From: Lachnospiraceae bacterium MD308
Lineage (GTDB): Bacteria; Bacillota; Clostridia; Lachnospirales; Lachnospiraceae
Assembly (NCBI GenBank): GCA_000403475.2
Contig: KE159796.1
Coordinates: 251,570 to 315,569 of the forward strand
DNA: 64,000 nucleotides
Direction: 5' to 3'
Shown: positions 1-64,000 of the stretch, piece by piece
Layout: each line of letters begins with the position of its first letter
How positions within the stretch are numbered: position 1 is the first letter of the stretch
Made by a program: the position numbers and the translations under genes
Notes under the pieces: generated by a model
What the model was told of the DNA's origin: nothing
What the model saw: the letters and a program-made list of their open reading frames with translations, nothing else
Database searches by the model: none

Positions 1-1172
1 AAGGAAAGAGTGGTCTTTCCGATTCCGTTGATGATACTGATCAGTGTTGTGTTTGCATATAAAAATGGGCACATCCATGCCAGAGTAACAATGTAATCCC
101 CGGCATAGCGACTGTTAAATATATGAAATCCAATCCATTGGCCGCTTAAGAGGAGAAGAATACAGCATAGACTTCCCAGCAATACGCAGCAGCAGACGCT
201 TTTTTGTATGATATTTTTCATTTGCTGCTCGCGTTTTAGAGTCTGTGCTTCTGCCACTGTAGGAAGCAGCATGGTGGAAACGGAGTTTGTGATGGCAGAG
301 GGAAACAGAACACAGGGGAGCGCCATGCCGGTCAATACTCCATAGATACTTAGTGACTGGGAGACAGTCATTCCATGGGATTGAAGCTTTAAGGGAATGG
401 AGACCGCCTCGATGCTCTGCAGAAGGTTTAAAAGTACCCGGCTTGCAGTCAGTGGTGCGGAGAGAAGGAAGAGCTCCCCAGCGAAAGTAAGGTATTTTGG
501 AAGCTCGGCAATCCTTTTTGCCAGGCGTTGGCAGACGGGCGTTTTTTTTGTAATTATTTTCAGGCAAAACATGGAGGAAGCAATCTCTCCGGCAATCAGA
601 CCACCTACAGCGATAGAGATGCCGAATTCTGCTCCGCTTCTTGTTCCGATAAGATAAAATAAATAGACGGACAGGATTCTGACCAGCTGCTCGATTAACT
701 GGGAGAAAGCAGGAATTCCGGTCTCTTTGAGTCCCAGGTAGTATCCGACGATACAACTGTGAACAGAGGCAAAAGGGAACGCGTAGGACAATATGATCAA
801 CAGGTCGCTGCAGCGCGTCTCCTGCAAAAACTGTTCGGCAATAAGTCCGGCATAACTTTGCAGCAGCAGCATGACAATGACAGACAGGCTGACAGAGAGT
901 GCCATGGCAGTAAAAAGAAGCTTTCTTGCTTCTTTTTTTTTGCCCACAGAGGCGCGTTTTGCCACGCATCTTGCGAGGGCTGTTTCAATTCCGGCAGATG
1001 TAAGAGAAAAGCAGAGTGCATATACAGGGAAGATAAGCTGATAGAGGCCTACGCCCTCCTCGCCGAAGGTGTGGCTTAAAAAAATCCGGTAAAAAAATCC
1101 CATGAATCTGGTGGCAAACCCAGTGATGGTTAAGATAAAAGTTCCTTTTAATATTGTACGTTTAACAGACAT
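1..1172 (-). CDS. SpoVB/MurJ-like polysaccharide flippase (partial, C-terminus beyond left edge)
   Basis: Reading the minus strand from ATG at 1172 gives about 390 residues with no stop before the window edge. The N-terminus reads MSVKRTILKGTFILTITGF and continues with TRFMGFFYRIFLSHTFGEEG. This opening is characteristic of the SpoVB/oligosaccharide flippase family (MOP superfamily), multi-spanning proteins that move lipid-linked sugars across the membrane. SpoVB is needed for spore cortex, but clostridia carry several paralogues, so a spore role is an inference. Many hydrophobic segments follow. The start is supported by AAGGAG a few bases upstream (about 1181-1186). The gene diverges from the Rrf2/IscR gene at 1368. 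Because it has no stop in the window, its true length is unknown. Confidence 0.8.
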   Translation of the reverse strand, partial: MSVKRTILKGTFILTITGFATRFMGFFYRIFLSHTFGEEGVGLYQLIFPVYALCFSLTSAGIETALARCVAKRASVGKKKEARKLLFTAMALSVSLSVIVMLLLQSYAGLIAEQFLQETRCSDLLIILSYAFPFASVHSCIVGYYLGLKETGIPAFSQLIEQLVRILSVYLFYLIGTRSGAEFGISIAVGGLIAGEIASSMFCLKIITKKTPVCQRLAKRIAELPKYLTFAGELFLLSAPLTASRVLLNLLQSIEAVSIPLKLQSHGMTVSQSLSIYGVLTGMALPCVLFPSAITNSVSTMLLPTVAEAQTLKREQQMKNIIQKSVCCCVLLGSLCCILLLLSGQWIGFHIFNSRYAGDYIVTLAWMCPFLYANTTLISIINGIGKTTLS

Positions 1173-1285
1173 TCATATGCTCCTTAAACTTATTATTAAA
1201 GCATATTCCGAAGGAGGCGGAACTATTCGCCCGTACTGTTCAAAGGAGTTTTGCGTTTGGGCAATGTGAATTATTTAACAACTAC

Positions 1286-1314
1286 TTGACAGATTCTCTT
1301 GCGGGTGGTATTCT
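1286..1314 (+). promoter_or_regulatory. Promoter of the iscR operon
   Basis: A perfect -35 TTGACA (1286-1291), a 17-base spacer and -10 TATTCT (1309-1314) lie upstream of the Rrf2-type regulator gene. Transcription would start near 1321, just before or within the palindrome at 1328-1351. Confidence 0.75.
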
Positions 1315-1327
1315 ACATGTGGAAATA

Positions 1328-1351
1328 AATCCGAGTAAATTACTAGGGATT
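1328..1351. promoter_or_regulatory. Candidate Rrf2/IscR operator overlapping the transcription start
   Basis: The perfect dyad AGTAAATTACT (1334-1344) is flanked by outer half-sites AATCC on the left and GGGATT on the right, which are offset by one base. It lies immediately downstream of the -10 box. Rrf2-family iron-sulfur regulators commonly repress their own promoters by binding such dyads. That this one is the binding site is inferred from position and symmetry. Confidence 0.5.
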
Positions 1352-1367
1352 AAAAGAAGGTGAGAAT

Positions 1368-1826
1368 TTGAAACTTTCTACAAAAGGAAGATACGGATTG
1401 CGGGCAATGATCGATCTTGCCAGATACAGTGGAAAAGAGCCTGTTACAATTGGCAGTATCGCTGCAAGGCAGAATATTTCGGAGCGGTATCTTGAACAAA
1501 TCGTTGCACTGCTTAAGAAGAATGGATTGGTGAAAAGCATCCGGGGGGCATCCGGAGGCTATGTGCTTTCGAGAGAGATGAAAGATATATCCGTGGGAGA
1601 TATATTGCGCGCGTTAGAAGGAAGCCTTGAGCCGGTGAAATGTGCGGCTTTTGATTCTGAAGATGGCTGTATGGCGTCCGGTGGATGTGTCTCGAAGTAT
1701 GTGTGGCAGAGGATTAATGAAAGTATCACCCGCACAGTAGACGAGATGGACTTAGAAGAATTGGTACAGGAAAGTGAGCGAATCAATCCGGAGGGTGATT
1801 ACACAAATCCCATGTGCAGTTCATAG
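1368..1826 (+). CDS. iscR: Rrf2-family iron-sulfur regulator, IscR-like
   Basis: The 152-residue protein has an N-terminal winged helix-turn-helix (MKLSTKGRYGLRAMIDLA) and three cysteines at 92, 101 and 107 (spacing C-X8-C-X5-C), the usual ligand region for a [2Fe-2S] cluster in IscR-like proteins. It starts with TTG at 1368, supported by the purine-rich AGAAGGTGAG upstream. It heads the iscS-iscU-mnmA cluster, so it probably senses iron-sulfur supply and represses this operon from the dyad at 1328-1351. A CymR-type role in cysteine regulation is the main alternative. The cysteines and the adjacent iscS and iscU favour IscR. Confidence 0.85.
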   Translation: MKLSTKGRYGLRAMIDLARYSGKEPVTIGSIAARQNISERYLEQIVALLKKNGLVKSIRGASGGYVLSREMKDISVGDILRALEGSLEPVKCAAFDSEDGCMASGGCVSKYVWQRINESITRTVDEMDLEELVQESERINPEGDYTNPMCSS

Positions 1827-1897
1827 AGTTTATGGGACAGGTTACAGGGCACTTACAGTATAGTGACTATGAAGATGGAAAAATTGGAGGTACGAAA

Positions 1898-3085
1898 ATG
1901 GATCGATTGATATATCTTGATAATGCTGCGACGACGAAGACAGCGCCGGAAGTTGTGGAGGCAATGCTTCCGTATTTTACAGAAAATTACGGGAATCCTT
2001 CAAGCGTGTATGGATTTGCCGCAAAGAATAAAGAAGCAGTGGCGAGCCAGCGTGAGACTATCGCGGATATCCTTGGCGTTGAGGCGAAGGAAATCTATTT
2101 TACAGCGGGGGGTTCCGAGGCAGATAACTGGGCGCTTAAAGCGGCGGCGGAAAGCTATGCTTCAAAAGGAAATCATATCATTACGACGAAGATTGAGCAC
2201 CATGCGATTCTTCATACCGCGGAATATTTGGAGAAGAGGGGTTTCGAGGTGACGTATCTTGATGTGGACGCGGACGGAGTGGTAAAGCTTGAAGAGTTGA
2301 AAGCAGCTATTCGCCCGACGACTATACTCATTTCCGTAATGTTTGCCAACAATGAGATTGGGACGCTGCAGCCGATTAAGGAGATCGGGGAGATTGCGAG
2401 GGAGCATGGCATACTTTTCCACACAGATGCGGTACAGGCGTTCGGACAGGTTCCGATTTCCGCGGATGAATGTCATATCGATATGTTAAGCGCCAGCGGC
2501 CATAAGCTGAACGGGCCGAAGGGCATTGGATTTTTATATATCCGTACAGGCGTGAAGATTCGTTCTTTCGTCCATGGCGGCGCGCAGGAGAGAAAGCGCC
2601 GGGCAGGTACGGAGAATGTGCCGGGGATTATCGGACTTGGGACGGCGGCCGCGCGTGCGGCGGCAACGATGGAAGAACGCTCAAAAAAGGAAACAGAACT
2701 GAGGGATTATTTGATCGGGCGTGTGTTAGAGGAGATTCCATATACAAAGCTTAACGGACATCCGGTAAAGCGGCTGCCAAACAATGCGAATTTCAGCTTT
2801 CGCTTTGTGGAAGGAGAGTCTTTGCTGATCATGCTTGATATGAAGGGCATCTGCGCTTCCAGCGGTTCTGCCTGTACGTCCGGGTCTCTTGATCCGTCCC
2901 ACGTACTGTTGGCCATCGGGCTTCCCCATGAGACAGCCCACGGCTCTTTGCGGCTGACGCTCGGTGCGGAAACGTCGAAAGAGGATATTGACTATACGGT
3001 AGACTGCCTGAAAGAGATTGTGAAGAATCTACGGGGGATGTCGCCTCTTTATGAAGATTTTTTGAAACAACAGAAAGATAATTAG
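1898..3085 (+). CDS. iscS: Cysteine desulfurase (NifS/IscS family)
   Basis: This 395-residue PLP enzyme removes sulfur from L-cysteine as a protein persulfide and passes it to IscU and to MnmA. The PLP lysine is K203 in SGHKLNGPKG, and the mobile-loop catalytic cysteine is C326 in SSGSACTSGSLDPSHVL. The frame is open from 1814, but MDRLIYLDNAATT at 1898 is the true start: it sits 7 bases after GGAGG and matches the family N-terminus. It lies 71 bases after iscR and 12 bases before iscU, consistent with one transcript. Length is normal for the IscS/NifS group. Confidence 0.95.
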   Translation: MDRLIYLDNAATTKTAPEVVEAMLPYFTENYGNPSSVYGFAAKNKEAVASQRETIADILGVEAKEIYFTAGGSEADNWALKAAAESYASKGNHIITTKIEHHAILHTAEYLEKRGFEVTYLDVDADGVVKLEELKAAIRPTTILISVMFANNEIGTLQPIKEIGEIAREHGILFHTDAVQAFGQVPISADECHIDMLSASGHKLNGPKGIGFLYIRTGVKIRSFVHGGAQERKRRAGTENVPGIIGLGTAAARAAATMEERSKKETELRDYLIGRVLEEIPYTKLNGHPVKRLPNNANFSFRFVEGESLLIMLDMKGICASSGSACTSGSLDPSHVLLAIGLPHETAHGSLRLTLGAETSKEDIDYTVDCLKEIVKNLRGMSPLYEDFLKQQKDN

Positions 3086-3097
3086 GAGGAATAAGTA

Positions 3098-3538
3098 ATG
3101 TATTCAGAGAAAGTAATGGAGCATTTCCAGAATCCGAGAAATGTAGGAGAGATAGAAAACGCCAGCGGGGTAGGAACCGTCGGCAATGCAAAATGCGGAG
3201 ATATCATGAGAATTTACCTTGATATCGACGAGAATAAGATTATAAGGGATGTAAAATTCAAGACCTTTGGATGCGGCGCCGCAGTTGCTACCAGCAGTAT
3301 GGCGACAGAGCTTGTGAAGGGAAAGACTATTGAGGAGGCCATGCAGGTGACAAACCGGGCGGTGATGGAGGCGCTTGACGGGCTTCCGCCGGTGAAGGTG
3401 CACTGTTCTCTGCTTGCGGAGGAAGCGATTCACGCGGCGCTGTGGGATTACGCTGAAAAGCATGAGATAAAGATTGAAGGGCTTGAGAAACCAAAGTCTG
3501 ATATTCATGAGGAAGAAGAGGAAGAAGAGGAGTATTAA
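3098..3538 (+). CDS. iscU: Iron-sulfur cluster scaffold protein IscU/NifU N-domain
   Basis: The 146-residue protein has the three cluster-ligand cysteines of the scaffold family at C33, C59 and C103, with the conserved aspartate two residues after the first (AKCGDIM). It receives sulfur from the upstream desulfurase and builds a transient cluster for transfer to apoproteins. It ends in an unusually acidic tail (a run of glutamates before the final tyrosine), which is not part of the scaffold fold. The AGGAGG site just upstream and the 12-base gap after iscS indicate cotranscription. Confidence 0.93.
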   Translation: MYSEKVMEHFQNPRNVGEIENASGVGTVGNAKCGDIMRIYLDIDENKIIRDVKFKTFGCGAAVATSSMATELVKGKTIEEAMQVTNRAVMEALDGLPPVKVHCSLLAEEAIHAALWDYAEKHEIKIEGLEKPKSDIHEEEEEEEEY

Positions 3539-3593
3539 GGAAGTTATCAAAGATACTGCAGGATGATTTATAATTAAGCAGGGGAAAGAGAAT

Positions 3594-4670
3594 ATGGACA
3601 AAAAGAAAGTAGTCGTAGGCATGTCGGGAGGAGTGGACTCTTCTGTGGCGGCATGGCTTTTAAAGGAGCAGGGTTACGATGTTATCGGTGTGACGATGCA
3701 AATCTGGCAGGAGGAGGACAACATCACTATGGAAGAAAACGGTGGGTGCTGCGGGCTCAGCGCCGTGGAGGACGCCCGCCGTGTTGCCGCGAAGCTTGAG
3801 ATTCCTTATTATGTTATGAATTTCAGGCAGGAGTTCAAAGGAAAGGTCATCGATTATTTTGTGAATGAATATATACATGGCAGAACTCCCAATCCATGCA
3901 TTGCCTGTAATCGTTATGTGAAGTGGGAATCATTGTTAAAACGGAGTGTAGAGATTGGTGCAGATTATATCGCTACCGGACATTATGCGCGAATCAAAGA
4001 GCTTCCCAACGGGCGTCTTACGCTCCGCACTTCTGCTACAAGCTCCAAAGATCAGACCTATGCGCTTTACAGCCTGACTCAGGAGCAGCTTTCGCGTACT
4101 TTGATGCCGGTGGGGGGATTTCACAAAGATGAGATACGTGCCATGGCAGAGCTTGCAGGATTTCGCATCGCAGGGAAACCGGACAGTCAGGATATCTGTT
4201 TTGTGCCGGATGGAGATTATGTCTCTTTTATCGAGAGAACTACGGGAAAAAGGGCTGTGCCGGGCAATTTTGTCACTCCTGACGGATTGGTTCTAGGGCA
4301 GCATAAAGGGATCATCCATTACACAGTAGGGCAGCGCAAAGGGCTTGGGATTGCTCTTGGCTATCCGGTATTCGTGCTGGAAATTCGTCCGGAGACGAAC
4401 GAGGTGGTGCTTGGAAGCACTGAGGAATCACTGTCTCCCTATGTGCGGGCGAATCAACTGAACTTTATGTCTGTCCCGGATCTTGAAGGGGAGAAACGGG
4501 TGTGGGCCAAGATTCGTTACAACCATAAAGGGGCATGGTGCATGGTGAAGAAGACCGGGGAGGATGAGATTCTCTGCGAATTTGAGGAGCCCCAGAGGGC
4601 GGCGGCGCCGGGACAGGCAGTTGTCCTCTATGACGGCGAGTATGTTCTTGGCGGCGGAATTATAATTTGA
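3594..4670 (+). CDS. mnmA: tRNA-specific 2-thiouridylase MnmA
   Basis: This 358-residue enzyme activates U34 of Glu, Gln and Lys tRNAs with ATP and inserts sulfur to make 2-thiouridine. Visible motifs are the PP-loop GMSGGVDSS (9-17), the first catalytic cysteine C102 in NPCIACNR, and the second, C202, in [10 protein letters not shown]. Length is normal for the family. It is the fourth gene of the iron-sulfur operon, where the neighbouring cysteine desulfurase is the expected sulfur donor. In clostridia this iscS-iscU-mnmA arrangement is common. The start at 3594 has a GGGGAAAGAG site upstream. Confidence 0.95.
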
Positions 4671-4724
4671 GACATAATAATATGGAAGATAATGAACAAA
4701 ATTGTGTAGGAGGAAGATGATCGT

Positions 4725-5528
4725 ATGATAAAAGCAGATGTACATATGCATACAGATTTTTCTCATGATTCTGACAGTACGCCGGAGGAGATGGCGGAAG
4801 GTGCTATAGAAAAAGGGCTTGAGATTATTTGTTTTACTGACCATTTTGATAAGGACAATATGGATTGGGGGGCGGAGGATATCTTTGACCCGGAGAAATA
4901 TTTTGAGAAAATGGTGCAGATACGGGAACAATACCGAGACAGACTCCGCATCCGCATCGGGGTGGAGCTTGGATTGCAGCCGCATCTTGGCAGCTACTAT
5001 GAAGAGTTTGTGAAGAAATACCCGTTTGATTTTGTGATTGGTTCTGTCCATTCGGCGGAAAGAACAGATATTGCTCAAAAGAAGGTGTTTGCCGGACGTA
5101 CAGACGGAGAAGCTTACAGAATTATATTTCAGGAAATGCTCGAGGATGTGAAAGCATTCAGCGGCTTTGACGTGTTCGGGCATGTGGACTATGTAGCCAG
5201 ATATGGCAGGGAGAAGGAGAAAGAGTATTCTTATCAGAAATATGCAGATGAGATTGATGCGATTCTTCGACTTCTGATCGATAAAGGATGTGGAATTGAG
5301 CTTAACATGTCTGGGATTAAATACGGACTTCCTTTCGCCCATCCTCACACGGATGTACTGAAAAGATACAGGGAGCTTGGGGGAGAGCTGATTACGGTTG
5401 GTGCGGATGGGCACAGGCCGGAGCACATCGCCTATGATTTCCATAAAGTAAAGGATATCCTTGAGGGGTGCGGATTTACGTATTATGCGGAATTTGAAGA
5501 GAGAAAGCCGCATTTTTACAAAATATAA
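4725..5528 (+). CDS. PHP-domain phosphatase, histidinol-phosphatase (HisJ/HisK) family
   Basis: The 267-residue protein begins MIKADVHMHTDFSHDS, the first metal-binding motif (HxH) of the PHP superfamily. Further metal-site elements follow in CFTDHFD, VIGSVHS and FGHVDYVARYG, and it ends with GADGHRP. These match the HisJ/HisK-type histidinol phosphate phosphatases, which use a trinuclear metal centre. No other histidine biosynthesis gene is nearby, so the physiological substrate is uncertain and could be another phosphate ester. It follows mnmA by 54 bases in the same direction and has an AGGAGG-type site upstream. Confidence 0.75.
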   Translation: MIKADVHMHTDFSHDSDSTPEEMAEGAIEKGLEIICFTDHFDKDNMDWGAEDIFDPEKYFEKMVQIREQYRDRLRIRIGVELGLQPHLGSYYEEFVKKYPFDFVIGSVHSAERTDIAQKKVFAGRTDGEAYRIIFQEMLEDVKAFSGFDVFGHVDYVARYGREKEKEYSYQKYADEIDAILRLLIDKGCGIELNMSGIKYGLPFAHPHTDVLKRYRELGGELITVGADGHRPEHIAYDFHKVKDILEGCGFTYYAEFEERKPHFYKI

Positions 5529-5549
5529 AGACAGATTCCGTAGATGTTA

Positions 5550-5579
5550 TTGACAGAAAAATGTGTCCGGAGGTAAACT
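5550..5579 (+). promoter_or_regulatory. Promoter of the RCC1/BspA-like gene
   Basis: A perfect -35 TTGACA (5550-5555) lies 18 bases before TAAACT (5574-5579). The start region overlaps the inverted repeat at 5576-5602, which could therefore act as an operator. Confidence 0.5.
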
Positions 5580-5602
5580 ATTATTAGTTGCAGATAATAG
5601 TT
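5576..5602. repeat. Perfect 9-bp inverted repeat upstream of the RCC1 gene
   Basis: AACTATTAT (5576-5584) and ATAATAGTT (5594-5602) are exact reverse complements around a 9-base loop. The dyad begins in the predicted -10 box and ends about 10 bases before the ribosome-binding site AAAGGAG, so it could be an operator or a 5' mRNA hairpin. No T-run follows, so it is not a terminator. Confidence 0.6.
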
Positions 5603-5621
5603 AGCAGTAAAGGAGAAAAGA

Positions 5622-7286
5622 ATGAATGTAAAAAGAAGGAGCGGATTTCTGTTAGGAGGAGCAATTGTATTCTTGTTGTTGATGGGGCTGTTTGCCGGAG
5701 AAACTGTACTGGCGGCTGAGAAGAAAGTGGCGAAAGTGGCGCTTGGCGATGCGCACAGCGCGGCGATTGACACAGAAGGAGGCCTCTGGATGTGGGGAGA
5801 AAATAGGAGCGGGGAGCTGGGCAACGGAGAAAGAACAAATCAGCAATATCCAGGTATAGGTACTCCGGTAAAGGTTATGGATGATGCGGCGCAGGTGTCT
5901 TTAGGTGATGATCACAGCGGAGCGGTGAAAAAAGACGGAAGCCTCTGGATGTGGGGAAACAACAGCAGCGGACAGCTTGGCGACGGAACAACCACTGACC
6001 GTTTGCGTCCGGTAAAGATCATGGACAGTGGTGTATCCCAAGTGGTTCTGTGCGGAAGCCGCAGTGCTGCGATCATGGAAGACGGGAGACTGCTTGTATG
6101 GGGGGCGAATACAAATAATAACCTGGGTCTCGGCGGTTCTTCAAGATATACGAAACCGCAATTGCTTCTGGAAAATGTAGTACAGGCAGACTTAGGATGC
6201 AGCCATGGCGGAGCGGTGAAAAAGGACGGAAGCCTCTGGATGTGGGGCCATAATAATTATGGTCAGTTAGGTTTGGGAAATTATCAGGGTGCGCCAAAGC
6301 AGGTGCCGGATATGACGGATATCAAACAGTTATCCCTGGGATATATGCACAGCGGCGTGGTTAAGACGGATGGAAGCCTCTGGATGTGGGGACATAATTG
6401 GTATCAAGAGCTTGGGAGCGGTATAAGTGAGGATCAGATTGACATTCCTCAAAAGGTCATGGACGATGTTGCACAGATTTCTCTGGGTACATGGATGAGT
6501 ACAGTGCTGAAAAGTGATGGAAAGCTATTGATGATTGGCAAAAGTGATGTTTTTACTTTCAGGTCGGAGAAATGGGAAGAGGTCACAACAGGAGTAAAGG
6601 CAGTAGAGCTTGGGGGTACCCATGCCGCGGTTATCAAGCCGGACGGAAGCCTCTGGACATGGGGAGCGGGCTGGTGCGGTCAGTTAGGAGACGGCGTGGC
6701 GAATCGGAACGGATATAAACAGGAAATACCGGTCAGAATTTCAATAGGCGTGCCTCCGAACACAAATAACTCAGGCAATGCGAATAACTCGAACAACTCA
6801 TCTTCCAATAATGGAACGACATCTGCCGGCACAGGTGCAAGTAAAGCGGTTCCCGGGAAAAGCAGTACCTACACGGATCAGAAGATAACATATAAAGTGA
6901 CAAAATCAGATGCAATAAATGGAACGGTCGCGTTAACAAAGTATGATAAGAAAAAAACATCTGTTGTGATTCCTGCCACTGTAACCATAAATGGCTATAC
7001 CTTTAAGGTGACGCAGATTTCCGGTAAAGCTTTTTACAAAAATAAAAAATTAAAGAAAGTTACCATCGGCAAAAATATCACCAGTATTGGAGCGAAGGCT
7101 TTCCAAGGGTGCACGTCGCTGAAATCAATCCAGATTAAATCTACGTCCTTGAAGAAGGTCGGAGGAAAAGCTTTGAGCGGTATTCACAAAAAAGCAACGA
7201 TCAAAGTGCCGTCCAAAAAGCTGAAAGCTTATAAGAAACTGTTTAAAAAGAAAGGGCAGGCTTCTACCGTAAAAATTAAAAAGTAA
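5622..7286 (+). CDS. Secreted RCC1-repeat protein with C-terminal BspA-like (LRR_5) domain
   Basis: The 554-residue protein has a signal peptide (basic MNVKRRS, hydrophobic stretch, likely cleavage near VLAAEKK at about 32). About seven RCC1 blades follow (roughly residues 38-375), each with variants of GSLWMWG followed by GQLG. A low-complexity Asn/Ser/Gly linker (about 380-405) leads to a C-terminal domain (about 425-530) with the AFYKNKKLKKVTIGKNITSI pattern of BspA-type leucine-rich repeats, and then a lysine-rich tail. No LPXTG or membrane anchor is seen, so it is probably released or held by charge. Function is unknown. RCC1 propellers and BspA repeats are both protein-binding folds, so adhesion or binding is an inference. 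Confidence 0.85.
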   Translation: MNVKRRSGFLLGGAIVFLLLMGLFAGETVLAAEKKVAKVALGDAHSAAIDTEGGLWMWGENRSGELGNGERTNQQYPGIGTPVKVMDDAAQVSLGDDHSGAVKKDGSLWMWGNNSSGQLGDGTTTDRLRPVKIMDSGVSQVVLCGSRSAAIMEDGRLLVWGANTNNNLGLGGSSRYTKPQLLLENVVQADLGCSHGGAVKKDGSLWMWGHNNYGQLGLGNYQGAPKQVPDMTDIKQLSLGYMHSGVVKTDGSLWMWGHNWYQELGSGISEDQIDIPQKVMDDVAQISLGTWMSTVLKSDGKLLMIGKSDVFTFRSEKWEEVTTGVKAVELGGTHAAVIKPDGSLWTWGAGWCGQLGDGVANRNGYKQEIPVRISIGVPPNTNNSGNANNSNNSSSNNGTTSAGTGASKAVPGKSSTYTDQKITYKVTKSDAINGTVALTKYDKKKTSVVIPATVTINGYTFKVTQISGKAFYKNKKLKKVTIGKNITSIGAKAFQGCTSLKSIQIKSTSLKKVGGKALSGIHKKATIKVPSKKLKAYKKLFKKKGQASTVKIKK

Positions 7287-7403
7287 TTTATGGAAGTATT
7301 TTCTGTCAAGAGAAAGTATGTACAGATTTTTAAGAAACCTCTGTGCAAGCTGCTGAAATTGACAGTTCGGGAGTGAACAGCAGTAAAAATATAGAAAAGG
7401 CAC

Positions 7404-7432
7404 TTGAATTTTTGTATCATATTTAGTACAAT
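7404..7432 (+). promoter_or_regulatory. Promoter of gap
   Basis: TTGAAT (7404-7409), a 17-base spacer and TACAAT (7427-7432) precede gap. The roughly 85-base leader contains an 8-bp hairpin, ATTCTTTA (7448-7455) with TAAAGAAT (7464-7471). This could stabilise the abundant gap message or be a regulator site. No CggR-like regulator gene is present in the window. Confidence 0.7.
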
Positions 7433-7525
7433 ACGTAATAGTTGATGATTCTTTAACAAAGATTAAAGAATTCATTATAAAAGGCTGTGTAACCAGTTAA
7501 TAAAACTTTTAGGAGGAATTTAATC

Positions 7526-8539
7526 ATGGCAGTAAAAGTAGCGATTAATGGATTTGGACGTATTGGACGTCTTGCATTCAGACAGATGTTCGGAGCAGAA
7601 GGATACGAGGTAGTTGCAATTAACGATTTGACATCCCCGAAGATGCTTGCACACTTACTTAAGTATGATTCTTCTCAGGGCAAATACGCTTTGGCTGACA
7701 AGGTAGAGTCTACAGAAGATTCTATCATCGTTGACGGAAAAGAGATTAAGATTTATGCAAAGGCTAACGCTGAGGAGCTTCCATGGGGCGAGATCGGTGT
7801 TGACGTAGTTCTTGAGTGTACAGGCTTCTATACATCCAAGGAGAAAGCATCTGCTCACGTTAAGGCAGGCGCTAGAAAGGTAGTTATTTCCGCACCGGCT
7901 GGAAATGACCTTCCGACTATCGTTTACAATGTTAACCATGACACTCTGAAAGCAGAGGATACAGTTATTTCTGCAGCTTCCTGTACAACAAACTGTTTAG
8001 CACCTATGGCTAAGGCGCTCAACGATCTTGCAAAGATCAAATCCGGTATCATGTGCACAATCCACGCTTACACAGGCGATCAGATGACACTTGACGGACC
8101 GCAGAGAAAGGGCGATTTAAGAAGATCTCGTGCAGCAGCAGTTAATATCGTTCCAAACAGCACAGGTGCAGCGAAAGCAATCGGCCTTGTTATTCCGGAG
8201 CTTAACGGAAAACTTATCGGCGCTGCTCAGCGTATCCCGACACCAACAGGTTCTACAACAATCCTTACAGCAGTTGTTGAAGGAAATGTAACTGTTGATG
8301 AGATCAATGCAGCAATGAAAGCAGCAGCTACAGAGTCCTTCGGATACAATACAGATGAGATCGTATCCAGCGATATCATCGGTATGAGATTTGGTTCTCT
8401 GTTCGATGCTACACAGACAATGGTATGCCCATTAGACAACGGCACAACAGAGGTTCAGGTAGTATCCTGGTATGACAATGAGAATTCTTACACAAGCCAG
8501 ATGGTAAGAACAATCAAGTACTTCTCTGAATTAGGATAA
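7526..8539 (+). CDS. gap: Glyceraldehyde-3-phosphate dehydrogenase, NAD-type
   Basis: This 337-residue glycolytic enzyme oxidises glyceraldehyde-3-phosphate to 1,3-bisphosphoglycerate. It shows the Rossmann motif [10 protein letters not shown] (8-17), an aspartate at position 34 (INDLTS) that favours NAD over NADP, and the catalytic cysteine C153 in [12 protein letters not shown]. Codon choice is clearly biased compared with neighbours (many GCA, GTT and ACA codons), as expected for a highly expressed gene. It has its own promoter and a strong terminator at 8550-8582 and is followed by pgk and tpiA. Confidence 0.98.
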
Positions 8540-8549
8540 AAGACTCAAC

Positions 8550-8583
8550 AAAGGGTCCGGTCTTTTGGACCGGACCCTTTTTC
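8550..8583 (+). terminator. Intrinsic terminator between gap and pgk
   Basis: AAAGGGTCCGGTC (8550-8562) and its exact complement (8568-8580) form a 13-bp stem with a 5-base loop, followed by a run of T. It would separate gap from pgk, perhaps partially, since no strong promoter is visible between the hairpin and pgk. Confidence 0.9.
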
Positions 8584-8624
8584 AATCCATAATGAAACCT
8601 TATATTTTACAGGAGGCTATATAT

Positions 8625-9818
8625 ATGCTTAATAAAAAATCAGTTGATGATATTAATGTAAAAGGCTTGAAGGTTCTTTGCAGATGTGATTTTAACGTTC
8701 CGCTTATTGACGGAAAGATCACAGACGAGAACCGTCTTGTAGCTGCTCTTCCGACAATTAAAAAGTTGATTGCAGACGGAGGAAAAGTGATTCTGTGTTC
8801 CCATTTAGGAAAACCTAAGGGAGAGCCAAAGCCAGAACTTTCACTTGCACCGGTAGCAGCACGTCTTTCCGAGCTTCTCGGACAGGAAGTAAAGTTCGCT
8901 GCTGATGCGAATGTAGTAGGTGAGAATGCAAAGGCTGCAGTTGCAGCTATGAACGACGGAGATGTTGTTCTTCTTGAGAATACACGTTACCGCGCAGAGG
9001 AGACAAAGAACGGCGAAGCATTCAGCAAAGATCTTGCATCTCTGTGTGATGTATTTGTGAATGATGCATTCGGAACCGCGCACCGTGCGCACTGTTCCAA
9101 TGTAGGCGTGACACAGTTTGTTGACACGGCGGCAGTTGGTTATCTGATGCAAAAAGAGATTGATTTCCTCGGCAATGCAGTGAATAACCCGGAGAGACCG
9201 TTCGTGGCAATCCTCGGCGGGGCAAAGGTTTCCAGTAAGATTTCTGTAATCGAGAATCTGCTTGACAAGGTTGATACACTGATTATCGGCGGCGGTATGT
9301 CCTATACCTTCAGCAAAGCCCAGGGCGGCAGCGTAGGCGGCTCTCTTCTTGAGGTTGACTACTGCGAGTATGCACTTAATATGTTAAAGAAGGCAGAAGA
9401 AAAGGGCGTGAAGCTTTTACTTCCTGTTGATACTGTTATCGCAGATGATTTCTCTAATGATGCGAATTCTAAAGTTGTATCATCCGGTGAGATTCCGGAC
9501 GGATGGCAGGGACTTGATATCGGACCGAAGACCACTTCAATTTTCTGCGAGGCAGTCAGAGATGCGAAGACTGTTGTATGGAATGGACCGATGGGATGCT
9601 TTGAGATGCCGAAGTTTGCCACAGGTACAGAGGCAGTAGCAAAAGCACTGGCAGACACAAAGGCAGTAACGATTATCGGCGGCGGCGACTCCGCAGCAGC
9701 AGTAAACCAGTTAGGATACGGCGATAAGATGACCCACATCTCCACAGGCGGCGGCGCATCCTTAGAATTCCTGGAAGGCAAAGAACTGCCAGGCGTAGCA
9801 GCAGCTAACGATAAGTAA
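8625..9818 (+). CDS. pgk: Phosphoglycerate kinase
   Basis: The 397-residue enzyme transfers phosphate from 1,3-bisphosphoglycerate to ADP. The family signature [11 protein letters not shown] is near residue 19, with [11 protein letters not shown] in the hinge region and the nucleotide-binding [11 protein letters not shown] near the C-terminus. The frame is open back to 8565, but that position lies inside the terminator hairpin. ATG at 8625, after AGGAGG (8611-8616), gives the normal length. tpiA follows 47 bases later in the same direction. Codon bias is strong, as in gap. Confidence 0.97.
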
Positions 9819-9865
9819 GCACTTAGCAAGGTGTACATTAAATTATATTTTGGAGGATTTTTAAA

Positions 9866-10615
9866 ATGGCGAGAAGAAAGATTGTTGCAGGCAACTGGAA
9901 GATGAACAAAACCCCAAGTGAGGCAGTAGCATTAGTTGAAGAACTGAAACCATTAGTAGCAAGTGAGGATGTTGATGTAGTATTCTGTGTTCCGGCTATC
10001 GATATCATTCCGGTTGTTGAGGCCTGCAAGGGCTCTAACATCCAGGTTGGCGCTGAGAATATGTATTTTGAGGAGAGCGGAGCTTACACAGGTGAGATCG
10101 CTCCGGCTATGCTTGTAGATGCAGGTGTAAAATACGTAGTTTTAGGACATTCTGAGAGAAGAGAGTATTTTGCTGAGACAAGTGAGACAGTGAATAAGAA
10201 GATGCTGAAGGCATTTGAGCATGGTATTACACCGATTATGTGCTGCGGCGAGACTTTAGAGCAGAGAGAGCAGGGCGTAACTATGGACTTTATCCGTCAG
10301 CAGGTTAAGGTTGGTTTCTTAAATGTTACTGCAGAGCAGGCAAAAGAAGCAGTTATCGCTTACGAGCCGATCTGGGCAATTGGAACAGGCAAGACAGCTA
10401 CCACAGAGCAGGCTGAGGAAGTATGTGCAGGAATCCGCGCATGCATCGCTGAGATTTATGATGACGCTACAGCAGCAGCTATCCGTATTCAGTACGGCGG
10501 TTCTGTAAATGCGGGAAATGCGGCAGAGCTGTTCGCTCAGGCAGACATTGACGGTGGTCTTGTGGGCGGCGCGTCACTTAAGGCTGACTTTGGTAAGATC
10601 GTAAATTACAAATAA
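9866..10615 (+). CDS. tpiA: Triosephosphate isomerase
   Basis: The 249-residue TIM-barrel enzyme interconverts dihydroxyacetone phosphate and glyceraldehyde-3-phosphate. The active-site residues are in place: N10 and K12 (GNWKMNK), H95 (VLGHSERR) and E167 ([11 protein letters not shown]), with the phosphate-binding YGGSV near the C-terminus. It follows pgk closely and is closed by a terminator hairpin at 10638-10670. Confidence 0.97.
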
Positions 10616-10637
10616 TTGCTATACTAAGGCATATCAT

Positions 10638-10670
10638 GAAGGCCGCCAGTTTTACCGGCGGTCTTTCTTT
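10638..10670 (+). terminator. Intrinsic terminator after tpiA
   Basis: AAGGCCGCCAG and CCGGCGGTCTT pair around a short TTTTA loop (with G-T pairs), followed by a T-rich stretch CTTTCTTT. Confidence 0.75.
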
Positions 10671-10714
10671 AAGAATAGCCGGCAGTGTATATATTTTTTG
10701 TGAGGTAAATTGCT

Positions 10715-11542
10715 ATGCGTTATATGGAAATTCCGATTCAGGCAGAGGGTTCCCGCGATTATGTACGGATGGAGACTTATCTTTTGGATACGCCGACGGA
10801 CAAGATCAGGATAAAGAATCGCCCTATGATTCTCATCTGCCCCGGCGGCGGTTATGAGAAGCTAAGTTACAGGGAGGGAGAACCCGTAGCCCTTCACTTT
10901 TTGAACCAGGGTTATCATGCTTGTGTACTCCGTTATTCGGTCGCACCGGCAAGACACCCGGCTCCGCTTCTTGAACTTGGAAGTGCCATGAAGGTAATCT
11001 GGGAAAATGCGGAAGAGTGGCAGGTTGATACAGGGAAAATCATTGTTGCCGGATTTTCGGCAGGGGCACATCTGGCAGCGTCCCTTGGAGTATTCTGGAA
11101 CCGGGAGAGACTTCATAAGGCTTTGGGAGTGGGGAAAGAAGCGGCAGAAATGCTCAGGCCGGCGGGTATGATCTTAAGTTATCCGGTCATTACATCTGAG
11201 AATGGGATTTCCCACAGGGGAAGTTTTGAAAATCTTTTGGGAGAGCGTTTCTCAGAGCTTTGCGGGGAGCTTTCCATAGAAAAGCAGGTGACGAAGGATA
11301 CGCCGCCCTGCTTTATCTGGCATACACTTAATGATGATACGGTTCCTGTGGAGAATGCATTTCTTATGATGTCTGCATTGAAGCGCGCAGGTGTGGCGGC
11401 AGAGCTTCATGTATTTCCGAAAGGGGAACACGGACTTAGTCTGGCAGGCCGGACGGTGGAACGCTTAGACGGAAGCGGGATTAATGAACAGTGTGCGCAG
11501 TGGATAAGGCTGTCTGATGTATGGCTTAGAACAATATTGTAA
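10715..11542 (+). CDS. Alpha/beta hydrolase, acetyl-esterase-like
   Basis: The 275-residue hydrolase has the oxyanion-loop CPGGGY (42-47), the nucleophile elbow GFSAGAH with serine S115, a C-terminal acid in [10 protein letters not shown] and a catalytic histidine in KGEHGLSL. This arrangement matches the BD-FAE/acetyl-esterase (Axe-like) group, which removes acetyl groups from xylan or other sugars. No signal peptide is present, so it acts in the cytoplasm. It sits between tpiA and gpmI and ends 19 bases before the gpmI start, so it is probably cotranscribed with gpmI. Its natural substrate is not evident from context. Confidence 0.8.
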
Positions 11543-11561
11543 GTTAAAGGAGATTAGGAAA

Positions 11562-13100
11562 ATGAGTAAGAAACCAACGGTATTAATGATATTAGATGGT
11601 TACGGACTGAATGAAAAAGCTGCCGGAAATGCTGTGGCAGAGGGAAAGACTCCGGTTATGGATAAGTTGATGGCAGAGTGCCCATTTGTTAAGGGGAATG
11701 CGAGCGGTATGGCCGTTGGCCTTCCGGATGGACAGATGGGAAATTCTGAGGTTGGACATCTGAATATGGGTGCAGGGCGTATCGTATACCAGGATTTAAC
11801 GAAGATTACAAAGTCAATTCAGGATGGTGATTTCTTTGAAAACAGAGCGCTCCTTGCCGCATGTGAGAATGCGAAGAAGAATGACAGTGCGCTTCATATG
11901 TATGGCCTTGTGTCCGACGGCGGTGTACACAGTCACAACACGCATATCTATGGACTTCTGGAGTTGGCGAAGAGACAGGGACTTAAGAAGGTCTATGTAC
12001 ACTGTTTCTTAGACGGCCGTGATACGCCTCCGGCATCCGGAAAAGAGTATGTGGAAGAGTTAGTGGCAAAGATGGAAGAGATTGGCGTAGGCGAGGTGGC
12101 TACAGTTATGGGACGCTATTACGCCATGGACAGAGATAACAGATGGGACCGTGTGGAGAAAGCGTACCGCGCTATGGTTTATGGTGAAGGCGAGACGGCG
12201 GCAAGCGGTCCGGAGGGGATTCAGAACTCGTATGACAAGGATACTACAGATGAGTTCGTGCTGCCTACCGTTGTGACGAAGGACGGAGCTGCGGTTGCCA
12301 CGATTAAAGATAACGATTCCATTATTTTCTTTAACTTCCGTCCAGATCGGGCAAGAGAGATTACAAGAACTTTCTGTGATGACGGTTTTACCGGGTTTGA
12401 CAGGGGAGAAAGAGTAAAGACAACTTATGTATGCTTTACAGAGTACGATGTGACGATTCCGAATAAGCAGGTTGCGTTTGTGAAGGAAGAGATTACCAAT
12501 ACATTTGGAGAATTTTTAGCAAAGAATGGTCTTAAGCAGGCGCGTATCGCAGAGACGGAAAAATATGCTCATGTTACATTTTTCTTCAACGGCGGCGTAG
12601 AGGAGCCGAATGAAGGCGAAGATAGAATATTAGTGAATTCCCCGAAAGTTGCTACTTATGATTTAAAGCCGGAGATGAGTGCATATGAGGTGTGCGATAA
12701 GCTGACCGGGGCAATCAAGTCCGGGGAATATGACGTGATCATCATTAATTTTGCCAATCCGGATATGGTGGGCCATACCGGTGTTGAGACGGCTGCGATT
12801 AAGGCAATCGAGGCGGTGGATGAGTGTGTAGGAAAGGCAGTTGATGCGCTCAGGGAAGTGGGCGGACAGATGTTTATCTGCGCGGACCACGGCAATGCGG
12901 AGCAGTTGATTGACGATGAGACAGGCGAGCCGTTTACTGCCCATACGACTAATCCGGTGCCGTTTATCCTGGTGAATGCCAATCCGGAGTATAAGCTTAA
13001 AGAGGGCGGATGTCTGGCGGATATTGCACCGACGCTCATTGAATTGATGGGACTTGAGCAGCCGGCAGAGATGACAGGAAAATCGTTGATTCTAAAATAG
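11562..13100 (+). CDS. gpmI: 2,3-bisphosphoglycerate-independent phosphoglycerate mutase
   Basis: The 512-residue, two-domain alkaline-phosphatase-superfamily enzyme interconverts 3- and 2-phosphoglycerate. It shows MILDGYGLN at the N-terminus, phospho-acceptor serine S62 in [13 protein letters not shown], and the metal-binding DHGNAE near the C-terminus. The frame is open from 11517, but ATG at 11562 follows AAAGGAG and matches the family start ([12 protein letters not shown]). It completes the cluster of gap, pgk, tpiA and gpmI. Enolase is not in the window. Confidence 0.97.
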
Positions 13101-13127
13101 AGATAAGACAGAGAAGAGTAAAACAGG

Positions 13128-13153
13128 AAGGCTGCCTTTTGGTGGGCAGTCTT
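13128..13153 (+). terminator. Intrinsic terminator after gpmI
   Basis: AAGGCTGCC (13128-13136) and GGGCAGTCTTT pair around a 7-base loop, ending in CTTTCG. It separates the glycolytic genes from the Bce-type two-component genes. Confidence 0.7.
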
Positions 13154-13170
13154 TCGTCTGTTGGAGGTTT

Positions 13171-13845
13171 ATGGAAAAGAATATTTTGATTGTAGAGGAT
13201 GAGCCAGTCATCCGCCAGGAGCTTTCCGTCCTCCTTAAAAATGCATTATATGAAGTGACCGTATTAGATCATTTTGACAAGGTGGCGGAGACTGTCCTTC
13301 AAAATTATCTGGATCTTGTGCTTTTAGATCTGAACCTTCCTTTAGAATCAGGATTTGACATCTGTACAAAAATTCGCGCAGAGTCAGATATACCGATTAT
13401 TTTTCTGACGGGACGGACAGATTCAGCAGATGAGCTTAACGGTATATTAAGGGGTGGGGATGACTATATCACAAAACCGTTCAACCCTCCGATTCTGTTG
13501 GCGCGGATAGCGGCTGTGTTAAAGCGGGCAGGGAAAAGCGTAGGAAGCGGGAAAGTTCTGTTAGAATATAAGGGGCTGGAGCTTAACCTGGCAAAGGGGT
13601 GTGTCAGGTTCGAAAGAAAGACTGCAGAACTGTCTAAAAATGAAATAAAAATATTGCATTTGCTTATCCAAAGGCAGGGGGAGATTGTGTCGAGAGCGGA
13701 TATGATTGAATATTTATGGGACAATCAGATATTTATTGATGACAATAGTCTGAGCGTCAATATGACTCGCTTAAGAAACAAACTGGATGATATTGGTGCG
13801 TGCGGCTTTATAGAGACAAAGAGAGGAATGGGATACCGCATATGA
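13171..13845 (+). CDS. OmpR-family response regulator of a Bce-type module
   Basis: The 224-residue protein has an N-terminal receiver with the acidic pocket (VEDE, 8-11), phospho-acceptor D53 in LVLLDLNLP and conserved K in TKPF. The C-terminal winged helix shows SVNMTRLRNKLDDIG. Its stop overlaps the kinase start (ATGA at 13842-13845), so the pair is translationally coupled. Together with the ABC genes at 16915-19762 it forms a BceRS/BceAB-like module, in which the regulator turns on the transporter when a peptide antibiotic is sensed. The paired CTGTAA repeats at 16757-16773 are its likely target. Confidence 0.88.
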   Translation: MEKNILIVEDEPVIRQELSVLLKNALYEVTVLDHFDKVAETVLQNYLDLVLLDLNLPLESGFDICTKIRAESDIPIIFLTGRTDSADELNGILRGGDDYITKPFNPPILLARIAAVLKRAGKSVGSGKVLLEYKGLELNLAKGCVRFERKTAELSKNEIKILHLLIQRQGEIVSRADMIEYLWDNQIFIDDNSLSVNMTRLRNKLDDIGACGFIETKRGMGYRI

Positions 13846-14870
13846 CATTTGCAGAGTATATAAAAGATAAAGCTTTACTTCTTGCTCTGCATTTTTTCTG
13901 TATGCTTCTCCTGGGCTGTTTTCTTTGCGCCACAGGGTATCCGACAGATTACTGTGTTCTTATCGCAACTTGCTGGGCGTTAATTGCAACAGCTTATTTT
14001 GCGGCAGATTATTACAGAAGACGGAGCTATTTCTTAGGAATGTCAAGGCTTTTAGAGCAGATGGACGAGCGCTATCTTCTGGGAGAGTTATTACCGGATT
14101 CCCCGAAACTTGAGGACAGGCTCTACCGCGGGATGCTTCGGATGTCCAACAAATCTGTCATAGAGAAGATACATGCCATTGAACAGGAGAAAAAGGAATA
14201 CCGGGAGTTTATAGAGAGTTGGATTCACGATGTGAAAGCCCCGATTACCGGAATCTCCTTGATCTGTGAAAATAATCGGAATGAGCTTACAAAGAAGATA
14301 AGACTTGAGAACAGCAAAATTGAAAATTGTGTGGAAATGGCTCTTTATTATGCCAGGTCTGATGAGGTGTATAAGGATTATATGATACGAAGGACGGCTC
14401 TTTCGGAGGTGGCGGCAGACGTTATTATGAGGAATAAGCATCTTCTGATTCAGAATGGGGTAATAGCAGAGATTGACTGCGAGCATTTTGTGTACACGGA
14501 CGAGAAATGGATTTCGTTTATTTTAAATCAGCTTGTGCAGAACAGTGCGAAATACAAGAAGGACGGCGGGGAGAGGATTTGTGTCTGCACAAAGAAACAG
14601 CAAAAAAGCGTGTGGCTTGTGGTGGAAGATGACGGCGCAGGTGTAAAAAAGGAAGAGCTGCCGCGTATTTTTGAAAAGGGGTTCACCGGGAGCAACGGGA
14701 GGCAAGATAAGCGGGCGACAGGGATGGGCCTGTATCTTTGTAAGAACCTCTGCGAAAAGCTGGGGATAGAGATAGTGGCACATTCTGAGGAGAAAAAGGG
14801 AACGAGGATTATCTTAAAATTTCCTGTGGGGAACTATCATGCAAGGGATGGGAAGCAGGATAATTTGTAA
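13842..14870 (+). CDS. BceS-type (intramembrane-sensing) histidine kinase
   Basis: The 342-residue kinase has two N-terminal membrane helices (about 10-30 and 36-56) with almost no extracytoplasmic loop, the mark of intramembrane-sensing kinases that read the state of a partner ABC transporter. The phospho-acceptor is H129 in ESWIHDVKAPITG. The ATP-binding domain shows NQLVQNSAKY (N box), EDDGAGV (G1) and TGMGLYL (G2). The frame is open from 13800, but ATG at 13842 overlaps the regulator stop and gives the expected N-terminus. The transporter genes it would sense lie downstream, beyond a chemoreceptor gene. Confidence 0.88.
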   Translation: MTFAEYIKDKALLLALHFFCMLLLGCFLCATGYPTDYCVLIATCWALIATAYFAADYYRRRSYFLGMSRLLEQMDERYLLGELLPDSPKLEDRLYRGMLRMSNKSVIEKIHAIEQEKKEYREFIESWIHDVKAPITGISLICENNRNELTKKIRLENSKIENCVEMALYYARSDEVYKDYMIRRTALSEVAADVIMRNKHLLIQNGVIAEIDCEHFVYTDEKWISFILNQLVQNSAKYKKDGGERICVCTKKQQKSVWLVVEDDGAGVKKEELPRIFEKGFTGSNGRQDKRATGMGLYLCKNLCEKLGIEIVAHSEEKKGTRIILKFPVGNYHARDGKQDNL

Positions 14871-14934
14871 AAACTGCTTATTAATTTTCCAATTATGACG
14901 ATATAAATATTAGTGTATCGGCTCGTTTTTTGAG

Positions 14935-14942
14935 GCCGATAT
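14935..14942 (+). promoter_or_regulatory. Possible sigma-28-type -10 element (GCCGATAT) upstream of the chemoreceptor
   Basis: GCCGATAT matches the -10 of motility sigma factor promoters and lies about 65 bases before the receptor gene. No TAAA -35 box is present at the usual 14-16 base spacing, and the element also forms one arm of a small hairpin (ATCGGC with GCCGAT), so the call is weak. Confidence 0.25.
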
Positions 14943-15006
14943 ATAAGTCCGGCAGTATTCAGTTACATAAAAGTTTCCGGATCAAAGACGAAAGGAGAGA
15001 GAGAAT

Positions 15007-16707
15007 ATGACAAACGGCATTCGAAATTTAAAGATCAGCTTCAAACTTTATATCCTTGTGGGTGTTGCGCTGATTGGAATGCTCATCATCGGGGGGATGT
15101 CTTTCTTTCTGATGAACAGGATGAATGATAAGACCAGTGATATTACAGCAAGCTGGCTTCCAAGTGTGGATGTGGCGCGGGAGATGGATACGACCATATC
15201 CAATGTCCGTCTGAATGAGCTGGCGTATCTTACTGCCGGTTCTGAGGAGATGGCTGAGATGAGCCTTACTTATGTCCAGAAAGAAGAAGAGGACATGGAT
15301 GCGCTTCTGGAAAAATATGGAAGTCTGATCGACACAGAAGAGCAGGAGCTTTACAATAATTTAAAGAATCTCTGGACACAGTACAGCCAAGATAATGATA
15401 AGATTATGGAGCTGGCGGGACAAGGGAAGATTAAGGATGCGCGTGCTCTCTTAGACGGCGAGTGTGTGGAGATTTACAGTGCCATGCAGAGTGCGATTGA
15501 AGATATTATTACATATAATTCGGAAGGTTCCGATGCAGTGACAGCAGAGAGCGGAAAGCTTTATAGTCTTTCACTGATAGCTATGGCTGTGATTATGATT
15601 GTGATTATCATCATCGGTGTGATTTTCTCCTTCATTATTATCAGGGGAATCAAGTTTCCGATATTCGAGATTGAAAATGCGGCAGTTAAGATGGCGCAGG
15701 GGAATCTTGATGTGGATATTTCGTATACTTCAAAAGATGAGCTGGGCGTTCTTTCCAACCAGATGCGGGAGTTAATCCGAAAGCTTCGGGCGATTATTGA
15801 CGATGAAAATGCATTTTTAGGGAAGATGGCATCAGGTGATTTTGATGTAGATTCCGTATGTGAGCATGAGTATGTAGGCGGATTCCACCCGTTGTTGATT
15901 TCTTTCCGGGGCATTGCAGAGAAGCTTAATGATACGATGATACAGATTAGCCAGAGTTCGGCCCAGGTTGCGAATGGTTCTGAGCAGGTTTCCAGCGGGG
16001 CACAGGCGTTGTCCCAGGGAGCTACAGAGCAGGCCAGCTCTGTCCAGGAGCTTGCGGCTACGATTTCCGATATCTCCGAGAAGGTTAAGGAGAATGCGCA
16101 GAGCGCACAGCAGGCCAGCGAGATGGCGAACCAGGTGGGCAGCGAGATGGAGGCAAGCAACCAGAAGATGCAGGGCATGATCCAGGCGATGAACGAGATC
16201 AGCAGATGCTCGGATGAGATTGGGAAAGTAATCAAGACGATTGAAGATATTGCATTCCAGACCAATATTCTTGCATTGAATGCTGCTGTGGAGGCCGCTC
16301 GTGCAGGTTCTGCCGGAAAGGGATTTGCAGTGGTGGCTGATGAAGTCCGCAATCTGGCAAGCAAGAGTGCAGAAGCCTCACAGAATACGGCGGTATTGAT
16401 TGAAAATACGCTGACGGCAGTGAAGAACGGTACGATGATTGCCGATGAGACAGCACAGTCACTCAAACAGGCGGTGGAAGGTGTCACCGAAGTTACTGGT
16501 ATCGTAGGGCAGATTTCAGAGGCCAGCAGTGATCAGGCGTCGGCTGTCTCTCAGGTTACTATGGGCATTGACCAGATTTCCAGCGTGGTGCAGACAAACT
16601 CTGCAACTGCTGAGGAGAGTGCGGCAGCCAGTGAAGAGCTGTCCAGCCAGTCAAGGTTGATGAAGGAGCTTGTAGGAAGGTTCAAGCTGAAAAACGGCCT
16701 GCGCTAA
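15007..16707 (+). CDS. Methyl-accepting chemotaxis protein
   Basis: The 566-residue receptor has a membrane helix at about 14-37, an extracellular four-helix-bundle-like sensor of about 150 residues, a second membrane helix at about 187-213, a HAMP region (about 214-268) and a long cytoplasmic signalling hairpin. The hairpin tip reads [22 protein letters not shown], the CheA/CheW contact motif of the family. It would sense an external ligand and control CheA. It lies between the kinase and the ABC ATPase of a Bce module, an unusual place. No flagellar or che genes are in the window. RBS is AAAGGAGAG. Confidence 0.93.
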
Positions 16708-16756
16708 TGCGGCTGCGGTGGGTTGAGCCTGCCAGATAACTTTTAATCTTTCAAAA

Positions 16757-16777
16757 CTGTAAGATTTCTGTAATCTT
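16757..16777. promoter_or_regulatory. Candidate response-regulator binding site upstream of the ABC genes
   Basis: CTGTAA occurs at 16757-16762 and again at 16768-16773, exactly 11 bases apart, as expected for tandem binding of an OmpR-family regulator on one face of DNA. A dyad AAGATT/AATCTT (16761-16766, 16772-16777) overlaps it. The position, about 140 bases before the ABC ATPase gene, suits control by the module's own regulator (inference). Confidence 0.45.
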
Positions 16778-16807
16778 GCACGATACAAAAGTGAATATGA
16801 ATCTGTT

Positions 16808-16863
16808 AAAATTACCCTTATCTAACCGGAAAGTTATTGATGGTCGGATGGGGGTAATTTTTA
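16808..16863 (+). terminator. Hairpin with T-run between the chemoreceptor and ABC genes
   Basis: AAATTACCC (16808-16816) pairs with GGGTAATTT (16852-16860), followed by TTT. It ends transcription from the chemoreceptor. If the transporter promoter lies upstream at the 16757-16773 repeats, it would instead act as an attenuator in the transporter leader. Confidence 0.55.
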
Positions 16864-16914
16864 TGGTATTTATCCAGGTAATTTGCAGAAATAATGTACA
16901 GGAGGGATTGTGGC

Positions 16915-17682
16915 ATGAGTGAATACATCCGCATATGCGACGTGGAGAAATATTACGGGAACGGCGCAAATATCACGAAAGCGGTGGACAGGGTAAGTTT
17001 TAGCGTGGGCCGGGGCGAGTTTGTGGGGGTGATGGGAGCGTCCGGCTCCGGGAAGACGACGCTTCTCAATATGCTCTCCACCATCGACCGGGTGACGGCG
17101 GGGCATATCTTTTACGGGAACACGGATATTACGGAGCTTTCGGAGGACGGACTATCAGAGTTCCGCAAGGGAAACCTGGGGTTTGTCTTTCAGGACTATA
17201 ATCTTCTGGACACGCTGACGATTGAGGAAAATATTGTGCTGGCCATGACGATTCAGAAGAAAGGAAAGGCGGAGATTAAGGAGAGGTGCAGGGAAATGAT
17301 GGGGATGCTTGGAATTGCCGATATCGGCGGGAAATTCCCTTATCAGGTGTCGGGCGGACAGAAGCAGCGGTGCGCCTGTGCCAGAGCCCTGATTAATAAG
17401 CCGCAGCTCCTTCTTGCGGATGAGCCGACGGGGGCGCTGGATTCTAAGGCGGCCCAGACGCTCCTTGAGGCTTTTTCCCGGATGAATAAGGAGCTTGGGG
17501 CGACGATCTTCATGGTGACACATGATGCATTTTCGGCCAGCTATTGCAGCAGAATCCTGTTTCTCAAGGACGGGAAGATATTTCACGAGCTGATACGTGG
17601 GGAACGGACGAGAAGGGTGTTTTTAAATGAGATTCTTGACGTTCTGTCTCTGACGGGAGGTGAGCTTTCGGATGTTAGGTAA
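16915..17682 (+). CDS. BceA-type ABC transporter ATP-binding protein
   Basis: The 255-residue ATPase has Walker A GASGSGKTT (41-49), the signature VSGGQKQR, Walker B LLLADEPTG and a switch histidine in MVTHD. It belongs to the MacB/BceA (3.A.1.122/134) group that works with an FtsX-like permease. The frame is open from 16894, but ATG at 16915 follows GGAGGGA and is the proper start. The gene overlaps the permease by about 11 bases. With the kinase and regulator upstream it forms a peptide-antibiotic sensing and detoxification unit. The actual peptide is unknown. Confidence 0.92.
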   Translation: MSEYIRICDVEKYYGNGANITKAVDRVSFSVGRGEFVGVMGASGSGKTTLLNMLSTIDRVTAGHIFYGNTDITELSEDGLSEFRKGNLGFVFQDYNLLDTLTIEENIVLAMTIQKKGKAEIKERCREMMGMLGIADIGGKFPYQVSGGQKQRCACARALINKPQLLLADEPTGALDSKAAQTLLEAFSRMNKELGATIFMVTHDAFSASYCSRILFLKDGKIFHELIRGERTRRVFLNEILDVLSLTGGELSDVR

Positions 17683-19762
17683 GCTTGCGGTAAGAAATGT
17701 GAGACGCTCGGCCAGGGATTACCTGGTGTACGTCCTCACCATGACTTTTGTGACGGCGCTGATGTTCGCTTTTAACAGCATCATCTTTTCACCGGATATC
17801 AGGCAGCGGGTTGACCAGGTGGAGATTATGGCGGTGCTTGTGGGGCTTGCTACATTTTTCATCGTGATCATCGTGGCGTGGCTTATTAACTACATGGTGC
17901 GGTTTATGCTTGAAAAGCGGAGCAAAGAATTTGGGACATACCTGCTTTTGGGGCTGAAAAAGAAGGAGATCTCAAGGCTGTACATGCGGGAAAATATGCT
18001 GATGGGCGCGGGGGCGTTCGGCGCGGGGCTCCTGTTTGGGGTACTGCTGCAGCAGATTCTCATGGCGGTGCTGTACACGATGATACAGACGGATTACGAG
18101 GTGCATCTGGAGTTTAACTTATGGTGTGTCCTGACTACGGCGGGGTGCTACGGAGGCTGTTATCTTTTGGCGCTTTTCCGGTGCAAGGGCAGATTTAAGA
18201 AGATGAATATCTGCGACCTGATGAGCGCGGGCAGCAGAAATGAGGAGGTGAGGGAATCCCATGAGCGGGCAAAGCGATGGCTTTTGCCGTTGTCTTTAGT
18301 ATTTCTCTTTCTGTTCGGCCTGCAGCTGTTCTTCGGCGGGCTTTTCGGCGGGTGGAACGGCGGAACGATCCTGGGGTTTCTCATAGGGCTGGTGCTGACC
18401 ATTTACCTTTTTTATACCGGACTTGCGTCTTCCATCGTGTGCTATATCCGGGGGGAGGGAGAGGGCGTTTATAAGGGGCAGAATTTGTTTCTGTTAAGGC
18501 AGCTTTCCTCGAAGATCAAGACGATGCGGTTTACTATGGGAACGATAACGGCGCTTTTTATGCTGGCATTTTTAGGCAGTACGGTGGCGATGATGTTTGG
18601 CGATTACCAGAATAAGGTGTTAGAGGAGAAGTTTCCTTTTGACGTGCAGGTGTACAGCGGAAATGTGGAGGACGATTTCAGGGAAGAGCTTGCGGTGATT
18701 GAAAAGGAGTCCCGGATAAAGGAGGCTTACCGTTACCGCATCTACACGGACAAAACGGCGCAGATGAATACGTGGCTCTATACCCATCTGCGGGAGTTTG
18801 GCAATATGTATGTTACGCGGGATGGAGAGCCGGATTGGAAGGCGCTTGCCGCGCGGGATGACGGGTGTTACTGTGAGTTTGACACGTATATGCTGCTTTC
18901 GGATTACAACCATCTGCGGGAAATGCTGGGGTACGGCAAGGTTTCCCTGGAGGAAAATGAATATGCCGTCCATATAAAGAAAAGGGTACTGGGGGAGACT
19001 GGAGATTTCTCAGGGCAGCTTAATGTGAGGGGAAAGGCGGGAGAGCTTTCGTTTTCACGATATTATACAGAGCCTTTCTCACAGGACGGGCACAACGGCG
19101 GCGATTACGTGATCGTGGTGCCGGATGGCGCCTGTGAGCTCACGCCCTACTATGCGGAGCTTGCGGCGGACATCGAGGGGGAGGCTTTAGAAGGGCTTGA
19201 CGGACGGCTGGATGCGCTGGATAAGAAGGACGTATACAGCTATCTGGACTGGGGGGAGGACGAAGAGGAGCGGTCCGGCCCTAATAATTCCTGCTGCGGC
19301 TCTGACTCTATTGTCTCTTATGCGGCGGTGAACCTTGTGAGGGACAATGTGATCCCGGAGGTGAAATATATGCTTTCTTCGATTGTATTTCCCTGCTTTT
19401 ATATCGGGCTTGTGTTCGTGTGCGTGGCCCTTACGGTACTGTCAGTGCAGCAGTTAAGCGATTCGGCTAAGTACAGGTTCCGCTATGGGGTGCTGGGAAA
19501 GCTGGGCCTTAGCAGGCGGGAGGTGGCAGGCGTCATCAGAAGGCAGCTTATGGCATATTACCTGTGCCCGGCGCTTTTCGCGGCGGCGATTGCGGGGATT
19601 ATTGCGCTCTTTATCAGCAGGAAGTTTATCTTTTACACAGGGGTGGAGACAGGGGTTTTTCAGTATTTCGGAATTTCGTTTTTGCTGTTTTTCGGGATCT
19701 ATGTGCTGTATTTCCTGACGACCTATGTGCAGTTTCGGCAGAATGTGGAGAGCGGGGATTGA
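17672..19762 (+). CDS. BceB-type FtsX-domain permease
   Basis: The roughly 696-residue permease has about ten membrane helices and one large extracytoplasmic domain (roughly residues 315-550) between helices 7 and 8. This is the BceB layout, in which the large loop recognises lipid II-cycle peptide antibiotics. The FtsX motif region is at the N-terminus (LGKLAVRNVRRSARDYLVY). A GTG at 17660 is in frame, but ATG at 17672 is 7 bases after GGGAGGTGAG and is preferred. It overlaps the ATPase gene. It likely signals to the short kinase at 13842. Confidence 0.9.
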   Translation: MLGKLAVRNVRRSARDYLVYVLTMTFVTALMFAFNSIIFSPDIRQRVDQVEIMAVLVGLATFFIVIIVAWLINYMVRFMLEKRSKEFGTYLLLGLKKKEISRLYMRENMLMGAGAFGAGLLFGVLLQQILMAVLYTMIQTDYEVHLEFNLWCVLTTAGCYGGCYLLALFRCKGRFKKMNICDLMSAGSRNEEVRESHERAKRWLLPLSLVFLFLFGLQLFFGGLFGGWNGGTILGFLIGLVLTIYLFYTGLASSIVCYIRGEGEGVYKGQNLFLLRQLSSKIKTMRFTMGTITALFMLAFLGSTVAMMFGDYQNKVLEEKFPFDVQVYSGNVEDDFREELAVIEKESRIKEAYRYRIYTDKTAQMNTWLYTHLREFGNMYVTRDGEPDWKALAARDDGCYCEFDTYMLLSDYNHLREMLGYGKVSLEENEYAVHIKKRVLGETGDFSGQLNVRGKAGELSFSRYYTEPFSQDGHNGGDYVIVVPDGACELTPYYAELAADIEGEALEGLDGRLDALDKKDVYSYLDWGEDEEERSGPNNSCCGSDSIVSYAAVNLVRDNVIPEVKYMLSSIVFPCFYIGLVFVCVALTVLSVQQLSDSAKYRFRYGVLGKLGLSRREVAGVIRRQLMAYYLCPALFAAAIAGIIALFISRKFIFYTGVETGVFQYFGISFLLFFGIYVLYFLTTYVQFRQNVESGD

Positions 19763-19785
19763 CAGAGTATACACGTTGTGGATAA

Positions 19786-19822
19786 GGAGACGTTCAATAG
19801 AGTCTGGGGATTGGACGTCTCC
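19786..19822. terminator. Strong hairpin between convergent permease and rpoN genes
   Basis: GGAGACGTTCAAT (19786-19798) and ATTGGACGTCTCC (19810-19822) form a 13-bp stem with one G-T pair. No good T-run follows on either strand, but the position between two convergent genes suggests a bidirectional transcription or mRNA-end barrier. Confidence 0.5.
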
Positions 19823-19838
19823 CGGGGTTTTCACAGCT

Positions 19839-21134
19839 TTATTTTGAGGGAAGATGTGGGGAGTCGTGTCTTTTTCTTTGGGCAGCGGAAGGAATCTGCA
19901 TCTGTGCCCTATATTTTGCTACGGTCCGTCTTGCGATGGAGTATCCGCAGGAGGAAAGCTGGTTTGCGATATCCGGATCGGATAAGGGGTGCAGCGTATC
20001 TTCCGAATCTATCAGTTTTCGCATTAATTGCTGCATTTTTTGGGATGAGATTTTTTCATCGGAATTTCCCTGGGATAATCCGGAGGAGAAGATCGAGTGG
20101 AGAGGAATGACACCGTGACAGCATTCAATGTATTTGTTTTTGACTGCCCGGCTTACTGTTGAAACATTCAGGTTTACTGCATCTGCAATATCGCTTAAGG
20201 TCATAGGTTTTACACATGCTTTTCCGGTTTGGAAATATTCTGGCTGCCGACGGACAATTTCGGAGACGCACAGGAATAACGTTTTGTTACGTTGTGTGAT
20301 GCCGCTGATTAAAGATTGTGCCTGCTTTAAGCAATCATTTAGATAGCGGCTCACTTCCGGGTCGGAGGTTTCCTTTAACATGTGTGAATATGTGCCGTTG
20401 ATCTTGATTTCCGGAATCGAGGGATCTCCTATGGTTATGGAGAAACCTGAGTCTTCTATATCGACGCGTGCATCGGGGACGATATAGATGGTGTCTGAAT
20501 CACCAAAGCCGGCTCCGGGTTTGGGATTGAGAGACCGGATCATGCGTACTGCTTCACTTGCTTTTTCGGCGGAGATGCCAAGGGCATCGGCGAGCCGGGA
20601 CACCTGATTGTGAGACAGATAGGACAGATACGTGTCAGATTCGAGAATCTGATATACGGTCTGTGGCAGATTCATTCGTTGTGCCTGTAAAAGCAGGCAT
20701 TCTCTGTAATCGATGGCGCCGATTCCTGCCGGCTCTAAGCTCTGGATGATTTTGACGGCGGCATGGACTTTATCAGGCTCGATATGATACGTCTTGCTGA
20801 TATTTTGCGGAGAATCTTCTAACCGGCCGTTATCGTCCATGTTGAGAATCAGATACTTAACGAGCGGAAGAAGGTCTGAGGGAATCCGACTTTCCTCTAA
20901 TTGGTCAAATAAATGCTCGCAGAGAGAAGATGTGCAGGGGGCGGCATAAATAGCGGGGTTAAAGGATGGATGCCTGCCTGTGTATGATTCTTCGAGCACG
21001 GGGTTTCTCTGAAGCTCCAGTTCGATTTTTTCTTTCAGTGATATGGAATCCATCTGTAAAATCTGTAAGGATTGCTGCATGTGCGTCGTAAGTGATAATT
21101 TTTGTTTTTGTGAAATAGAGATTTTCAGTGGCAT
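19839..21134 (-). CDS. rpoN: RNA polymerase sigma-54 factor
   Basis: The 431-residue protein has the Gln/Leu-rich region I (ISISQKQKLSLTTHMQQSLQ) that inhibits open-complex formation until an activator acts, a core-binding middle, a helix-turn-helix, and the RpoN box ARRTVAKYRA (about 401-410) that reads the -24 element. Start at 21134 is chosen over the frame opening at 21158 because a GGAG site lies just upstream and MPLKIS fits the family. It is downstream of and co-oriented with the permease and deaminase genes, next to a sigma-54 activator gene and two -24/-12 promoters. Confidence 0.95.
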   Translation of the reverse strand: MPLKISISQKQKLSLTTHMQQSLQILQMDSISLKEKIELELQRNPVLEESYTGRHPSFNPAIYAAPCTSSLCEHLFDQLEESRIPSDLLPLVKYLILNMDDNGRLEDSPQNISKTYHIEPDKVHAAVKIIQSLEPAGIGAIDYRECLLLQAQRMNLPQTVYQILESDTYLSYLSHNQVSRLADALGISAEKASEAVRMIRSLNPKPGAGFGDSDTIYIVPDARVDIEDSGFSITIGDPSIPEIKINGTYSHMLKETSDPEVSRYLNDCLKQAQSLISGITQRNKTLFLCVSEIVRRQPEYFQTGKACVKPMTLSDIADAVNLNVSTVSRAVKNKYIECCHGVIPLHSIFSSGLSQGNSDEKISSQKMQQLMRKLIDSEDTLHPLSDPDIANQLSSCGYSIARRTVAKYRAQMQIPSAAQRKRHDSPHLPSK

Positions 21135-21173
21135 GACGACTCCTTTATTTTTTAACAAAAATCAGAAATAGCG

Positions 21174-21207
21174 TGTCCTCCAAATAGGCCGAATGATTTG
21201 GAGGACA
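21174..21207 (-). terminator. 12-bp hairpin between the deaminase gene and rpoN
   Basis: TGTCCTCCAAAT (21174-21185) and ATTTGGAGGACA (21196-21207) are exact complements around a 10-base loop. On the minus strand a T-rich stretch follows after about 8 bases. It may terminate the catabolic transcript partially, letting a share read into rpoN. Confidence 0.6.
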
Positions 21208-21221
21208 TCGTAGCAGGCTGT

Positions 21222-22496
21222 TTATTTTTCTACAGTGTAGTTTACTTTTACGGCAGAATCGTTATTGTATATCGTTACATTTTCTGGCTGACGCTTCATG
21301 ATGACAATGCCGTTTCGGATAGAAAATTCCGGTTTTACATGTCGGCGTATCAGGTCATAAGTATCATCGGCGGGAACGATAAGAAGGTTTGCTGTTTTTC
21401 CTTCCTCAATTCCGTAGTCATTTTCCCGGTTAAGTGTCCTTGCACCGTTTTTTGTGATCAGATCAAGAGAATCCTGTATCTGCTGATATCCGGTCAGATG
21501 ACTTACATGGATTCCCATATTCAAGACGTCCAGCATATCCCCTACGCCTAAGGGATAGAACGGTTCCATAATATCATCACAGCCCATGCTTACATTGATA
21601 TGATTGGCCAGCAGTTCATCCACCCGGGTGATTCCCCGGCGCTTCGGATAGCTGTCGTAACGTCCCTGCAGATGAATGTTGATCGTTGCATTGGATATAA
21701 TATTGATCTGTGAACGTTCAAGGACTCCCATGAGTTTGAAGGCATAGGCGTTGTTGTAGGAACCCATGGCTGTGGTATGGCTTGCGGTGACTTTGCCGAA
21801 CATTTCCCGCTTCCAGGCCTGGTGTGCTACCTGTTCGATGGCGCGGGATTGCGGGTCGTCTGTCTCGTCGCAGTGGACGTCTACCAGCTTGTCATATTTT
21901 TCTGCCAAGTCAAAGCAGTGATACAGGGAAGCTACCAGATCTTCTCGCGTGTCCTCATAGTGTGGGATTGCACCTACGGCATCGACCCCCATCTTGACCG
22001 TCTCTTCTAGTAGTTTGTCTCCATTTGGGAAATTATAAACTCCGTGTTGTGGAAATGCTACGATTTGCAGATCCACAAGATGTTTCACTTCGTCTTTTAA
22101 TTCAAGCAAAGCTTCCGCAGATACATGTCCAGGCTCGTCACTGTTTACATGAGTGCGGATGAACTGTGTGCCATGAGCAATCTCCCAGTCAAGTACGTGG
22201 CGTGCACGACGCTTTACGTCCTCCTTCGTAAGTGTTTTCTTTCGCTCACTCCAGATGCTGATCCCCTCGAAAAGAGTACCGCTCATATTGTAGCGAGGCT
22301 CTCCGTAAGTACATACATAGTCCAGATGTACGTGTGAATCTACATAGGGCGGAATGACCATTTTTCCGGATGCGTCGATGATTTCTTCCCCGTTGGCAGC
22401 TTCAAGCCGGGCTTCGATTTTACTGAATTTTCCATTTTCGATGAGAATGTCCCATTTCCCTTCACGTCCGCGGATATTTGCATTTTTAATTAACAT
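21222..22496 (-). CDS. CodA-type amidohydrolase (cytosine/creatinine deaminase family)
   Basis: The 424-residue TIM-barrel amidohydrolase closely follows cytosine deaminase. Metal ligands are H55 and H57 (VDSHVHLD), H208 (DVHCDETDD, with E211) and D307. H240 lies in TASHTTAMGSYN, and the substrate-contacting glutamine Q150 is in FPQHG. In Escherichia coli CodA the ligand motif reads GHDD; here it is GCDD (305-308), a change beside the active site. Bacterial creatinine deaminases belong to this same family. The neighbouring hydantoinase and carbamoylase make creatinine to 1-methylhydantoin as plausible as cytosine to uracil. RBS is AGGAGG. Confidence 0.85.
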   Translation of the reverse strand: MLIKNANIRGREGKWDILIENGKFSKIEARLEAANGEEIIDASGKMVIPPYVDSHVHLDYVCTYGEPRYNMSGTLFEGISIWSERKKTLTKEDVKRRARHVLDWEIAHGTQFIRTHVNSDEPGHVSAEALLELKDEVKHLVDLQIVAFPQHGVYNFPNGDKLLEETVKMGVDAVGAIPHYEDTREDLVASLYHCFDLAEKYDKLVDVHCDETDDPQSRAIEQVAHQAWKREMFGKVTASHTTAMGSYNNAYAFKLMGVLERSQINIISNATINIHLQGRYDSYPKRRGITRVDELLANHINVSMGCDDIMEPFYPLGVGDMLDVLNMGIHVSHLTGYQQIQDSLDLITKNGARTLNRENDYGIEEGKTANLLIVPADDTYDLIRRHVKPEFSIRNGIVIMKRQPENVTIYNNDSAVKVNYTVEK

Positions 22497-22520
22497 ATTA
22501 AAACCTCCTGAATTATATTG

Positions 22521-23897
22521 TTATTGAATTTCTTGTGTCATGACTGGCATTTTTGCTGTAAATGCTTTTGCTGCAAAGTAATAGGCGATAGCGGCGATAG
22601 GCGTGGCGATGAAAAAGCTGTTGTCAAAATCAACAAAATAACCGATCATGCCTGATGCGATGTAAATAAGCACTGCAACAATATTGATTCCGTACCAATA
22701 ATAATATTTGCCTTTTTTCTTATATAGTTCCGGTACATTGTATTCACGCTTGCGGAACAGAAAATAATCTACAAGCATAATGGCAATCGCAGGACCGGTG
22801 AATACGGTAAACAAATTCATTACAAAATCAAAGTAATCATAGTAAGCCCATGGCTGGCAGATTACTGCCAGAACAGCCACAAGGATGATGCCCATCTTAA
22901 ACTTAAGCTTTGGAATAAAATCACAGGCAACGTAAGCACTTGGCATAAGGTTGGCAGAAGTATTTGTCGAAAACTGGGCAACAACAATAAATAAATCTAC
23001 AATGATGGCCAGCAGTTTGGATTTCTGCATTAATAATTCTGAGAATACAACGATTACATCTGTACGGCCGCTTAATACAACGGCGCAATTTCCAAGCAGG
23101 CAGAAAAATGTGAGGAAAGGGATGACCCCAATCAGTGTTGCTGCCGCATATTTTTTGTTCATACCCGTCCAGGTTTTTTGATCCGTGTCTGCGATACAAT
23201 CACGGGTGTAGTCATTATTGCCCATGGAACACATAATGAAGATGCCGATGGCCACAGAGATGCCGTATAACCAGCTCTTAGAGCCTGCATTAGTGCCGCC
23301 CATGTTCATCAGTTCACCCATGGAAACGTGATAAGTGTCATACAGCAGATAAGCAAGATACAGGCCGATGACAAGCAAGAGCGGTGCTACAAGCTTGGTA
23401 AAGCGTTCGATTCCCTTTAGTCCGAACATAGTAAGTACCACTAGAAGGATGATATTTAGAGCCAGGGCGACATTAATATTATCAAATCCGAATAACATTT
23501 TGAACAATTCATTCAATGCCTGAGAACTGACATACGCATTTGTTCCGAAAAAAATGACACTCGGAAAGGCACGAATAAAAGAGGGGAGCTTTGCACCGGT
23601 TTCCCCGAAAGCGGCTACAGTCGCCTTGGCAAAACATAATCCATGCTTCAATCCGATGTCCTGCATGCCGATTGCTGCGAATGCTGTAATCGCAGAGCCT
23701 ATGATATAGATGACGAGTAATTGTTTAATGGTAAAATATCCGGGCATTGCAGCAAAAACAGCAAATCCTGTTAATTGTACAACGATTCCGAACCAGATAA
23801 TCCCTAGCCCGAACGGTTTGATTGTCCGGTCTTCGGTACGCACAGGTTTTAATGTTTCGTTATACTGCTGCATGACATCTTGGTTATTATTGGTCAT
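22521..23897 (-). CDS. NCS1-family nucleobase/hydantoin/allantoin permease
   Basis: The 458-residue permease has about twelve hydrophobic helices and the NCS1 features of a long N-terminal helix pair and polar breaks (IIWFGIVVQLTGF; MCSMGNNDYTRD; AQFSTNTSANLMPS). Members import cytosine, uracil, allantoin or hydantoins with Na+ or H+. The sequence does not fix the substrate. ATG at 23897 is chosen because AAAAAGGAGGT lies 7 bases upstream; the frame is open to 23939. The deaminase follows 24 bases downstream, so import and deamination are coupled. A -24/-12 promoter lies at 24050-24063. Confidence 0.85.
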   Translation of the reverse strand: MTNNNQDVMQQYNETLKPVRTEDRTIKPFGLGIIWFGIVVQLTGFAVFAAMPGYFTIKQLLVIYIIGSAITAFAAIGMQDIGLKHGLCFAKATVAAFGETGAKLPSFIRAFPSVIFFGTNAYVSSQALNELFKMLFGFDNINVALALNIILLVVLTMFGLKGIERFTKLVAPLLLVIGLYLAYLLYDTYHVSMGELMNMGGTNAGSKSWLYGISVAIGIFIMCSMGNNDYTRDCIADTDQKTWTGMNKKYAAATLIGVIPFLTFFCLLGNCAVVLSGRTDVIVVFSELLMQKSKLLAIIVDLFIVVAQFSTNTSANLMPSAYVACDFIPKLKFKMGIILVAVLAVICQPWAYYDYFDFVMNLFTVFTGPAIAIMLVDYFLFRKREYNVPELYKKKGKYYYWYGINIVAVLIYIASGMIGYFVDFDNSFFIATPIAAIAYYFAAKAFTAKMPVMTQEIQ

Positions 23898-23968
23898 ATA
23901 AAATACCTCCTTTTTAAGTTTCTTTATAATAGTTTTCACCGATGTTTCCTTCTCTGATGAGATGTTTT

Positions 23969-23998
23969 GAGCATGTGTGTTCCGGAACGTAAGTGCTC
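23969..23998 (-). other. Structured stretch in the permease 5' leader
   Basis: GAGCA and TGCTC (23969-23973, 23994-23998) enclose the palindrome GTTCCGGAAC. It lies in the roughly 140-base untranslated leader downstream of the sigma-54 promoter. I recognise no known riboswitch class here. Confidence 0.3.
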
Positions 23999-24049
23999 AG
24001 ACGATTATGGTCCTCCCAATCCTCTTTATTTGTCTTATCTATTATTCAA

Positions 24050-24063
24050 GCAAAAAACGTGCC
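24050..24063 (-). promoter_or_regulatory. Sigma-54 (-24/-12) promoter of the permease-deaminase operon
   Basis: On the minus strand the site reads GGCACGTTTTTTGC: GG and GC separated by exactly 10 bases, with the consensus CACG after GG and TTGC at -12. Transcription would start near 24038, about 140 bases before the permease ATG. Confidence 0.85.
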
Positions 24064-24082
24064 TGCATCTATAGGCAGAGAA

Positions 24083-24115
24083 GCCAAACGTCAGTTTTGT
24101 TGCGCGTGGTTTGGC
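24083..24115. repeat. GCCAAAC...GTTTGGC inverted repeat between the divergent genes
   Basis: GCCAAAC (24083-24089) and its exact complement GTTTGGC (24109-24115) are separated by 19 bases. They lie 20-52 bases upstream of the sigma-54 promoter and overlap the probable promoter of the activator gene. This could be a binding site for the activator or another regulator. Confidence 0.45.
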
Positions 24116-24137
24116 AAAGTGTTAGAATGGTTAGAAT
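24100..24137 (+). promoter_or_regulatory. Probable sigma-70-type promoter of the activator gene
   Basis: TTGCGC (24100-24105), a 17-base spacer and TAGAAT (24123-24128) form one candidate. TTGGCA (24111-24116) with TAGAAT (24132-24137) at 15 bases is another. The sequence does not decide between them. Confidence 0.4.
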
Positions 24138-24181
24138 AAAAATTACCTGAATAATAAAAGGAAATGGCTCTGGAGGTACTT

Positions 24182-25585
24182 ATGATGGAATACGTGAAGG
24201 AATATGACTTTCAATACTATAAAGAATCGTACCAGGAACACCAGGCGATTTTAGAGGTTGTGTGCGACCAGATTACCGTGGCAGACAAGAAAGGTGTATT
24301 TATCCGTGTCAGTGATTCGTGTGCTGACAATTTCGGTGTTCCAAAAGAGAATATCATCGGTCATTCCTGTTACGAATTGGAGAAAAAAGGGATTTTGAGC
24401 ATGTCGGTTACGTCAGAGGTATTGAAATCCAAGCGTGAGATGACGATTATACAGGAGACAAAGGCCGGCCGTCGACTGATGGTTACCGGGAAGCCGCTGT
24501 TCGATGAGAATGGACAGATCTGCCGTGTTATCAATGTATCTCACGATGTTACACTGGAGGATGAACTGCAGCGCCGGCTGCAGGAGACACAGAACCTTCT
24601 GGGTATTATCAAACAGCAGATACAGGAGGAGCATTTTGTCGATTCACCTTTGATATTGGGATGCAGCGAAGCGATGGGGGCGGTGTTTAAGATGATAAAA
24701 GCGGTCTCTCTGATAAATGTCACAATACTCTTACAGGGAGAGACCGGTGTCGGGAAAAGTGTATATGCCAACTATATCCATAAGCTGAGTCCTCAGAGAG
24801 AGCAGCCTTTTATACAGATTAACTGCGGGGCGGTTCCGGCTGATCTGATTGAATCAGAACTATTTGGCTATGCCCCGGGAGCTTTTACCGGAGCCAGCTC
24901 AAAAGGAAAATCGGGACTTCTGGCAGCAGCGAAAAAGGGGACGATTTTTCTCGACGAAATATCTGAGATGCCGCAGGCACTGCAGGTGAAGCTGCTGCAT
25001 ATTCTTCAGGAAAGAAAATACCTGCGCATCGGTGAAACTACAGCTAAACCTTTTACTGCCCGGGTGATTGCGGCTTCAAACAGAGATTTGAAGGAATTAG
25101 TAAAGCAGGGGCAATTCCGGGAGGATTTGTATTACCGGCTGAATGTCGTTCCGATCACAATTCCGCCGCTGCGGGAAAGAAGCGTTGACATTCCTCTGCT
25201 CACGACACATTTTCTCCAACAGGCGAATAATAAATATAATCTGCATAAGAAGATTTCCGAGCAGGCGGTCCGGAAGCTGCAGTCATATTACTGGCCGGGC
25301 AATGTCCGGGAACTGGAGAATACCATTGAACGGCTGACGGTGATTGCGGGAGGCGATGTGATCGATGTCAATGATCTTCACAGTATAATTCCTGAGATGG
25401 AATTTGGCATGAACGTTGATAATTCCGGAACAAAATTAAAGGATATTCTGGAAAATGTGGAGAGGGAAGTGTTAAAAAAAGCGTTAAGAGAGCAAAAGAC
25501 TACCAGGAAGATTGGTGAGAAGCTGGGCATTGACCAGTCAACGGTGGTAAAAAAGCTAAAAAAATATAATCTTCAGGCAAATTAA
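24182..25585 (+). CDS. Sigma-54-dependent transcriptional activator (PAS-AAA+-Fis)
   Basis: The 467-residue enhancer-binding protein has an N-terminal PAS sensor (about 22-125), an AAA+ domain with Walker A GETGVGKS (186-193), the sigma-54 contact loop GAFTGA (233-238) and a Fis-type helix-turn-helix at the C-terminus (RKIGEKLGIDQSTVVKKLKK). The PAS domain probably binds the inducer, so this is a one-component sensor. The frame is open from 24164, but GGAGGT at 24172-24177 points to ATG 24182 or 24185. It sits between two divergent gene pairs with -24/-12 promoters and probably controls both, through the dyads at 25605-25640 on the right arm. Confidence 0.92.
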   Translation: MMEYVKEYDFQYYKESYQEHQAILEVVCDQITVADKKGVFIRVSDSCADNFGVPKENIIGHSCYELEKKGILSMSVTSEVLKSKREMTIIQETKAGRRLMVTGKPLFDENGQICRVINVSHDVTLEDELQRRLQETQNLLGIIKQQIQEEHFVDSPLILGCSEAMGAVFKMIKAVSLINVTILLQGETGVGKSVYANYIHKLSPQREQPFIQINCGAVPADLIESELFGYAPGAFTGASSKGKSGLLAAAKKGTIFLDEISEMPQALQVKLLHILQERKYLRIGETTAKPFTARVIAASNRDLKELVKQGQFREDLYYRLNVVPITIPPLRERSVDIPLLTTHFLQQANNKYNLHKKISEQAVRKLQSYYWPGNVRELENTIERLTVIAGGDVIDVNDLHSIIPEMEFGMNVDNSGTKLKDILENVEREVLKKALREQKTTRKIGEKLGIDQSTVVKKLKKYNLQAN

Positions 25586-25604
25586 TTTTTTCAGAGTGTG
25601 TGCT

Positions 25605-25640
25605 GATGATAAATGTCATCTATTGATGATGTTTGTCATC
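25605..25640. promoter_or_regulatory. Twin-dyad upstream activator sequence
   Basis: Two near-identical dyads, GATGATAAATGTCATC (25605-25620) and GATGATGTTTGTCATC (25625-25640), share arms GATGA and TCATC and are spaced 20 bases centre to centre, two helical turns. They lie about 62 bases upstream of the -24 element at 25702, a typical enhancer position for a Fis-type activator. Binding by the adjacent activator is inferred. Confidence 0.75.
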
Positions 25641-25701
25641 AGTATTTTTTTGGAGAGATATCAGACAGTGAAAATAAAGTGATATTGATGAAAAATAGTC
25701 A

Positions 25702-25715
25702 GGTATGGTTTTTGC
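25702..25715 (+). promoter_or_regulatory. Sigma-54 (-24/-12) promoter of the carbamoylase-hydantoinase operon
   Basis: GGTATGGTTTTTGC places GG (25702-25703) and GC (25714-25715) exactly 10 bases apart, with TTGC at -12. The CAC after GG is weaker (TAT) than in the left-arm promoter. Transcription would start near 25727, about 33 bases before the TTG start. Confidence 0.75.
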
Positions 25716-25759
25716 TTAAATATTAATATAAGAAAATATCATTACGGAGGTGTTGCTAT

Positions 25760-26995
25760 TTGAATGTTAATAAAGAAAGGATCGCGCAAAGGATTGATGA
25801 CTTTGCCAGATTCAATGACAAAGATGACGGCGGCGTAAGCAGATTCTCCTATGGGAAGGCTGACGCAGAAGCCAGGGCATGGCTGATACAGATATGCGAA
25901 GAACTTCAGTTACAAGTTACCATTGACCCGGTCGGGAATATAAGAGCGCGTTATGAAGGGACAGATTCGTCCCTGATACCGGTTTTTGTCGGTTCCCACA
26001 TAGATTCGGTACGAAACGGGGGGAAATATGACGGCATTGTGGGGGTCGTAGGAGCGATGGAGGTATTGTCAGTGATGCGTGAAAATAACTGCTTGCCCAG
26101 GCGTTCCGTGGAACTGATTATATTTGCCGAGGAGGAGGGCTCTAATTTCGGAACGACGATGGTCGGCAGCAAAGCGCTGATTGGTAAGCTTTCTGCGGAT
26201 GAAATGGGGGTATTACATACAGATCACGGGGAAAGCTGCACAGAGGTGCTTAAGGCAGCAGGATTTGAGCCTGAAAAAATGGGAGATTTTATTTTGAAGC
26301 CCGGAGATGTCGACGCGATGCTCGAACTGCACATCGAGCAGGGAATCGTGCTTGAGAGGGAGAAAAAGCAGCTTGGCGTTGTGCAGGCCATTGCAGGGAT
26401 GGCGACGATTGAAGTGACAGTATGCGGGACATCTAACCACGCAGGGTCAACGCCGATGTATCTTAGGAATGATCCGATGCCGGCGGCGGCAAAATTGATT
26501 GAAGATATAGAAGACACGGCTGCAAATCATGTTCTTGACAGCACTGTTGCGACAGTCGGGACTGTTTCCTGCAAACCGGATATGCCGAATGTTATTCCCG
26601 GGGAAGTTTCATTTACTATTGACATCCGCGACATTGAGCAGGATGCGATTCAAAAGACCATTGACAGGATAACTGCCTGTGCAGAGAAGATAAGCCTAGA
26701 GCGCGGCGTTAAGATTCAGTTCCGCACAATCGGATCATCCTTGCCAATCCGGCTGTCACCGCGCATTATGGATACGGTGAAAAGAGCGGTTTCTTCATGC
26801 AGTGATTCATGGATGACCATGAATAGCGGTGCGGTGCACGATGCGGCTATGATGGCCGCCATCACCGATGTGGGAATGATTTTTGTTCCTAGTGTGGGAG
26901 GGAAAAGTCACAATCCGGAGGAATATACCAGCCCTTCGGATATCGCGCTTGGATGTCAGGCTCTTTTGTTTGCGGTTACGGAACTATGTGCATAG
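25760..26995 (+). CDS. M20-family Zn hydrolase: N-carbamoyl-amino acid hydrolase / allantoate amidohydrolase type
   Basis: The 411-residue enzyme matches the family that hydrolyses carbamoyl groups from N-carbamoyl-L-amino acids, allantoate or 3-ureidopropionate, releasing CO2 and ammonia. Metal-site residues are visible in VGSHIDSV (H80), GGKYDGIVGV (D91), AEEEGSNF (E125/E126) and LHIEQG, and the lid histidine in NHAGSTPM. It begins with TTG at 25760 after GGAGGTG with ideal spacing. It is the first gene after the -24/-12 promoter, and hydantoinase follows by 41 bases. With that neighbour it should act on the ring-opened carbamoyl product. Confidence 0.88.
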   Translation: MNVNKERIAQRIDDFARFNDKDDGGVSRFSYGKADAEARAWLIQICEELQLQVTIDPVGNIRARYEGTDSSLIPVFVGSHIDSVRNGGKYDGIVGVVGAMEVLSVMRENNCLPRRSVELIIFAEEEGSNFGTTMVGSKALIGKLSADEMGVLHTDHGESCTEVLKAAGFEPEKMGDFILKPGDVDAMLELHIEQGIVLEREKKQLGVVQAIAGMATIEVTVCGTSNHAGSTPMYLRNDPMPAAAKLIEDIEDTAANHVLDSTVATVGTVSCKPDMPNVIPGEVSFTIDIRDIEQDAIQKTIDRITACAEKISLERGVKIQFRTIGSSLPIRLSPRIMDTVKRAVSSCSDSWMTMNSGAVHDAAMMAAITDVGMIFVPSVGGKSHNPEEYTSPSDIALGCQALLFAVTELCA

Positions 26996-27036
26996 ATAAA
27001 TACAGATACGGATAAAAGCGAGAGGAGATTAACGAT

Positions 27037-28428
27037 ATGAAGACAATTATTAAAAATGGGACAATAGTTACGGCAGAAAGCGAGTATTGCGCAGATATGC
27101 TTATGGAAGACGGAAAGATAAAGGCTATTGGAAAGCAGGTTTCCTGCGAAGATGCAGAGGTAATCGATGCACAGGGAAAATATATCCTGCCTGGCGGAAT
27201 CGACCAGCATGTTCATTTTTCTTTTCAGTTCAACGGGACGTCCACCAGAGGATTTAAGACATCCTGTGCAGCGGCGGCTGGCGGAACTACAACAGTCATT
27301 GAATTTGTAAATCAGGTGAAAGGAAAAGGACTGATAGAATCAGTTGAAGATTACCGCAAGAAAAATGCTGACGGCGTTGCGGCAGTAGATTATTCGTTCC
27401 ATGTGGTAATGACAGATCCCAGGCTGGAAGTGGTGGAAGAGATTCCGCAGCTTGCCCAGGTTGGCTATCCGGTAATGAAGCTTTTTATGGCATATAAAGG
27501 GATGTTCTTTCACGCAGATGATGAGGCGATTTTAAAAGCGCTGCTGAAGGCGAAGGAAGCAGGTGTCACGGTGATGGTCCATGCAGAAAATGCAGATATT
27601 ATTGATGTCTTTCAAAAGCAGCTTATCGCTGAAGGGAAGACTGCGCCTTATTATCACGCAGTATCCCGTCCGCCTGTAGTGGAGGCAGAAGCGACGCGGC
27701 GGGCAATCTACCTGGCCGAGACGGCAGGGGCTCCTCTTTATATAGCTCATGTGACTTGTCGTGAAGCGGTGGATGAGATTGGGGCGGCCATGGCAAGGGG
27801 ACAGTCTGTTTGCGGAGAGACGTGCTCGCATTATCTGGTGCTTGACGAAAGCAATCTTGCGAAGCCTGATTTTGAAGGGGCAAAATATGTATGTTCACCG
27901 GCATTGCGCACGCCGGAGCATCTGGAATATCTCTGGCATGGTTTGAACTTGGGGTGGCTGAATGCGGTAAGTTCCGATCACTGCGGATTTGACTGGAAGG
28001 AACAGAAACATATGGGACATGGGGACTTTCGGAATATTCCAAATGGTGCTCCCGGCCTGCAGAACCGATTGTCAGTTCTCTGGACTTATGGTGTTGAAAA
28101 AGGCAAAATAAGCCGTCAGCAGTTAGTTGACCTTTATGCGACGTCACCGGCAAAAGTAAACGGACTCTTCCCGCAAAAGGGAAGCCTGTGCGTAGGTGCG
28201 GACGCGGATGTTGTGATTTTTGACCCGGATTATGAGGGGACATTTACCGTGGCTGATATGCTGCATGAGGTTGATTACTGTTCCTATGAGGGGATGGAGC
28301 AGAAGGGACGTGTAGATACGGTTTTCCTGCGCGGCAAGAAAGTAGTAAGCAACGGGGAATATATTGGTAACAACGGAGACGGACAGTGGCTTAAAGGAAG
28401 TCCGTTCGGCTTGTTGTATCAATCATAA
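27037..28428 (+). CDS. Dihydropyrimidinase/hydantoinase
   Basis: The 463-residue amidohydrolase has the metal-binding HVH (H58, H60 in GGIDQHVHFS), the lysine expected to be carboxylated (K148 in PVMKLFMAYKG), H182 and H238, and the motif SSDHCGFDW typical of D-hydantoinases and dihydropyrimidinases rather than dihydroorotases. It opens cyclic ureides such as dihydrouracil or 5-substituted hydantoins. It follows the M20 carbamoylase, giving a two-step ring-opening and decarbamoylation route under sigma-54 control. No dihydropyrimidine dehydrogenase is in the window, which weakens a purely uracil-degrading role. Confidence 0.92.
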   Translation: MKTIIKNGTIVTAESEYCADMLMEDGKIKAIGKQVSCEDAEVIDAQGKYILPGGIDQHVHFSFQFNGTSTRGFKTSCAAAAGGTTTVIEFVNQVKGKGLIESVEDYRKKNADGVAAVDYSFHVVMTDPRLEVVEEIPQLAQVGYPVMKLFMAYKGMFFHADDEAILKALLKAKEAGVTVMVHAENADIIDVFQKQLIAEGKTAPYYHAVSRPPVVEAEATRRAIYLAETAGAPLYIAHVTCREAVDEIGAAMARGQSVCGETCSHYLVLDESNLAKPDFEGAKYVCSPALRTPEHLEYLWHGLNLGWLNAVSSDHCGFDWKEQKHMGHGDFRNIPNGAPGLQNRLSVLWTYGVEKGKISRQQLVDLYATSPAKVNGLFPQKGSLCVGADADVVIFDPDYEGTFTVADMLHEVDYCSYEGMEQKGRVDTVFLRGKKVVSNGEYIGNNGDGQWLKGSPFGLLYQS

Positions 28429-28478
28429 GGCGGGCATCCATTTTGTGTAATTATACAAGTAAATAGCATAATATTTAT

Positions 28479-28529
28479 CGAGGGTAAAAGCTGCTGTACT
28501 ACATAGCGGCTTCTTACCCTCGTCTTTTC
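28479..28529 (+). terminator. Intrinsic terminator after the hydantoinase gene
   Basis: CGAGGGTAA (28479-28487) pairs with TTACCCTCG (28514-28522), extended inward by AAGC/GCTT, and is followed by TCTTTTC. It closes the sigma-54 island on its right side. Confidence 0.8.
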
Positions 28530-28617
28530 TGTGCGACATGAATAAAGAGTAGATAGCTTAATGTTTTTGTGATACAATAGCGCTAAAGCCTGATAAAAAA
28601 ATGGAGGCAAAATAACA

Positions 28618-30567
28618 ATGATAAAGGACATTATGAATTCAAATGAAACAGTTCTTACCAATTCAAAAGAACTGGAAGTGTTAAAGGAGTATTTCCCGTC
28701 GTGTTTCAGATCAGATGCAAGCTTTGATATTGAAAGGTTTAAGGGCTATTTGAATGGCAAGGTGGTTGTGAAGGGTGAGGGGTATGAACTGAAATTTCTC
28801 GGCAAAAATTATTCTCGTCTTTTGGCATCTGTAGATTCTGCGACAGTAATCATTCCTGATAAAGAGCACAATGATAAACCGGAGAATAAAGACAGTCAGA
28901 ATATTTATATATCCGGGGATAATTTGGATGGGCTAAAACATTTGATCAAAAGTTATGCCCATATGGTTAAGTGCATTTACATTGATCCTCCTTACAATAC
29001 AGGTTCCGATGGATTTATTTATAATGACAGCTTTAATTTTACTGCTGAAGAATTGTCTGTAAAGCTTAGCATTGACGAAGAACAGGCAATGCGTATTCTT
29101 GATCTGACACAAAGAGGATCGGCATCTCACTCTGCATGGTTGATGTTTATGTATCCCCGTTTGCTGTTGGCAAGAGATTTGCTTACAGAAGACGGTGTGA
29201 TCTTCATCTCCATTGATGATAATGAACAAGCGAATTTAAAACTGATCTGCGATGATATTTTCGGCGAGGAAAATTTTATTGGTATGTTTATTATTAATGC
29301 CTCTCCGAGTGCGATAGATTATGGGCATATGGCAAAGATGCATGAATATGCTTTGTTTTATTCGAAAAATTCTCTCAAGTGCATGACGTCTCAATTGCCG
29401 GATGATGAAAAATCTTTTAAATATACCGACGTAAAAGGGGGATTTAATATATACCCGCTTTATAATGGAAATATTGCCTTTAATCCATCTACACGCCCTA
29501 ATTTATATTATCCATTTTATGTAAATCCCAATCAGAAATTGGATGATATATTTTATGAGATCAGCTTAGAAAAGAAATCAGGTTGGATTGAGGTATATCC
29601 TGTGTCTACGAAAAAGGAAGGTATTCCGCATGTATGGAGATGGGGAAAAGAAAAAGCCTTTCAGAATCTTAACGGTGAGATTGTGGGATATTGCAACGAA
29701 GACGGTGAGTACAGAATCGTACAAAAATCCAGACTTACAAAAAAGACGATACGCTCTCTTCTTATGGATAAAAGTATGTCAAGTCGTCGTGGAACATCTG
29801 AGATAGATGATCTTATGGGAGCTAAAGTCTTTTCTTTTCCCAAGCCCACGGAGTTAATCAGCACATTCTTAACTGTCGGTACATATGAAGAGGATGAGTG
29901 TATCATTGCCGACTTTTTCTCGGGTTCCGGAACAACAGCGCATTCAGCAATGAAATTGAATGCGAGGGGAGACAGGAAGATAAAATATTTGTTAGTGCAA
30001 TTGCCAGAAATATGCGCTCCGTCTTCTGTGGCGTTGTCCGAGGGATATAAAACGATTGATGAAATTGGAAGAGAAAGAATCGTAAGAGCTGCCGGTAAAA
30101 TAAAAGAAGAGTACCCAGATACAACTGCCGACCTTGGGTTTAAGCATTTTACGCTATCGGAGCCGACTCAGATGACCCTTGACAAATTGGAAAATTTTAT
30201 ACCTGAAGATCAGGGAATGTTTTTGACGAATGATATACTGGCTGATTTTGGAACAGAGACTGTCCTTACCACCTGGCTTGTAGGGGATGGGTATGGTTTT
30301 AACGCGTCAGTTCAAAAAATCGATTTTGCGGGTTATACAGGATACTTCATTGATAAGCATTTATATTTGATAGATGCCGGGATTACAAAAGATGCAATTG
30401 CAGCAATTGCAGACAGATATGAAACAGTTGGGGAGTTTAATCCGGAGAATATAGTTATCTTCGGTTACAGTTTTGTATGGACGATGACCGAAGAACTGAA
30501 AATAAATTTAGCAAGGCTTGAAGGTACGGAGAAAAATCTGCGTATTAACTTTGATGTCCGTTATTAG
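28618..30567 (+). CDS. mod: Type III restriction-modification system methyltransferase (Mod)
   Basis: The 649-residue N6-adenine methyltransferase has the catalytic DPPY (123-126, in YIDPPYNTGSDG) before the SAM-binding FSGSGTT (434-440), the order of beta-class Mod subunits. A region of about 250 residues between them holds the likely target-recognition domain, so the recognition sequence cannot be read from here. Mod methylates and also directs the restriction subunit encoded 11 bases downstream. The gene is AT-rich with codon use unlike its flanks, suggesting horizontal acquisition. A TACAAT -10 box lies at 28573-28578 with a weak -35. Confidence 0.93.
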   Translation: MIKDIMNSNETVLTNSKELEVLKEYFPSCFRSDASFDIERFKGYLNGKVVVKGEGYELKFLGKNYSRLLASVDSATVIIPDKEHNDKPENKDSQNIYISGDNLDGLKHLIKSYAHMVKCIYIDPPYNTGSDGFIYNDSFNFTAEELSVKLSIDEEQAMRILDLTQRGSASHSAWLMFMYPRLLLARDLLTEDGVIFISIDDNEQANLKLICDDIFGEENFIGMFIINASPSAIDYGHMAKMHEYALFYSKNSLKCMTSQLPDDEKSFKYTDVKGGFNIYPLYNGNIAFNPSTRPNLYYPFYVNPNQKLDDIFYEISLEKKSGWIEVYPVSTKKEGIPHVWRWGKEKAFQNLNGEIVGYCNEDGEYRIVQKSRLTKKTIRSLLMDKSMSSRRGTSEIDDLMGAKVFSFPKPTELISTFLTVGTYEEDECIIADFFSGSGTTAHSAMKLNARGDRKIKYLLVQLPEICAPSSVALSEGYKTIDEIGRERIVRAAGKIKEEYPDTTADLGFKHFTLSEPTQMTLDKLENFIPEDQGMFLTNDILADFGTETVLTTWLVGDGYGFNASVQKIDFAGYTGYFIDKHLYLIDAGITKDAIAAIADRYETVGEFNPENIVIFGYSFVWTMTEELKINLARLEGTEKNLRINFDVRY

Positions 30568-30578
30568 GAGGTGATTGT

Positions 30579-33545
30579 ATGGATTTAATCCTCCAACAGG
30601 GATTGCCGCATCAGCAAAATGCCATAGATGCAGTTTGCAATGTATTCAAAGGTGTTTATATTTCCGCTCCTTCACAGTTTTATGAGAATCCGTCGTTTTC
30701 TTTGCAGGATCCGCATATTGCTGATAATATCAGAATTCTGCAGAGCAAACTTCCTGTAGAGTATCGTTCCCATATTACAGTCAGTGAATGCGGATATCTT
30801 AATCTTGATATTAAAATGGAAACAGGAACCGGGAAAACCTATGTATATACAAAAACGATTTATGAACTTCATAAGAGATTTGGGTTTAATAAATTTGTTA
30901 TTGCTGTGCCGTCTCTTGCAATCAAAGCGGGCGCGGAACAGTTTTTAAAAGATTCTTATGCGAGGCGGCATTTCACTGACGGCTGTGGTTATGGGACAGA
31001 AATTGAAGTGCTGGTGCTGGAAACTCCTAAAAATAAAAAAAAGGGCCGGTCATATTTTCCCGGTGTCGTCAATGATTATATTAAAGGTTCCTGCCAGAAT
31101 ACGAAGAAGATATATGTGTTGCTTGCAAACATGCAATTGCTGACAAATGCTAAAATGCTGACACGTGATGATTATGATTATGGAGCCGAAGGGTTTTACA
31201 GGCCTCTTGACGCAATCGCCGCTACCAGGCCGATTGTGTTGATTGATGAGCCGCATCGTTTTTCACGCACTCAAAAGGCATTTAAGGTTATTCTGGAAGA
31301 GGTAAGGCCACAGGCTATCCTTCGGTTTGGGGCAACTTTTCCAGAGGTAACAACCGGACGTGGCAGGAATAAGATTGCAATAAAAGATTACCAGAATCTA
31401 TTATATGACCTTAATGCCTGTGAATCGTTTAACCAGGGATTGATCAAAGGAATAGCAAAGGAACATTTTGAGCCTGTATCCAGAAAAGAAGAAAAAGTAA
31501 AAATTGTTTCTATAGACAGCAGAGAATCTGTTCGTCTTCAGTATAGAAAGAAAGGTGAGCCTGTAAAGAATGTTGTTTTAAAGAAAGGGGACTCGCTTTC
31601 TATTATCAGTACAGCCTTTGAAGGGATAACGATAGCGGCAATTGGCAGAAGTACAGTGGAATTTTCAAATGGAACAATGAAAACAACAGGAGAAGAACTG
31701 GATGTCGATATTTATATGACATCATATCAGGAGCAAATGCTCAGGCTTGCACTACAGCGTCATTTTGAAACGGAAAAGGTGAATTTTTGTAACAGGACAT
31801 ACAAAATAAAAACACTTGCGCTGTTCTTTATTGATGATATTACATCTTATCGTGTTGGCAATGACGGGAAATATCCGTATCTTTTGGCTAAATTTGAAAA
31901 ACTTCTTAAAGAGCAGATTGAAAAAACAATTGTTTCTCTTGATAGCCATGATAAGGAATATAAAAAATACCTTGAGGCAAGCCTGGCGGATATCAGCGCC
32001 TGCCATGCCGGCTATTTTTCTCAGGATAACAGTGATTCTGATGAAGATATTGCGAAAGAAGTAGATATTATCTTAAATGGAAAAAAACAGCTTTTGTCTT
32101 TCGTCAATGAAAAAGGTGGTTATAATACTCTTCGTTTTCTGTTTTCGAAATGGACTTTGAAAGAAGGATGGGATAATCCGAATGTCTTTACAATTGCTAA
32201 ACTTCGTTCCAGTGGAAGTGATAACAGCAAACTCCAGGAAGTTGGGCGCGGACTTCGTCTTCCTGTAGATGAAAATGGTAATCGGATCTCGAATGAGGAA
32301 TTTGTGCTGAATTATATCGTAGACTTTACGGAGGCCGATTTTGCACAAAAACTGGTAGAGCAGATAAATGGGGAATTGCCCCAGGCTGCTAATATTTCTG
32401 AAGAGAAACTTGAAAGTGTTGCAAAGAAACTTGGAAAGACGTCGGATGACTTGTTTGAGGAGCTTTTGTTTAAACACTATATTGACAGACATAACAATAT
32501 CAAAACAGAAACAAGAGATGTTTTTTTTGCAGAATATCCAGATTTTGCAGTAGGACTTGCATCAGGAAAGGTAAAGGATAGAAACAAAGATAAGGCGAAA
32601 CCTGTAAAAATCCGTAAGGCCGTATATAAAGAAATAAAGGAACTTTGGGAAACAATAAATCATCGCTATCTGCTGTTCTATGATGATGAGCTTAATGATA
32701 ATATGGAGGAAACGGTTCTTTCATTGTTTGAAAAACCAGGAGTTTTTACAGATCTGGTAATAAGAAGTCAAAGGGAGAAAGTTGGAAGTACAGGAACAGA
32801 AATGAATGTTTTAAGAGAATCCGGCGTTCAATTTGTTATGCATAAAACAATACCTTATCACATGTTTTTGAAACATATATCAAATGCAACAAATTTACCA
32901 ATTAAAGTATTACATTCTGCATTATGTAAATATGCAAAGAAACATGGAACTGCTTTTACAGCATATATTAATGACAATTCTGTTGCGGGATTTTGCTCTG
33001 AATTTTCAACATGGAAAAATGAAAACCTACAAGGAAGATTTCACTATGAACGCAGCAAATCACCGCTTGGAGCCACCGCATTGACTTATGTGGATGGAAC
33101 TGTCAGAAATGAAATCGCTCAGGGCAGAATCGGAACAAAAATTGTGCCGGGTACGCCGAGTGCCAAATACTTATATGATTCCTACGCCTATGATTCTCCG
33201 CTTGAAAAAGACAATATCACTGCTGAAATAGAAGAGGTTATTGTCTATGGAAAAATTCCGCGGTCAAGCATAGCGATTCCTGTTATCACAGGAGGAATGT
33301 ATAGTCCGGATTTTATGTATGTGGTGAAACGTGCGGATGGTGGAAAAGAATTAAATATTGTTGTCGAAACAAAAGATGTTGAGGGAAAGGCAGAGCTTAG
33401 AGGTACAGAAAAGGTCAAACTTGAATGTGCCAGAGTTTTCTTTGAGATGCTTAAAGCTGATGGATATACCGTTTATTTCAGAAATCAGTTGGGAAATAAG
33501 CAGATGATCCAGATTATCAATGAGATTATGGGAAGTTCTGATTGA
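30579..33545 (+). CDS. res: Type III restriction-modification system endonuclease/helicase (Res)
   Basis: The 988-residue subunit has Walker A METGTGKTY (GTGKT 83-87), the DEPH box (D223 onward) in place of DEAD, helicase motif VI in QEVGRGLRLPV, and a C-terminal PD-(D/E)xK nuclease with the ETK core around E930. It cuts unmodified DNA with Mod after ATP-driven sliding. It starts 11 bases after mod with an AGGAGGTG site, so both are cotranscribed. Both appear full length with all motifs, so the system is probably active. AT-rich composition matches mod. Confidence 0.95.
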   Translation: MDLILQQGLPHQQNAIDAVCNVFKGVYISAPSQFYENPSFSLQDPHIADNIRILQSKLPVEYRSHITVSECGYLNLDIKMETGTGKTYVYTKTIYELHKRFGFNKFVIAVPSLAIKAGAEQFLKDSYARRHFTDGCGYGTEIEVLVLETPKNKKKGRSYFPGVVNDYIKGSCQNTKKIYVLLANMQLLTNAKMLTRDDYDYGAEGFYRPLDAIAATRPIVLIDEPHRFSRTQKAFKVILEEVRPQAILRFGATFPEVTTGRGRNKIAIKDYQNLLYDLNACESFNQGLIKGIAKEHFEPVSRKEEKVKIVSIDSRESVRLQYRKKGEPVKNVVLKKGDSLSIISTAFEGITIAAIGRSTVEFSNGTMKTTGEELDVDIYMTSYQEQMLRLALQRHFETEKVNFCNRTYKIKTLALFFIDDITSYRVGNDGKYPYLLAKFEKLLKEQIEKTIVSLDSHDKEYKKYLEASLADISACHAGYFSQDNSDSDEDIAKEVDIILNGKKQLLSFVNEKGGYNTLRFLFSKWTLKEGWDNPNVFTIAKLRSSGSDNSKLQEVGRGLRLPVDENGNRISNEEFVLNYIVDFTEADFAQKLVEQINGELPQAANISEEKLESVAKKLGKTSDDLFEELLFKHYIDRHNNIKTETRDVFFAEYPDFAVGLASGKVKDRNKDKAKPVKIRKAVYKEIKELWETINHRYLLFYDDELNDNMEETVLSLFEKPGVFTDLVIRSQREKVGSTGTEMNVLRESGVQFVMHKTIPYHMFLKHISNATNLPIKVLHSALCKYAKKHGTAFTAYINDNSVAGFCSEFSTWKNENLQGRFHYERSKSPLGATALTYVDGTVRNEIAQGRIGTKIVPGTPSAKYLYDSYAYDSPLEKDNITAEIEEVIVYGKIPRSSIAIPVITGGMYSPDFMYVVKRADGGKELNIVVETKDVEGKAELRGTEKVKLECARVFFEMLKADGYTVYFRNQLGNKQMIQIINEIMGSSD

Positions 33546-33589
33546 GTGGTTGAGGATTAGAAAACACATCACGGAAATGAGAGGAAAGT

Positions 33590-34474
33590 TTGGGATGTCC
33601 TATCCTGATGAATCTGTTTATCGCCGTCTTCCAGACGTTTGAAGGCTCCGAGCCGTACCAGGAGCTTTTAAACACGGTGGAGTTTGTGACAGTCGTAGCT
33701 TTTGCGGCTGAGTATGCGCTCAGGCTCTGGACGGCAGAATACCTGTATCCGGAGGTGGAGAGGAAAAGGGCAGTGCGTAAATACGTGCTGTCCTTTAGCG
33801 GGATTATCGAGCTTTTAGCATTCCTGCCCTATTTTCTTCCTGTATTCTTCCCGGCGGGAGCGGTGGCTTTCCGGATGTTCCGGGTGGTGAGGCTCCTTCG
33901 CCTTTTTCAGATCAACGCCTACTATGACGCGCTGAATGTCATCGGGGATGTCATCACGGGGAAGAAGGACCAGATTCTTTCTTCTGTGTTTATCATAATG
34001 ATTTTGATGATCTCTTCATCTCTTGTCATGTACAATCTTGAGCATCCGGTGCAGCCGGAGGTGTTTGAAAATGCGTTTTCCGGGTTCTGGTGGGCAGTGT
34101 CAACGCTGCTTACGGTGGGGTACGGAGATATATATCCGGTCACGATCGCAGGGCGCGTCTTCGGCATCATCACCTTCCTGGGGGTGGGGATGGTGGCGAT
34201 ACCTACGGGTATCTTGTCTGCAGGATTCGTGGAGCACTATACCAGGATAAAGACGATGAACGAGGCATCGGAGGAGAGTGACATCCGGTTTGTACAGCTC
34301 AGGGTGGGGCTTCGCGTCAGTGAGCTTGACATCTCAAGGAAGACGATGATCGTCATGATTCGGCGGGGAGATAAGATGCTGATCCCCAACGGCTCTACGA
34401 TACTCCGCAGGGGGGATGTGCTTTTGCTCTATACGAAGAAGAACATCCGGGACGCTATGGATGTAGAGGTGTGA
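33590..34474 (+). CDS. Voltage-gated-type potassium channel with RCK-C domain, apparently 5'-truncated
   Basis: The frame encodes segments S2-S6: a charged S4 (FRMFRVVRLLRL, 95-106), a pore helix and the selectivity filter TVGYGD (175-180), then a TrkA-C/RCK-C domain (about 228-290) that usually binds a ligand. The start is poor: the frame is closed by TGA at 33578-33580, so only TTG 33590 or ATG 33608 can be used. The protein would then lack the cytosolic N-terminus and the first half of S1 usual in this family. The break lies just after the restriction gene, suggesting the island removed the 5' end. It may be a pseudogene. Confidence 0.7.
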   Translation: MGCPILMNLFIAVFQTFEGSEPYQELLNTVEFVTVVAFAAEYALRLWTAEYLYPEVERKRAVRKYVLSFSGIIELLAFLPYFLPVFFPAGAVAFRMFRVVRLLRLFQINAYYDALNVIGDVITGKKDQILSSVFIIMILMISSSLVMYNLEHPVQPEVFENAFSGFWWAVSTLLTVGYGDIYPVTIAGRVFGIITFLGVGMVAIPTGILSAGFVEHYTRIKTMNEASEESDIRFVQLRVGLRVSELDISRKTMIVMIRRGDKMLIPNGSTILRRGDVLLLYTKKNIRDAMDVEV

Positions 34475-34509
34475 TGGCGGAAGAAAATATGACTTACAGG
34501 AGGTGTATG

Positions 34510-35166
34510 ATGAAGGTGTATGGCACGTACTTTTTTGATTTGGACGGAACGATTACGGATTCTTCTCTTGGGATTACGAATTCGGTAATGTATGCGCTTA
34601 AGAAGTTTGGCATTGAGGAGGGCGACCGGAGGAAACTGTACAAGTTTATCGGGCCGCCGCTTACAGGCTCATTTAGGGAATATTACGGGTTTTCTGAGGA
34701 GAAAGCCGCGGAGGCGGTGAGATATTACCGGGAGTATTACCAGGATCGGGGGATTTATGAAAACCGGGTGTACGATGGATTCGAGGAGATGCTTAAGGCG
34801 CTTAAGGCGGCAGGGAAAAACCTTGTGGTGGCGACTTCCAAGCCGGAGCCTTATGCAAGGGAGATCATTGATTATTTTAAGCTTTCGGGATATTTTGACT
34901 ATGTGGCGGGAATGGAGCTTGACGGCGGGAGAGGAACGAAGGCGGAAGTGATCCGCTACGCCCTTTCTGCCTGCGGGATCGAGGATAAGTCAGGGGTTCT
35001 TATGGTGGGCGACCGGGAGCATGATGTGTTTGGCGCAAAAGATGCCGGGGTGGACTGCCTGGGGGTGCTGTACGGCTTTGGGAGCCGTGAGGAGCTTGAG
35101 CGGGCCGGGGCGGATTATATCGCAGAGACGGTGGAAGAGATAGGCCGGATGAAATATGTGAGATGA
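34510..35166 (+). CDS. HAD-superfamily phosphatase (Gph/PGP-like)
   Basis: The 218-residue hydrolase shows motif I FFDLDGT (nucleophile D10, acid D12), motif II VVATSKP, a lysine in the RGTKAEV region and motif IV MVGDREHD. The cap domain is helical (subfamily I), like phosphoglycolate phosphatase and 5'-nucleotidase-like proteins. The substrate cannot be assigned. Two adjacent ATGs (34507 and 34510) follow AGGAGG; 34510 has better spacing. It lies just after the channel gene and overlaps the frame of the downstream dehydrogenase by a few bases, suggesting cotranscription. Confidence 0.82.
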   Translation: MKVYGTYFFDLDGTITDSSLGITNSVMYALKKFGIEEGDRRKLYKFIGPPLTGSFREYYGFSEEKAAEAVRYYREYYQDRGIYENRVYDGFEEMLKALKAAGKNLVVATSKPEPYAREIIDYFKLSGYFDYVAGMELDGGRGTKAEVIRYALSACGIEDKSGVLMVGDREHDVFGAKDAGVDCLGVLYGFGSREELERAGADYIAETVEEIGRMKYVR

Positions 35167-35186
35167 TAATGGGGAGGAACAGGAAG

Positions 35187-36302
35187 ATGAAATTATTTCA
35201 GGAGAAACCGATCGTGGAAAAATACAGCCGGGCGAAAGATTTTGTTGCGGAGTACGGGATTGGGAAAGGGGATTTTATCCTTGCCAGCAAAGGGGTGTAT
35301 GAGAAGTATTTTGCGCCGCTGGGGCTTGAGGCCCATGTGGAGTACAAGGGCAAGTACGGCCAGGGGGAGCCGACAGACGGGATGATTGACGCGCTCCTTT
35401 CGGATTTCCGGAAGGCCGGCTGTGAGCGGATTGTCGCCATCGGGGGCGGAGCGGTCATTGACATGGCGAAGATTCTGGTGCTTGGCGGGAATGCCGGGGC
35501 GGAGCAGTATTTTCGCAGGGAGGTTCCTTTAAAGAAGGTCCGCAAGCTTATTGCAGTGCCTACCACCTGCGGCGCGGGCTCGGAGGTGTCCAATGTGTCC
35601 ATTGCGGAGATTTCCGGCATGAAGAGCAAGCTGGGCCTTGCGGTGGATGAGATCTATGCGGATGCGGCGGTGCTCATACCGGAACTTTTGACGGAACTTC
35701 CGTACTTTTACTTTGCAACCAGCGCCATAGACGCGTTTATCCATGCTATTGAATCTTTTGTGTCGCCCAGGGCGAATCTTTATACGGAGATGTTCAGCCA
35801 AAAAGCCATGGAAATGATCCTGGCGGGGTTTGGGCGGATTCTCTCGGAGGGAGAGGAGGCGAGGAAGGAGCTTTTGGATGATTTCCTGACGGCAAGCAAC
35901 CTTGCAGGAATCGCCTTTGGCAATGCAGGAACGGGGATGGTGCATGCCATGTCCTATCCTTTGAGCGGAAAGTACCATGTGGCCCACGGGGAGGCAAACT
36001 ATCAGTTTCTGACAGCGGTGTTTGGCTTTTACCAGAGAGAATGCCCGGAGGGGAAGATAGGGGAGCTGAACCGTTTTCTTGGGAGGATTCTTGGCTGCGG
36101 GGAGACGGCGGTGTATGATGAGCTGGAGCGGCTGTTTGACCGGATTATCGCCAGGAAGAAACTGAGGCAGTACGGCATGGCGGAATCTGAGATCTGGGAG
36201 TTTGCGGCCAGCGTGGAGAAAAGCCAGGGAAGGCTTTTGAATCAGAGCTATGTGAGGCCGTCGGCAGAGCAGATGGCAGAGGTGTACCGAAAATTGTGGT
36301 AG
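35187..36302 (+). CDS. Iron-containing alcohol dehydrogenase, 4-hydroxybutyrate dehydrogenase type
   Basis: The 371-residue protein is a group III (Fe) alcohol dehydrogenase with the NAD-binding GGGAVIDMAK and metal-site histidines in DAFIHAIESF and HGEANYQF. The overall sequence, including IAVPTTCGAGSEVSNVS, closely resembles the 4-hydroxybutyrate dehydrogenase of Clostridium kluyveri, and the length is the same as I recall for that enzyme. That enzyme reduces succinate semialdehyde or oxidises 4-hydroxybutyrate. The partner genes of that pathway (CoA transferase, 4-hydroxybutyryl-CoA dehydratase) are not in the window, so the role here is inferred. The start at 35187 follows GGGAGG and the AGGAAG site. 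Confidence 0.82.
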   Translation: MKLFQEKPIVEKYSRAKDFVAEYGIGKGDFILASKGVYEKYFAPLGLEAHVEYKGKYGQGEPTDGMIDALLSDFRKAGCERIVAIGGGAVIDMAKILVLGGNAGAEQYFRREVPLKKVRKLIAVPTTCGAGSEVSNVSIAEISGMKSKLGLAVDEIYADAAVLIPELLTELPYFYFATSAIDAFIHAIESFVSPRANLYTEMFSQKAMEMILAGFGRILSEGEEARKELLDDFLTASNLAGIAFGNAGTGMVHAMSYPLSGKYHVAHGEANYQFLTAVFGFYQRECPEGKIGELNRFLGRILGCGETAVYDELERLFDRIIARKKLRQYGMAESEIWEFAASVEKSQGRLLNQSYVRPSAEQMAEVYRKLW

Positions 36303-36359
36303 GGATATTTTGAATTGTGAAAAATATGGAGACAGAAGAAAAGCAGATAGAAAAAAGAT

Positions 36360-36402
36360 AACCTGCCGGTGAGTTTGGGTTCACTGGCAGGTTGCCTTTT
36401 AT
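36360..36402. terminator. Terminator between the convergent dehydrogenase and Rpn-type genes
   Basis: AACCTGCCGGTGA (36360-36372) pairs with TCACTGGCAGGTT (36381-36393) and is followed on the plus strand by GCCTTTTATTT. It lies between two convergent genes and could serve both. Confidence 0.8.
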
Positions 36403-36412
36403 TTCCTCCAAA

Positions 36413-37315
36413 TTAGGAAGCTTTCCAGTATTTTTTCATGTATTCCTGTGTATCCTTTTCAGTTAATGAAAATTTTTGAAGGACTTTTGCATGTGTGTTC
36501 TCATAGGAAAGGCCTAATTCCTGACAAGCCTCAATAAGTGCGCAGATACCTTGCTGTAAACCTTCTTGCAGACCTTGCTGTATGCCATATTTTTTGCCCT
36601 GTTCGTGGCCCCGTACCCATCCGCTTGATATAATGTTGCTGTAATCGCGGATTGCTTTTTCTCTTGCTTCATATTCCAGACGCTTTTCTTTATCTGCACT
36701 GATATCCACTAATTTATCATATGCCTTTTGGACATATTCATCTGATTTTGCAAGCATTTTTAATTCCTCCTTATCCTCTCCGTCAAAGAACCGCGCCCAA
36801 TTAAGAAGTACTGTCTGGGGATACTTGAATCTGGCAAGCTTGGGAAGTTCAAGAATATGTATTTCAAGTTTGTCAGAGTACAATTCTTTCCGGGAATCTT
36901 CCCACATATGGAATTGGGAATAAAATTCTTTGCTGTCAAAGAGCTCGAAATCCAGAATCCCTACATGGATGCATTTCTGCAACATATCATAATCCTGCCC
37001 CTTTTCAAGCTGCCCGGCATACATCTTGCTGAGATAAAACAGGGAGCGCTCTGCCCAGTATGTGAACATAATTACCTGCATCTCCATATCAATCTGGATA
37101 TTCCCATTCAGTTGCACCCGTACATCAAGGATTCCTTCCTTGTCCTCCGAATACCTCCTGTTTAGGTGTGTCGGCAAAAGCTCTGTGCTTACAATCTCTT
37201 CGGGTTTAAGGTTTAAAAGTGCTGCGATAAACCCACGACGTACCTGTGCATCCGACATCAGTTCCTTAAAACAGAAATCTACTTTTGGTTTCATGATAAA
37301 ATTATTGCTGTTCAT
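36413..37315 (-). CDS. Rpn-family recombination-promoting nuclease / PD-(D/E)xK transposase-like protein
   Basis: The 300-residue protein starts KPKVDFCFKELM, the typical opening of the Rpn/YhgA-like family. The nuclease core is visible as D in GILDVRVQ followed by the E-x-Q motif in IDMEMQV (about 85-100). Near the C-terminus is a short repeat of GIQQGLQEGLQQG type (about 245-260), common in this family. Members are PD-(D/E)xK nucleases that promote RecA-independent recombination and are often mobile, but no terminal repeats or target duplication were found here. ATG 37315 is supported by AAGGAAAGGG; ATG 37294 is an alternative. Confidence 0.85.
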   Translation of the reverse strand: MNSNNFIMKPKVDFCFKELMSDAQVRRGFIAALLNLKPEEIVSTELLPTHLNRRYSEDKEGILDVRVQLNGNIQIDMEMQVIMFTYWAERSLFYLSKMYAGQLEKGQDYDMLQKCIHVGILDFELFDSKEFYSQFHMWEDSRKELYSDKLEIHILELPKLARFKYPQTVLLNWARFFDGEDKEELKMLAKSDEYVQKAYDKLVDISADKEKRLEYEAREKAIRDYSNIISSGWVRGHEQGKKYGIQQGLQEGLQQGICALIEACQELGLSYENTHAKVLQKFSLTEKDTQEYMKKYWKAS

Positions 37316-37653
37316 TTCCCTTTCCTTTCCGCAGGAAAGAGCAGTGTAGAAAATCTGACCAACAGCAAAACATTATTTCTGCTTTTATTATATCGGTGAT
37401 TCGAAGATTGTACAATAGCTTTCCTGCTTTATATTAATTTCATGCAGCTGGAATTCTTCGGCCGAATGGCCATGACTTGTTCAGAATTCTTTGATACCCT
37501 CAGTGAACAAAGGAATACACGTTCTTTATTTACTGAGGGTAGGAACAGTATAAACGGTTCTCTTAGTATATGCAAGTATAAATTTCGTGTAAGTGTTAAA
37601 TAGAAAAAATATTTGCTGTATGTTACAATGAAGAAAATAGGAGAGTACGAAGG
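37316..37653. other. 338-base intergenic region with two inverted repeats
   Basis: No gene is recognised. GAATTCT (from 37451) and AGAATTC (to about 37489) form one inverted repeat. ACCCTCAGT (37496-37504) and ACTGAGGGT (37532-37540), extended inward by AAAG/CTTT, form a second, terminator-sized hairpin without a clear T-run. A TACAAT -10-like box at 37624-37629 precedes the next gene. Confidence 0.6.
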
Positions 37654-38232
37654 ATGATCACAGAATACAAAATATCAGAAGAAGACGGGAGTGTCTGCAT
37701 TCAGGTTCTACGTTCTGCAAGGAAGAGTATCGGTTTGGAAATAAAGGCAGGCGGAGAGGTGTTTGCGAGAATACCGGCGAGGCTTTCGGATCGGGAGCTT
37801 AAAAGATTTTTGCAAGAACATAAAGGATGGATTTTTGATAAGCTGCGTCTTTCCAGGGAGAGGAAAGAGAACAGGAAGGCGGTTGAAGCGCCTCGGATGG
37901 AGGAGATGACGGCGGCGGAGATTGCGAGGATGAAAGAAAGATTTCTTGAGCGGGTTCGGCATTACAGCGGCTTAATGGGCATTACTTTTGGGAGGATAAC
38001 GGTGCGGAATCAGAAAACCCGGTGGGGGAGCTGCAGTGAAAAGGGAAATCTCAACTTTAATTACCTGCTCTATTTTCTGCCGAAGGAGCTTTTAGATTAC
38101 GTGGTGGTGCATGAGCTGGCGCATAGAAGGCATATGAACCATTCCGGCGAGTTCTGGGCAGAAGTGGAGAAGTATTTCCCGGAATATAAGGAGTGCAGGA
38201 AAAAGCTTAAGAAGATTGGGATAAACGAATAA
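37654..38232 (+). CDS. YgjP/DUF45-type metallopeptidase-like protein
   Basis: The 192-residue protein has the zinc motif HELAH (153-157), with a later histidine in HMNHSGEFW. It also has the family block KTRWGSCS (121-128), found in YgjP-like (DUF45, SprT-related) proteins. These are predicted metal-dependent hydrolases, and their substrates are poorly known. No signal peptide is present, so it is cytoplasmic. It is a single gene with a start at ATG 37654. The neighbours give no functional hint. Confidence 0.83.
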   Translation: MITEYKISEEDGSVCIQVLRSARKSIGLEIKAGGEVFARIPARLSDRELKRFLQEHKGWIFDKLRLSRERKENRKAVEAPRMEEMTAAEIARMKERFLERVRHYSGLMGITFGRITVRNQKTRWGSCSEKGNLNFNYLLYFLPKELLDYVVVHELAHRRHMNHSGEFWAEVEKYFPEYKECRKKLKKIGINE

Positions 38233-38243
38233 AACAAATCAAA

Positions 38244-38272
38244 GTGACAAAGTACGCAGATGATGGTACAAT
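38244..38272 (+). promoter_or_regulatory. Promoter of the DUF1461 membrane protein gene
   Basis: GTGACA (38244-38249), 17 bases, TACAAT (38267-38272), located about 47 bases before the gene. Confidence 0.6.
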
Positions 38273-38318
38273 CATTTTGACGTTTCGCAGAGTAAAATAA
38301 GACAAGGGAAGGTGAGGT

Positions 38319-39062
38319 ATGAAGAAAAAACAAAATATCAGGAGGCAGGGGAAAGGTTATCTTTTCTTTGGAGTTCTTGCGATGTTCCTTTTGGTAGTTT
38401 CATTGCTTCTCACCAGCTTCCAGATTGCCATTTACGGAGATTCAAAGTATCATTTTTACGAAGAGGCGTATAAAAAGTATAGGGTAACAGAGTCTCTTGA
38501 CATGAAACTTTCAGACGTAATGACTGTGACAGATTACATGATGGATTATCTGATCGGGCGTGAGGAGAAGCTTTCGATTGAGACAGATGTGGATGGAAAA
38601 AGGCAGGATTTTTTCAATGAACAGGACCGGCTGCATATGGCAGATGTGAAAAATCTTTTTCTTGGAGGACTTAAGCTTCGGACACTGCTTTTTTTGTTGT
38701 CAGTCATTTTCATTGGAGCATTGGTGCTTAAGAAAGCGGATATGAGAAATGTATTGCCAAGAGCGTATGGCATTGCCATGGCGGTGTTTGCAGCGGTGCT
38801 GGTCTTTTTGGGAATTGCATTTACTGTTGACTTTACGAGATGCTTTACTATATTTCACGAGATGTTTTTTACAAATGATCTGTGGATGTTTGATGAAAGC
38901 ACAGACTACATGATACGTATGCTTCCGGAAGGCTTTTTTTCTGACATGGTTATCCGGATTGTAAAAGTATTCGTCGGGAGTCTTGCTGCGCTGGGAGTTG
39001 TGATTGGGATAATATATAAAATTTGTGATAGACATACCGCAGGTAAAGAAAATGTGGTATGA
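38319..39062 (+). CDS. DUF1461 / TIGR01906-type integral membrane protein
   Basis: The 247-residue protein has four predicted membrane helices (about 13-36, 118-138, 150-170 and 218-238). An extracytoplasmic region between the first two carries the family-type YHFYEEAYKKYRV and a stretch around DQDRLHMADVK-like sequence. This matches a Firmicutes family of unknown function. It lies 53 bases upstream of purL, in the same direction, but no functional link is known. Confidence 0.7.
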   Translation: MKKKQNIRRQGKGYLFFGVLAMFLLVVSLLLTSFQIAIYGDSKYHFYEEAYKKYRVTESLDMKLSDVMTVTDYMMDYLIGREEKLSIETDVDGKRQDFFNEQDRLHMADVKNLFLGGLKLRTLLFLLSVIFIGALVLKKADMRNVLPRAYGIAMAVFAAVLVFLGIAFTVDFTRCFTIFHEMFFTNDLWMFDESTDYMIRMLPEGFFSDMVIRIVKVFVGSLAALGVVIGIIYKICDRHTAGKENVV

Positions 39063-39115
39063 TATTATATACGACGAAAAGAGTGTTAGTGTCGGTGAAT
39101 GAAGGAGGAGAATGA

Positions 39116-42100
39116 ATGAGTAATGTAAAGCGAGTATTTGTAGAAAAAAAACCGGATTTTGCTGTGCAGGCGAAGGGGCTGGAGAATGAGATTAAGGGGT
39201 ATCTTGGGATTTTGGATATCGCTTCTGTGCGCGTCCTGAACCGTTATGATGTGGAGAATGTGTCAGATGAGACTTTTGAGAAGGCGTGCCGCGGCATTTT
39301 CGCGGAGCCGCCGGTAGATATTCTGTATCGGGAGGAGTTCCCCGTGGGGGAGAACAGCAAAGTGTTCTCTGTGGAGTATCTTCCCGGGCAGTTTGATCAG
39401 AGGGCTGATTCGGCAGTGCAGTGTATTCAGTTTATAAAAGAAGATGAAAAACCAGTGATCAAGACAGCGGTGGTCTATGTGATTGAGGGCGCGGGAAGGG
39501 AGATTTCCGATGACGAGCTTGAGGCGGTGAAGGCACACTGCATCAATCCGGTGGATTCCAGAGAGACCGGGATGGAGAAGCCGCAGACGCTTGTGACTGT
39601 ATTTGACGAGCCGGAGGATGTTATCGTCTTTGACGGATTTAAGGACATGGCAGAAGGGGAGCTAAAAGAGCTTTACGGCACGCTGGGGCTTGCCATGACT
39701 TTTAAGGATTTTCTGCATATTCAGAATTATTTTCGGAATGAAGAAAAGAGAGATCCGTCTATGACAGAGATTCGTGTTCTTGATACGTATTGGTCGGACC
39801 ACTGCCGTCATACGACTTTTTCGACAGAGCTTACAGAGGTTTCCTTCGGTGAGGGTGACTATCGGACGCCCATTGAGGAGACATATCGGCAGTATCTTGC
39901 GGATCACAGCGAGATTTTTAAGGGCAGAGAGGACAAGTTTGTCTGTCTGATGGATCTGGCGCTGATGGCTATGCGCAAGCTTAAGAAGGAAGGGAAGCTT
40001 GTGGACCAGGAAGAATCCGATGAGATCAATGCCTGCAGTATCGTTGTTCCGGTTACGGTAGACGGTGTGGAGGAAGAGTGGTTGGTAAACTTTAAAAATG
40101 AGACGCACAACCACCCGACGGAGATAGAGCCTTTCGGCGGTGCGGCTACCTGCCTTGGCGGAGCCATCCGTGATCCGCTCTCAGGGCGTACCTACGTGTA
40201 TCAGGCTATGCGTGTGACGGGCGCGGCAGATCCTACGGCTTCAGTTAAGGATACCCTTAAGGGCAAGCTTCCCCAGAAGAAGCTTGTGCGTGAGGCGGCT
40301 CACGGGTATAGCTCCTACGGCAACCAGATCGGCCTTGCCACCGGGGCGGTAAAGGAAATCTACCATCCGAACTATGTGGCAAAGCGTATGGAGATCGGCG
40401 CTGTCCTTGGAGCCGCTCCAAGGCGTGCGGTAATCCGTGAGACCTCAGACCCGGGAGATATCATCATCCTTCTCGGCGGGCGTACCGGGCGTGACGGGTG
40501 CGGCGGTGCCACCGGCTCTTCTAAGGTGCATACTACAGAGTCCATCGAGACTTGCGGTGCGGAAGTGCAGAAGGGAAATGCGCCTACCGAGCGCAAGATT
40601 CAGCGTATGTTCCGCAGGGAAGAAGTCAGCAGATTAATTAAAAAATGTAATGATTTTGGTGCCGGCGGTGTCTCTGTTGCCATCGGTGAGCTGGCGGACG
40701 GGCTTCGGGTCAACCTTGATAAAGTGCCGAAAAAGTATGCGGGACTTGACGGGACAGAGATTGCCATCTCTGAGTCTCAGGAGCGTATGGCAGTTGTAGT
40801 GGACCCGAAAGATGCGGCAAAGTTCATGGATTATGCAAAAGAGGAGAACTTAGAGGCTGTGGAGGTGGCAGTTGTCACTGAGGAGCCAAGGCTTATTCTC
40901 TCCTGGAGGGGGAAGGAGATTGTCAACCTGTCCAGGGCATTTTTAGATACGAACGGTGCTCATCAGGAGACGGCCGTTGCAGTGGATATTCCGAACCGGA
41001 AGAACAGTATCCTCGTGCGGGAGGATGTAGGAGATGTGCGCGCAAAATGGCTTTCTGTGCTTGCTGATCTCAATGTTTGCTCCCAGAAGGGACTGGTGGA
41101 GATGTTTGACGGTTCGATTGGGGCAGCTTCCGTGTTCATGCCCCACGGCGGGAAATATCAGACTACCGAGACACAGGCCATGGTAGCGAAGCTTCCGGTA
41201 TTAAAAGGAGACTGTGATACCGTGACTATGATGAGTTATGGCTTTGATCCGTATCTGTCTACCTGGAGCCCGTATCACGGGGCGGTCTATGCAGTGACGG
41301 AGTCTGTGGCGAAGATTGTGGCAAACGGAGGCGATTACCGGAAGATTCGCTTTACCTTCCAGGAATACTTCCGCCGGATGAGTGAAGAGGCTCATAGATG
41401 GAGCCAGCCTTTTGCGGCGCTTCTCGGAGCGTATAATGCGCAGCTTGGCTTCGGCCTGCCATCTATCGGCGGAAAGGACAGTATGTCGGGTACGTTTGAG
41501 GATATTGACGTGCCGCCAACATTAGTTTCCTTCGCGGTGGATATTGCGAGAGAAAAAGATATCATTACGCCGGAGCTTAAAGCGGCGGGCAATAAATTAG
41601 TATGGCTCCGCATTCCGACAGACCAGTACGATGTTCCGGTCTATGAAAAGGTGATGGAGCAGTACGGGAAGTTTACGGAGGATATTCGTGCCGGCAGAAT
41701 CATATCGGCTTATGCTGCGGACCGTCACGGCGTGATTGCCGCGGTCAGCCGTATGGCTTTCGGTAACCGGATGGGCGTAAAGATTGAACACAATATAGAC
41801 GCGAGAGATTTGTTCGCGCCTGCTTTTGGCGATATTATCGCAGAAGTTCCGGACGGAAAAGTGGGAGAACTTGCAATTGAATATACTGTGATCGGTGAGG
41901 TGACAGATGACAGGACATTCTCCTATGGCAATGTGGAGATTTTGGAGGCAGAGGCGGAAACTGCGTGGAAGGGAACGCTTGAAAAGGTATTTAAGACTAA
42001 TTCCGGCGCACCGGGTCAGGAAGAGAAGGTAGAGACGAAGCTTTATCAGGCATCCGATATCTATATATGCACCCATAAGATCGCGCAGCCGACAGTATTC

Positions 42101-42883
42101 ATCCCGGTATTTCCGGGGACTAACTGTGAGTACGACAGTACGAGAGCTTTCGAGCGGGCAGGCGCTAAAGTTGTAACTAAGGTGTTTAGAAATCTTGACG
42201 CGGCAGACATTATTGATTCGGTGAATATATTTGAAAAGGCGATTGACGGGGCGCAGATTATCATGTTCCCGGGCGGGTTCTCTGCCGGTGACGAGCCGGA
42301 CGGATCGGCGAAATTCTTTGCGACAGCCTTCCAGAATGCGAAGCTTAAGGAAGCAGTGGAGCGCCTGTTAAATGAGCGGGACGGTCTTGTTCTCGGCATC
42401 TGTAACGGATTCCAGGCACTTATTAAGCTGGGGCTTATAACGAATGGACGGATTACCGGATTTGATGAGAAATCTCCCACATTAACCTACAATACGATTG
42501 GGCGCCATATCTCCAAGATGGTTTACATGAAGGTGGTTTCGGACAAGTCTCCGTGGCTTAGGAAGGCAGAGCTTGGCGGTGTGTATACAAATCCGGCGTC
42601 TAACGGGGAGGGCCGTTTTGTGGCGGATAAGGAATGGCTCGACAGGTTGTTTGCCAACGGTCAGGTTGCGACCCAGTATTGCGATGTTGACGGGAATGTT
42701 ACGATGGACGAGGAGTGGAATGTGAATGGCTCCTACATGGCTATCGAAGGAATTACAAGTCTTGACGGCCGGGTGTTCGGCAAGATGGCCCACTCTGAGA
42801 GACGCGGCCGCTGCGTTGCAACGAATATCTATGGCGAGCAGGATATGAAGCTTTTTGAGTCCGGTGTGGAATATTTTAAATAA
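39116..42883 (+). CDS. purL: Phosphoribosylformylglycinamidine synthase, fused large form
   Basis: The 1255-residue enzyme performs the fourth step of purine synthesis, making FGAM from FGAR, glutamine and ATP. It combines the synthetase domains (DTYWSDHCRHTTFSTE near 230, NETHNHPTEIEPFGGAAT, GGKDSMSGTF) with a C-terminal glutamine amidotransferase whose nucleophile is C1096 in LGICNGFQ. This single-chain form is the proteobacterial type, and several gut clostridia carry it instead of separate PurS, PurQ and PurL. No other pur gene is adjacent and there is no purine riboswitch in the short upstream gap. Start at ATG 39116 is after GAAGGAGG. Confidence 0.95.
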   Translation: MSNVKRVFVEKKPDFAVQAKGLENEIKGYLGILDIASVRVLNRYDVENVSDETFEKACRGIFAEPPVDILYREEFPVGENSKVFSVEYLPGQFDQRADSAVQCIQFIKEDEKPVIKTAVVYVIEGAGREISDDELEAVKAHCINPVDSRETGMEKPQTLVTVFDEPEDVIVFDGFKDMAEGELKELYGTLGLAMTFKDFLHIQNYFRNEEKRDPSMTEIRVLDTYWSDHCRHTTFSTELTEVSFGEGDYRTPIEETYRQYLADHSEIFKGREDKFVCLMDLALMAMRKLKKEGKLVDQEESDEINACSIVVPVTVDGVEEEWLVNFKNETHNHPTEIEPFGGAATCLGGAIRDPLSGRTYVYQAMRVTGAADPTASVKDTLKGKLPQKKLVREAAHGYSSYGNQIGLATGAVKEIYHPNYVAKRMEIGAVLGAAPRRAVIRETSDPGDIIILLGGRTGRDGCGGATGSSKVHTTESIETCGAEVQKGNAPTERKIQRMFRREEVSRLIKKCNDFGAGGVSVAIGELADGLRVNLDKVPKKYAGLDGTEIAISESQERMAVVVDPKDAAKFMDYAKEENLEAVEVAVVTEEPRLILSWRGKEIVNLSRAFLDTNGAHQETAVAVDIPNRKNSILVREDVGDVRAKWLSVLADLNVCSQKGLVEMFDGSIGAASVFMPHGGKYQTTETQAMVAKLPVLKGDCDTVTMMSYGFDPYLSTWSPYHGAVYAVTESVAKIVANGGDYRKIRFTFQEYFRRMSEEAHRWSQPFAALLGAYNAQLGFGLPSIGGKDSMSGTFEDIDVPPTLVSFAVDIAREKDIITPELKAAGNKLVWLRIPTDQYDVPVYEKVMEQYGKFTEDIRAGRIISAYAADRHGVIAAVSRMAFGNRMGVKIEHNIDARDLFAPAFGDIIAEVPDGKVGELAIEYTVIGEVTDDRTFSYGNVEILEAEAETAWKGTLEKVFKTNSGAPGQEEKVETKLYQASDIYICTHKIAQPTVFIPVFPGTNCEYDSTRAFERAGAKVVTKVFRNLDAADIIDSVNIFEKAIDGAQIIMFPGGFSAGDEPDGSAKFFATAFQNAKLKEAVERLLNERDGLVLGICNGFQALIKLGLITNGRITGFDEKSPTLTYNTIGRHISKMVYMKVVSDKSPWLRKAELGGVYTNPASNGEGRFVADKEWLDRLFANGQVATQYCDVDGNVTMDEEWNVNGSYMAIEGITSLDGRVFGKMAHSERRGRCVATNIYGEQDMKLFESGVEYFK

Positions 42884-43011
42884 ATGAATTGTTGCTGCGT
42901 GATTGCTGCATATTCGATAAAGAAAATGGGGAAAAATTGTTTTCCTGAAAGTCGGTAATGCAGGAAATGAGAGTGTAAATTGCAAAAATTAGAAAAAATT
43001 GCAAAAAAATC

Positions 43012-43040
43012 TTGTGTTCTAAGCGGAAATCCTTTACAAT
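43012..43040 (+). promoter_or_regulatory. Promoter of gdhA
   Basis: TTGTGT (43012-43017), 17 bases, TACAAT (43035-43040). The start near 43047 lies before the hairpin at 43064-43094, so the mRNA leader contains that structure. Confidence 0.7.
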
Positions 43041-43063
43041 GTTAAAGGACAAAAGCGCCGGAG

Positions 43064-43094
43064 AAAGCGGATAGACATTGTCTGTCCGCTTTTT
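43064..43094 (+). terminator. Leader terminator / possible attenuator before gdhA
   Basis: AAAGCGGATAGAC (43064-43076) and GTCTGTCCGCTTT (43080-43092) form a 13-bp stem (one T-G pair) with a 3-base loop and a following T-run. It lies between the gdhA promoter and the gene, so it would stop transcription in the leader unless disrupted. No competing fold or leader peptide was identified. Confidence 0.65.
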
Positions 43095-43134
43095 GAAGCT
43101 TTGAGGAAATTAAGGAAATCGTTCTAGGAGGTAA

Positions 43135-44475
<1,341 letters not shown>

Positions 44476-44490
44476 TACGCTGTTAGGGTA

Positions 44491-44536
44491 AAAGGTCATG
44501 TGATTCATAATTTGCATGAATAGACATGGCCTTTGG
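44491..44536 (+). terminator. Terminator after gdhA
   Basis: AAAGGTCATGT (44491-44501) and ACATGGCCTTT (44524-44534) pair with one G-T pair; an inner ATTCAT/ATGAAT extends the stem. Confidence 0.65.
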
Positions 44537-44596
44537 ATCCTGGTATCATAATATAACATAAATCGAAAAATTTTTCATAAAACTATTAAAAAAGTG

Positions 44597-44626
44597 TTGA
44601 CAAGTATTGCCAAAAGATAGTATAAT
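44597..44626 (+). promoter_or_regulatory. Promoter of the tRNA-Val/tRNA-Met operon
   Basis: TTGACA (44597-44602), 18 bases, TATAAT (44621-44626): both boxes are perfect matches, fitting a strong stable-RNA promoter. Confidence 0.85.
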
Positions 44627-44663
44627 AGCAAAGCGGGTTCGAGATAAGGACGCGCTAAGATAT

Positions 44664-44736
44664 GGGATCATAGCTCAGCTGGGAGAGCATCTGCCTTACA
44701 AGCAGAGGGTCATAGGTTCGAGCCCTATTGGTCCCA
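44664..44736 (+). tRNA. tRNA-Val (anticodon TAC)
   Basis: A 73-base cloverleaf with acceptor GGGATCA/TGGTCCC, D-loop AGCTCAGCTGGGAGAGC, anticodon loop TTACAAG (anticodon TAC) and T-arm GGTTCGAGCC. CCA is not encoded. Cotranscribed with the tRNA-Met 10 bases downstream. Confidence 0.95.
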
Positions 44737-44746
44737 TACCATATCT

Positions 44747-44820
44747 GGCGGGATAGCTCAGTTGGCTAGAGCACACGGTTCATACCCGTGGTGTCGCTGG
44801 TTCAAATCCAGTTCCCGCTA
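44747..44820 (+). tRNA. tRNA-Met, elongator type (anticodon CAT)
   Basis: A 74-base cloverleaf with acceptor GGCGGGA/TCCCGCT (first pair G-T) and anticodon loop TTCATAC. The anticodon stem CACGG/CCGTG lacks the three G-C pairs of an initiator. The closeness to bacterial elongator tRNA-Met favours that over tRNA-Ile with lysidine. CCA is not encoded. Confidence 0.9.
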
Positions 44821-44901
44821 TTTGTTTACAAAGGAGACAGTTGTTGACTGTCTTCTTTTTTTATATTATGATAATAACAATAGTTACAAGGAGGATGAAA
44901 A

Positions 44902-45195
44902 ATGACGAAGGGAAGGTTGTTTCTTTATATTGTTGCTGGTGGATACGTTGCTTATACAGGCTTTGGTTTATCTCAAAATGCTTTGACTCAGCGTCCGGAC
45001 AGTTATATGATTTATCTGATTTTCGGCGTGTTGTTTATTGCAATAGGCGGAGTGCTGGCAGTGAGTAGTGCGAGGAAGCTTTTAAAAGGTGATTATGTGG
45101 ATTTTGCGGGGGGAAACCCGGATACAGAGCAGGAGAGGCTTGATGCGAGTGAACAGGAAGGAGAAGTAGAAGATGAGGATAGGAATGGGATATGA
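44902..45195 (+). CDS. Small two-helix membrane protein of unknown function
   Basis: The 97-residue protein has two predicted membrane helices (about 5-24 and 34-55), a short basic stretch (SSARKLLKG) and a strongly acidic C-terminal tail. AAGGAGG upstream supports the ATG at 44902. Its last 23 bases overlap the start of ispF, so translation of the two is probably coupled. I do not recognise the family. Confidence 0.7.
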
Positions 45196-45733
45196 TGTCC
45201 ATCGGCTGGTTGAAGGCCGTGAGCTGATTTTAGGCGGAGTAAAGATACCTTACGAAAAAGGGCTTCTGGGGCATTCTGATGCGGATGTTCTTTTACATGC
45301 GGTGATGGATGCGCTGTTGGGGGCGGCGGCCCTTGGGGATATCGGCAGGCATTTCCCGGATACAGATCCGGCATATAAAGGAGCTTCAAGCCTGAAACTT
45401 TTGGAACATGTGGGAAAGCTGATTGATGAAAAACTCTATGTAATCGGCAATATTGATGCAACGATCATTGCCCAGCGTCCGAAGATGGCGCCTTATATAG
45501 AAGAGATGCGAAAGAACGTGGCAGAAACTCTCGGTATTGAGACGGATCAGGTGAATATCAAGGCGACGACAGAGGAAGGGCTGGGATTTACCGGAAGCGG
45601 AGAGGGAATCAGCGCCCAGGCTGTTGCATGCCTTGAGACGGTAGCGAATTACAGTTATGTGGCGGCATCGGATGAAGGACAGGGCTGTGCAGGATGCGGA
45701 GGATGTCCGCGTAAGTTGGGCGGTGAGTCTTAA
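45173..45733 (+). CDS. ispF: 2-C-methyl-D-erythritol 2,4-cyclodiphosphate synthase with Cys-rich tail
   Basis: The 186-residue enzyme makes the cyclic diphosphate intermediate of the MEP isoprenoid pathway. Zinc-site residues are D8 and H10 (GYDVHRL) and H42 region ([13 protein letters not shown]). The substrate loop shows [13 protein letters not shown], and the C-terminal conserved block is [17 protein letters not shown]. The enzyme usually ends near residue 158; here about 25 extra residues carry CAGCGGC, a possible metal-binding or redox tail. The start overlaps the small membrane protein gene, and the acetyltransferase gene begins next to its stop. Confidence 0.92.
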
Positions 45734-45734
45734 G

Positions 45735-46727
45735 GTGGAGGTCAGGAGATTAAGGCAGGAGGAGAAGCTGCGCACAAGACCACTGTATGAGGAGGTTTTT
45801 TCGGAGGACAGCAGAAGTTTTGTAGACTATTATTATACAGAGAAGACAAAGGATAATGTAATTTACGCGGCGGAGGAGGACGGTCAGATCTGCGGGATGC
45901 TCCATCTGAACCCGTATGTGCTGTCTGTAAACGGAACAGAAAAAGAAGTGAATTATATCGTTGCTGTGGCTACTCAGGAAGCGTACCGGAGACGTGGTTA
46001 TATGGCGGCACTTCTCAGGCGCAGCCTCAGAGATATGTATGAGGCGGGGCAGTCATTTACCTTTCTGATGCCGGCAGCGGAGGGCATCTATCTGCCTCAT
46101 GATTTCCGCACAGTCTACGAGCAGGAAAAAAGGTATGTCGGGGTCGGAGAGGAGAGCACCTTTTTGCTGCAGGCGACGGAGGCGGACTGTGCAGAGCTTT
46201 CCGAGGCGGCAAACCGGTATCTGGAGGAGAATTACCAAGTGTTTGCGAAGCGGGATGGGGCTTATTACCGGAGGCTTCTTAAGGAATATGCAAGTGACGG
46301 GGGCAGTCTGATGCTGCAGAAGGCGGACGGGAAGATTGCGGACTGTAAGATTTTTATGCCGGGGGACAGAGAGCCTGAAAAGCCGAAGATTATGGTGCGG
46401 ATTGTAGATGTGCAAAGGATGCTTATGTCTGTCGGGGTGAAGAGTCTGATGGGTGTGTGTTTTTGTATTACCGACCCGGTTATCGAGGAGAATAATCGTT
46501 GTGTAGTCGTTATGGGTACGGAGTATTCCGGTGTGATGCTGATGGACAGTAAGCAGGAGAACAGCGAGGGGACGATAACGATCGCCGCTCTTGCAAGCTT
46601 CCTGTTCGGGGTGAAGAGCGCAGACGAGATCTGCATGGAGGAAGGCGTCGTAATGTCGGAGCGAATGAAGGGCGAGATGAAAAAGCTCGTTCCGCTCTCA
46701 AGGATATATCTGAATGAGACAGTATAA
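45735..46727 (+). CDS. Eis-like GNAT acetyltransferase with SCP2-type C-terminal domain
   Basis: The protein (about 330 residues) has a GNAT core with acetyl-CoA-binding VATQEAYRRRGYMAALL (about 90-106), a central second acetyltransferase-like region and a C-terminal SCP2-like domain (from about 215). That is the domain order of Eis-type N-acetyltransferases, some of which modify aminoglycosides or other amines. The natural substrate is unknown. The start is uncertain: GTG 45735, 7 bases after GGTGAG and directly after the ispF stop, gives the family-like VEVRRLR opening; GTG 45723 or ATG 45672 are longer alternatives. Confidence 0.8.
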   Translation: MEVRRLRQEEKLRTRPLYEEVFSEDSRSFVDYYYTEKTKDNVIYAAEEDGQICGMLHLNPYVLSVNGTEKEVNYIVAVATQEAYRRRGYMAALLRRSLRDMYEAGQSFTFLMPAAEGIYLPHDFRTVYEQEKRYVGVGEESTFLLQATEADCAELSEAANRYLEENYQVFAKRDGAYYRRLLKEYASDGGSLMLQKADGKIADCKIFMPGDREPEKPKIMVRIVDVQRMLMSVGVKSLMGVCFCITDPVIEENNRCVVVMGTEYSGVMLMDSKQENSEGTITIAALASFLFGVKSADEICMEEGVVMSERMKGEMKKLVPLSRIYLNETV

Positions 46728-46768
46728 ATATAAGTAAGTGTAATTATATCAATATGGAGGTGAGAAAG

Positions 46769-47902
46769 ATGACAGAGACAAGGCCGTTTATCGGCTGGAA
46801 GTTAGCGGAAGATTTTATGATTACTGTGTTTGAAAAGTATGGGGTGCCTGAGGAGGAAGCCGCAGTGTGTGCGGAGGTACTTCTTGAGAGTGACCGGAGA
46901 GGGATTGAAAGTCATGGGTGCAACCGGTTTAAGCCGATTTATATCGATCGGATCAAGGATGGTATCTTGAATCCGAAGACAGAGTTTGAAGTGATAAGAC
47001 AGACGCCGACCACAGCCGTTGTGGACGGGCATAACGGGATGGGTATGGTCATCGGTACGAAGGCGATGCAGATGGCGATTGATAAGGCGAAGCAATATGG
47101 CATGGGTATGGTGGCAGTGCGCAATTCTACCCATTATGGAATTGCGGGATATTATGCGACTATGTGTACGGAAAATAATATGGTTGGTATCACAGGGACT
47201 AATGCCAGACCGTCCATAGCGCCGACTTTTAGTGTTGAGAATATGCTGGGGACGAATCCCATCACCTTTGGCCTTCCCACAGATGAGCCGTTCCCATTCG
47301 TGCTGGATTGCGCAACTTCCATTTCCCAGCGGGGGAAGATTGAATTCTATGCGCGAAACGGGATGGATACACCGGCAGGTATGGTGATTGGAAATGACGG
47401 AAAAGCGGTGACGGACAGCAAGCAGATTTTAAATGATCTGAACTGCGGACAGGCGGCGCTGACACCTCTTGGGGGAATCGGCGAGGAGCTGGCGGGATAT
47501 AAAGGATACGGCTACGCGACAGTGGTAGAGATTCTCTCGGCGGCACTTCAGGCGGGAAGCTTCCTCAAGATGCTTTCCGGCAAGGATGAGGAGGGGAATA
47601 AGATTCCTTATCCGCTGGGACATTTCTTTATTGCGATTGACACAGAGGCGTTTATGGGAGCGGAGAGATTTAAGAAAACTGCCGGGGAAATCTTAAGACA
47701 GCTTCGGGCTTCTAAAAAAGCGCCGGGACAGGAACGCATATTTACTGCGGGAGAAAAAGAGTATGAGATCTGGCAGTTCAGGAAGGACAAGGGTGTTCCA
47801 ATGGGAGAGGCGCTTCAGAAAGAGTTTATTAAAATGAGAGATGACCTGGGGCTTACACAGTTTACGTTCCCTTTTGAGCAGGTAAAAGACAGGCAAATAT
47901 AA
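46769..47902 (+). CDS. Ldh_2-family dehydrogenase (malate/L-sulfolactate/ureidoglycolate type)
   Basis: The 377-residue NAD(P)-dependent oxidoreductase belongs to the family that lacks a Rossmann fold. Visible family blocks are SHGCNRF near the N-terminus with the catalytic-region histidine, VVAVRNSTHYGIAGYY-type sequence, LGTNPITFGLP and GGYKGYGY-like AGYKGYGYATVVEIL. Members oxidise 2-hydroxy acids such as malate, 2,3-diketogulonate, sulfolactate or ureidoglycolate; this one cannot be assigned. The ATG at 46769 follows GGAGGTGAG. A strong terminator follows. Confidence 0.85.
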   Translation: MTETRPFIGWKLAEDFMITVFEKYGVPEEEAAVCAEVLLESDRRGIESHGCNRFKPIYIDRIKDGILNPKTEFEVIRQTPTTAVVDGHNGMGMVIGTKAMQMAIDKAKQYGMGMVAVRNSTHYGIAGYYATMCTENNMVGITGTNARPSIAPTFSVENMLGTNPITFGLPTDEPFPFVLDCATSISQRGKIEFYARNGMDTPAGMVIGNDGKAVTDSKQILNDLNCGQAALTPLGGIGEELAGYKGYGYATVVEILSAALQAGSFLKMLSGKDEEGNKIPYPLGHFFIAIDTEAFMGAERFKKTAGEILRQLRASKKAPGQERIFTAGEKEYEIWQFRKDKGVPMGEALQKEFIKMRDDLGLTQFTFPFEQVKDRQI

Positions 47903-47905
47903 AAT

Positions 47906-47948
47906 AAAGAAAGGCAGCGGCTTGCATGGGCCGCCGCCTTTCTTTGTC
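47906..47948 (+). terminator. Strong terminator after the Ldh_2-type gene
   Basis: AAAGAAAGGCAGCGGC (47906-47921) and GCCGCCGCCTTTCTTT (47930-47945) form a 16-bp stem with one mismatch, ending in a T-rich tail. Confidence 0.9.
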
Positions 47949-47971
47949 TGGTGTTTTCCGCCGCTGTATAA

Positions 47972-47993
47972 TTAGAATTTCTTTAGAATTTCT
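47972..47993. promoter_or_regulatory. Exact 11-bp tandem repeat, candidate response-regulator site
   Basis: TTAGAATTTCT is repeated perfectly head-to-tail at 47972-47982 and 47983-47993. One-turn direct repeats are the usual binding pattern of OmpR-family dimers. It lies about 40 bases before a -10-like TATACT (48031-48036) that has no -35 box, as for an activated promoter. Confidence 0.6.
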
Positions 47994-48063
47994 TTTGTTT
48001 TTCTCATCCTCCCTCTTAAGATTTTGTCGGTATACTTCAGAGGAAGAATAAGGAGGGCAGCAG

Positions 48064-48207
48064 ATGAAGGACGGCACGTACCCAAAATCAGCGGAATGTG
48101 ATATGATATATTGGCGCTGGCAGAATGTGACCGGTATAAAAATAAGAAAAGTCAGAGAGGAGAAATTAAACAATGGAGATAAATCATGTACTGGTGGTGG
48201 AGGATGA
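48064..48207 (+). CDS. Possible 47-residue leader ORF overlapping the response-regulator gene
   Basis: ATG 48064 lies 6 bases after AGGAGGG (48051-48057), a better site than most genes here. The frame encodes 47 residues (MKDGTYPKSAECDM and onward, ending CTGGGG) and overlaps the regulator gene by 35 bases in another frame. It may only be a leader whose translation controls the downstream gene. There is no homology evidence. Confidence 0.35.
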   Translation: MKDGTYPKSAECDMIYWRWQNVTGIKIRKVREEKLNNGDKSCTGGGG

Positions 48208-48880
48208 TAAGGAAATACGCGAAGGCGTAAAAATCTACCTGAAATCCCAGGGGTACGAGGTGTTCGAGGCGGCGGACGGTATGGAAGGCCTTGAAGTCAT
48301 TGGGAAAGAGGAAATCCACCTGGCCATTGTGGATGTGATGATGCCCAGGATGGACGGGATATCTATGACCATAAAGCTCAGGGAAAAGCATGATTTCCCG
48401 GTAATCTTTTTGTCGGCGAAATCGGAGGAGGTAGACAAGATCATGGGGCTTAATATGGGGGCGGACGACTACGTGACGAAGCCTTTCACACCTATGGAGC
48501 TGCTTGCCCGCGTTAACTCCCAGTTGAGGCGCTACAAGAGATTTCTAGAGCGGCTCGGGACGGCGAAGGAGTCTTCGTCGGTGCATACGATCGGCGGCCT
48601 AGAGCTTAACGAGGAGACCGTCGAGGTGACGGTGGACGGGGAGCCGGTGAAGATGACCCCGATAGAGTTTAAGATACTGCTGTTGTTCATGAAGAACCCG
48701 GGAAGAGTATTTTCTGCTGAGGAGATTTATGAGAGGGTGTGGAATGAGCGGGCGGTAAACACAGATACGATCATGGTACATGTGAGAAACATTCGGGAAA
48801 AGATTGAGATCAACCCGAAAGAACCAAAATATTTGAAGGTGGTGTGGGGTGTTGGATACAAAATTGAAAAACAGGCATAA
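48173..48880 (+). CDS. OmpR-family response regulator, VanR-like
   Basis: The 235-residue regulator has acidic pocket VEDD (9-12), phospho-acceptor D54 in AIVDVMMPRMDG, T and K in VTKPFTPMELLARV, and a C-terminal winged helix with DTIMVHVRNIREKIE. It resembles VanR-type regulators paired with large sensor kinases. The kinase gene starts within its 3' end, so the two are coupled. The exact tandem repeat at 47972-47993 is a likely autoregulatory site. No van resistance genes are nearby, so the regulon is unknown. Confidence 0.88.
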   Translation: MEINHVLVVEDDKEIREGVKIYLKSQGYEVFEAADGMEGLEVIGKEEIHLAIVDVMMPRMDGISMTIKLREKHDFPVIFLSAKSEEVDKIMGLNMGADDYVTKPFTPMELLARVNSQLRRYKRFLERLGTAKESSSVHTIGGLELNEETVEVTVDGEPVKMTPIEFKILLLFMKNPGRVFSAEEIYERVWNERAVNTDTIMVHVRNIREKIEINPKEPKYLKVVWGVGYKIEKQA

Positions 48881-50951
48881 GCTGGCAGTTGTTCTGATTA
48901 TATTTATCATTATGATTCCGACAATTGTAATCACAGAGCAGTATGGCAATGTATATTATGATATGACAGAGATTAGAGAGGCGTCAGAAAACATAGAGCA
49001 GACTTCCGGAGATTTTATGGGGAAGTTTGTGGATATCTGTTATATCCTGTACAATTCGGAGACGGATGGCGGCAGGCGGGAACATGCGGCGGAGTTTGCA
49101 GAATGTTTGGAAAATGAAGGCTACAGAAGCGGATACGACGAATATTATGAATCTTTTATCTCTCTTTTGGATTACAGGGTAGTAGACGGAAGCGGGAATG
49201 TGGTTGCCAAGACGATGGCATCTAGCGACAGCAGCTATCCGACGGAGCAGAATATGGGTGAATATGCCATTGGCGTGGTAATATCGTACGACGCAAGCGG
49301 CCGTCCGGCTGCAGTTATTCGGGAAGGAGAGTATAAGCAGGTTCAGAGCAAGGAGCTTAACCGGATACTGAATAATTTTTCGGAGTCTTCGGCATTGGTA
49401 CAGTGGTTTCAGGTTATGGAATCGGAGAGTGTGTTGGAGACGCCGAAGGACAGAACTTACTATCTTGCCATGCGTGCAGAAAGTATGGAGGAATATTTCC
49501 GGTCTCAGGAAAGTTGGGGAGCGGAGTATTGCGTACCGTCCTGGTTTTATCAGGTGATGCTGTTTCTCATGGTGCTTGTAGCAGCGGCAGCCATCCTTCT
49601 TCCCAAGCGCAAAAACCTCCATACAGGGGATGAGAAGATATTCAGGGTTCCGATTGAGATTCCGTTAATCGTGTTTTCCGTTGTGGTTACCGGCGCGGTC
49701 AATATGGTGGAAAATCGGATTTTCAGCCAGGAAGGCAGCGTGTCCGGGGTTGACACGTGGATCTGGTTCGGCGTTTTTGCGGCGGTTTACTGGAGCGCGG
49801 CATGTACACGGAGGGTTTTTGTCATAGGCCCGAAGAAATACATGAAGGAGTGTACACTGACGGCTCCGGTGGTAAGGGGTGTAAAAAAAGCATGGAAACT
49901 CTTAGTCAGGAAATGTAAGGACGGATTTGATTATCTGTACCATTCTTTTGATAATCTGGATTTTGCCGAGAAGAACAATAAGACAATCCTGAGACTGGTG
50001 CTGATTAATTTCGGGATACTCTTTCTGGTGACCTGCATGTGGTTTGCAGGAATCCCGGCGCTGATCTTTTATTCTGTCGTTTTGTTCTATATCCTGCGGA
50101 AATACTTTAATGATCTGAAGGATAAATACGCGGTGCTTCTTAAAGCCACCAATCAGATGGCGCAGGGGAAGTTAGACGTAGAGATCAGTGAAGATCTGGG
50201 TGTATTCAATCCGTTCAAGGCGGAGATTGCAAAAATTCAGGACGGTTATCTTAAGGCAGTGGAAAAGGAAGTTAAGAGCCAGCGCATGAAGACAGACCTG
50301 ATTACCAATGTGTCTCACGACTTAAAGACGCCGCTGACAGCGATTATCACTTATGTGAATCTGTTAAAGGAAGAGAAGGATGAAAAAAAGCGCCAGGATT
50401 ACATTGACGTACTGGAGAGAAAATCGCTGAGGCTTAAGGTGCTGATTGAGGATTTGTTCGAGATCAGCAAGGCAAGCAGTAAGAATGTAACTCTTCATCT
50501 CGTGGATGTGGACGTGGTCAACCTCTTTAAACAGGTGCGGCTTGAACTCAGCGAGAAGTTTAAGGAGACAGAACTTGACTTTCGGTGTACTTATCCGGAT
50601 GAGAGGGCAGTGGCAAAGCTTGACAGCCAAAAGACTTACCGGATCTTTGAAAATCTGCTTGTCAATGTAGTGAAATATGCCCTGCCTAAGACCCGGGTAT
50701 ATGTAAAGATAGAAAGGATAGATGAGGAGGTTGTTCTGCACATTATGAATATCTCGGCGACGGAGCTTAACTTTAACGCCGACGAGATTACCGAGCGGTT
50801 CGTGCGGGGCGATGCGGCGAGAAACACGGAAGGTTCAGGACTTGGACTGGCTATTGCAAAGAGCTTTACAGAACTGCAGAAAGGACGGTTTAAGATAGAG
50901 ACGGAGGGCGATTTGTTTAAGGCTGAGGTGGCTTTTTCGGTGGAAGAGTAG
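48849..50951 (+). CDS. Sensor histidine kinase, VanS-like
   Basis: The 700-residue kinase has an N-terminal membrane helix (about 10-27), an extracytoplasmic sensor of about 200 residues and several further membrane helices (between about 235 and 420). A HisKA domain follows with H490 in NVSHDLKTPLTAI, then an ATPase domain (NLLVNVVKYAL N box, SGLGLAIAKS G2). The sensor shows no domain I recognise. Translation probably begins at GTG 48849, inside the regulator gene. The SHDLKTPLT block is typical of VanS-like kinases that monitor the envelope. A terminator follows. Confidence 0.87.
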   Translation: MLDTKLKNRHKLAVVLIIFIIMIPTIVITEQYGNVYYDMTEIREASENIEQTSGDFMGKFVDICYILYNSETDGGRREHAAEFAECLENEGYRSGYDEYYESFISLLDYRVVDGSGNVVAKTMASSDSSYPTEQNMGEYAIGVVISYDASGRPAAVIREGEYKQVQSKELNRILNNFSESSALVQWFQVMESESVLETPKDRTYYLAMRAESMEEYFRSQESWGAEYCVPSWFYQVMLFLMVLVAAAAILLPKRKNLHTGDEKIFRVPIEIPLIVFSVVVTGAVNMVENRIFSQEGSVSGVDTWIWFGVFAAVYWSAACTRRVFVIGPKKYMKECTLTAPVVRGVKKAWKLLVRKCKDGFDYLYHSFDNLDFAEKNNKTILRLVLINFGILFLVTCMWFAGIPALIFYSVVLFYILRKYFNDLKDKYAVLLKATNQMAQGKLDVEISEDLGVFNPFKAEIAKIQDGYLKAVEKEVKSQRMKTDLITNVSHDLKTPLTAIITYVNLLKEEKDEKKRQDYIDVLERKSLRLKVLIEDLFEISKASSKNVTLHLVDVDVVNLFKQVRLELSEKFKETELDFRCTYPDERAVAKLDSQKTYRIFENLLVNVVKYALPKTRVYVKIERIDEEVVLHIMNISATELNFNADEITERFVRGDAARNTEGSGLGLAIAKSFTELQKGRFKIETEGDLFKAEVAFSVEE

Positions 50952-50976
50952 GAAAATAACAGAGTTTTGTGTGAAG

Positions 50977-51016
50977 ATACCGGGGACAGGAGAAATTTTG
51001 CCCCGGTATTATTTTG
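50977..51016 (+). terminator. Terminator after the VanS-like kinase gene
   Basis: ATACCGGGG (50977-50985) and CCCCGGTAT (51001-51009) pair perfectly, followed by TATTTT. Confidence 0.8.
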
Positions 51017-51041
51017 ACTGTTTTTTGACTTAGTTTTTTTC

Positions 51042-51070
51042 TTGTAAATATTCACGTGATAGGATACAAT
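51042..51070 (+). promoter_or_regulatory. Promoter of the FapA-type gene
   Basis: TTGTAA (51042-51047), 17 bases, TACAAT (51065-51070), about 50 bases before the gene and after the kinase terminator. Confidence 0.65.
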
Positions 51071-51119
51071 AGGAATATAATATTGAAATAGGAAATATGC
51101 AAAAGGGGAGGCGATAGAT

Positions 51120-52847
51120 ATGAAAATTTTAAAAATGTTGAAAGAAAAGTTCATCAGGACCAAAAAGGAAGAAAGCAAAGAGGAGGAATCTAAAGAACCT
51201 CTGTTTGAGGAAGCGAAGCAAGACTTTGCTACTACATCAACAGCATCTTCGGTCAGTCTGGAATTGTCCCATGAACATCCGCTTTATCGCCTGTATGACA
51301 TAAGGACAGATAAGTCGAGGAATACGCCTCCTCCTGAACTGGTAATGAAAGGGTGCGACGATCTTACGGAGGATCAACTGAGAAAAGAGCTCATGCGGTT
51401 TCGTATTGAGATGACGAAGGCGGCAGATTTCCGCCTGAAGGATGTGCTGCCGAAGATTACCGAGGGAGAGAGTGAGGAGGAAGAGAGTGAAACTCCGCAC
51501 CTGGAGCCGTCGATGGATGCCCTTCCCTTTATCTATGTATCGTCGGACAGGATGTATGCGTGGGTGTTGGTTTTTCCTCCTACAGGTTGGGGGAAGGAGC
51601 TTACGAAAGAGCTGATCTTTGAGGCGCTGGAGAAAAAGAAAGTTTCTTATGGTCTGGTGCAGGAGACATTCGATAGCCTTCCGGATGATTATAACCGTTA
51701 TTTTCATCTGTTCCTTATCGCGAAGGGAAGCAAGCCGGCAAACGGAGACAACGGCTATCTGGTCGATTATTTCCTGAGACATGTGGAACGTCTGCCGGAG
51801 ATGGATGAGTTTGGAAATGTGAATTACATGTCGCTTGGCGCCGAGCAGAATGTAAAAAAGGGGGATCTGATCTGCGAGGCGATTCCGCCGACAGAAGGGA
51901 TTGCAGGACGGACTGTGCTCAACCAGGAGCTGCGCTGCAAGAACGGAAAAAGTGTATCTATTCCGAAGGGAAAGAATACAGAAGTCAGCGAGGACGGCAA
52001 CAAGCTGATTGCGTCCATCGACGGGCGTGTGGAATTCAGCGGGCGGTATTTCTCCGTAAAGCCATTGCTTGAGATTCCCGGCAATGTAGACTATTCTACC
52101 GGAAATATCAATTTTATCGGGGACGTGCTGATTCACGGCGATGTATGCAGCGGGTTTTCGGTCAAAGCGATGGGAGATATCAAGGTTGACGGCGTGATTG
52201 AGTCCTGTGAGATTGAAGCAGGAGGGGATTTGATTGTAGTCAAAGGCATCGTAGGAAATATGGAGACGATCGTGCGCTCACAGCATAATATCTATTCAAA
52301 ATATCTGGTAAACAGCATTGTCCATGCCAGGCAGAATGTGCATACGGATTCTATTCGTTACAGCAATGTATACAGTGACGGAGAAGTTCAGGTCTGCTCG
52401 GGAAGAGGACTCATTGTCGGGGGGCAGATTCGGGCGGCGCAGGGAATCGAGGCGAAGATTGTGGGCTCCGTATATGAAAGCCCTACGTCGGTTTTCCTGG
52501 GCGGACAGCCTTATGCGAATTTTGAGAAGCAGCTTTTGTCGCGGAATATAAAAGAGATGAAAGACGAGATGGAAAAGCTGGAGCGGCAGCCGGACAGTCC
52601 ATATAAGTCAAAGCAGATGAGCAAGCTCAGACTGGAGCTGTCGGTGAGCGGTATGAAGCTTAATAAGTTTGACAGAGACAAAGAGCGGATGGAAGAGGAA
52701 GGGGAAGAGTTGAAAAATTGCCGTTTAAGGTGCGGCACAGCGCATCCGCGCGTGTCCATAACGATAGAAGATGAGACCGTCATTCTGGATCGTACCTATA
52801 ATTCCTGCAATGCAAGGCTGGTAGAGGGAGAGATCTTCCTCATATAA
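51120..52847 (+). CDS. FapA/DUF342-family protein
   Basis: The 575-residue protein has a charged N-terminal region (KKEESKEEESKE) and a globular middle. The DUF342 core (about 240-475) has repeated short beta strands such as NVDYSTGNINFIGDVLIHG and GDIKVDGVIES, the pattern of a right-handed beta-helix. A coiled-coil stretch (about 475-535) and a small C-terminal domain follow. FapA-type proteins act in flagellar assembly in some bacteria but occur widely in clostridia without flagella, with roles in cell-surface or polymer organisation that remain unclear. It has its own promoter and precedes the T-box operon. Confidence 0.85.
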   Translation: MKILKMLKEKFIRTKKEESKEEESKEPLFEEAKQDFATTSTASSVSLELSHEHPLYRLYDIRTDKSRNTPPPELVMKGCDDLTEDQLRKELMRFRIEMTKAADFRLKDVLPKITEGESEEEESETPHLEPSMDALPFIYVSSDRMYAWVLVFPPTGWGKELTKELIFEALEKKKVSYGLVQETFDSLPDDYNRYFHLFLIAKGSKPANGDNGYLVDYFLRHVERLPEMDEFGNVNYMSLGAEQNVKKGDLICEAIPPTEGIAGRTVLNQELRCKNGKSVSIPKGKNTEVSEDGNKLIASIDGRVEFSGRYFSVKPLLEIPGNVDYSTGNINFIGDVLIHGDVCSGFSVKAMGDIKVDGVIESCEIEAGGDLIVVKGIVGNMETIVRSQHNIYSKYLVNSIVHARQNVHTDSIRYSNVYSDGEVQVCSGRGLIVGGQIRAAQGIEAKIVGSVYESPTSVFLGGQPYANFEKQLLSRNIKEMKDEMEKLERQPDSPYKSKQMSKLRLELSVSGMKLNKFDRDKERMEEEGEELKNCRLRCGTAHPRVSITIEDETVILDRTYNSCNARLVEGEIFLI

Positions 52848-52854
52848 CAAATAG

Positions 52855-52883
52855 TTGACAAATTTTAGAATTTCACATATGAT
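52855..52883 (+). promoter_or_regulatory. Promoter of the cysteine T-box operon
   Basis: TTGACA (52855-52860), 17 bases, TATGAT (52878-52883). Transcription would start near 52890 and run through the T-box leader. Confidence 0.8.
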
Positions 52884-52889
52884 AATTTA

Positions 52890-53180
52890 AGGTATCAAAC
52901 TTAAAAAGAAAAGACACAGAACGGAAAGAGTAGCAGTGTGAGAACTTACAGAGAGGGGCTGTCGCTGGCTGAAAGCAGCCTTTAAGGGAAGCTCTGTGAA
53001 GTGCGTCCGGGAGTTGATCGGGTGAACAGGTGCAGGTTATCTCAGTAGCCGGATACGTTTAGCATACGTTACATGTATAAAGTGGAGAAGTACTTGAATG
53101 GATTAAGGCTTCTCTATTAGAGTGGAACCGCGGAGTATTGACTTCGTCTCTTGTTACAGGAACAGGAGACGAAGTTTTTT
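52890..53180 (+). promoter_or_regulatory. T-box riboswitch, cysteine type
   Basis: The leader contains the T-box core AGAGTGGAACCGCGG (53119-53133), followed by a terminator whose arms ACTTCGTCTC (53141-53150) and GAGACGAAGT (53166-53175) end in a T-run. Stem I is visible as ACAGAG near 52955 pairing with CTCTGT at about 52992, leaving GAAGTGC in the specifier loop; the likely specifier is TGC (53002-53004) for cysteine. Uncharged tRNA-Cys would pair with specifier and T-box and prevent termination. The downstream cysE and cysS genes fit this specificity exactly. It fills the 380-base gap before cysE. Confidence 0.93.
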
Positions 53181-53230
53181 AGTCTCGGTGAAGGAATTAA
53201 GAAAGATTCATATAATGAAGGAGAATGATT

Positions 53231-53902
53231 ATGGGTATGATATCCTACATTAAGCAAGAGATTCAGGTCATAAGAGAACGTGACCCGGCCATTAAGTCCA
53301 ATATGGAAGTGTTTTTGTATCCCAGTTTTAAGGCGATCATTGCTTATCGGATTGCGCATAAGCTGTATGTTAAAAAGCATTATTTTCTTGCGCGCTGGGT
53401 GTCTCAGAAGGCGGTGAGAAAGACCGGGATTGAGATTCATCCGGGAGCAAAGATTGGGAAGGGGTTGTTTATTGACCACGGAAGCGGAGTTATCATCGGT
53501 GAGACGGCGGAGCTTGGGGATAATGTGACGCTGTACCAGGGCGTGACTCTCGGTGGTACAGGAAAAGAACAGGGAAAGCGGCACCCTACACTTAAAGATA
53601 ATGTGATGGTGAGCGCGGGGGCGAAGGTTTTGGGTTCTTTTACCATCGGGGAGAATTCGAAGATCGGCGCAGGCTCAGTGGTGCTCAAGGAGGTTCCGCC
53701 TAACTGTACGGTGGTTGGAGTGCCGGGGCGTATCGTGAAGCGGGACGATGTAAAGATTCCCCGCTCGGATATGGATCAGGTGCATCTGCCCGACCCTATA
53801 ACCAGCGATATCCGTGAGCTGCAGGCAGACAATATGCGTCTGCACAGGCGGCTTAGAGAGATGGAGAGGCGCAGAAAGACAGAGAATGGAGAAGGAAAGT
53901 AA
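53231..53902 (+). CDS. cysE: Serine O-acetyltransferase
   Basis: The 223-residue enzyme makes O-acetylserine, the precursor of cysteine. The N-terminal helical part is followed by a left-handed beta-helix of hexapeptide repeats with the active-site block GLFIDHGSGVIIGETAELGDNVTLYQGVTLGG, whose DH and H of KRHPTL are catalytic. The C-terminal tail is longer and more charged than usual (RLHRRLREMERRRK). The start at 53231 is placed 7 bases after AAGGAG; ATG 53225 is too close. As first gene after the T-box it is induced when cysteinyl-tRNA is low. Confidence 0.93.
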   Translation: MGMISYIKQEIQVIRERDPAIKSNMEVFLYPSFKAIIAYRIAHKLYVKKHYFLARWVSQKAVRKTGIEIHPGAKIGKGLFIDHGSGVIIGETAELGDNVTLYQGVTLGGTGKEQGKRHPTLKDNVMVSAGAKVLGSFTIGENSKIGAGSVVLKEVPPNCTVVGVPGRIVKRDDVKIPRSDMDQVHLPDPITSDIRELQADNMRLHRRLREMERRRKTENGEGK

Positions 53903-53928
53903 AAAAGATAAAAGGAGAGATGACAATA

Positions 53929-55335
53929 ATGAAGATATTTAATACACTGTCAAAATCAAAACAGGAGTTTGTACCCTTAGAGGAGAACAAAGTCAAGATG
54001 TATGTATGCGGCCCCACCGTATATAATTTTATTCATATCGGTAATGCAAGGCCGATGATTGTATTTGACACAGTCAGAAGATACTTTGAGTACAAAGGCT
54101 ATGACGTTAATTTTGTATCCAATTTTACCGACGTGGATGACAAGATCATAAAAAAAGCGATTGAGGAAGGCGTGACTTCCGACGAGGTATCTAAACGCTT
54201 TATTGCAGAGTGCAAGAAGGATATGGAGGGTATGAACATCAAGCCTGCCACGAAGCATCCGCTGGCAACAGAGGAGATTGACGGCATGGTGGAGATGATC
54301 AAGACTTTAATTGACCAGGGATTCGCTTATGAGAAAAACGGTACGGTCTACTACCGTACAAGGAAGTTTGAGGAGTACGGCAAGCTCTCCCACAAGAATC
54401 TTGATGACTTGCGTTCCGGTGAACGTTCTCTCCTGGTGACAGGTGAGGACGAGAAAGAGGATGCTCTTGATTTTGTGCTCTGGAAGCCGAAGAAGGAGGG
54501 AGAGCCTTTCTGGGTATCACCCTGGAGCGAGGGACGTCCGGGCTGGCATATTGAGTGTTCGGTGATGTCGAAAAAATATCTGGGAGAGCAGATTGATATC
54601 CATGCCGGCGGTGAAGATCTGGTATTTCCACATCATGAGAATGAGATTGCGCAGAGTGAAGCGGCCAACGGAAAAGAGTTCTCCCGTTACTGGATGCATA
54701 ACGCATTTTTAAATATTGACAATCACAAAATGAGCAAGTCTCTCGGCAACTTCCGGACAGTTCGGGAGATTTCCGAGCAGTATGACTTGCAGGTGCTTCG
54801 CTTTTTCATGCTCAGCGCTCATTACAGGAGCCCGCTGAACTTTAGCGCAGACCTGATGGAAGCGTCAAAGAGTGGTCTTGAGCGTATCGTGAACGCGGCA
54901 GATAACTTAAAATTCCTTATGGGAAATGCGAAAAGCGATTGTATGACAGAGGCGGAAAAAGAGCTTTTTGCAAAGACAGAGGAGTTCGTACAGGGCTTTG
55001 AGCGGGCCATGGAGGATGACTTTAATACTGCAGACGCTGTGGCGGCAGTGTTTGAACTGGTAAAATATACAAACACCAATACGAACCAGGAGAGCTCTAA
55101 AGAGTATTTGCAAATGCTGCTTGAGCGTCTTGTGAAACTTACCGATGTTCTTGGACTGATTGTTAATAAGGAAGAGGATATTCTTGATGAGGAGATTGAA
55201 AAATTAATTGAAGAGCGGCAGGCAGCCCGCAAGGCGAAGGATTTTAAAAGGGCGGATGCAATCCGCGATGAATTACTGGAAAAGGGAATCATATTGAAGG
55301 ATACAAGAGAAGGGGTGCAATGGAAGAGAGCGTAG
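53929..55335 (+). CDS. cysS: Cysteinyl-tRNA synthetase
   Basis: The 468-residue class I synthetase has HIGN (in IHIGNARPM), the zinc ligands starting with C in MYVCGPTVYN and ECSVMS, and the KMSKS motif in NHKMSKSLGNF. It attaches cysteine to tRNA-Cys. It follows cysE by 26 bases in the same T-box-controlled transcript. MKIFNTLSK at 53929 matches the family start; the in-frame ATG at 53920 is only 2 bases from the Shine-Dalgarno. Length is normal. Confidence 0.96.
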   Translation: MKIFNTLSKSKQEFVPLEENKVKMYVCGPTVYNFIHIGNARPMIVFDTVRRYFEYKGYDVNFVSNFTDVDDKIIKKAIEEGVTSDEVSKRFIAECKKDMEGMNIKPATKHPLATEEIDGMVEMIKTLIDQGFAYEKNGTVYYRTRKFEEYGKLSHKNLDDLRSGERSLLVTGEDEKEDALDFVLWKPKKEGEPFWVSPWSEGRPGWHIECSVMSKKYLGEQIDIHAGGEDLVFPHHENEIAQSEAANGKEFSRYWMHNAFLNIDNHKMSKSLGNFRTVREISEQYDLQVLRFFMLSAHYRSPLNFSADLMEASKSGLERIVNAADNLKFLMGNAKSDCMTEAEKELFAKTEEFVQGFERAMEDDFNTADAVAAVFELVKYTNTNTNQESSKEYLQMLLERLVKLTDVLGLIVNKEEDILDEEIEKLIEERQAARKAKDFKRADAIRDELLEKGIILKDTREGVQWKRA

Positions 55336-55775
55336 TATGGCAGTTTGATACATGTATGAAGGAGATGCTGGGGATGAAAGAGGTGGATGTGAGAGAATAT
55401 TCACCTCTTACTCTGGCTTACATCGGCGACAGCATCTATGACCTGATCATCAAGTCCGTTGTAGTAAATGAGGGGAACCGGCCGGTTAAGGAGCTTCACC
55501 GGCAGACTAGCCGTTTTGTGAAAGCTTCTGCGCAGTCGCAGATGATGCGGGTGCTGCAGGACAAGCTTACGGAGGAAGAACACGGAGTCTATAAACGGGG
55601 AAGGAATGCGAAGAGTGTCTCTCCGGCGAAGAATCAGTCGGTCACGGATTACCGGAGGGCGACAGGCTTTGAGGCACTCATGGGATATCTTTATCTGAAC
55701 AGGGAGTGGGAGCGGATGCTGGAATTGGTGAAGGCAGGATTAGAGAGTTTAGAGAAAGCAAAAGGAGAGGTATGA
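55320..55775 (+). CDS. mrnC: Mini-ribonuclease III
   Basis: The 151-residue protein is an RNase III catalytic domain without a double-stranded RNA-binding domain, the MrnC form that matures 23S rRNA in Firmicutes. The signature is LAYIGDSIYDLIIK (about 28-41), with a second acidic site in RATGFEALMGYLYL. Its start overlaps the cysS end by 16 bases and its stop overlaps the rlmB start, so the genes are translationally coupled. This placement after cysS is standard in Firmicutes. Confidence 0.93.
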   Translation: MEESVVWQFDTCMKEMLGMKEVDVREYSPLTLAYIGDSIYDLIIKSVVVNEGNRPVKELHRQTSRFVKASAQSQMMRVLQDKLTEEEHGVYKRGRNAKSVSPAKNQSVTDYRRATGFEALMGYLYLNREWERMLELVKAGLESLEKAKGEV

Positions 55776-56527
55776 GAGAAGAGACAAAGGTTAATGAAAA
55801 TATCATTGAAGGGCGCAATGCGGTGCTGGAAGCGTTTCGTGCAGGAAAACCCATCGACAAACTGTTTGTGTTAGACGGGTGCACAGACGGGCCTGTCCGC
55901 ACGATTGTGCGGGAGGCGAAAAAGCATGATGTGATCTTGCAGTATGTGTCAAAGGAACGGCTTACCCAGCTTTCGGAGACAGGGAAGCATCAGGGCGTGG
56001 TCGCTTTTGCGGCGGCATATGAGTACAGTGAGGTGGAGGATATGCTTGCTTTGGCAAAGGAGCGGGGAGAGGAGCCGTTCTTGATCCTTTTGGACAATAT
56101 TGAAGACCCCCACAACCTGGGCGCTATCATTCGTACGGCGAACCTTGCCGGAGCCCACGGGGTGATCATCCCGAAGCGGCGGGCAGTGGGTCTTACAGCC
56201 ACGGTGGCGAAGACATCGGCAGGTGCTCTCAACTATACGCCGGTTGCCAAGGTAACGAACTTAAAAAAGACCATGGAGGAGCTGAAGGAGAAAGGTTTGT
56301 GGTTTGTCTGTGCAGATATGGGCGGTGAGCAGATGTACAGGCTCAACCTGACAGGCCCGATCGGACTCGTGGTGGGCAGTGAAGGCGAGGGGGTAAGCCG
56401 CCTGGTGAAGGAAAACTGTGATTTTACTGCTGGCATTCCCATGAAGGGGGAGATTGATTCACTCAATGCGTCTGTGGCAGCGGGAGTGCTTGCGTATGAG
56501 ATTGTAAGGCAGAGGCTGTGTCGATGA
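55772..56527 (+). CDS. rlmB: 23S rRNA 2'-O-ribose methyltransferase, RlmB type (SpoU family)
   Basis: The 251-residue protein has an N-terminal RNA-binding domain (ENIIEGRNAVLEAF) and a C-terminal trefoil-knot methyltransferase with the SPOUT motifs LDNIEDPHNLGAIIRTA, VVGSEGEGVSRLV and SLNASVAAGVLAYE. RlmB methylates G2251 of 23S rRNA, and some clostridial homologues may act on tRNA. ATG 55772 overlaps the mrnC stop (ATGA) and follows AAAGGAGAGG. The frame is open from 55706, but that region is inside mrnC. Confidence 0.92.
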   Translation: MREETKVNENIIEGRNAVLEAFRAGKPIDKLFVLDGCTDGPVRTIVREAKKHDVILQYVSKERLTQLSETGKHQGVVAFAAAYEYSEVEDMLALAKERGEEPFLILLDNIEDPHNLGAIIRTANLAGAHGVIIPKRRAVGLTATVAKTSAGALNYTPVAKVTNLKKTMEELKEKGLWFVCADMGGEQMYRLNLTGPIGLVVGSEGEGVSRLVKENCDFTAGIPMKGEIDSLNASVAAGVLAYEIVRQRLCR

Positions 56528-57129
56528 ATTGCTATAAACAGATGACGGATGAGCAGCTTATTGAAAAGCTCAGAGAAGGTGACTCGGGCATTATCGATTA
56601 CCTGATGGAAAAATATAAAAATACCGTTCGTAAAGAGGCCAACGCCATGTACCTTTTGGGAGGGGAGAATGACGACCTGATTCAAGAAGGGATGATTGGT
56701 CTGTTTAAGGCGGTGCAGGATTATGACCTGAAACAAGGAGCTTCTTTTTTTAGTTTTGCGAAGTTATGTATAACAAGACAGATGTATTCTGCGATTGAGG
56801 CATCCAGGCGAAAAAAGCATGGACCGCTCAACAGTTATGTCTCTTTTTATGAACAGGGAGAAGATGAAAGCTCTCTTGCGGATACAATGGAGGCAGGCGG
56901 GGAGAGCAATCCGGAGGAGCTGTTTGTGAGTCAGGAGTATGTAAGAATTCTGCAAAGCCGTCTTGAGGAGAGCTTAAGCGACTTGGAAAACCGGGTGCTT
57001 TACCTTCACCTGATGGGGACAGATTACAAGACGATCGCAAGGCTTTTAGATAAAAGCCCCAAGACGGTAGACAATGCGCTTCAGAGGATAAAAAATAAGA
57101 CGGAAAAGATATTGGAAAAAGAATCATGA
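56524..57129 (+). CDS. sigH: RNA polymerase sporulation-type sigma factor SigH
   Basis: The 201-residue sigma-70-family factor has region 2 (DDLIQEGMIGLFKAVQDYD and FAKLCITRQMYSAI) and region 4 (VLYLHLMGTDYKTIARLLDKSPKTVDNAL). It is the last gene of the cysE-cysS-mrnC-rlmB run, the conserved position of sigH (spo0H) in Firmicutes, where it starts early sporulation transcription. ATG 56524 overlaps the rlmB stop, so it is coupled to the cysteine T-box transcript unless an internal promoter exists. Confidence 0.93.
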   Translation: MNCYKQMTDEQLIEKLREGDSGIIDYLMEKYKNTVRKEANAMYLLGGENDDLIQEGMIGLFKAVQDYDLKQGASFFSFAKLCITRQMYSAIEASRRKKHGPLNSYVSFYEQGEDESSLADTMEAGGESNPEELFVSQEYVRILQSRLEESLSDLENRVLYLHLMGTDYKTIARLLDKSPKTVDNALQRIKNKTEKILEKES

Positions 57130-57135
57130 AGTATA

Positions 57136-57165
57136 TTGACAAACTACCCCTATGTATTGTATATT
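57136..57165 (+). promoter_or_regulatory. Promoter of tRNA-Thr
   Basis: TTGACA (57136-57141), 18 bases, TATATT (57160-57165), ending about 42 bases before the tRNA gene. Confidence 0.65.
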
Positions 57166-57207
57166 ATTAATGTTGCAGATTACATAAATGATGTGGTTTG
57201 CTTCTAA

Positions 57208-57280
<73 letters not shown>

Positions 57281-57304
57281 TTTACATGTAGGTGAGACAT
57301 AAGA

Positions 57305-57332
57305 AAACTCTTGAGTATTCAAGGGTTTTTTT
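57305..57332 (+). terminator. Terminator after tRNA-Thr
   Basis: AAACTCTTGA (57305-57314) and TCAAGGGTTT (57319-57328) pair (with a G-T pair) around GTAT and end in a run of seven T. Confidence 0.85.
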
Positions 57333-57359
57333 GTGCATATCAGCAAAGGAGGGAAGATT

Positions 57360-58691
57360 ATGAAGTTACAAAAGACGATGACGGAGGGACCTATCTGGAA
57401 GAATATCTTATCGTTTTCGGTTCCGTTAATTCTTGGAAATCTGTTCCAGCAGCTCTACAATACGGTGGACTCTGTTATTGTGGGGAATTATATCGGCAGT
57501 GAGGCGCTGGCGGCAGTAGGTTCTAGCGGAGCTATCATCAACCTGCTGGTAGGATTTTGCATCGGAGCATCGGCAGGCGCAGGGGTCGTGATTTCCCAGT
57601 TTTTTGGGGCGAAGGATAATGGGGGAGTGGAAAAAGCAGTCCATACGACTATTGCGATTGCAGTTTTTGCAGGAGCGATTGTGAGTATTGCGGGCGTATT
57701 TTTGTCTCCGGTTATCCTGCGGGCAATGGGGACGCCTGAGGAGGTGTTTGGTCCGGCGGTAACGTATCTTAAGATATTTTTTGGAGGGATGATATTCTCT
57801 GTTATATATAATATGTCTGCTGGTATACTGAATGCGGTGGGGAATTCTAAGCGGTCATTGATGTATCTGGTAATAGCGGCGGTTTCCAATATATTTTTAG
57901 ACCTGCTGTTCGTTGTCGTGTTTAAGATGGGAGTTGAAGGAGTTGCCCTTGCGACTGATATCGGACAGTTTATCTCCTGTATCTTCATTATCCGGTTCCT
58001 GGTGCGAAGCCAGGACGTATACCGTCTTAAGCTTCGGAATGTTCGGTTTTATGACAATCTGCTTGGGAAGATATTAAAAATCGGGCTGCCCACAGGGATT
58101 CAAAATATTGTAATCTCCCTGTCCAACGTGGTTGTCCAGTCCAGCGTCAACGGCTTTGGTGCGGCAGCCATGGCCGGATTTGCCGCGTATATAAAAATCG
58201 ACGGCTTCAATATCCTTCCGGTACTTAGTTTTAGCATGGCGGCGACTACATTTGCCGGACAGAATGTAGGGGCGGGAAAATATGACAGGGTAAAGAGGGG
58301 CATGTATGTGTCGGTGGCTATGGGCGTGTGCTACACCATTTTCACGGGAACTCTGCTTATCTTGTTTGCTCCGCAGGTGATCGGTGTATTTAGCGGAAAA
58401 GAGGAAGTGGTGGCTTACGGGGTGTATATCCTGAAATTTTTCTGCCCTTTCTACTGGATGTTAGGTATCCTGCAAGTGCTTGCGGGAACAATACGGGGAG
58501 TGGGGAAGACCTTTCAGGCGATGGTGGTATTTTTGTTCTCTCTGTGCATCTTCCGGGTGGCCTGGATCTGGGGCGCGCTTCGCATTGCCCATGAGCTTTT
58601 TGGCGTGATGACGGCGTATCCGGCTTCCTGGTGTGTGGGCATGATCATGATTCTTTTGTATGCGTGGAAAGGGAAATGGATGCCGGAGTGA
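57360..58691 (+). CDS. MATE-family multidrug efflux transporter
   Basis: The 443-residue protein has about twelve membrane helices in two similar halves, and the family-type opening ILSFSVPLILGNLFQQLYNTVDSVIVGNYIGSEALAAVG. MATE proteins of this NorM/DinF-like group export cationic drugs or metabolites with Na+ or H+. The substrate is unknown. AAGGAGGG about 8 bases upstream supports ATG 57360, not the in-frame ATG at 57333. It follows tRNA-Thr and its terminator, so it likely has an unseen promoter or relies on read-through. Confidence 0.92.
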   Translation: MKLQKTMTEGPIWKNILSFSVPLILGNLFQQLYNTVDSVIVGNYIGSEALAAVGSSGAIINLLVGFCIGASAGAGVVISQFFGAKDNGGVEKAVHTTIAIAVFAGAIVSIAGVFLSPVILRAMGTPEEVFGPAVTYLKIFFGGMIFSVIYNMSAGILNAVGNSKRSLMYLVIAAVSNIFLDLLFVVVFKMGVEGVALATDIGQFISCIFIIRFLVRSQDVYRLKLRNVRFYDNLLGKILKIGLPTGIQNIVISLSNVVVQSSVNGFGAAAMAGFAAYIKIDGFNILPVLSFSMAATTFAGQNVGAGKYDRVKRGMYVSVAMGVCYTIFTGTLLILFAPQVIGVFSGKEEVVAYGVYILKFFCPFYWMLGILQVLAGTIRGVGKTFQAMVVFLFSLCIFRVAWIWGALRIAHELFGVMTAYPASWCVGMIMILLYAWKGKWMPE

Positions 58692-58787
58692 TGAAAAAAG
58701 TATTGCAATCCTGCCTGGAAAGGTATATCTTTAAAACAGTTTCATGCAAATGAGACATACTAATGAAGGAAAGAGAGTTAAACATTT

Positions 58788-60146
58788 ATGAAGAGAGAAG
58801 GATTTAAGTCTCGCCTGGGCTTTTTATTAGTCAGTGCGGGATGTGCGGTTGGAATTGGAAATGTATGGAGATTCCCTTATGTGGCCGGGCAGAATGGCGG
58901 CGGTATCTTTGTGCTGCTGTATCTTTTGTTCCTGGTCTGTATGGGTATGCCGGTGCTCACCATGGAGCTGGCGGTAGGGCGTGCCAGCAGGAAAAGTGCG
59001 GTGCTTGGTTATAAGGCACTTGAAAAACCGGGGAGCAAGTGGCATATCCACGGGTGGTTCTGTATCTTTGGATGTTATATGTTGATGATGTATTATACAA
59101 CGGTATCAGGATGGATGGTCAGCTACTTTTTTAAATTTGCAGCCGGGACATTTAAGTCGTCCATGGGAGCAGAGGAAGTAGGAGCAGTATTTTCAGAGCT
59201 TTTGGCTTCTCCGGCGGAGATGGGGGTCTGGATGGGACTTACGGTCATTCTGGGATTTTTTGTATGTTCCAGAGGGTTACAGAACGGACTTGAGAAGATT
59301 AGTAAATTCATGATGGCGGCGCTTCTGGTGTTGATTCTGGTGCTGGCGGCTCACAGTGTACTTCTTTCCGGCGCAGCGGAAGGCGTCTCTTTCTATCTTG
59401 TGCCCAGTATTGAGAAAGTAAAAAGTGTAGGGCTTACGAACGTGATTACAGAAGCTATGAACCAGTCATTTTTCACGTTGAGTCTTGGAATCGCTGCTAT
59501 GGAGATATTCGGAAGCTATATGACCAAAGCTCATACACTTCCGGGGGAGGCGCTTCGAATCTGCGGGCTGGATACTTTTGTGGCGATCATGTCAGGGCTT
59601 ATTATCTTTCCTGCTTGTTTTTCTTATGGAGTGCAGCCGGACGCAGGCCCTTCACTGATCTTTGTGACACTGCCTAATGTATTTGTGAATATGGCCGGAG
59701 GACGTATATGGGGAGCGTTATTTTTCATGTTTATGACTTTTGCAAGCTTTTCAACGGTTATGGCTGTATTTGAGAATATTATCTCTTTTGCAGTGGATAT
59801 GTTTGGGACGAGCCGGAAGAAAGCAGTGCTTATTAACGGCGTGATCGTGCTGATCGCCAGTCTTCCCTGCGTGCTTGGCTATAATGTGTGGAGCAGCCTG
59901 CGCCTTATCGGGGGACGGGATGTGCTTGACAGCGAGGATTTTATCGTCAGCAACCTGCTCTTGCCAATCGGGTCTCTGATTTACCTTTTGTTCTGTGTTA
60001 CCCGGTTTGGCTGGGGATTTGATAAATATTACGAGGAGTGTAATGAGGGAGAGGGACTTAAGTTTTCAAAAGCATTAAAGCCGTATTTCCAGTTTGTGCT
60101 TCCGGTGCTTATCGTGGCCATCATTCTGCAGGGGCTGCTTCGCTAA
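58788..60146 (+). CDS. Neurotransmitter:sodium symporter (NSS/SNF) family transporter
   Basis: The 452-residue transporter opens with SRLGFLLVSAGCAVGIGNVWRFPYVAGQNGG, the unwound first helix that binds sodium and substrate in LeuT-type proteins. It has about eleven to twelve membrane helices. Bacterial members take up amino acids (tryptophan, tyrosine, leucine, alanine) with Na+. The specificity here is not readable. The Shine-Dalgarno (AAGGAAAG) is weak and rather distant from the ATG. The ThrE-type exporter gene follows 48 bases later. Confidence 0.92.
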   Translation: MKREGFKSRLGFLLVSAGCAVGIGNVWRFPYVAGQNGGGIFVLLYLLFLVCMGMPVLTMELAVGRASRKSAVLGYKALEKPGSKWHIHGWFCIFGCYMLMMYYTTVSGWMVSYFFKFAAGTFKSSMGAEEVGAVFSELLASPAEMGVWMGLTVILGFFVCSRGLQNGLEKISKFMMAALLVLILVLAAHSVLLSGAAEGVSFYLVPSIEKVKSVGLTNVITEAMNQSFFTLSLGIAAMEIFGSYMTKAHTLPGEALRICGLDTFVAIMSGLIIFPACFSYGVQPDAGPSLIFVTLPNVFVNMAGGRIWGALFFMFMTFASFSTVMAVFENIISFAVDMFGTSRKKAVLINGVIVLIASLPCVLGYNVWSSLRLIGGRDVLDSEDFIVSNLLLPIGSLIYLLFCVTRFGWGFDKYYEECNEGEGLKFSKALKPYFQFVLPVLIVAIILQGLLR

Positions 60147-60194
60147 ATTCGGTCAGCTTTCGGTCAGGAAAGAGATGCGGGATTGAGGTGCATT

Positions 60195-61412
60195 ATGGAT
60201 TATGAATTGTTGTTGAATGAAGTGCTGGGCATCGGGAAAGAGATGATCAAGAGCGGTGCCGAAACGGACCGGGCAGAAGACAGTATGTACCGGATGCTTT
60301 TGAGCTATGATATCGAGCAGTGCAATATATTTGCCATACAGAGCGATATCCAGGCGACCATCAAGCCCAGGGACGGACATTTTATCACCCAGATCCGGCG
60401 GGTTCATAAGGTGGGTTTCAATTATGACCGGCTGGACTATCTGAACAATCTATCCCGGTACATCTGTAAGAATAAGCCTTCCGTGGAAGAGATTCGTGAG
60501 CGGTTCGAAGAGGTTATAGGACGCAAGTCCCAGCCTTTGTACTTAAAATATTTGTCGGCGATTCTTGGGGGGATTGGGTTCGGCGTGTATTTCGGCTGTG
60601 ATTTCATGGATTCTTTTGTGGGGACATTTATCTGTGCTGCTTTTATCGTGTATATGGGAAATGTCCTCGACAAGAGGGGATATAATTTGGTGGTGTATAA
60701 TCTGACGCTTGCGTTTTTGTCATCGGCTGCGGTGTTTCTTGCCGGCAAGGCGGGACTTGGAAATCATCCGGACAGGATTGTGCTGGGGCTTAATATGGTG
60801 TTGATCAGCGGACTTGGGGTCGCCAACGGTATCCGTGACGTGTTGAAGCGGGCGTTTTTATCCGGACTTCTTAATATCGTCAATTCTTTTTTGGGAGCGG
60901 TGGCCATCGCCTGTGGAACCGGTCTTGCCATCGTGCTTTTCGAGGGAGAGATGTATGAGATGTACATTGCGCCAAGTATAGCCGTACAGCTTATTTCCTG
61001 CGGAGTGGCCAGTATGGGGTTTGCGCTTTTGTTCCAGGCGGCAACACGCCAGTCTATCTGGGCAGGCGTCGGCGGGGCCGGCAATTGCGGCATTTATCTT
61101 CTTGTACAGAATATCTGGGGGAATAATTTTGCGGCGGTGATGGCGGGGGCGGCATTTGTAGCGGCTTACGCCTATATCATGTCCAGGGTACATCGTGCGC
61201 CGGCTACAATCTTTCTCACAACGTCGATTATGCCGGTCATCCCCGGTGCGACACTGTTTTATATGATGCATGGGTTTGTGCAGGCAGATTACAGGCTTGC
61301 CATGCAGCAGACGATCTCGCTGGCTCAGACTTGCCTTGCGATTGCTTTCGGATTTCTTTTGGTGGAAATTGTGACTCGTCAGGAGAGCGGCAGGAGACAG
61401 CAGGGACAGTGA
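60195..61412 (+). CDS. ThrE-type threonine/serine exporter, both domains fused
   Basis: The 405-residue protein joins an N-terminal ThrE domain (about 1-245, with GIGKEMIKSGAETDRAEDSM at the start and five helices) to the C-terminal YjjB/DUF3815-like domain (about 255-395, with TTSIMPVIPGATLFY). Many Firmicutes encode these as two separate genes; here they are one chain, as in Corynebacterium ThrE. Members export threonine and serine. The ATG at 60195 follows GAGGTG. The amino-acid symporter upstream suggests a linked amino-acid transport role (inference). Confidence 0.85.
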   Translation: MDYELLLNEVLGIGKEMIKSGAETDRAEDSMYRMLLSYDIEQCNIFAIQSDIQATIKPRDGHFITQIRRVHKVGFNYDRLDYLNNLSRYICKNKPSVEEIRERFEEVIGRKSQPLYLKYLSAILGGIGFGVYFGCDFMDSFVGTFICAAFIVYMGNVLDKRGYNLVVYNLTLAFLSSAAVFLAGKAGLGNHPDRIVLGLNMVLISGLGVANGIRDVLKRAFLSGLLNIVNSFLGAVAIACGTGLAIVLFEGEMYEMYIAPSIAVQLISCGVASMGFALLFQAATRQSIWAGVGGAGNCGIYLLVQNIWGNNFAAVMAGAAFVAAYAYIMSRVHRAPATIFLTTSIMPVIPGATLFYMMHGFVQADYRLAMQQTISLAQTCLAIAFGFLLVEIVTRQESGRRQQGQ

Positions 61413-61465
61413 GCCTTCTGGGAAAATATGATGTAGCAGAGAGTGCAGGCGGGCGGAAATGAGCC

Positions 61466-61494
61466 TTGTCTACTTATATAAATTATGATAATAT
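61466..61494 (+). promoter_or_regulatory. Promoter of glnS
   Basis: TTGTCT (61466-61471), 17 bases, TAATAT (61489-61494), about 32 bases before the glnS start. Confidence 0.65.
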
Positions 61495-61525
61495 GGACGC
61501 ATGGCAGAATACAAGGAGGAAAAAT

Positions 61526-63193
61526 ATGGGAGAAGAGGTAGTTTCCAAAAATTTTATTGAGCAGGAGATAGATAAAGATCTGGCAGAAGGTGTCTATACA
61601 GAAGTATGTACGAGATTTCCGCCGGAGCCCAACGGGTATTTGCATATCGGACACGCGAAGTCCATCATTTTAAATTCCGGGCTTGCGAAGAAATATAAAG
61701 GAACTTTCCATCTGCGGTTCGATGATACGAATCCGACGAAGGAGGACATGGAATATGTAGAGTCCATCAAAGAGGATGTAGCATGGCTTGGCGCTGATTT
61801 TAAGGATCATCTTTTTTTTGCGTCGGATTATTTTGACGTGATGTATGACTGCGCAGTGAAGCTGATAAAGAAGGGGAAGGCGTATGTATGTGACCTGACG
61901 GCAGATGAGATCCGCCAGTACCGGGGGACGCTTACCGAGCCTGGAAAAGACAGCCCTTACAGAAACCGCTCCGTTGAGGAGAACCTTGCTTTGTTCGAAG
62001 GAATGAAGAACGGGGAGTACAAGGACGGGGAGAAGGTACTGCGGGCGAAGATTGACATGTCTTCACCGAACATCAATATGCGTGATCCGGTAATCTACCG
62101 GGTGGCCCGTATGCCTCACCACAATACGGGGGATAAATGGTGTATCTACCCAATGTATGATTTTGCGCATCCGATCGAGGACGCAGTGGAAAAAATCACC
62201 CATTCGATTTGTACGTTGGAGTTTGAGGATCACAGGCCCCTCTATGACTGGGTGGTAAAGGAGTGTGAGTTTGACCCGGCGCCGCGCCAGATTGAGTTTG
62301 CGAAGCTTTATCTGACGAATGTGGTGACCGGAAAGCGGTATATTAAGAAGTTAGTGCAGGACGGTATCGTGGATGGCTGGGATGACCCGCGTCTGGTGTC
62401 TATCGCGGCGCTAAGGAGAAGAGGCTTTACACCGGAGTCTCTTCGAATGTTCGTGGAGTTGTGCGGCGTGTCAAAGAGCCAGAGCTCCGTGGATTATGCC
62501 ATGCTTGAGTATTGCATCAGGGAGGACTTAAAGCTTAAAAAGCCCAGGATGATGGCGGTACTTGATCCGGTAAAGCTTATTATCGACAACTACCCGGAAG
62601 GGGAAGTGGAATATTTAGAAGCAGACAATAACCTGGAAAATCCGGAGCTTGGAAAGCGCAGGCTGCCATTTTGCCGGGAGCTTTATATTGAGCGCGAGGA
62701 CTTTATGATTGAGCCCCCGAAGAAATATTTCCGTCTGTTCCCAGGCAACGAGGTGCGTCTGATGAACGCATATTTTGTAAAATGTGAAAGTTATGAGACG
62801 GACGAGGCGGGTAATGTAACAGTTGTGCACTGTACCTACGACCCAGAGACGAAGTGCGGGACAGGGTTTACCGGAAGAAAGGTAAAGGGAACCATCCACT
62901 GGGTAGCAGCCCCTTACGCGAAGCAGGCACAAGTAAGGCTCTATGAGAATCTGGTAGATGAAGAGAAGGGTGTTTACAATAAAGAAGACGGTTCTTTGAA
63001 TCTTAATCCGAATTCTCTTGAGATTCGTAAAAACTGCTATGTGGAGGACAGCTTTGACGGTGCGAAGGGCCATGACAGCTTTCAGTTTGTGCGGAACGGG
63101 TATTTTTGCATTGATTCGAAAGATTCAACGCCGGAGAACCTGGTGTTTAACCGGATCGTATCTTTGAAGAGCTCTTTTAAGCTACCGAAATAG
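61526..63193 (+). CDS. glnS: Glutaminyl-tRNA synthetase
   Basis: The 555-residue class I synthetase has the HIGH motif (LHIGHAKS, 40-43 region) and the KMSKS-equivalent [18 protein letters not shown] and [11 protein letters not shown] are typical of GlnS rather than bacterial GltX, and the C-terminal anticodon-binding beta-barrels are present. Most Firmicutes lack GlnS and make Gln-tRNA by amidation with GatCAB, so this gene is probably an old horizontal acquisition. ATG 61526 follows AAGGAGG; the frame is open to 61466 but without a ribosome site. Confidence 0.95.
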
Positions 63194-63223
63194 TAATTGT
63201 ATGATTTTGATATTGGAGATTTC

Positions 63224-64000
63224 ATGTATGAGCTTACCATGAATTTAAGGGCGGAATCTAAGATTCCGCTCTATGAGCAGATATATGCTTTTATAAAAGA
63301 GGATATACAGAGCGGAAGAATCGTGTGCGGAGAAAAACTGCCGTCCACGCGGGCATTGGCGAAGCATCTGGAAGTAAGCCGAAGCACCGCAGCGCTTGCC
63401 TATGAGCAGCTTTTGTCGGAAGGGTTTATCGAATCAGAGCCATGCAGAGGTTTTTTTGTGGCGCAGATGGAGGAGCTATATCATTTCAGACCTATGCAGG
63501 CAAGGGAAGAAGAGAAGATTGTATGTGAAAAGTACAAGTATGACTTTACGCCCAACGGTGTAGATTTAAACAGCTTCCCCTACAATGCGTGGCGGAAGAT
63601 TTCTAAGGATATTTTGATGGATGACAGGACAGAGCTTTTTCGCTCCGGGGACTCTCAGGGAGAATACGGGTTTCGGAGCACTGTCTGCAATTATCTATAT
63701 CAGGCCAGAGGGGTGAACTGTACGTCCGGGCAGATTATTATCGGTGCCGGGATTGATTATTTATTTATGCTTCTTTCTATGATTCTTGGGAGGAACCATA
63801 AAATAGCTTTTGAAGATCCCACCTATAAGCAGGCGTACCGTCTGGCACAAAGTCTCTCTTATGAGACAGTTCCGGTATCTATGGATAAAAGCGGCATGGA
63901 GGTTGAGAAGCTTTCCGGGACAGATGCGGATATCGCTTACGTGACCCCTTCCCATCAGTATCCCACCGGAATTGTCATGCCTATGAAGCGGCGGCTTGAG
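63224..64000 (+). CDS. MocR/PdxR-type GntR-aminotransferase regulator (partial, runs off right edge)
   Basis: From ATG 63224 (GGAG 5 bases upstream) the frame stays open to the window end, 259 residues. The N-terminus is a GntR winged helix (IPLYEQIYAFIKEDIQSGRI; LPSTRALAKHLEVSRSTAALAYEQL). It is followed by the start of a class I aminotransferase-like domain (SQGEYGFRSTVCNYL, AFEDPTYKQAY, YVTPSHQYPTG). This is the MocR family, often PdxR regulators of vitamin B6 genes, and the target is unknown here. The PLP lysine lies beyond the edge. Confidence 0.88.
   Translation, partial: MYELTMNLRAESKIPLYEQIYAFIKEDIQSGRIVCGEKLPSTRALAKHLEVSRSTAALAYEQLLSEGFIESEPCRGFFVAQMEELYHFRPMQAREEEKIVCEKYKYDFTPNGVDLNSFPYNAWRKISKDILMDDRTELFRSGDSQGEYGFRSTVCNYLYQARGVNCTSGQIIIGAGIDYLFMLLSMILGRNHKIAFEDPTYKQAYRLAQSLSYETVPVSMDKSGMEVEKLSGTDADIAYVTPSHQYPTGIVMPMKRRLE

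Follow-up and report, generated by a model that had tools for sequence, protein, structure and literature searches.

Gene neighborhood of the activator

The window, i.e., the whole stretch of 64,000 nucleotides analyzed here, comes from the genome of Lachnospiraceae bacterium MD308 (4,455,623 bases in four contigs) and contains a gene for a sigma-54 activator flanked by a codBA pair on the left and by genes for a carbamoylase-family amidase and a D-hydantoinase on the right. Two sigma-54-like promoters point outward, away from the activator gene. The features of the locus are the following (profile scores are given against the respective cut-offs):

19839..21158, minus strand: rpoN, sigma-54 (TIGR02395, 381.6 against 277.35)
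21222..22496, minus strand: codA-like amidohydrolase of the cytosine deaminase family, left arm (NF006685, 576 against 483)
22521..23939, minus strand: codB-like NCS1 nucleobase permease, left arm (PF02133, 119.5 against 23.5)
24049..24064, minus strand: left-arm sigma-54 promoter AGGCACGTTTTTTGCT, before codBA; vicinity free of dyads; conserved in L018 and L019
24164..25585, plus strand: sigma-54 activator (PAS, AAA+ with GAFTGA, HTH_50/Fis-type HTH, recognition helix DQSTVVKK)
25600..25645, plus strand: 21-bp RNA hairpin closed by a 4-base loop; predicted to be the stem of an intrinsic terminator for the activator gene (fold, terminator scan)
25605..25620, strand-neutral: upstream dyad GATGATAAATGTCATC, exact GATGA-N6-TCATC, proposed activator binding site and 5' hairpin arm
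25625..25640, strand-neutral: downstream dyad GATGATGTTTGTCATC, exact GATGA-N6-TCATC, proposed activator binding site and 3' hairpin arm
25645..25651, plus strand: run of seven T 3' of the hairpin (sequence)
25701..25716, plus strand: right-arm sigma-54 promoter AGGTATGGTTTTTGCT, before the carbamoylase gene; G004 has AGGCATAGTTTTTGCT at the same place
25760..26995, plus strand: allantoate amidohydrolase/carbamoylase-family amidase, right-arm gene 1 (NF006771, 447.8 against 399; TIGR01879, 403.5 against 204)
27037..28428, plus strand: dihydropyrimidinase/D-hydantoinase (TIGR02033, 533.1 against 393.25)

The activator belongs to the bEBP family, with a PF00158 score of 218 against a cut-off of 20.2 and a GAFTGA loop in the translation, and its C-terminal HTH is recognized by both the HTH_50 (48.7 against 27) and the HTH_8 (23.3 against 22) profiles. 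Between the hydantoinase gene and an ion-channel gene (33590-34474), the window carries a type III restriction-modification pair (an EcoP15I-like methylase and a Res subunit, in the region 28618-33545) that is missing at this place in both relatives; the ion-channel frame has 294 aa in the window and 398 aa in the relatives. In G002 and G004, a second rpoN gene adjoins a second, PAS-less sigma-54 activator (L085:3318-4667, L087:2103-3434, L086); at the corresponding place in the window genome, the second activator is present and an rpoN frame was not seen.

Twin dyads upstream of the right-arm promoter

The earlier note on this DNA had described two exact 16-bp GATGA-N6-TCATC dyads with a center spacing of 20 bases, about 62 bases before a -24 element. 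Both parts of this description hold: the copies occupy 25605-25620 and 25625-25640, and position 25640 is 62 bases before the -24 GG (25702-25703). The promoter itself has 3 mismatches to TGGCAC-N5-TTGCW with the GG and the GC kept; it is weak by consensus, which counts against the interpretation proposed below. The window contains 8 matches to the motif with at most one mismatch, a count that was reached in 2 of 100 shuffles. The genome-wide search proposed in the earlier note yields 13 exact sites in the 4,455,623 bases (about one per 343 kb) and a single place as the exact-motif regulon of this genome, namely the twin dyads. Among the other 11 sites, 10 lie inside open frames of at least 150 aa and the eleventh (L092) lies inside a 130-aa frame that by eye resembles ribosomal protein L18; no sigma-54-like site scoring at least 18, on our own scale on which the right-arm promoter itself scores 18, was found within 500 bases of any of them. 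Paired copies of the motif with 2-30 bases between them occur in 3 of 397 family genomes, namely in that of the window, at the orthologous position in G004 and, more widely spaced, in G131. The G131 pair (C3:1077340-1077401, L078) consists of two identical GATGA-N6-TCATC copies separated by 30 bases.

Recurrence of the motif with orthologous activators

Homologs of the activator were searched for in the 6 genomes of the genus and in samples of 397 genomes from the family, 392 from the order and 371 from the class. Further sets comprised 2 genomes from the genus to which G167 belongs, 6 from that of G558, 22 from the family of G967, 28 from that of G987 and 249 from the order of G1092. The sets overlap, and the cut-offs ranged from 1e-60 to 1e-112 (1e-3 in one search). 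The orthologous set comprises the 16 loci, including the window, with an activator match at E<=1e-112; G942 (3.3e-112), G868 (5.7e-112) and weaker matches fall outside. The locus has the properties of a UAS, that is, a symmetric site upstream of a -24/-12 promoter that is conserved together with the activator: exact GATGA-N6-TCATC is found upstream of a sigma-54 promoter in 13 of the 16 loci (12 of the 15 besides the window), which span 8 genera and 6 families (window, G004, G167, G967, G1066, G1076, G987, G1091, G1092, G1093, G1103, G1299, G1190) and, as several are congeneric, are not 13 independent cases. Because the motif had been fixed beforehand in the earlier note, from the window alone, the 12 other loci are tests of it. 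The three misses are G002, which is counted as such despite a deleted stretch, and G558 and G1284, in which both the recognition helix and the dyad are changed. The draft assembly of G002 (L019:1733-3130) has an activator frame that is disrupted close to its 3' end, and it lacks the predicted enhancer-terminator, the carbamoylase gene and the 5' part of the hydantoinase gene, with codB and its sigma-54 promoter remaining; this may be decay or an assembly error. No exact motif was detected at 44 loci of other activators (176,891 bases; L004-L009, L050-L075 and L102-L113, with L077 and L127 examined apart).

The recognition helix reads QST[VI]VKK in all 13 loci with the exact motif. The helix of G558 is QSTVVRK and its locus has GATGT-N6-ACATC inside a terminator-like stem; that of G1284 is QSIIVRK, with dyads of the GATGC/TATGC type (by eye). 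More distant VRK activators (G942, G1007, G754, G808) have GATGC or GATGT dyads with paired flanks just 3' of their genes. The loci with related VRK activators and GATGC/GATGT dyads in paired stems behind the activator gene are L102, L105, L111, L113 and L077. This grouping by helix was drawn after the first loci had been seen; the seven VKK loci fetched later agree with it, one of them (G1076) being identical to an earlier locus over the element. The VKK/VRK difference is possibly a one-residue change of specificity, and the co-occurrence of VKK and VRK helices with GATGA and GATGT/GATGC half-sites, respectively, offers a natural test of the recognition rules for this type of HTH. The comparison of loci, then, lends strong support to the proposal of the earlier note that the adjacent PAS/AAA+/HTH activator recognizes the dyads, given the 12 of 15 other loci, the link with the helix and the 0 of 44 controls.

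In 12 of the 13 loci, a further copy that deviates from the motif at no more than 2 positions lies 19-24 bases from the first; it is exact in four (window, G004, G1103, G1190); with G1066 and G1076, which are the same over the element, counted once, 11 of 12 loci have a second copy, against 0.1 expected from shuffled flanks. In 10 loci, the exact dyad begins 20-22 bases past the last base of the activator stop codon. In G1190, the dyads begin at -1 and +19 relative to this codon, and in G987 the first dyad begins on its last base; the upstream copy overlaps the stop codon in G1092, G1093, G1103, G1299 and G1190. In G167, the dyad precedes an operon with the activator as the last gene. The distance from the dyad center to the -24 GG is 69.5-216.5 bases. 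The G1091 locus, where a chemotaxis-receptor gene sits between the activator and the carbamoylase, has a motif-bearing terminator and a sigma-54 promoter before the receptor gene and, behind it, a second motif-bearing hairpin with a T-run (0 of 200 shuffles as good), followed by a second sigma-54 promoter and the carbamoylase gene.

Genes of the carbamoylase and hydantoinase types lie behind the promoter in G1092, G1093, G1299 and G1190, and within the operon of G167 (the targets in G1093 and G167 and the amidase in G1299 were assigned to Pfam family only); in G1299 and G1190 an NCS1 permease gene follows them. In G1066 and G1103, the product of the first gene (searched against Pfam for G1066) has no Pfam match, and genes for a carbamoylase-type amidase and an M20-type protein follow; G967 has the same kind of first protein and then an M20 peptidase, and in G987 an M20-family amidase is encoded downstream. 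The target genes suggest that the PAS ligand is a hydantoin, dihydropyrimidine or ureide metabolite. The creatinine pathway was considered as well, and literature support for it was not found.

Control of the left arm

As the earlier note had reported, the left-arm promoter has no dyad of its own: the region 23860-24560 contains no site with at most one mismatch, and the lone 2-mismatch site (24000), located downstream of the promoter in the direction of transcription, differs from the motif at 3 positions in each of the two relatives. A left-arm dyad with up to 3 mismatches was also sought in the window, L018 and L019, and none is conserved. It is possible, at what we would put as appreciably less than an even chance, that the two arms are controlled apart, such that the dyads serve the right arm only and codBA responds to another activator or a different site. 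The lack of a local dyad speaks for this arrangement, as does the presence of a second strong sigma-54 activator in the genome, which encodes two such proteins (E<1e-60) along with six weak matches above the family cut-off. Against it, the NCS1 permease genes downstream of the carbamoylase and hydantoinase genes in G1299 and G1190 support placing codBA in the same regulon in the window, and the 1,550 bases from the dyads to the left -24 element are compatible with sigma-54 enhancer action, which can extend across 1.5 kb. The second activator was examined as the controller of codBA, and no sigma-54-like site scoring at least 19 was found near it (L085-L087), which is a weak argument because the right-arm promoter itself scores only 18. 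Control of codBA from a shared enhancer 1.55 kb away is plausible and is the reading we prefer.

Nearly every base of the codBA leader (23955-24046, minus strand), which separates codB from the left sigma-54 promoter, is conserved in the window, L018 and L019. A structured RNA was suspected from this conservation; the fold is no better than that of shuffles (z -0.19), and no Rfam match was obtained for the leader in the search of 18000-30000.

A predicted terminator built on the dyads

The two dyads pair mutually in the plus-strand RNA, a feature that the earlier note had missed. The plus-strand fold of 25586-25665 has an energy of -36.2 kcal/mol (z -8.1; 0 of 200 shuffles as good), against -14.8 for the minus-strand fold of the hairpin region. 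The hairpin starts 15 bases past the activator stop codon and is ranked first by the terminator scan, with 20 pairs, 5 of them G-C, in an A+T-rich stem. With a stable stem-loop, a U-run directly after it and a location behind a gene, it is predicted to be an intrinsic terminator. Two sub-threshold Rfam hits in 18000-30000 were rejected, one to mir-754 over the hairpin (24.6 against 84) and one to the fluoride riboswitch at 19520-19571 (16.5 against 34).

A motif-bearing hairpin with a T-run, i.e., a predicted terminator, is present in 10 of the 13 loci and 5 of the 6 families (window, G004, G967, G1066, G1076, G1091, G1092, G1093, G1103, G1299). The weakest are those of G1066/G1076, with a short stem and 2 of 6 flank pairs, and of G1103 (3 of 200 shuffles as good). 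No significant hairpin was detected at G167 or G1190 (43 of 200 shuffles as good in the latter), and the G987 array, whose fold was equalled by 6 of 200 shuffles, has no T-run. Since these three loci have the motif without a terminator, the fusion of enhancer and terminator is common and not required. Because the RNA of either strand can fold at a perfect dyad, a preference for one strand is evident just in the window, G004 and G1066/G1076, and G1093 has a slightly better fold on the minus strand.

The sequences flanking the motif were compared across loci. In seven distinct single-dyad terminators (G1076 omitted), the six-base flanks of the core pair at 36 of 42 places, whereas dealing the 3' flanks among the loci gives a mean of 21.0 pairs (sd 4.4), with 6 of 20000 deals as good as 36. 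In a wider set of 12 terminators, which consists of five single dyads, five variant-dyad terminators and two twins and leaves out G1103 and G1299, 60 of 72 pairs form against 27.3 (sd 5.4) in deals, none of 20000 being as good. The core is identical across terminators, and the stem flanks differ yet stay paired. Where the motif lies outside a terminator (five sites), 5 of 30 flank pairs form, and at the 11 other motif sites of the window genome, 13 of 66. As the flank pairing is confined to terminator sites, it is attributable to termination rather than recognition; the conservation of the core apart from pairing is best explained by protein binding. Between the window and G004, all 20 half-site bases are unchanged and 4 of 12 spacer bases are changed, while the base pair immediately flanking the cores has switched on both sides from T-A to C-G.

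These comparisons bear on two simpler accounts. It is improbable that the hairpin arises as a side effect of dyads that serve as activator binding sites. Two tandem palindromes can always pair, so that pairing of the half-sites comes automatically, and the arrays of G987 and G1190 lack a T-run, with the G1190 fold no better than that of shuffles; the pairing, however, reaches past the half-sites into the spacer and the flanks, the compensation of flanks between loci is seen at terminator sites only, and T-runs follow. That the dyads are mere arms of the intrinsic terminator of the activator gene, with no protein bound, was our first reading after the fold and is very improbable, having been given up on the recurrence of the motif in other loci and the flank-pairing test: the plus-strand hairpin with its U-run is strong and the spacer is fully paired in the window (six pairs, of which three are G-U and possible in plus-strand RNA only; G004 has five of the six), but the core is constant among terminators with differing flanks, is present without a terminator in G167, G987 and G1190, and tracks the recognition helix and sigma-54 promoters.

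A probable enhancer-terminator fusion

Very probably, then, an enhancer and the terminator of the activator gene are fused in the element at 25600-25651, to which the activator would bind as DNA and whose hairpin would terminate transcription as RNA. From the motif, its position and conservation, the link with the recognition helix, the paired stem flanks and the T-run, all obtained by computation, we infer binding, looping, termination and a benefit, as follows. The activator encoded just upstream would bind both 16-bp dyads, about two helical turns apart, as their conservation suggests, and the bound activator would loop to the sigma-54 promoter some 70-90 bases away and switch on the carbamoylase-hydantoinase operon. 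In the RNA, the dyads would pair into the hairpin, which, judging by its structure and the T-run, would end the activator transcript together with the U-run; the terminated transcript would therefore not leak activator transcription into the operon. The presumable benefit is an operon that stays silent between stimuli.

A more elaborate version, which we regard as unlikely, is a coupled switch in which the bound activator alters the termination of its own transcript (a roadblock when bound, read-through when released), so that site occupancy, activator level and operon leak would be set via one 50-base element; the additional copy in G1091 suggests that such an element might be renewed at gene boundaries as an insulator-enhancer.

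If the fused enhancer and terminator are real, a bacterial enhancer lies within the predicted terminator of the gene for its own activator, an arrangement kept in five of the six families examined, and the same bases could both stop read-through and attract the activator in a compact co-directional gene pair.

Comparison with known systems

The plan of the dyad, with a half-site, a six-base spacer and a second half-site, is that of the TyrR box, TGTAAA-N6-TTTACA; the half-site is different, and TyrR works with sigma-70. The HTH_50 match of the activator presumably denotes a TyrR-type HTH. The best NCBIfam match of the activator is to PrdR, the activator of proline reductase, at 392.3 bits, below the equivalog cut-off of 795, and the target genes differ.

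Sigma-54 regulons of 57 Clostridiales species have been assigned to 39 activator groups (Nie, Dong and Yang 2019, PMC6615313). According to the main text of that study, the UASs of PAS-type sigma-54 activators share with the present sites an inverted repeat, often several per operon, a location upstream of a sigma-54 promoter and an adjacent activator gene; most are at 100-250 bp, compared with 69.5-216.5 bases in the present loci. The DioR group described there controls dpaL-pyrC-argE and purine-related genes and resembles the hydantoinase/carbamoylase pair, a likeness by target genes only. The main text makes no mention of hydantoin, allantoate, dihydropyrimidinase, cytosine or terminators; the 39 groups were compared by this text, and identity with one of them is possible. 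In the literature searched (for PMC6615313, the main text), we did not find described the predicted binding motif and the probable targets (carbamoylase, hydantoinase, nucleobase permease) for this activator group.

A sigma-54 enhancer inside a terminator was not found in the open-access literature searched, and a prior report elsewhere in print is possible. The nearest precedent found is the DNA uptake sequences of Neisseria and Pasteurellaceae (Kingsford et al. 2007, PMC1852404), in which a symmetrically arranged recognition motif has likewise been co-opted as the stem of an intrinsic terminator. That motif serves in uptake, is present in hundreds of copies and has no enhancer role, whereas the element described here occupies one place per genome and is the proposed site of an activator.
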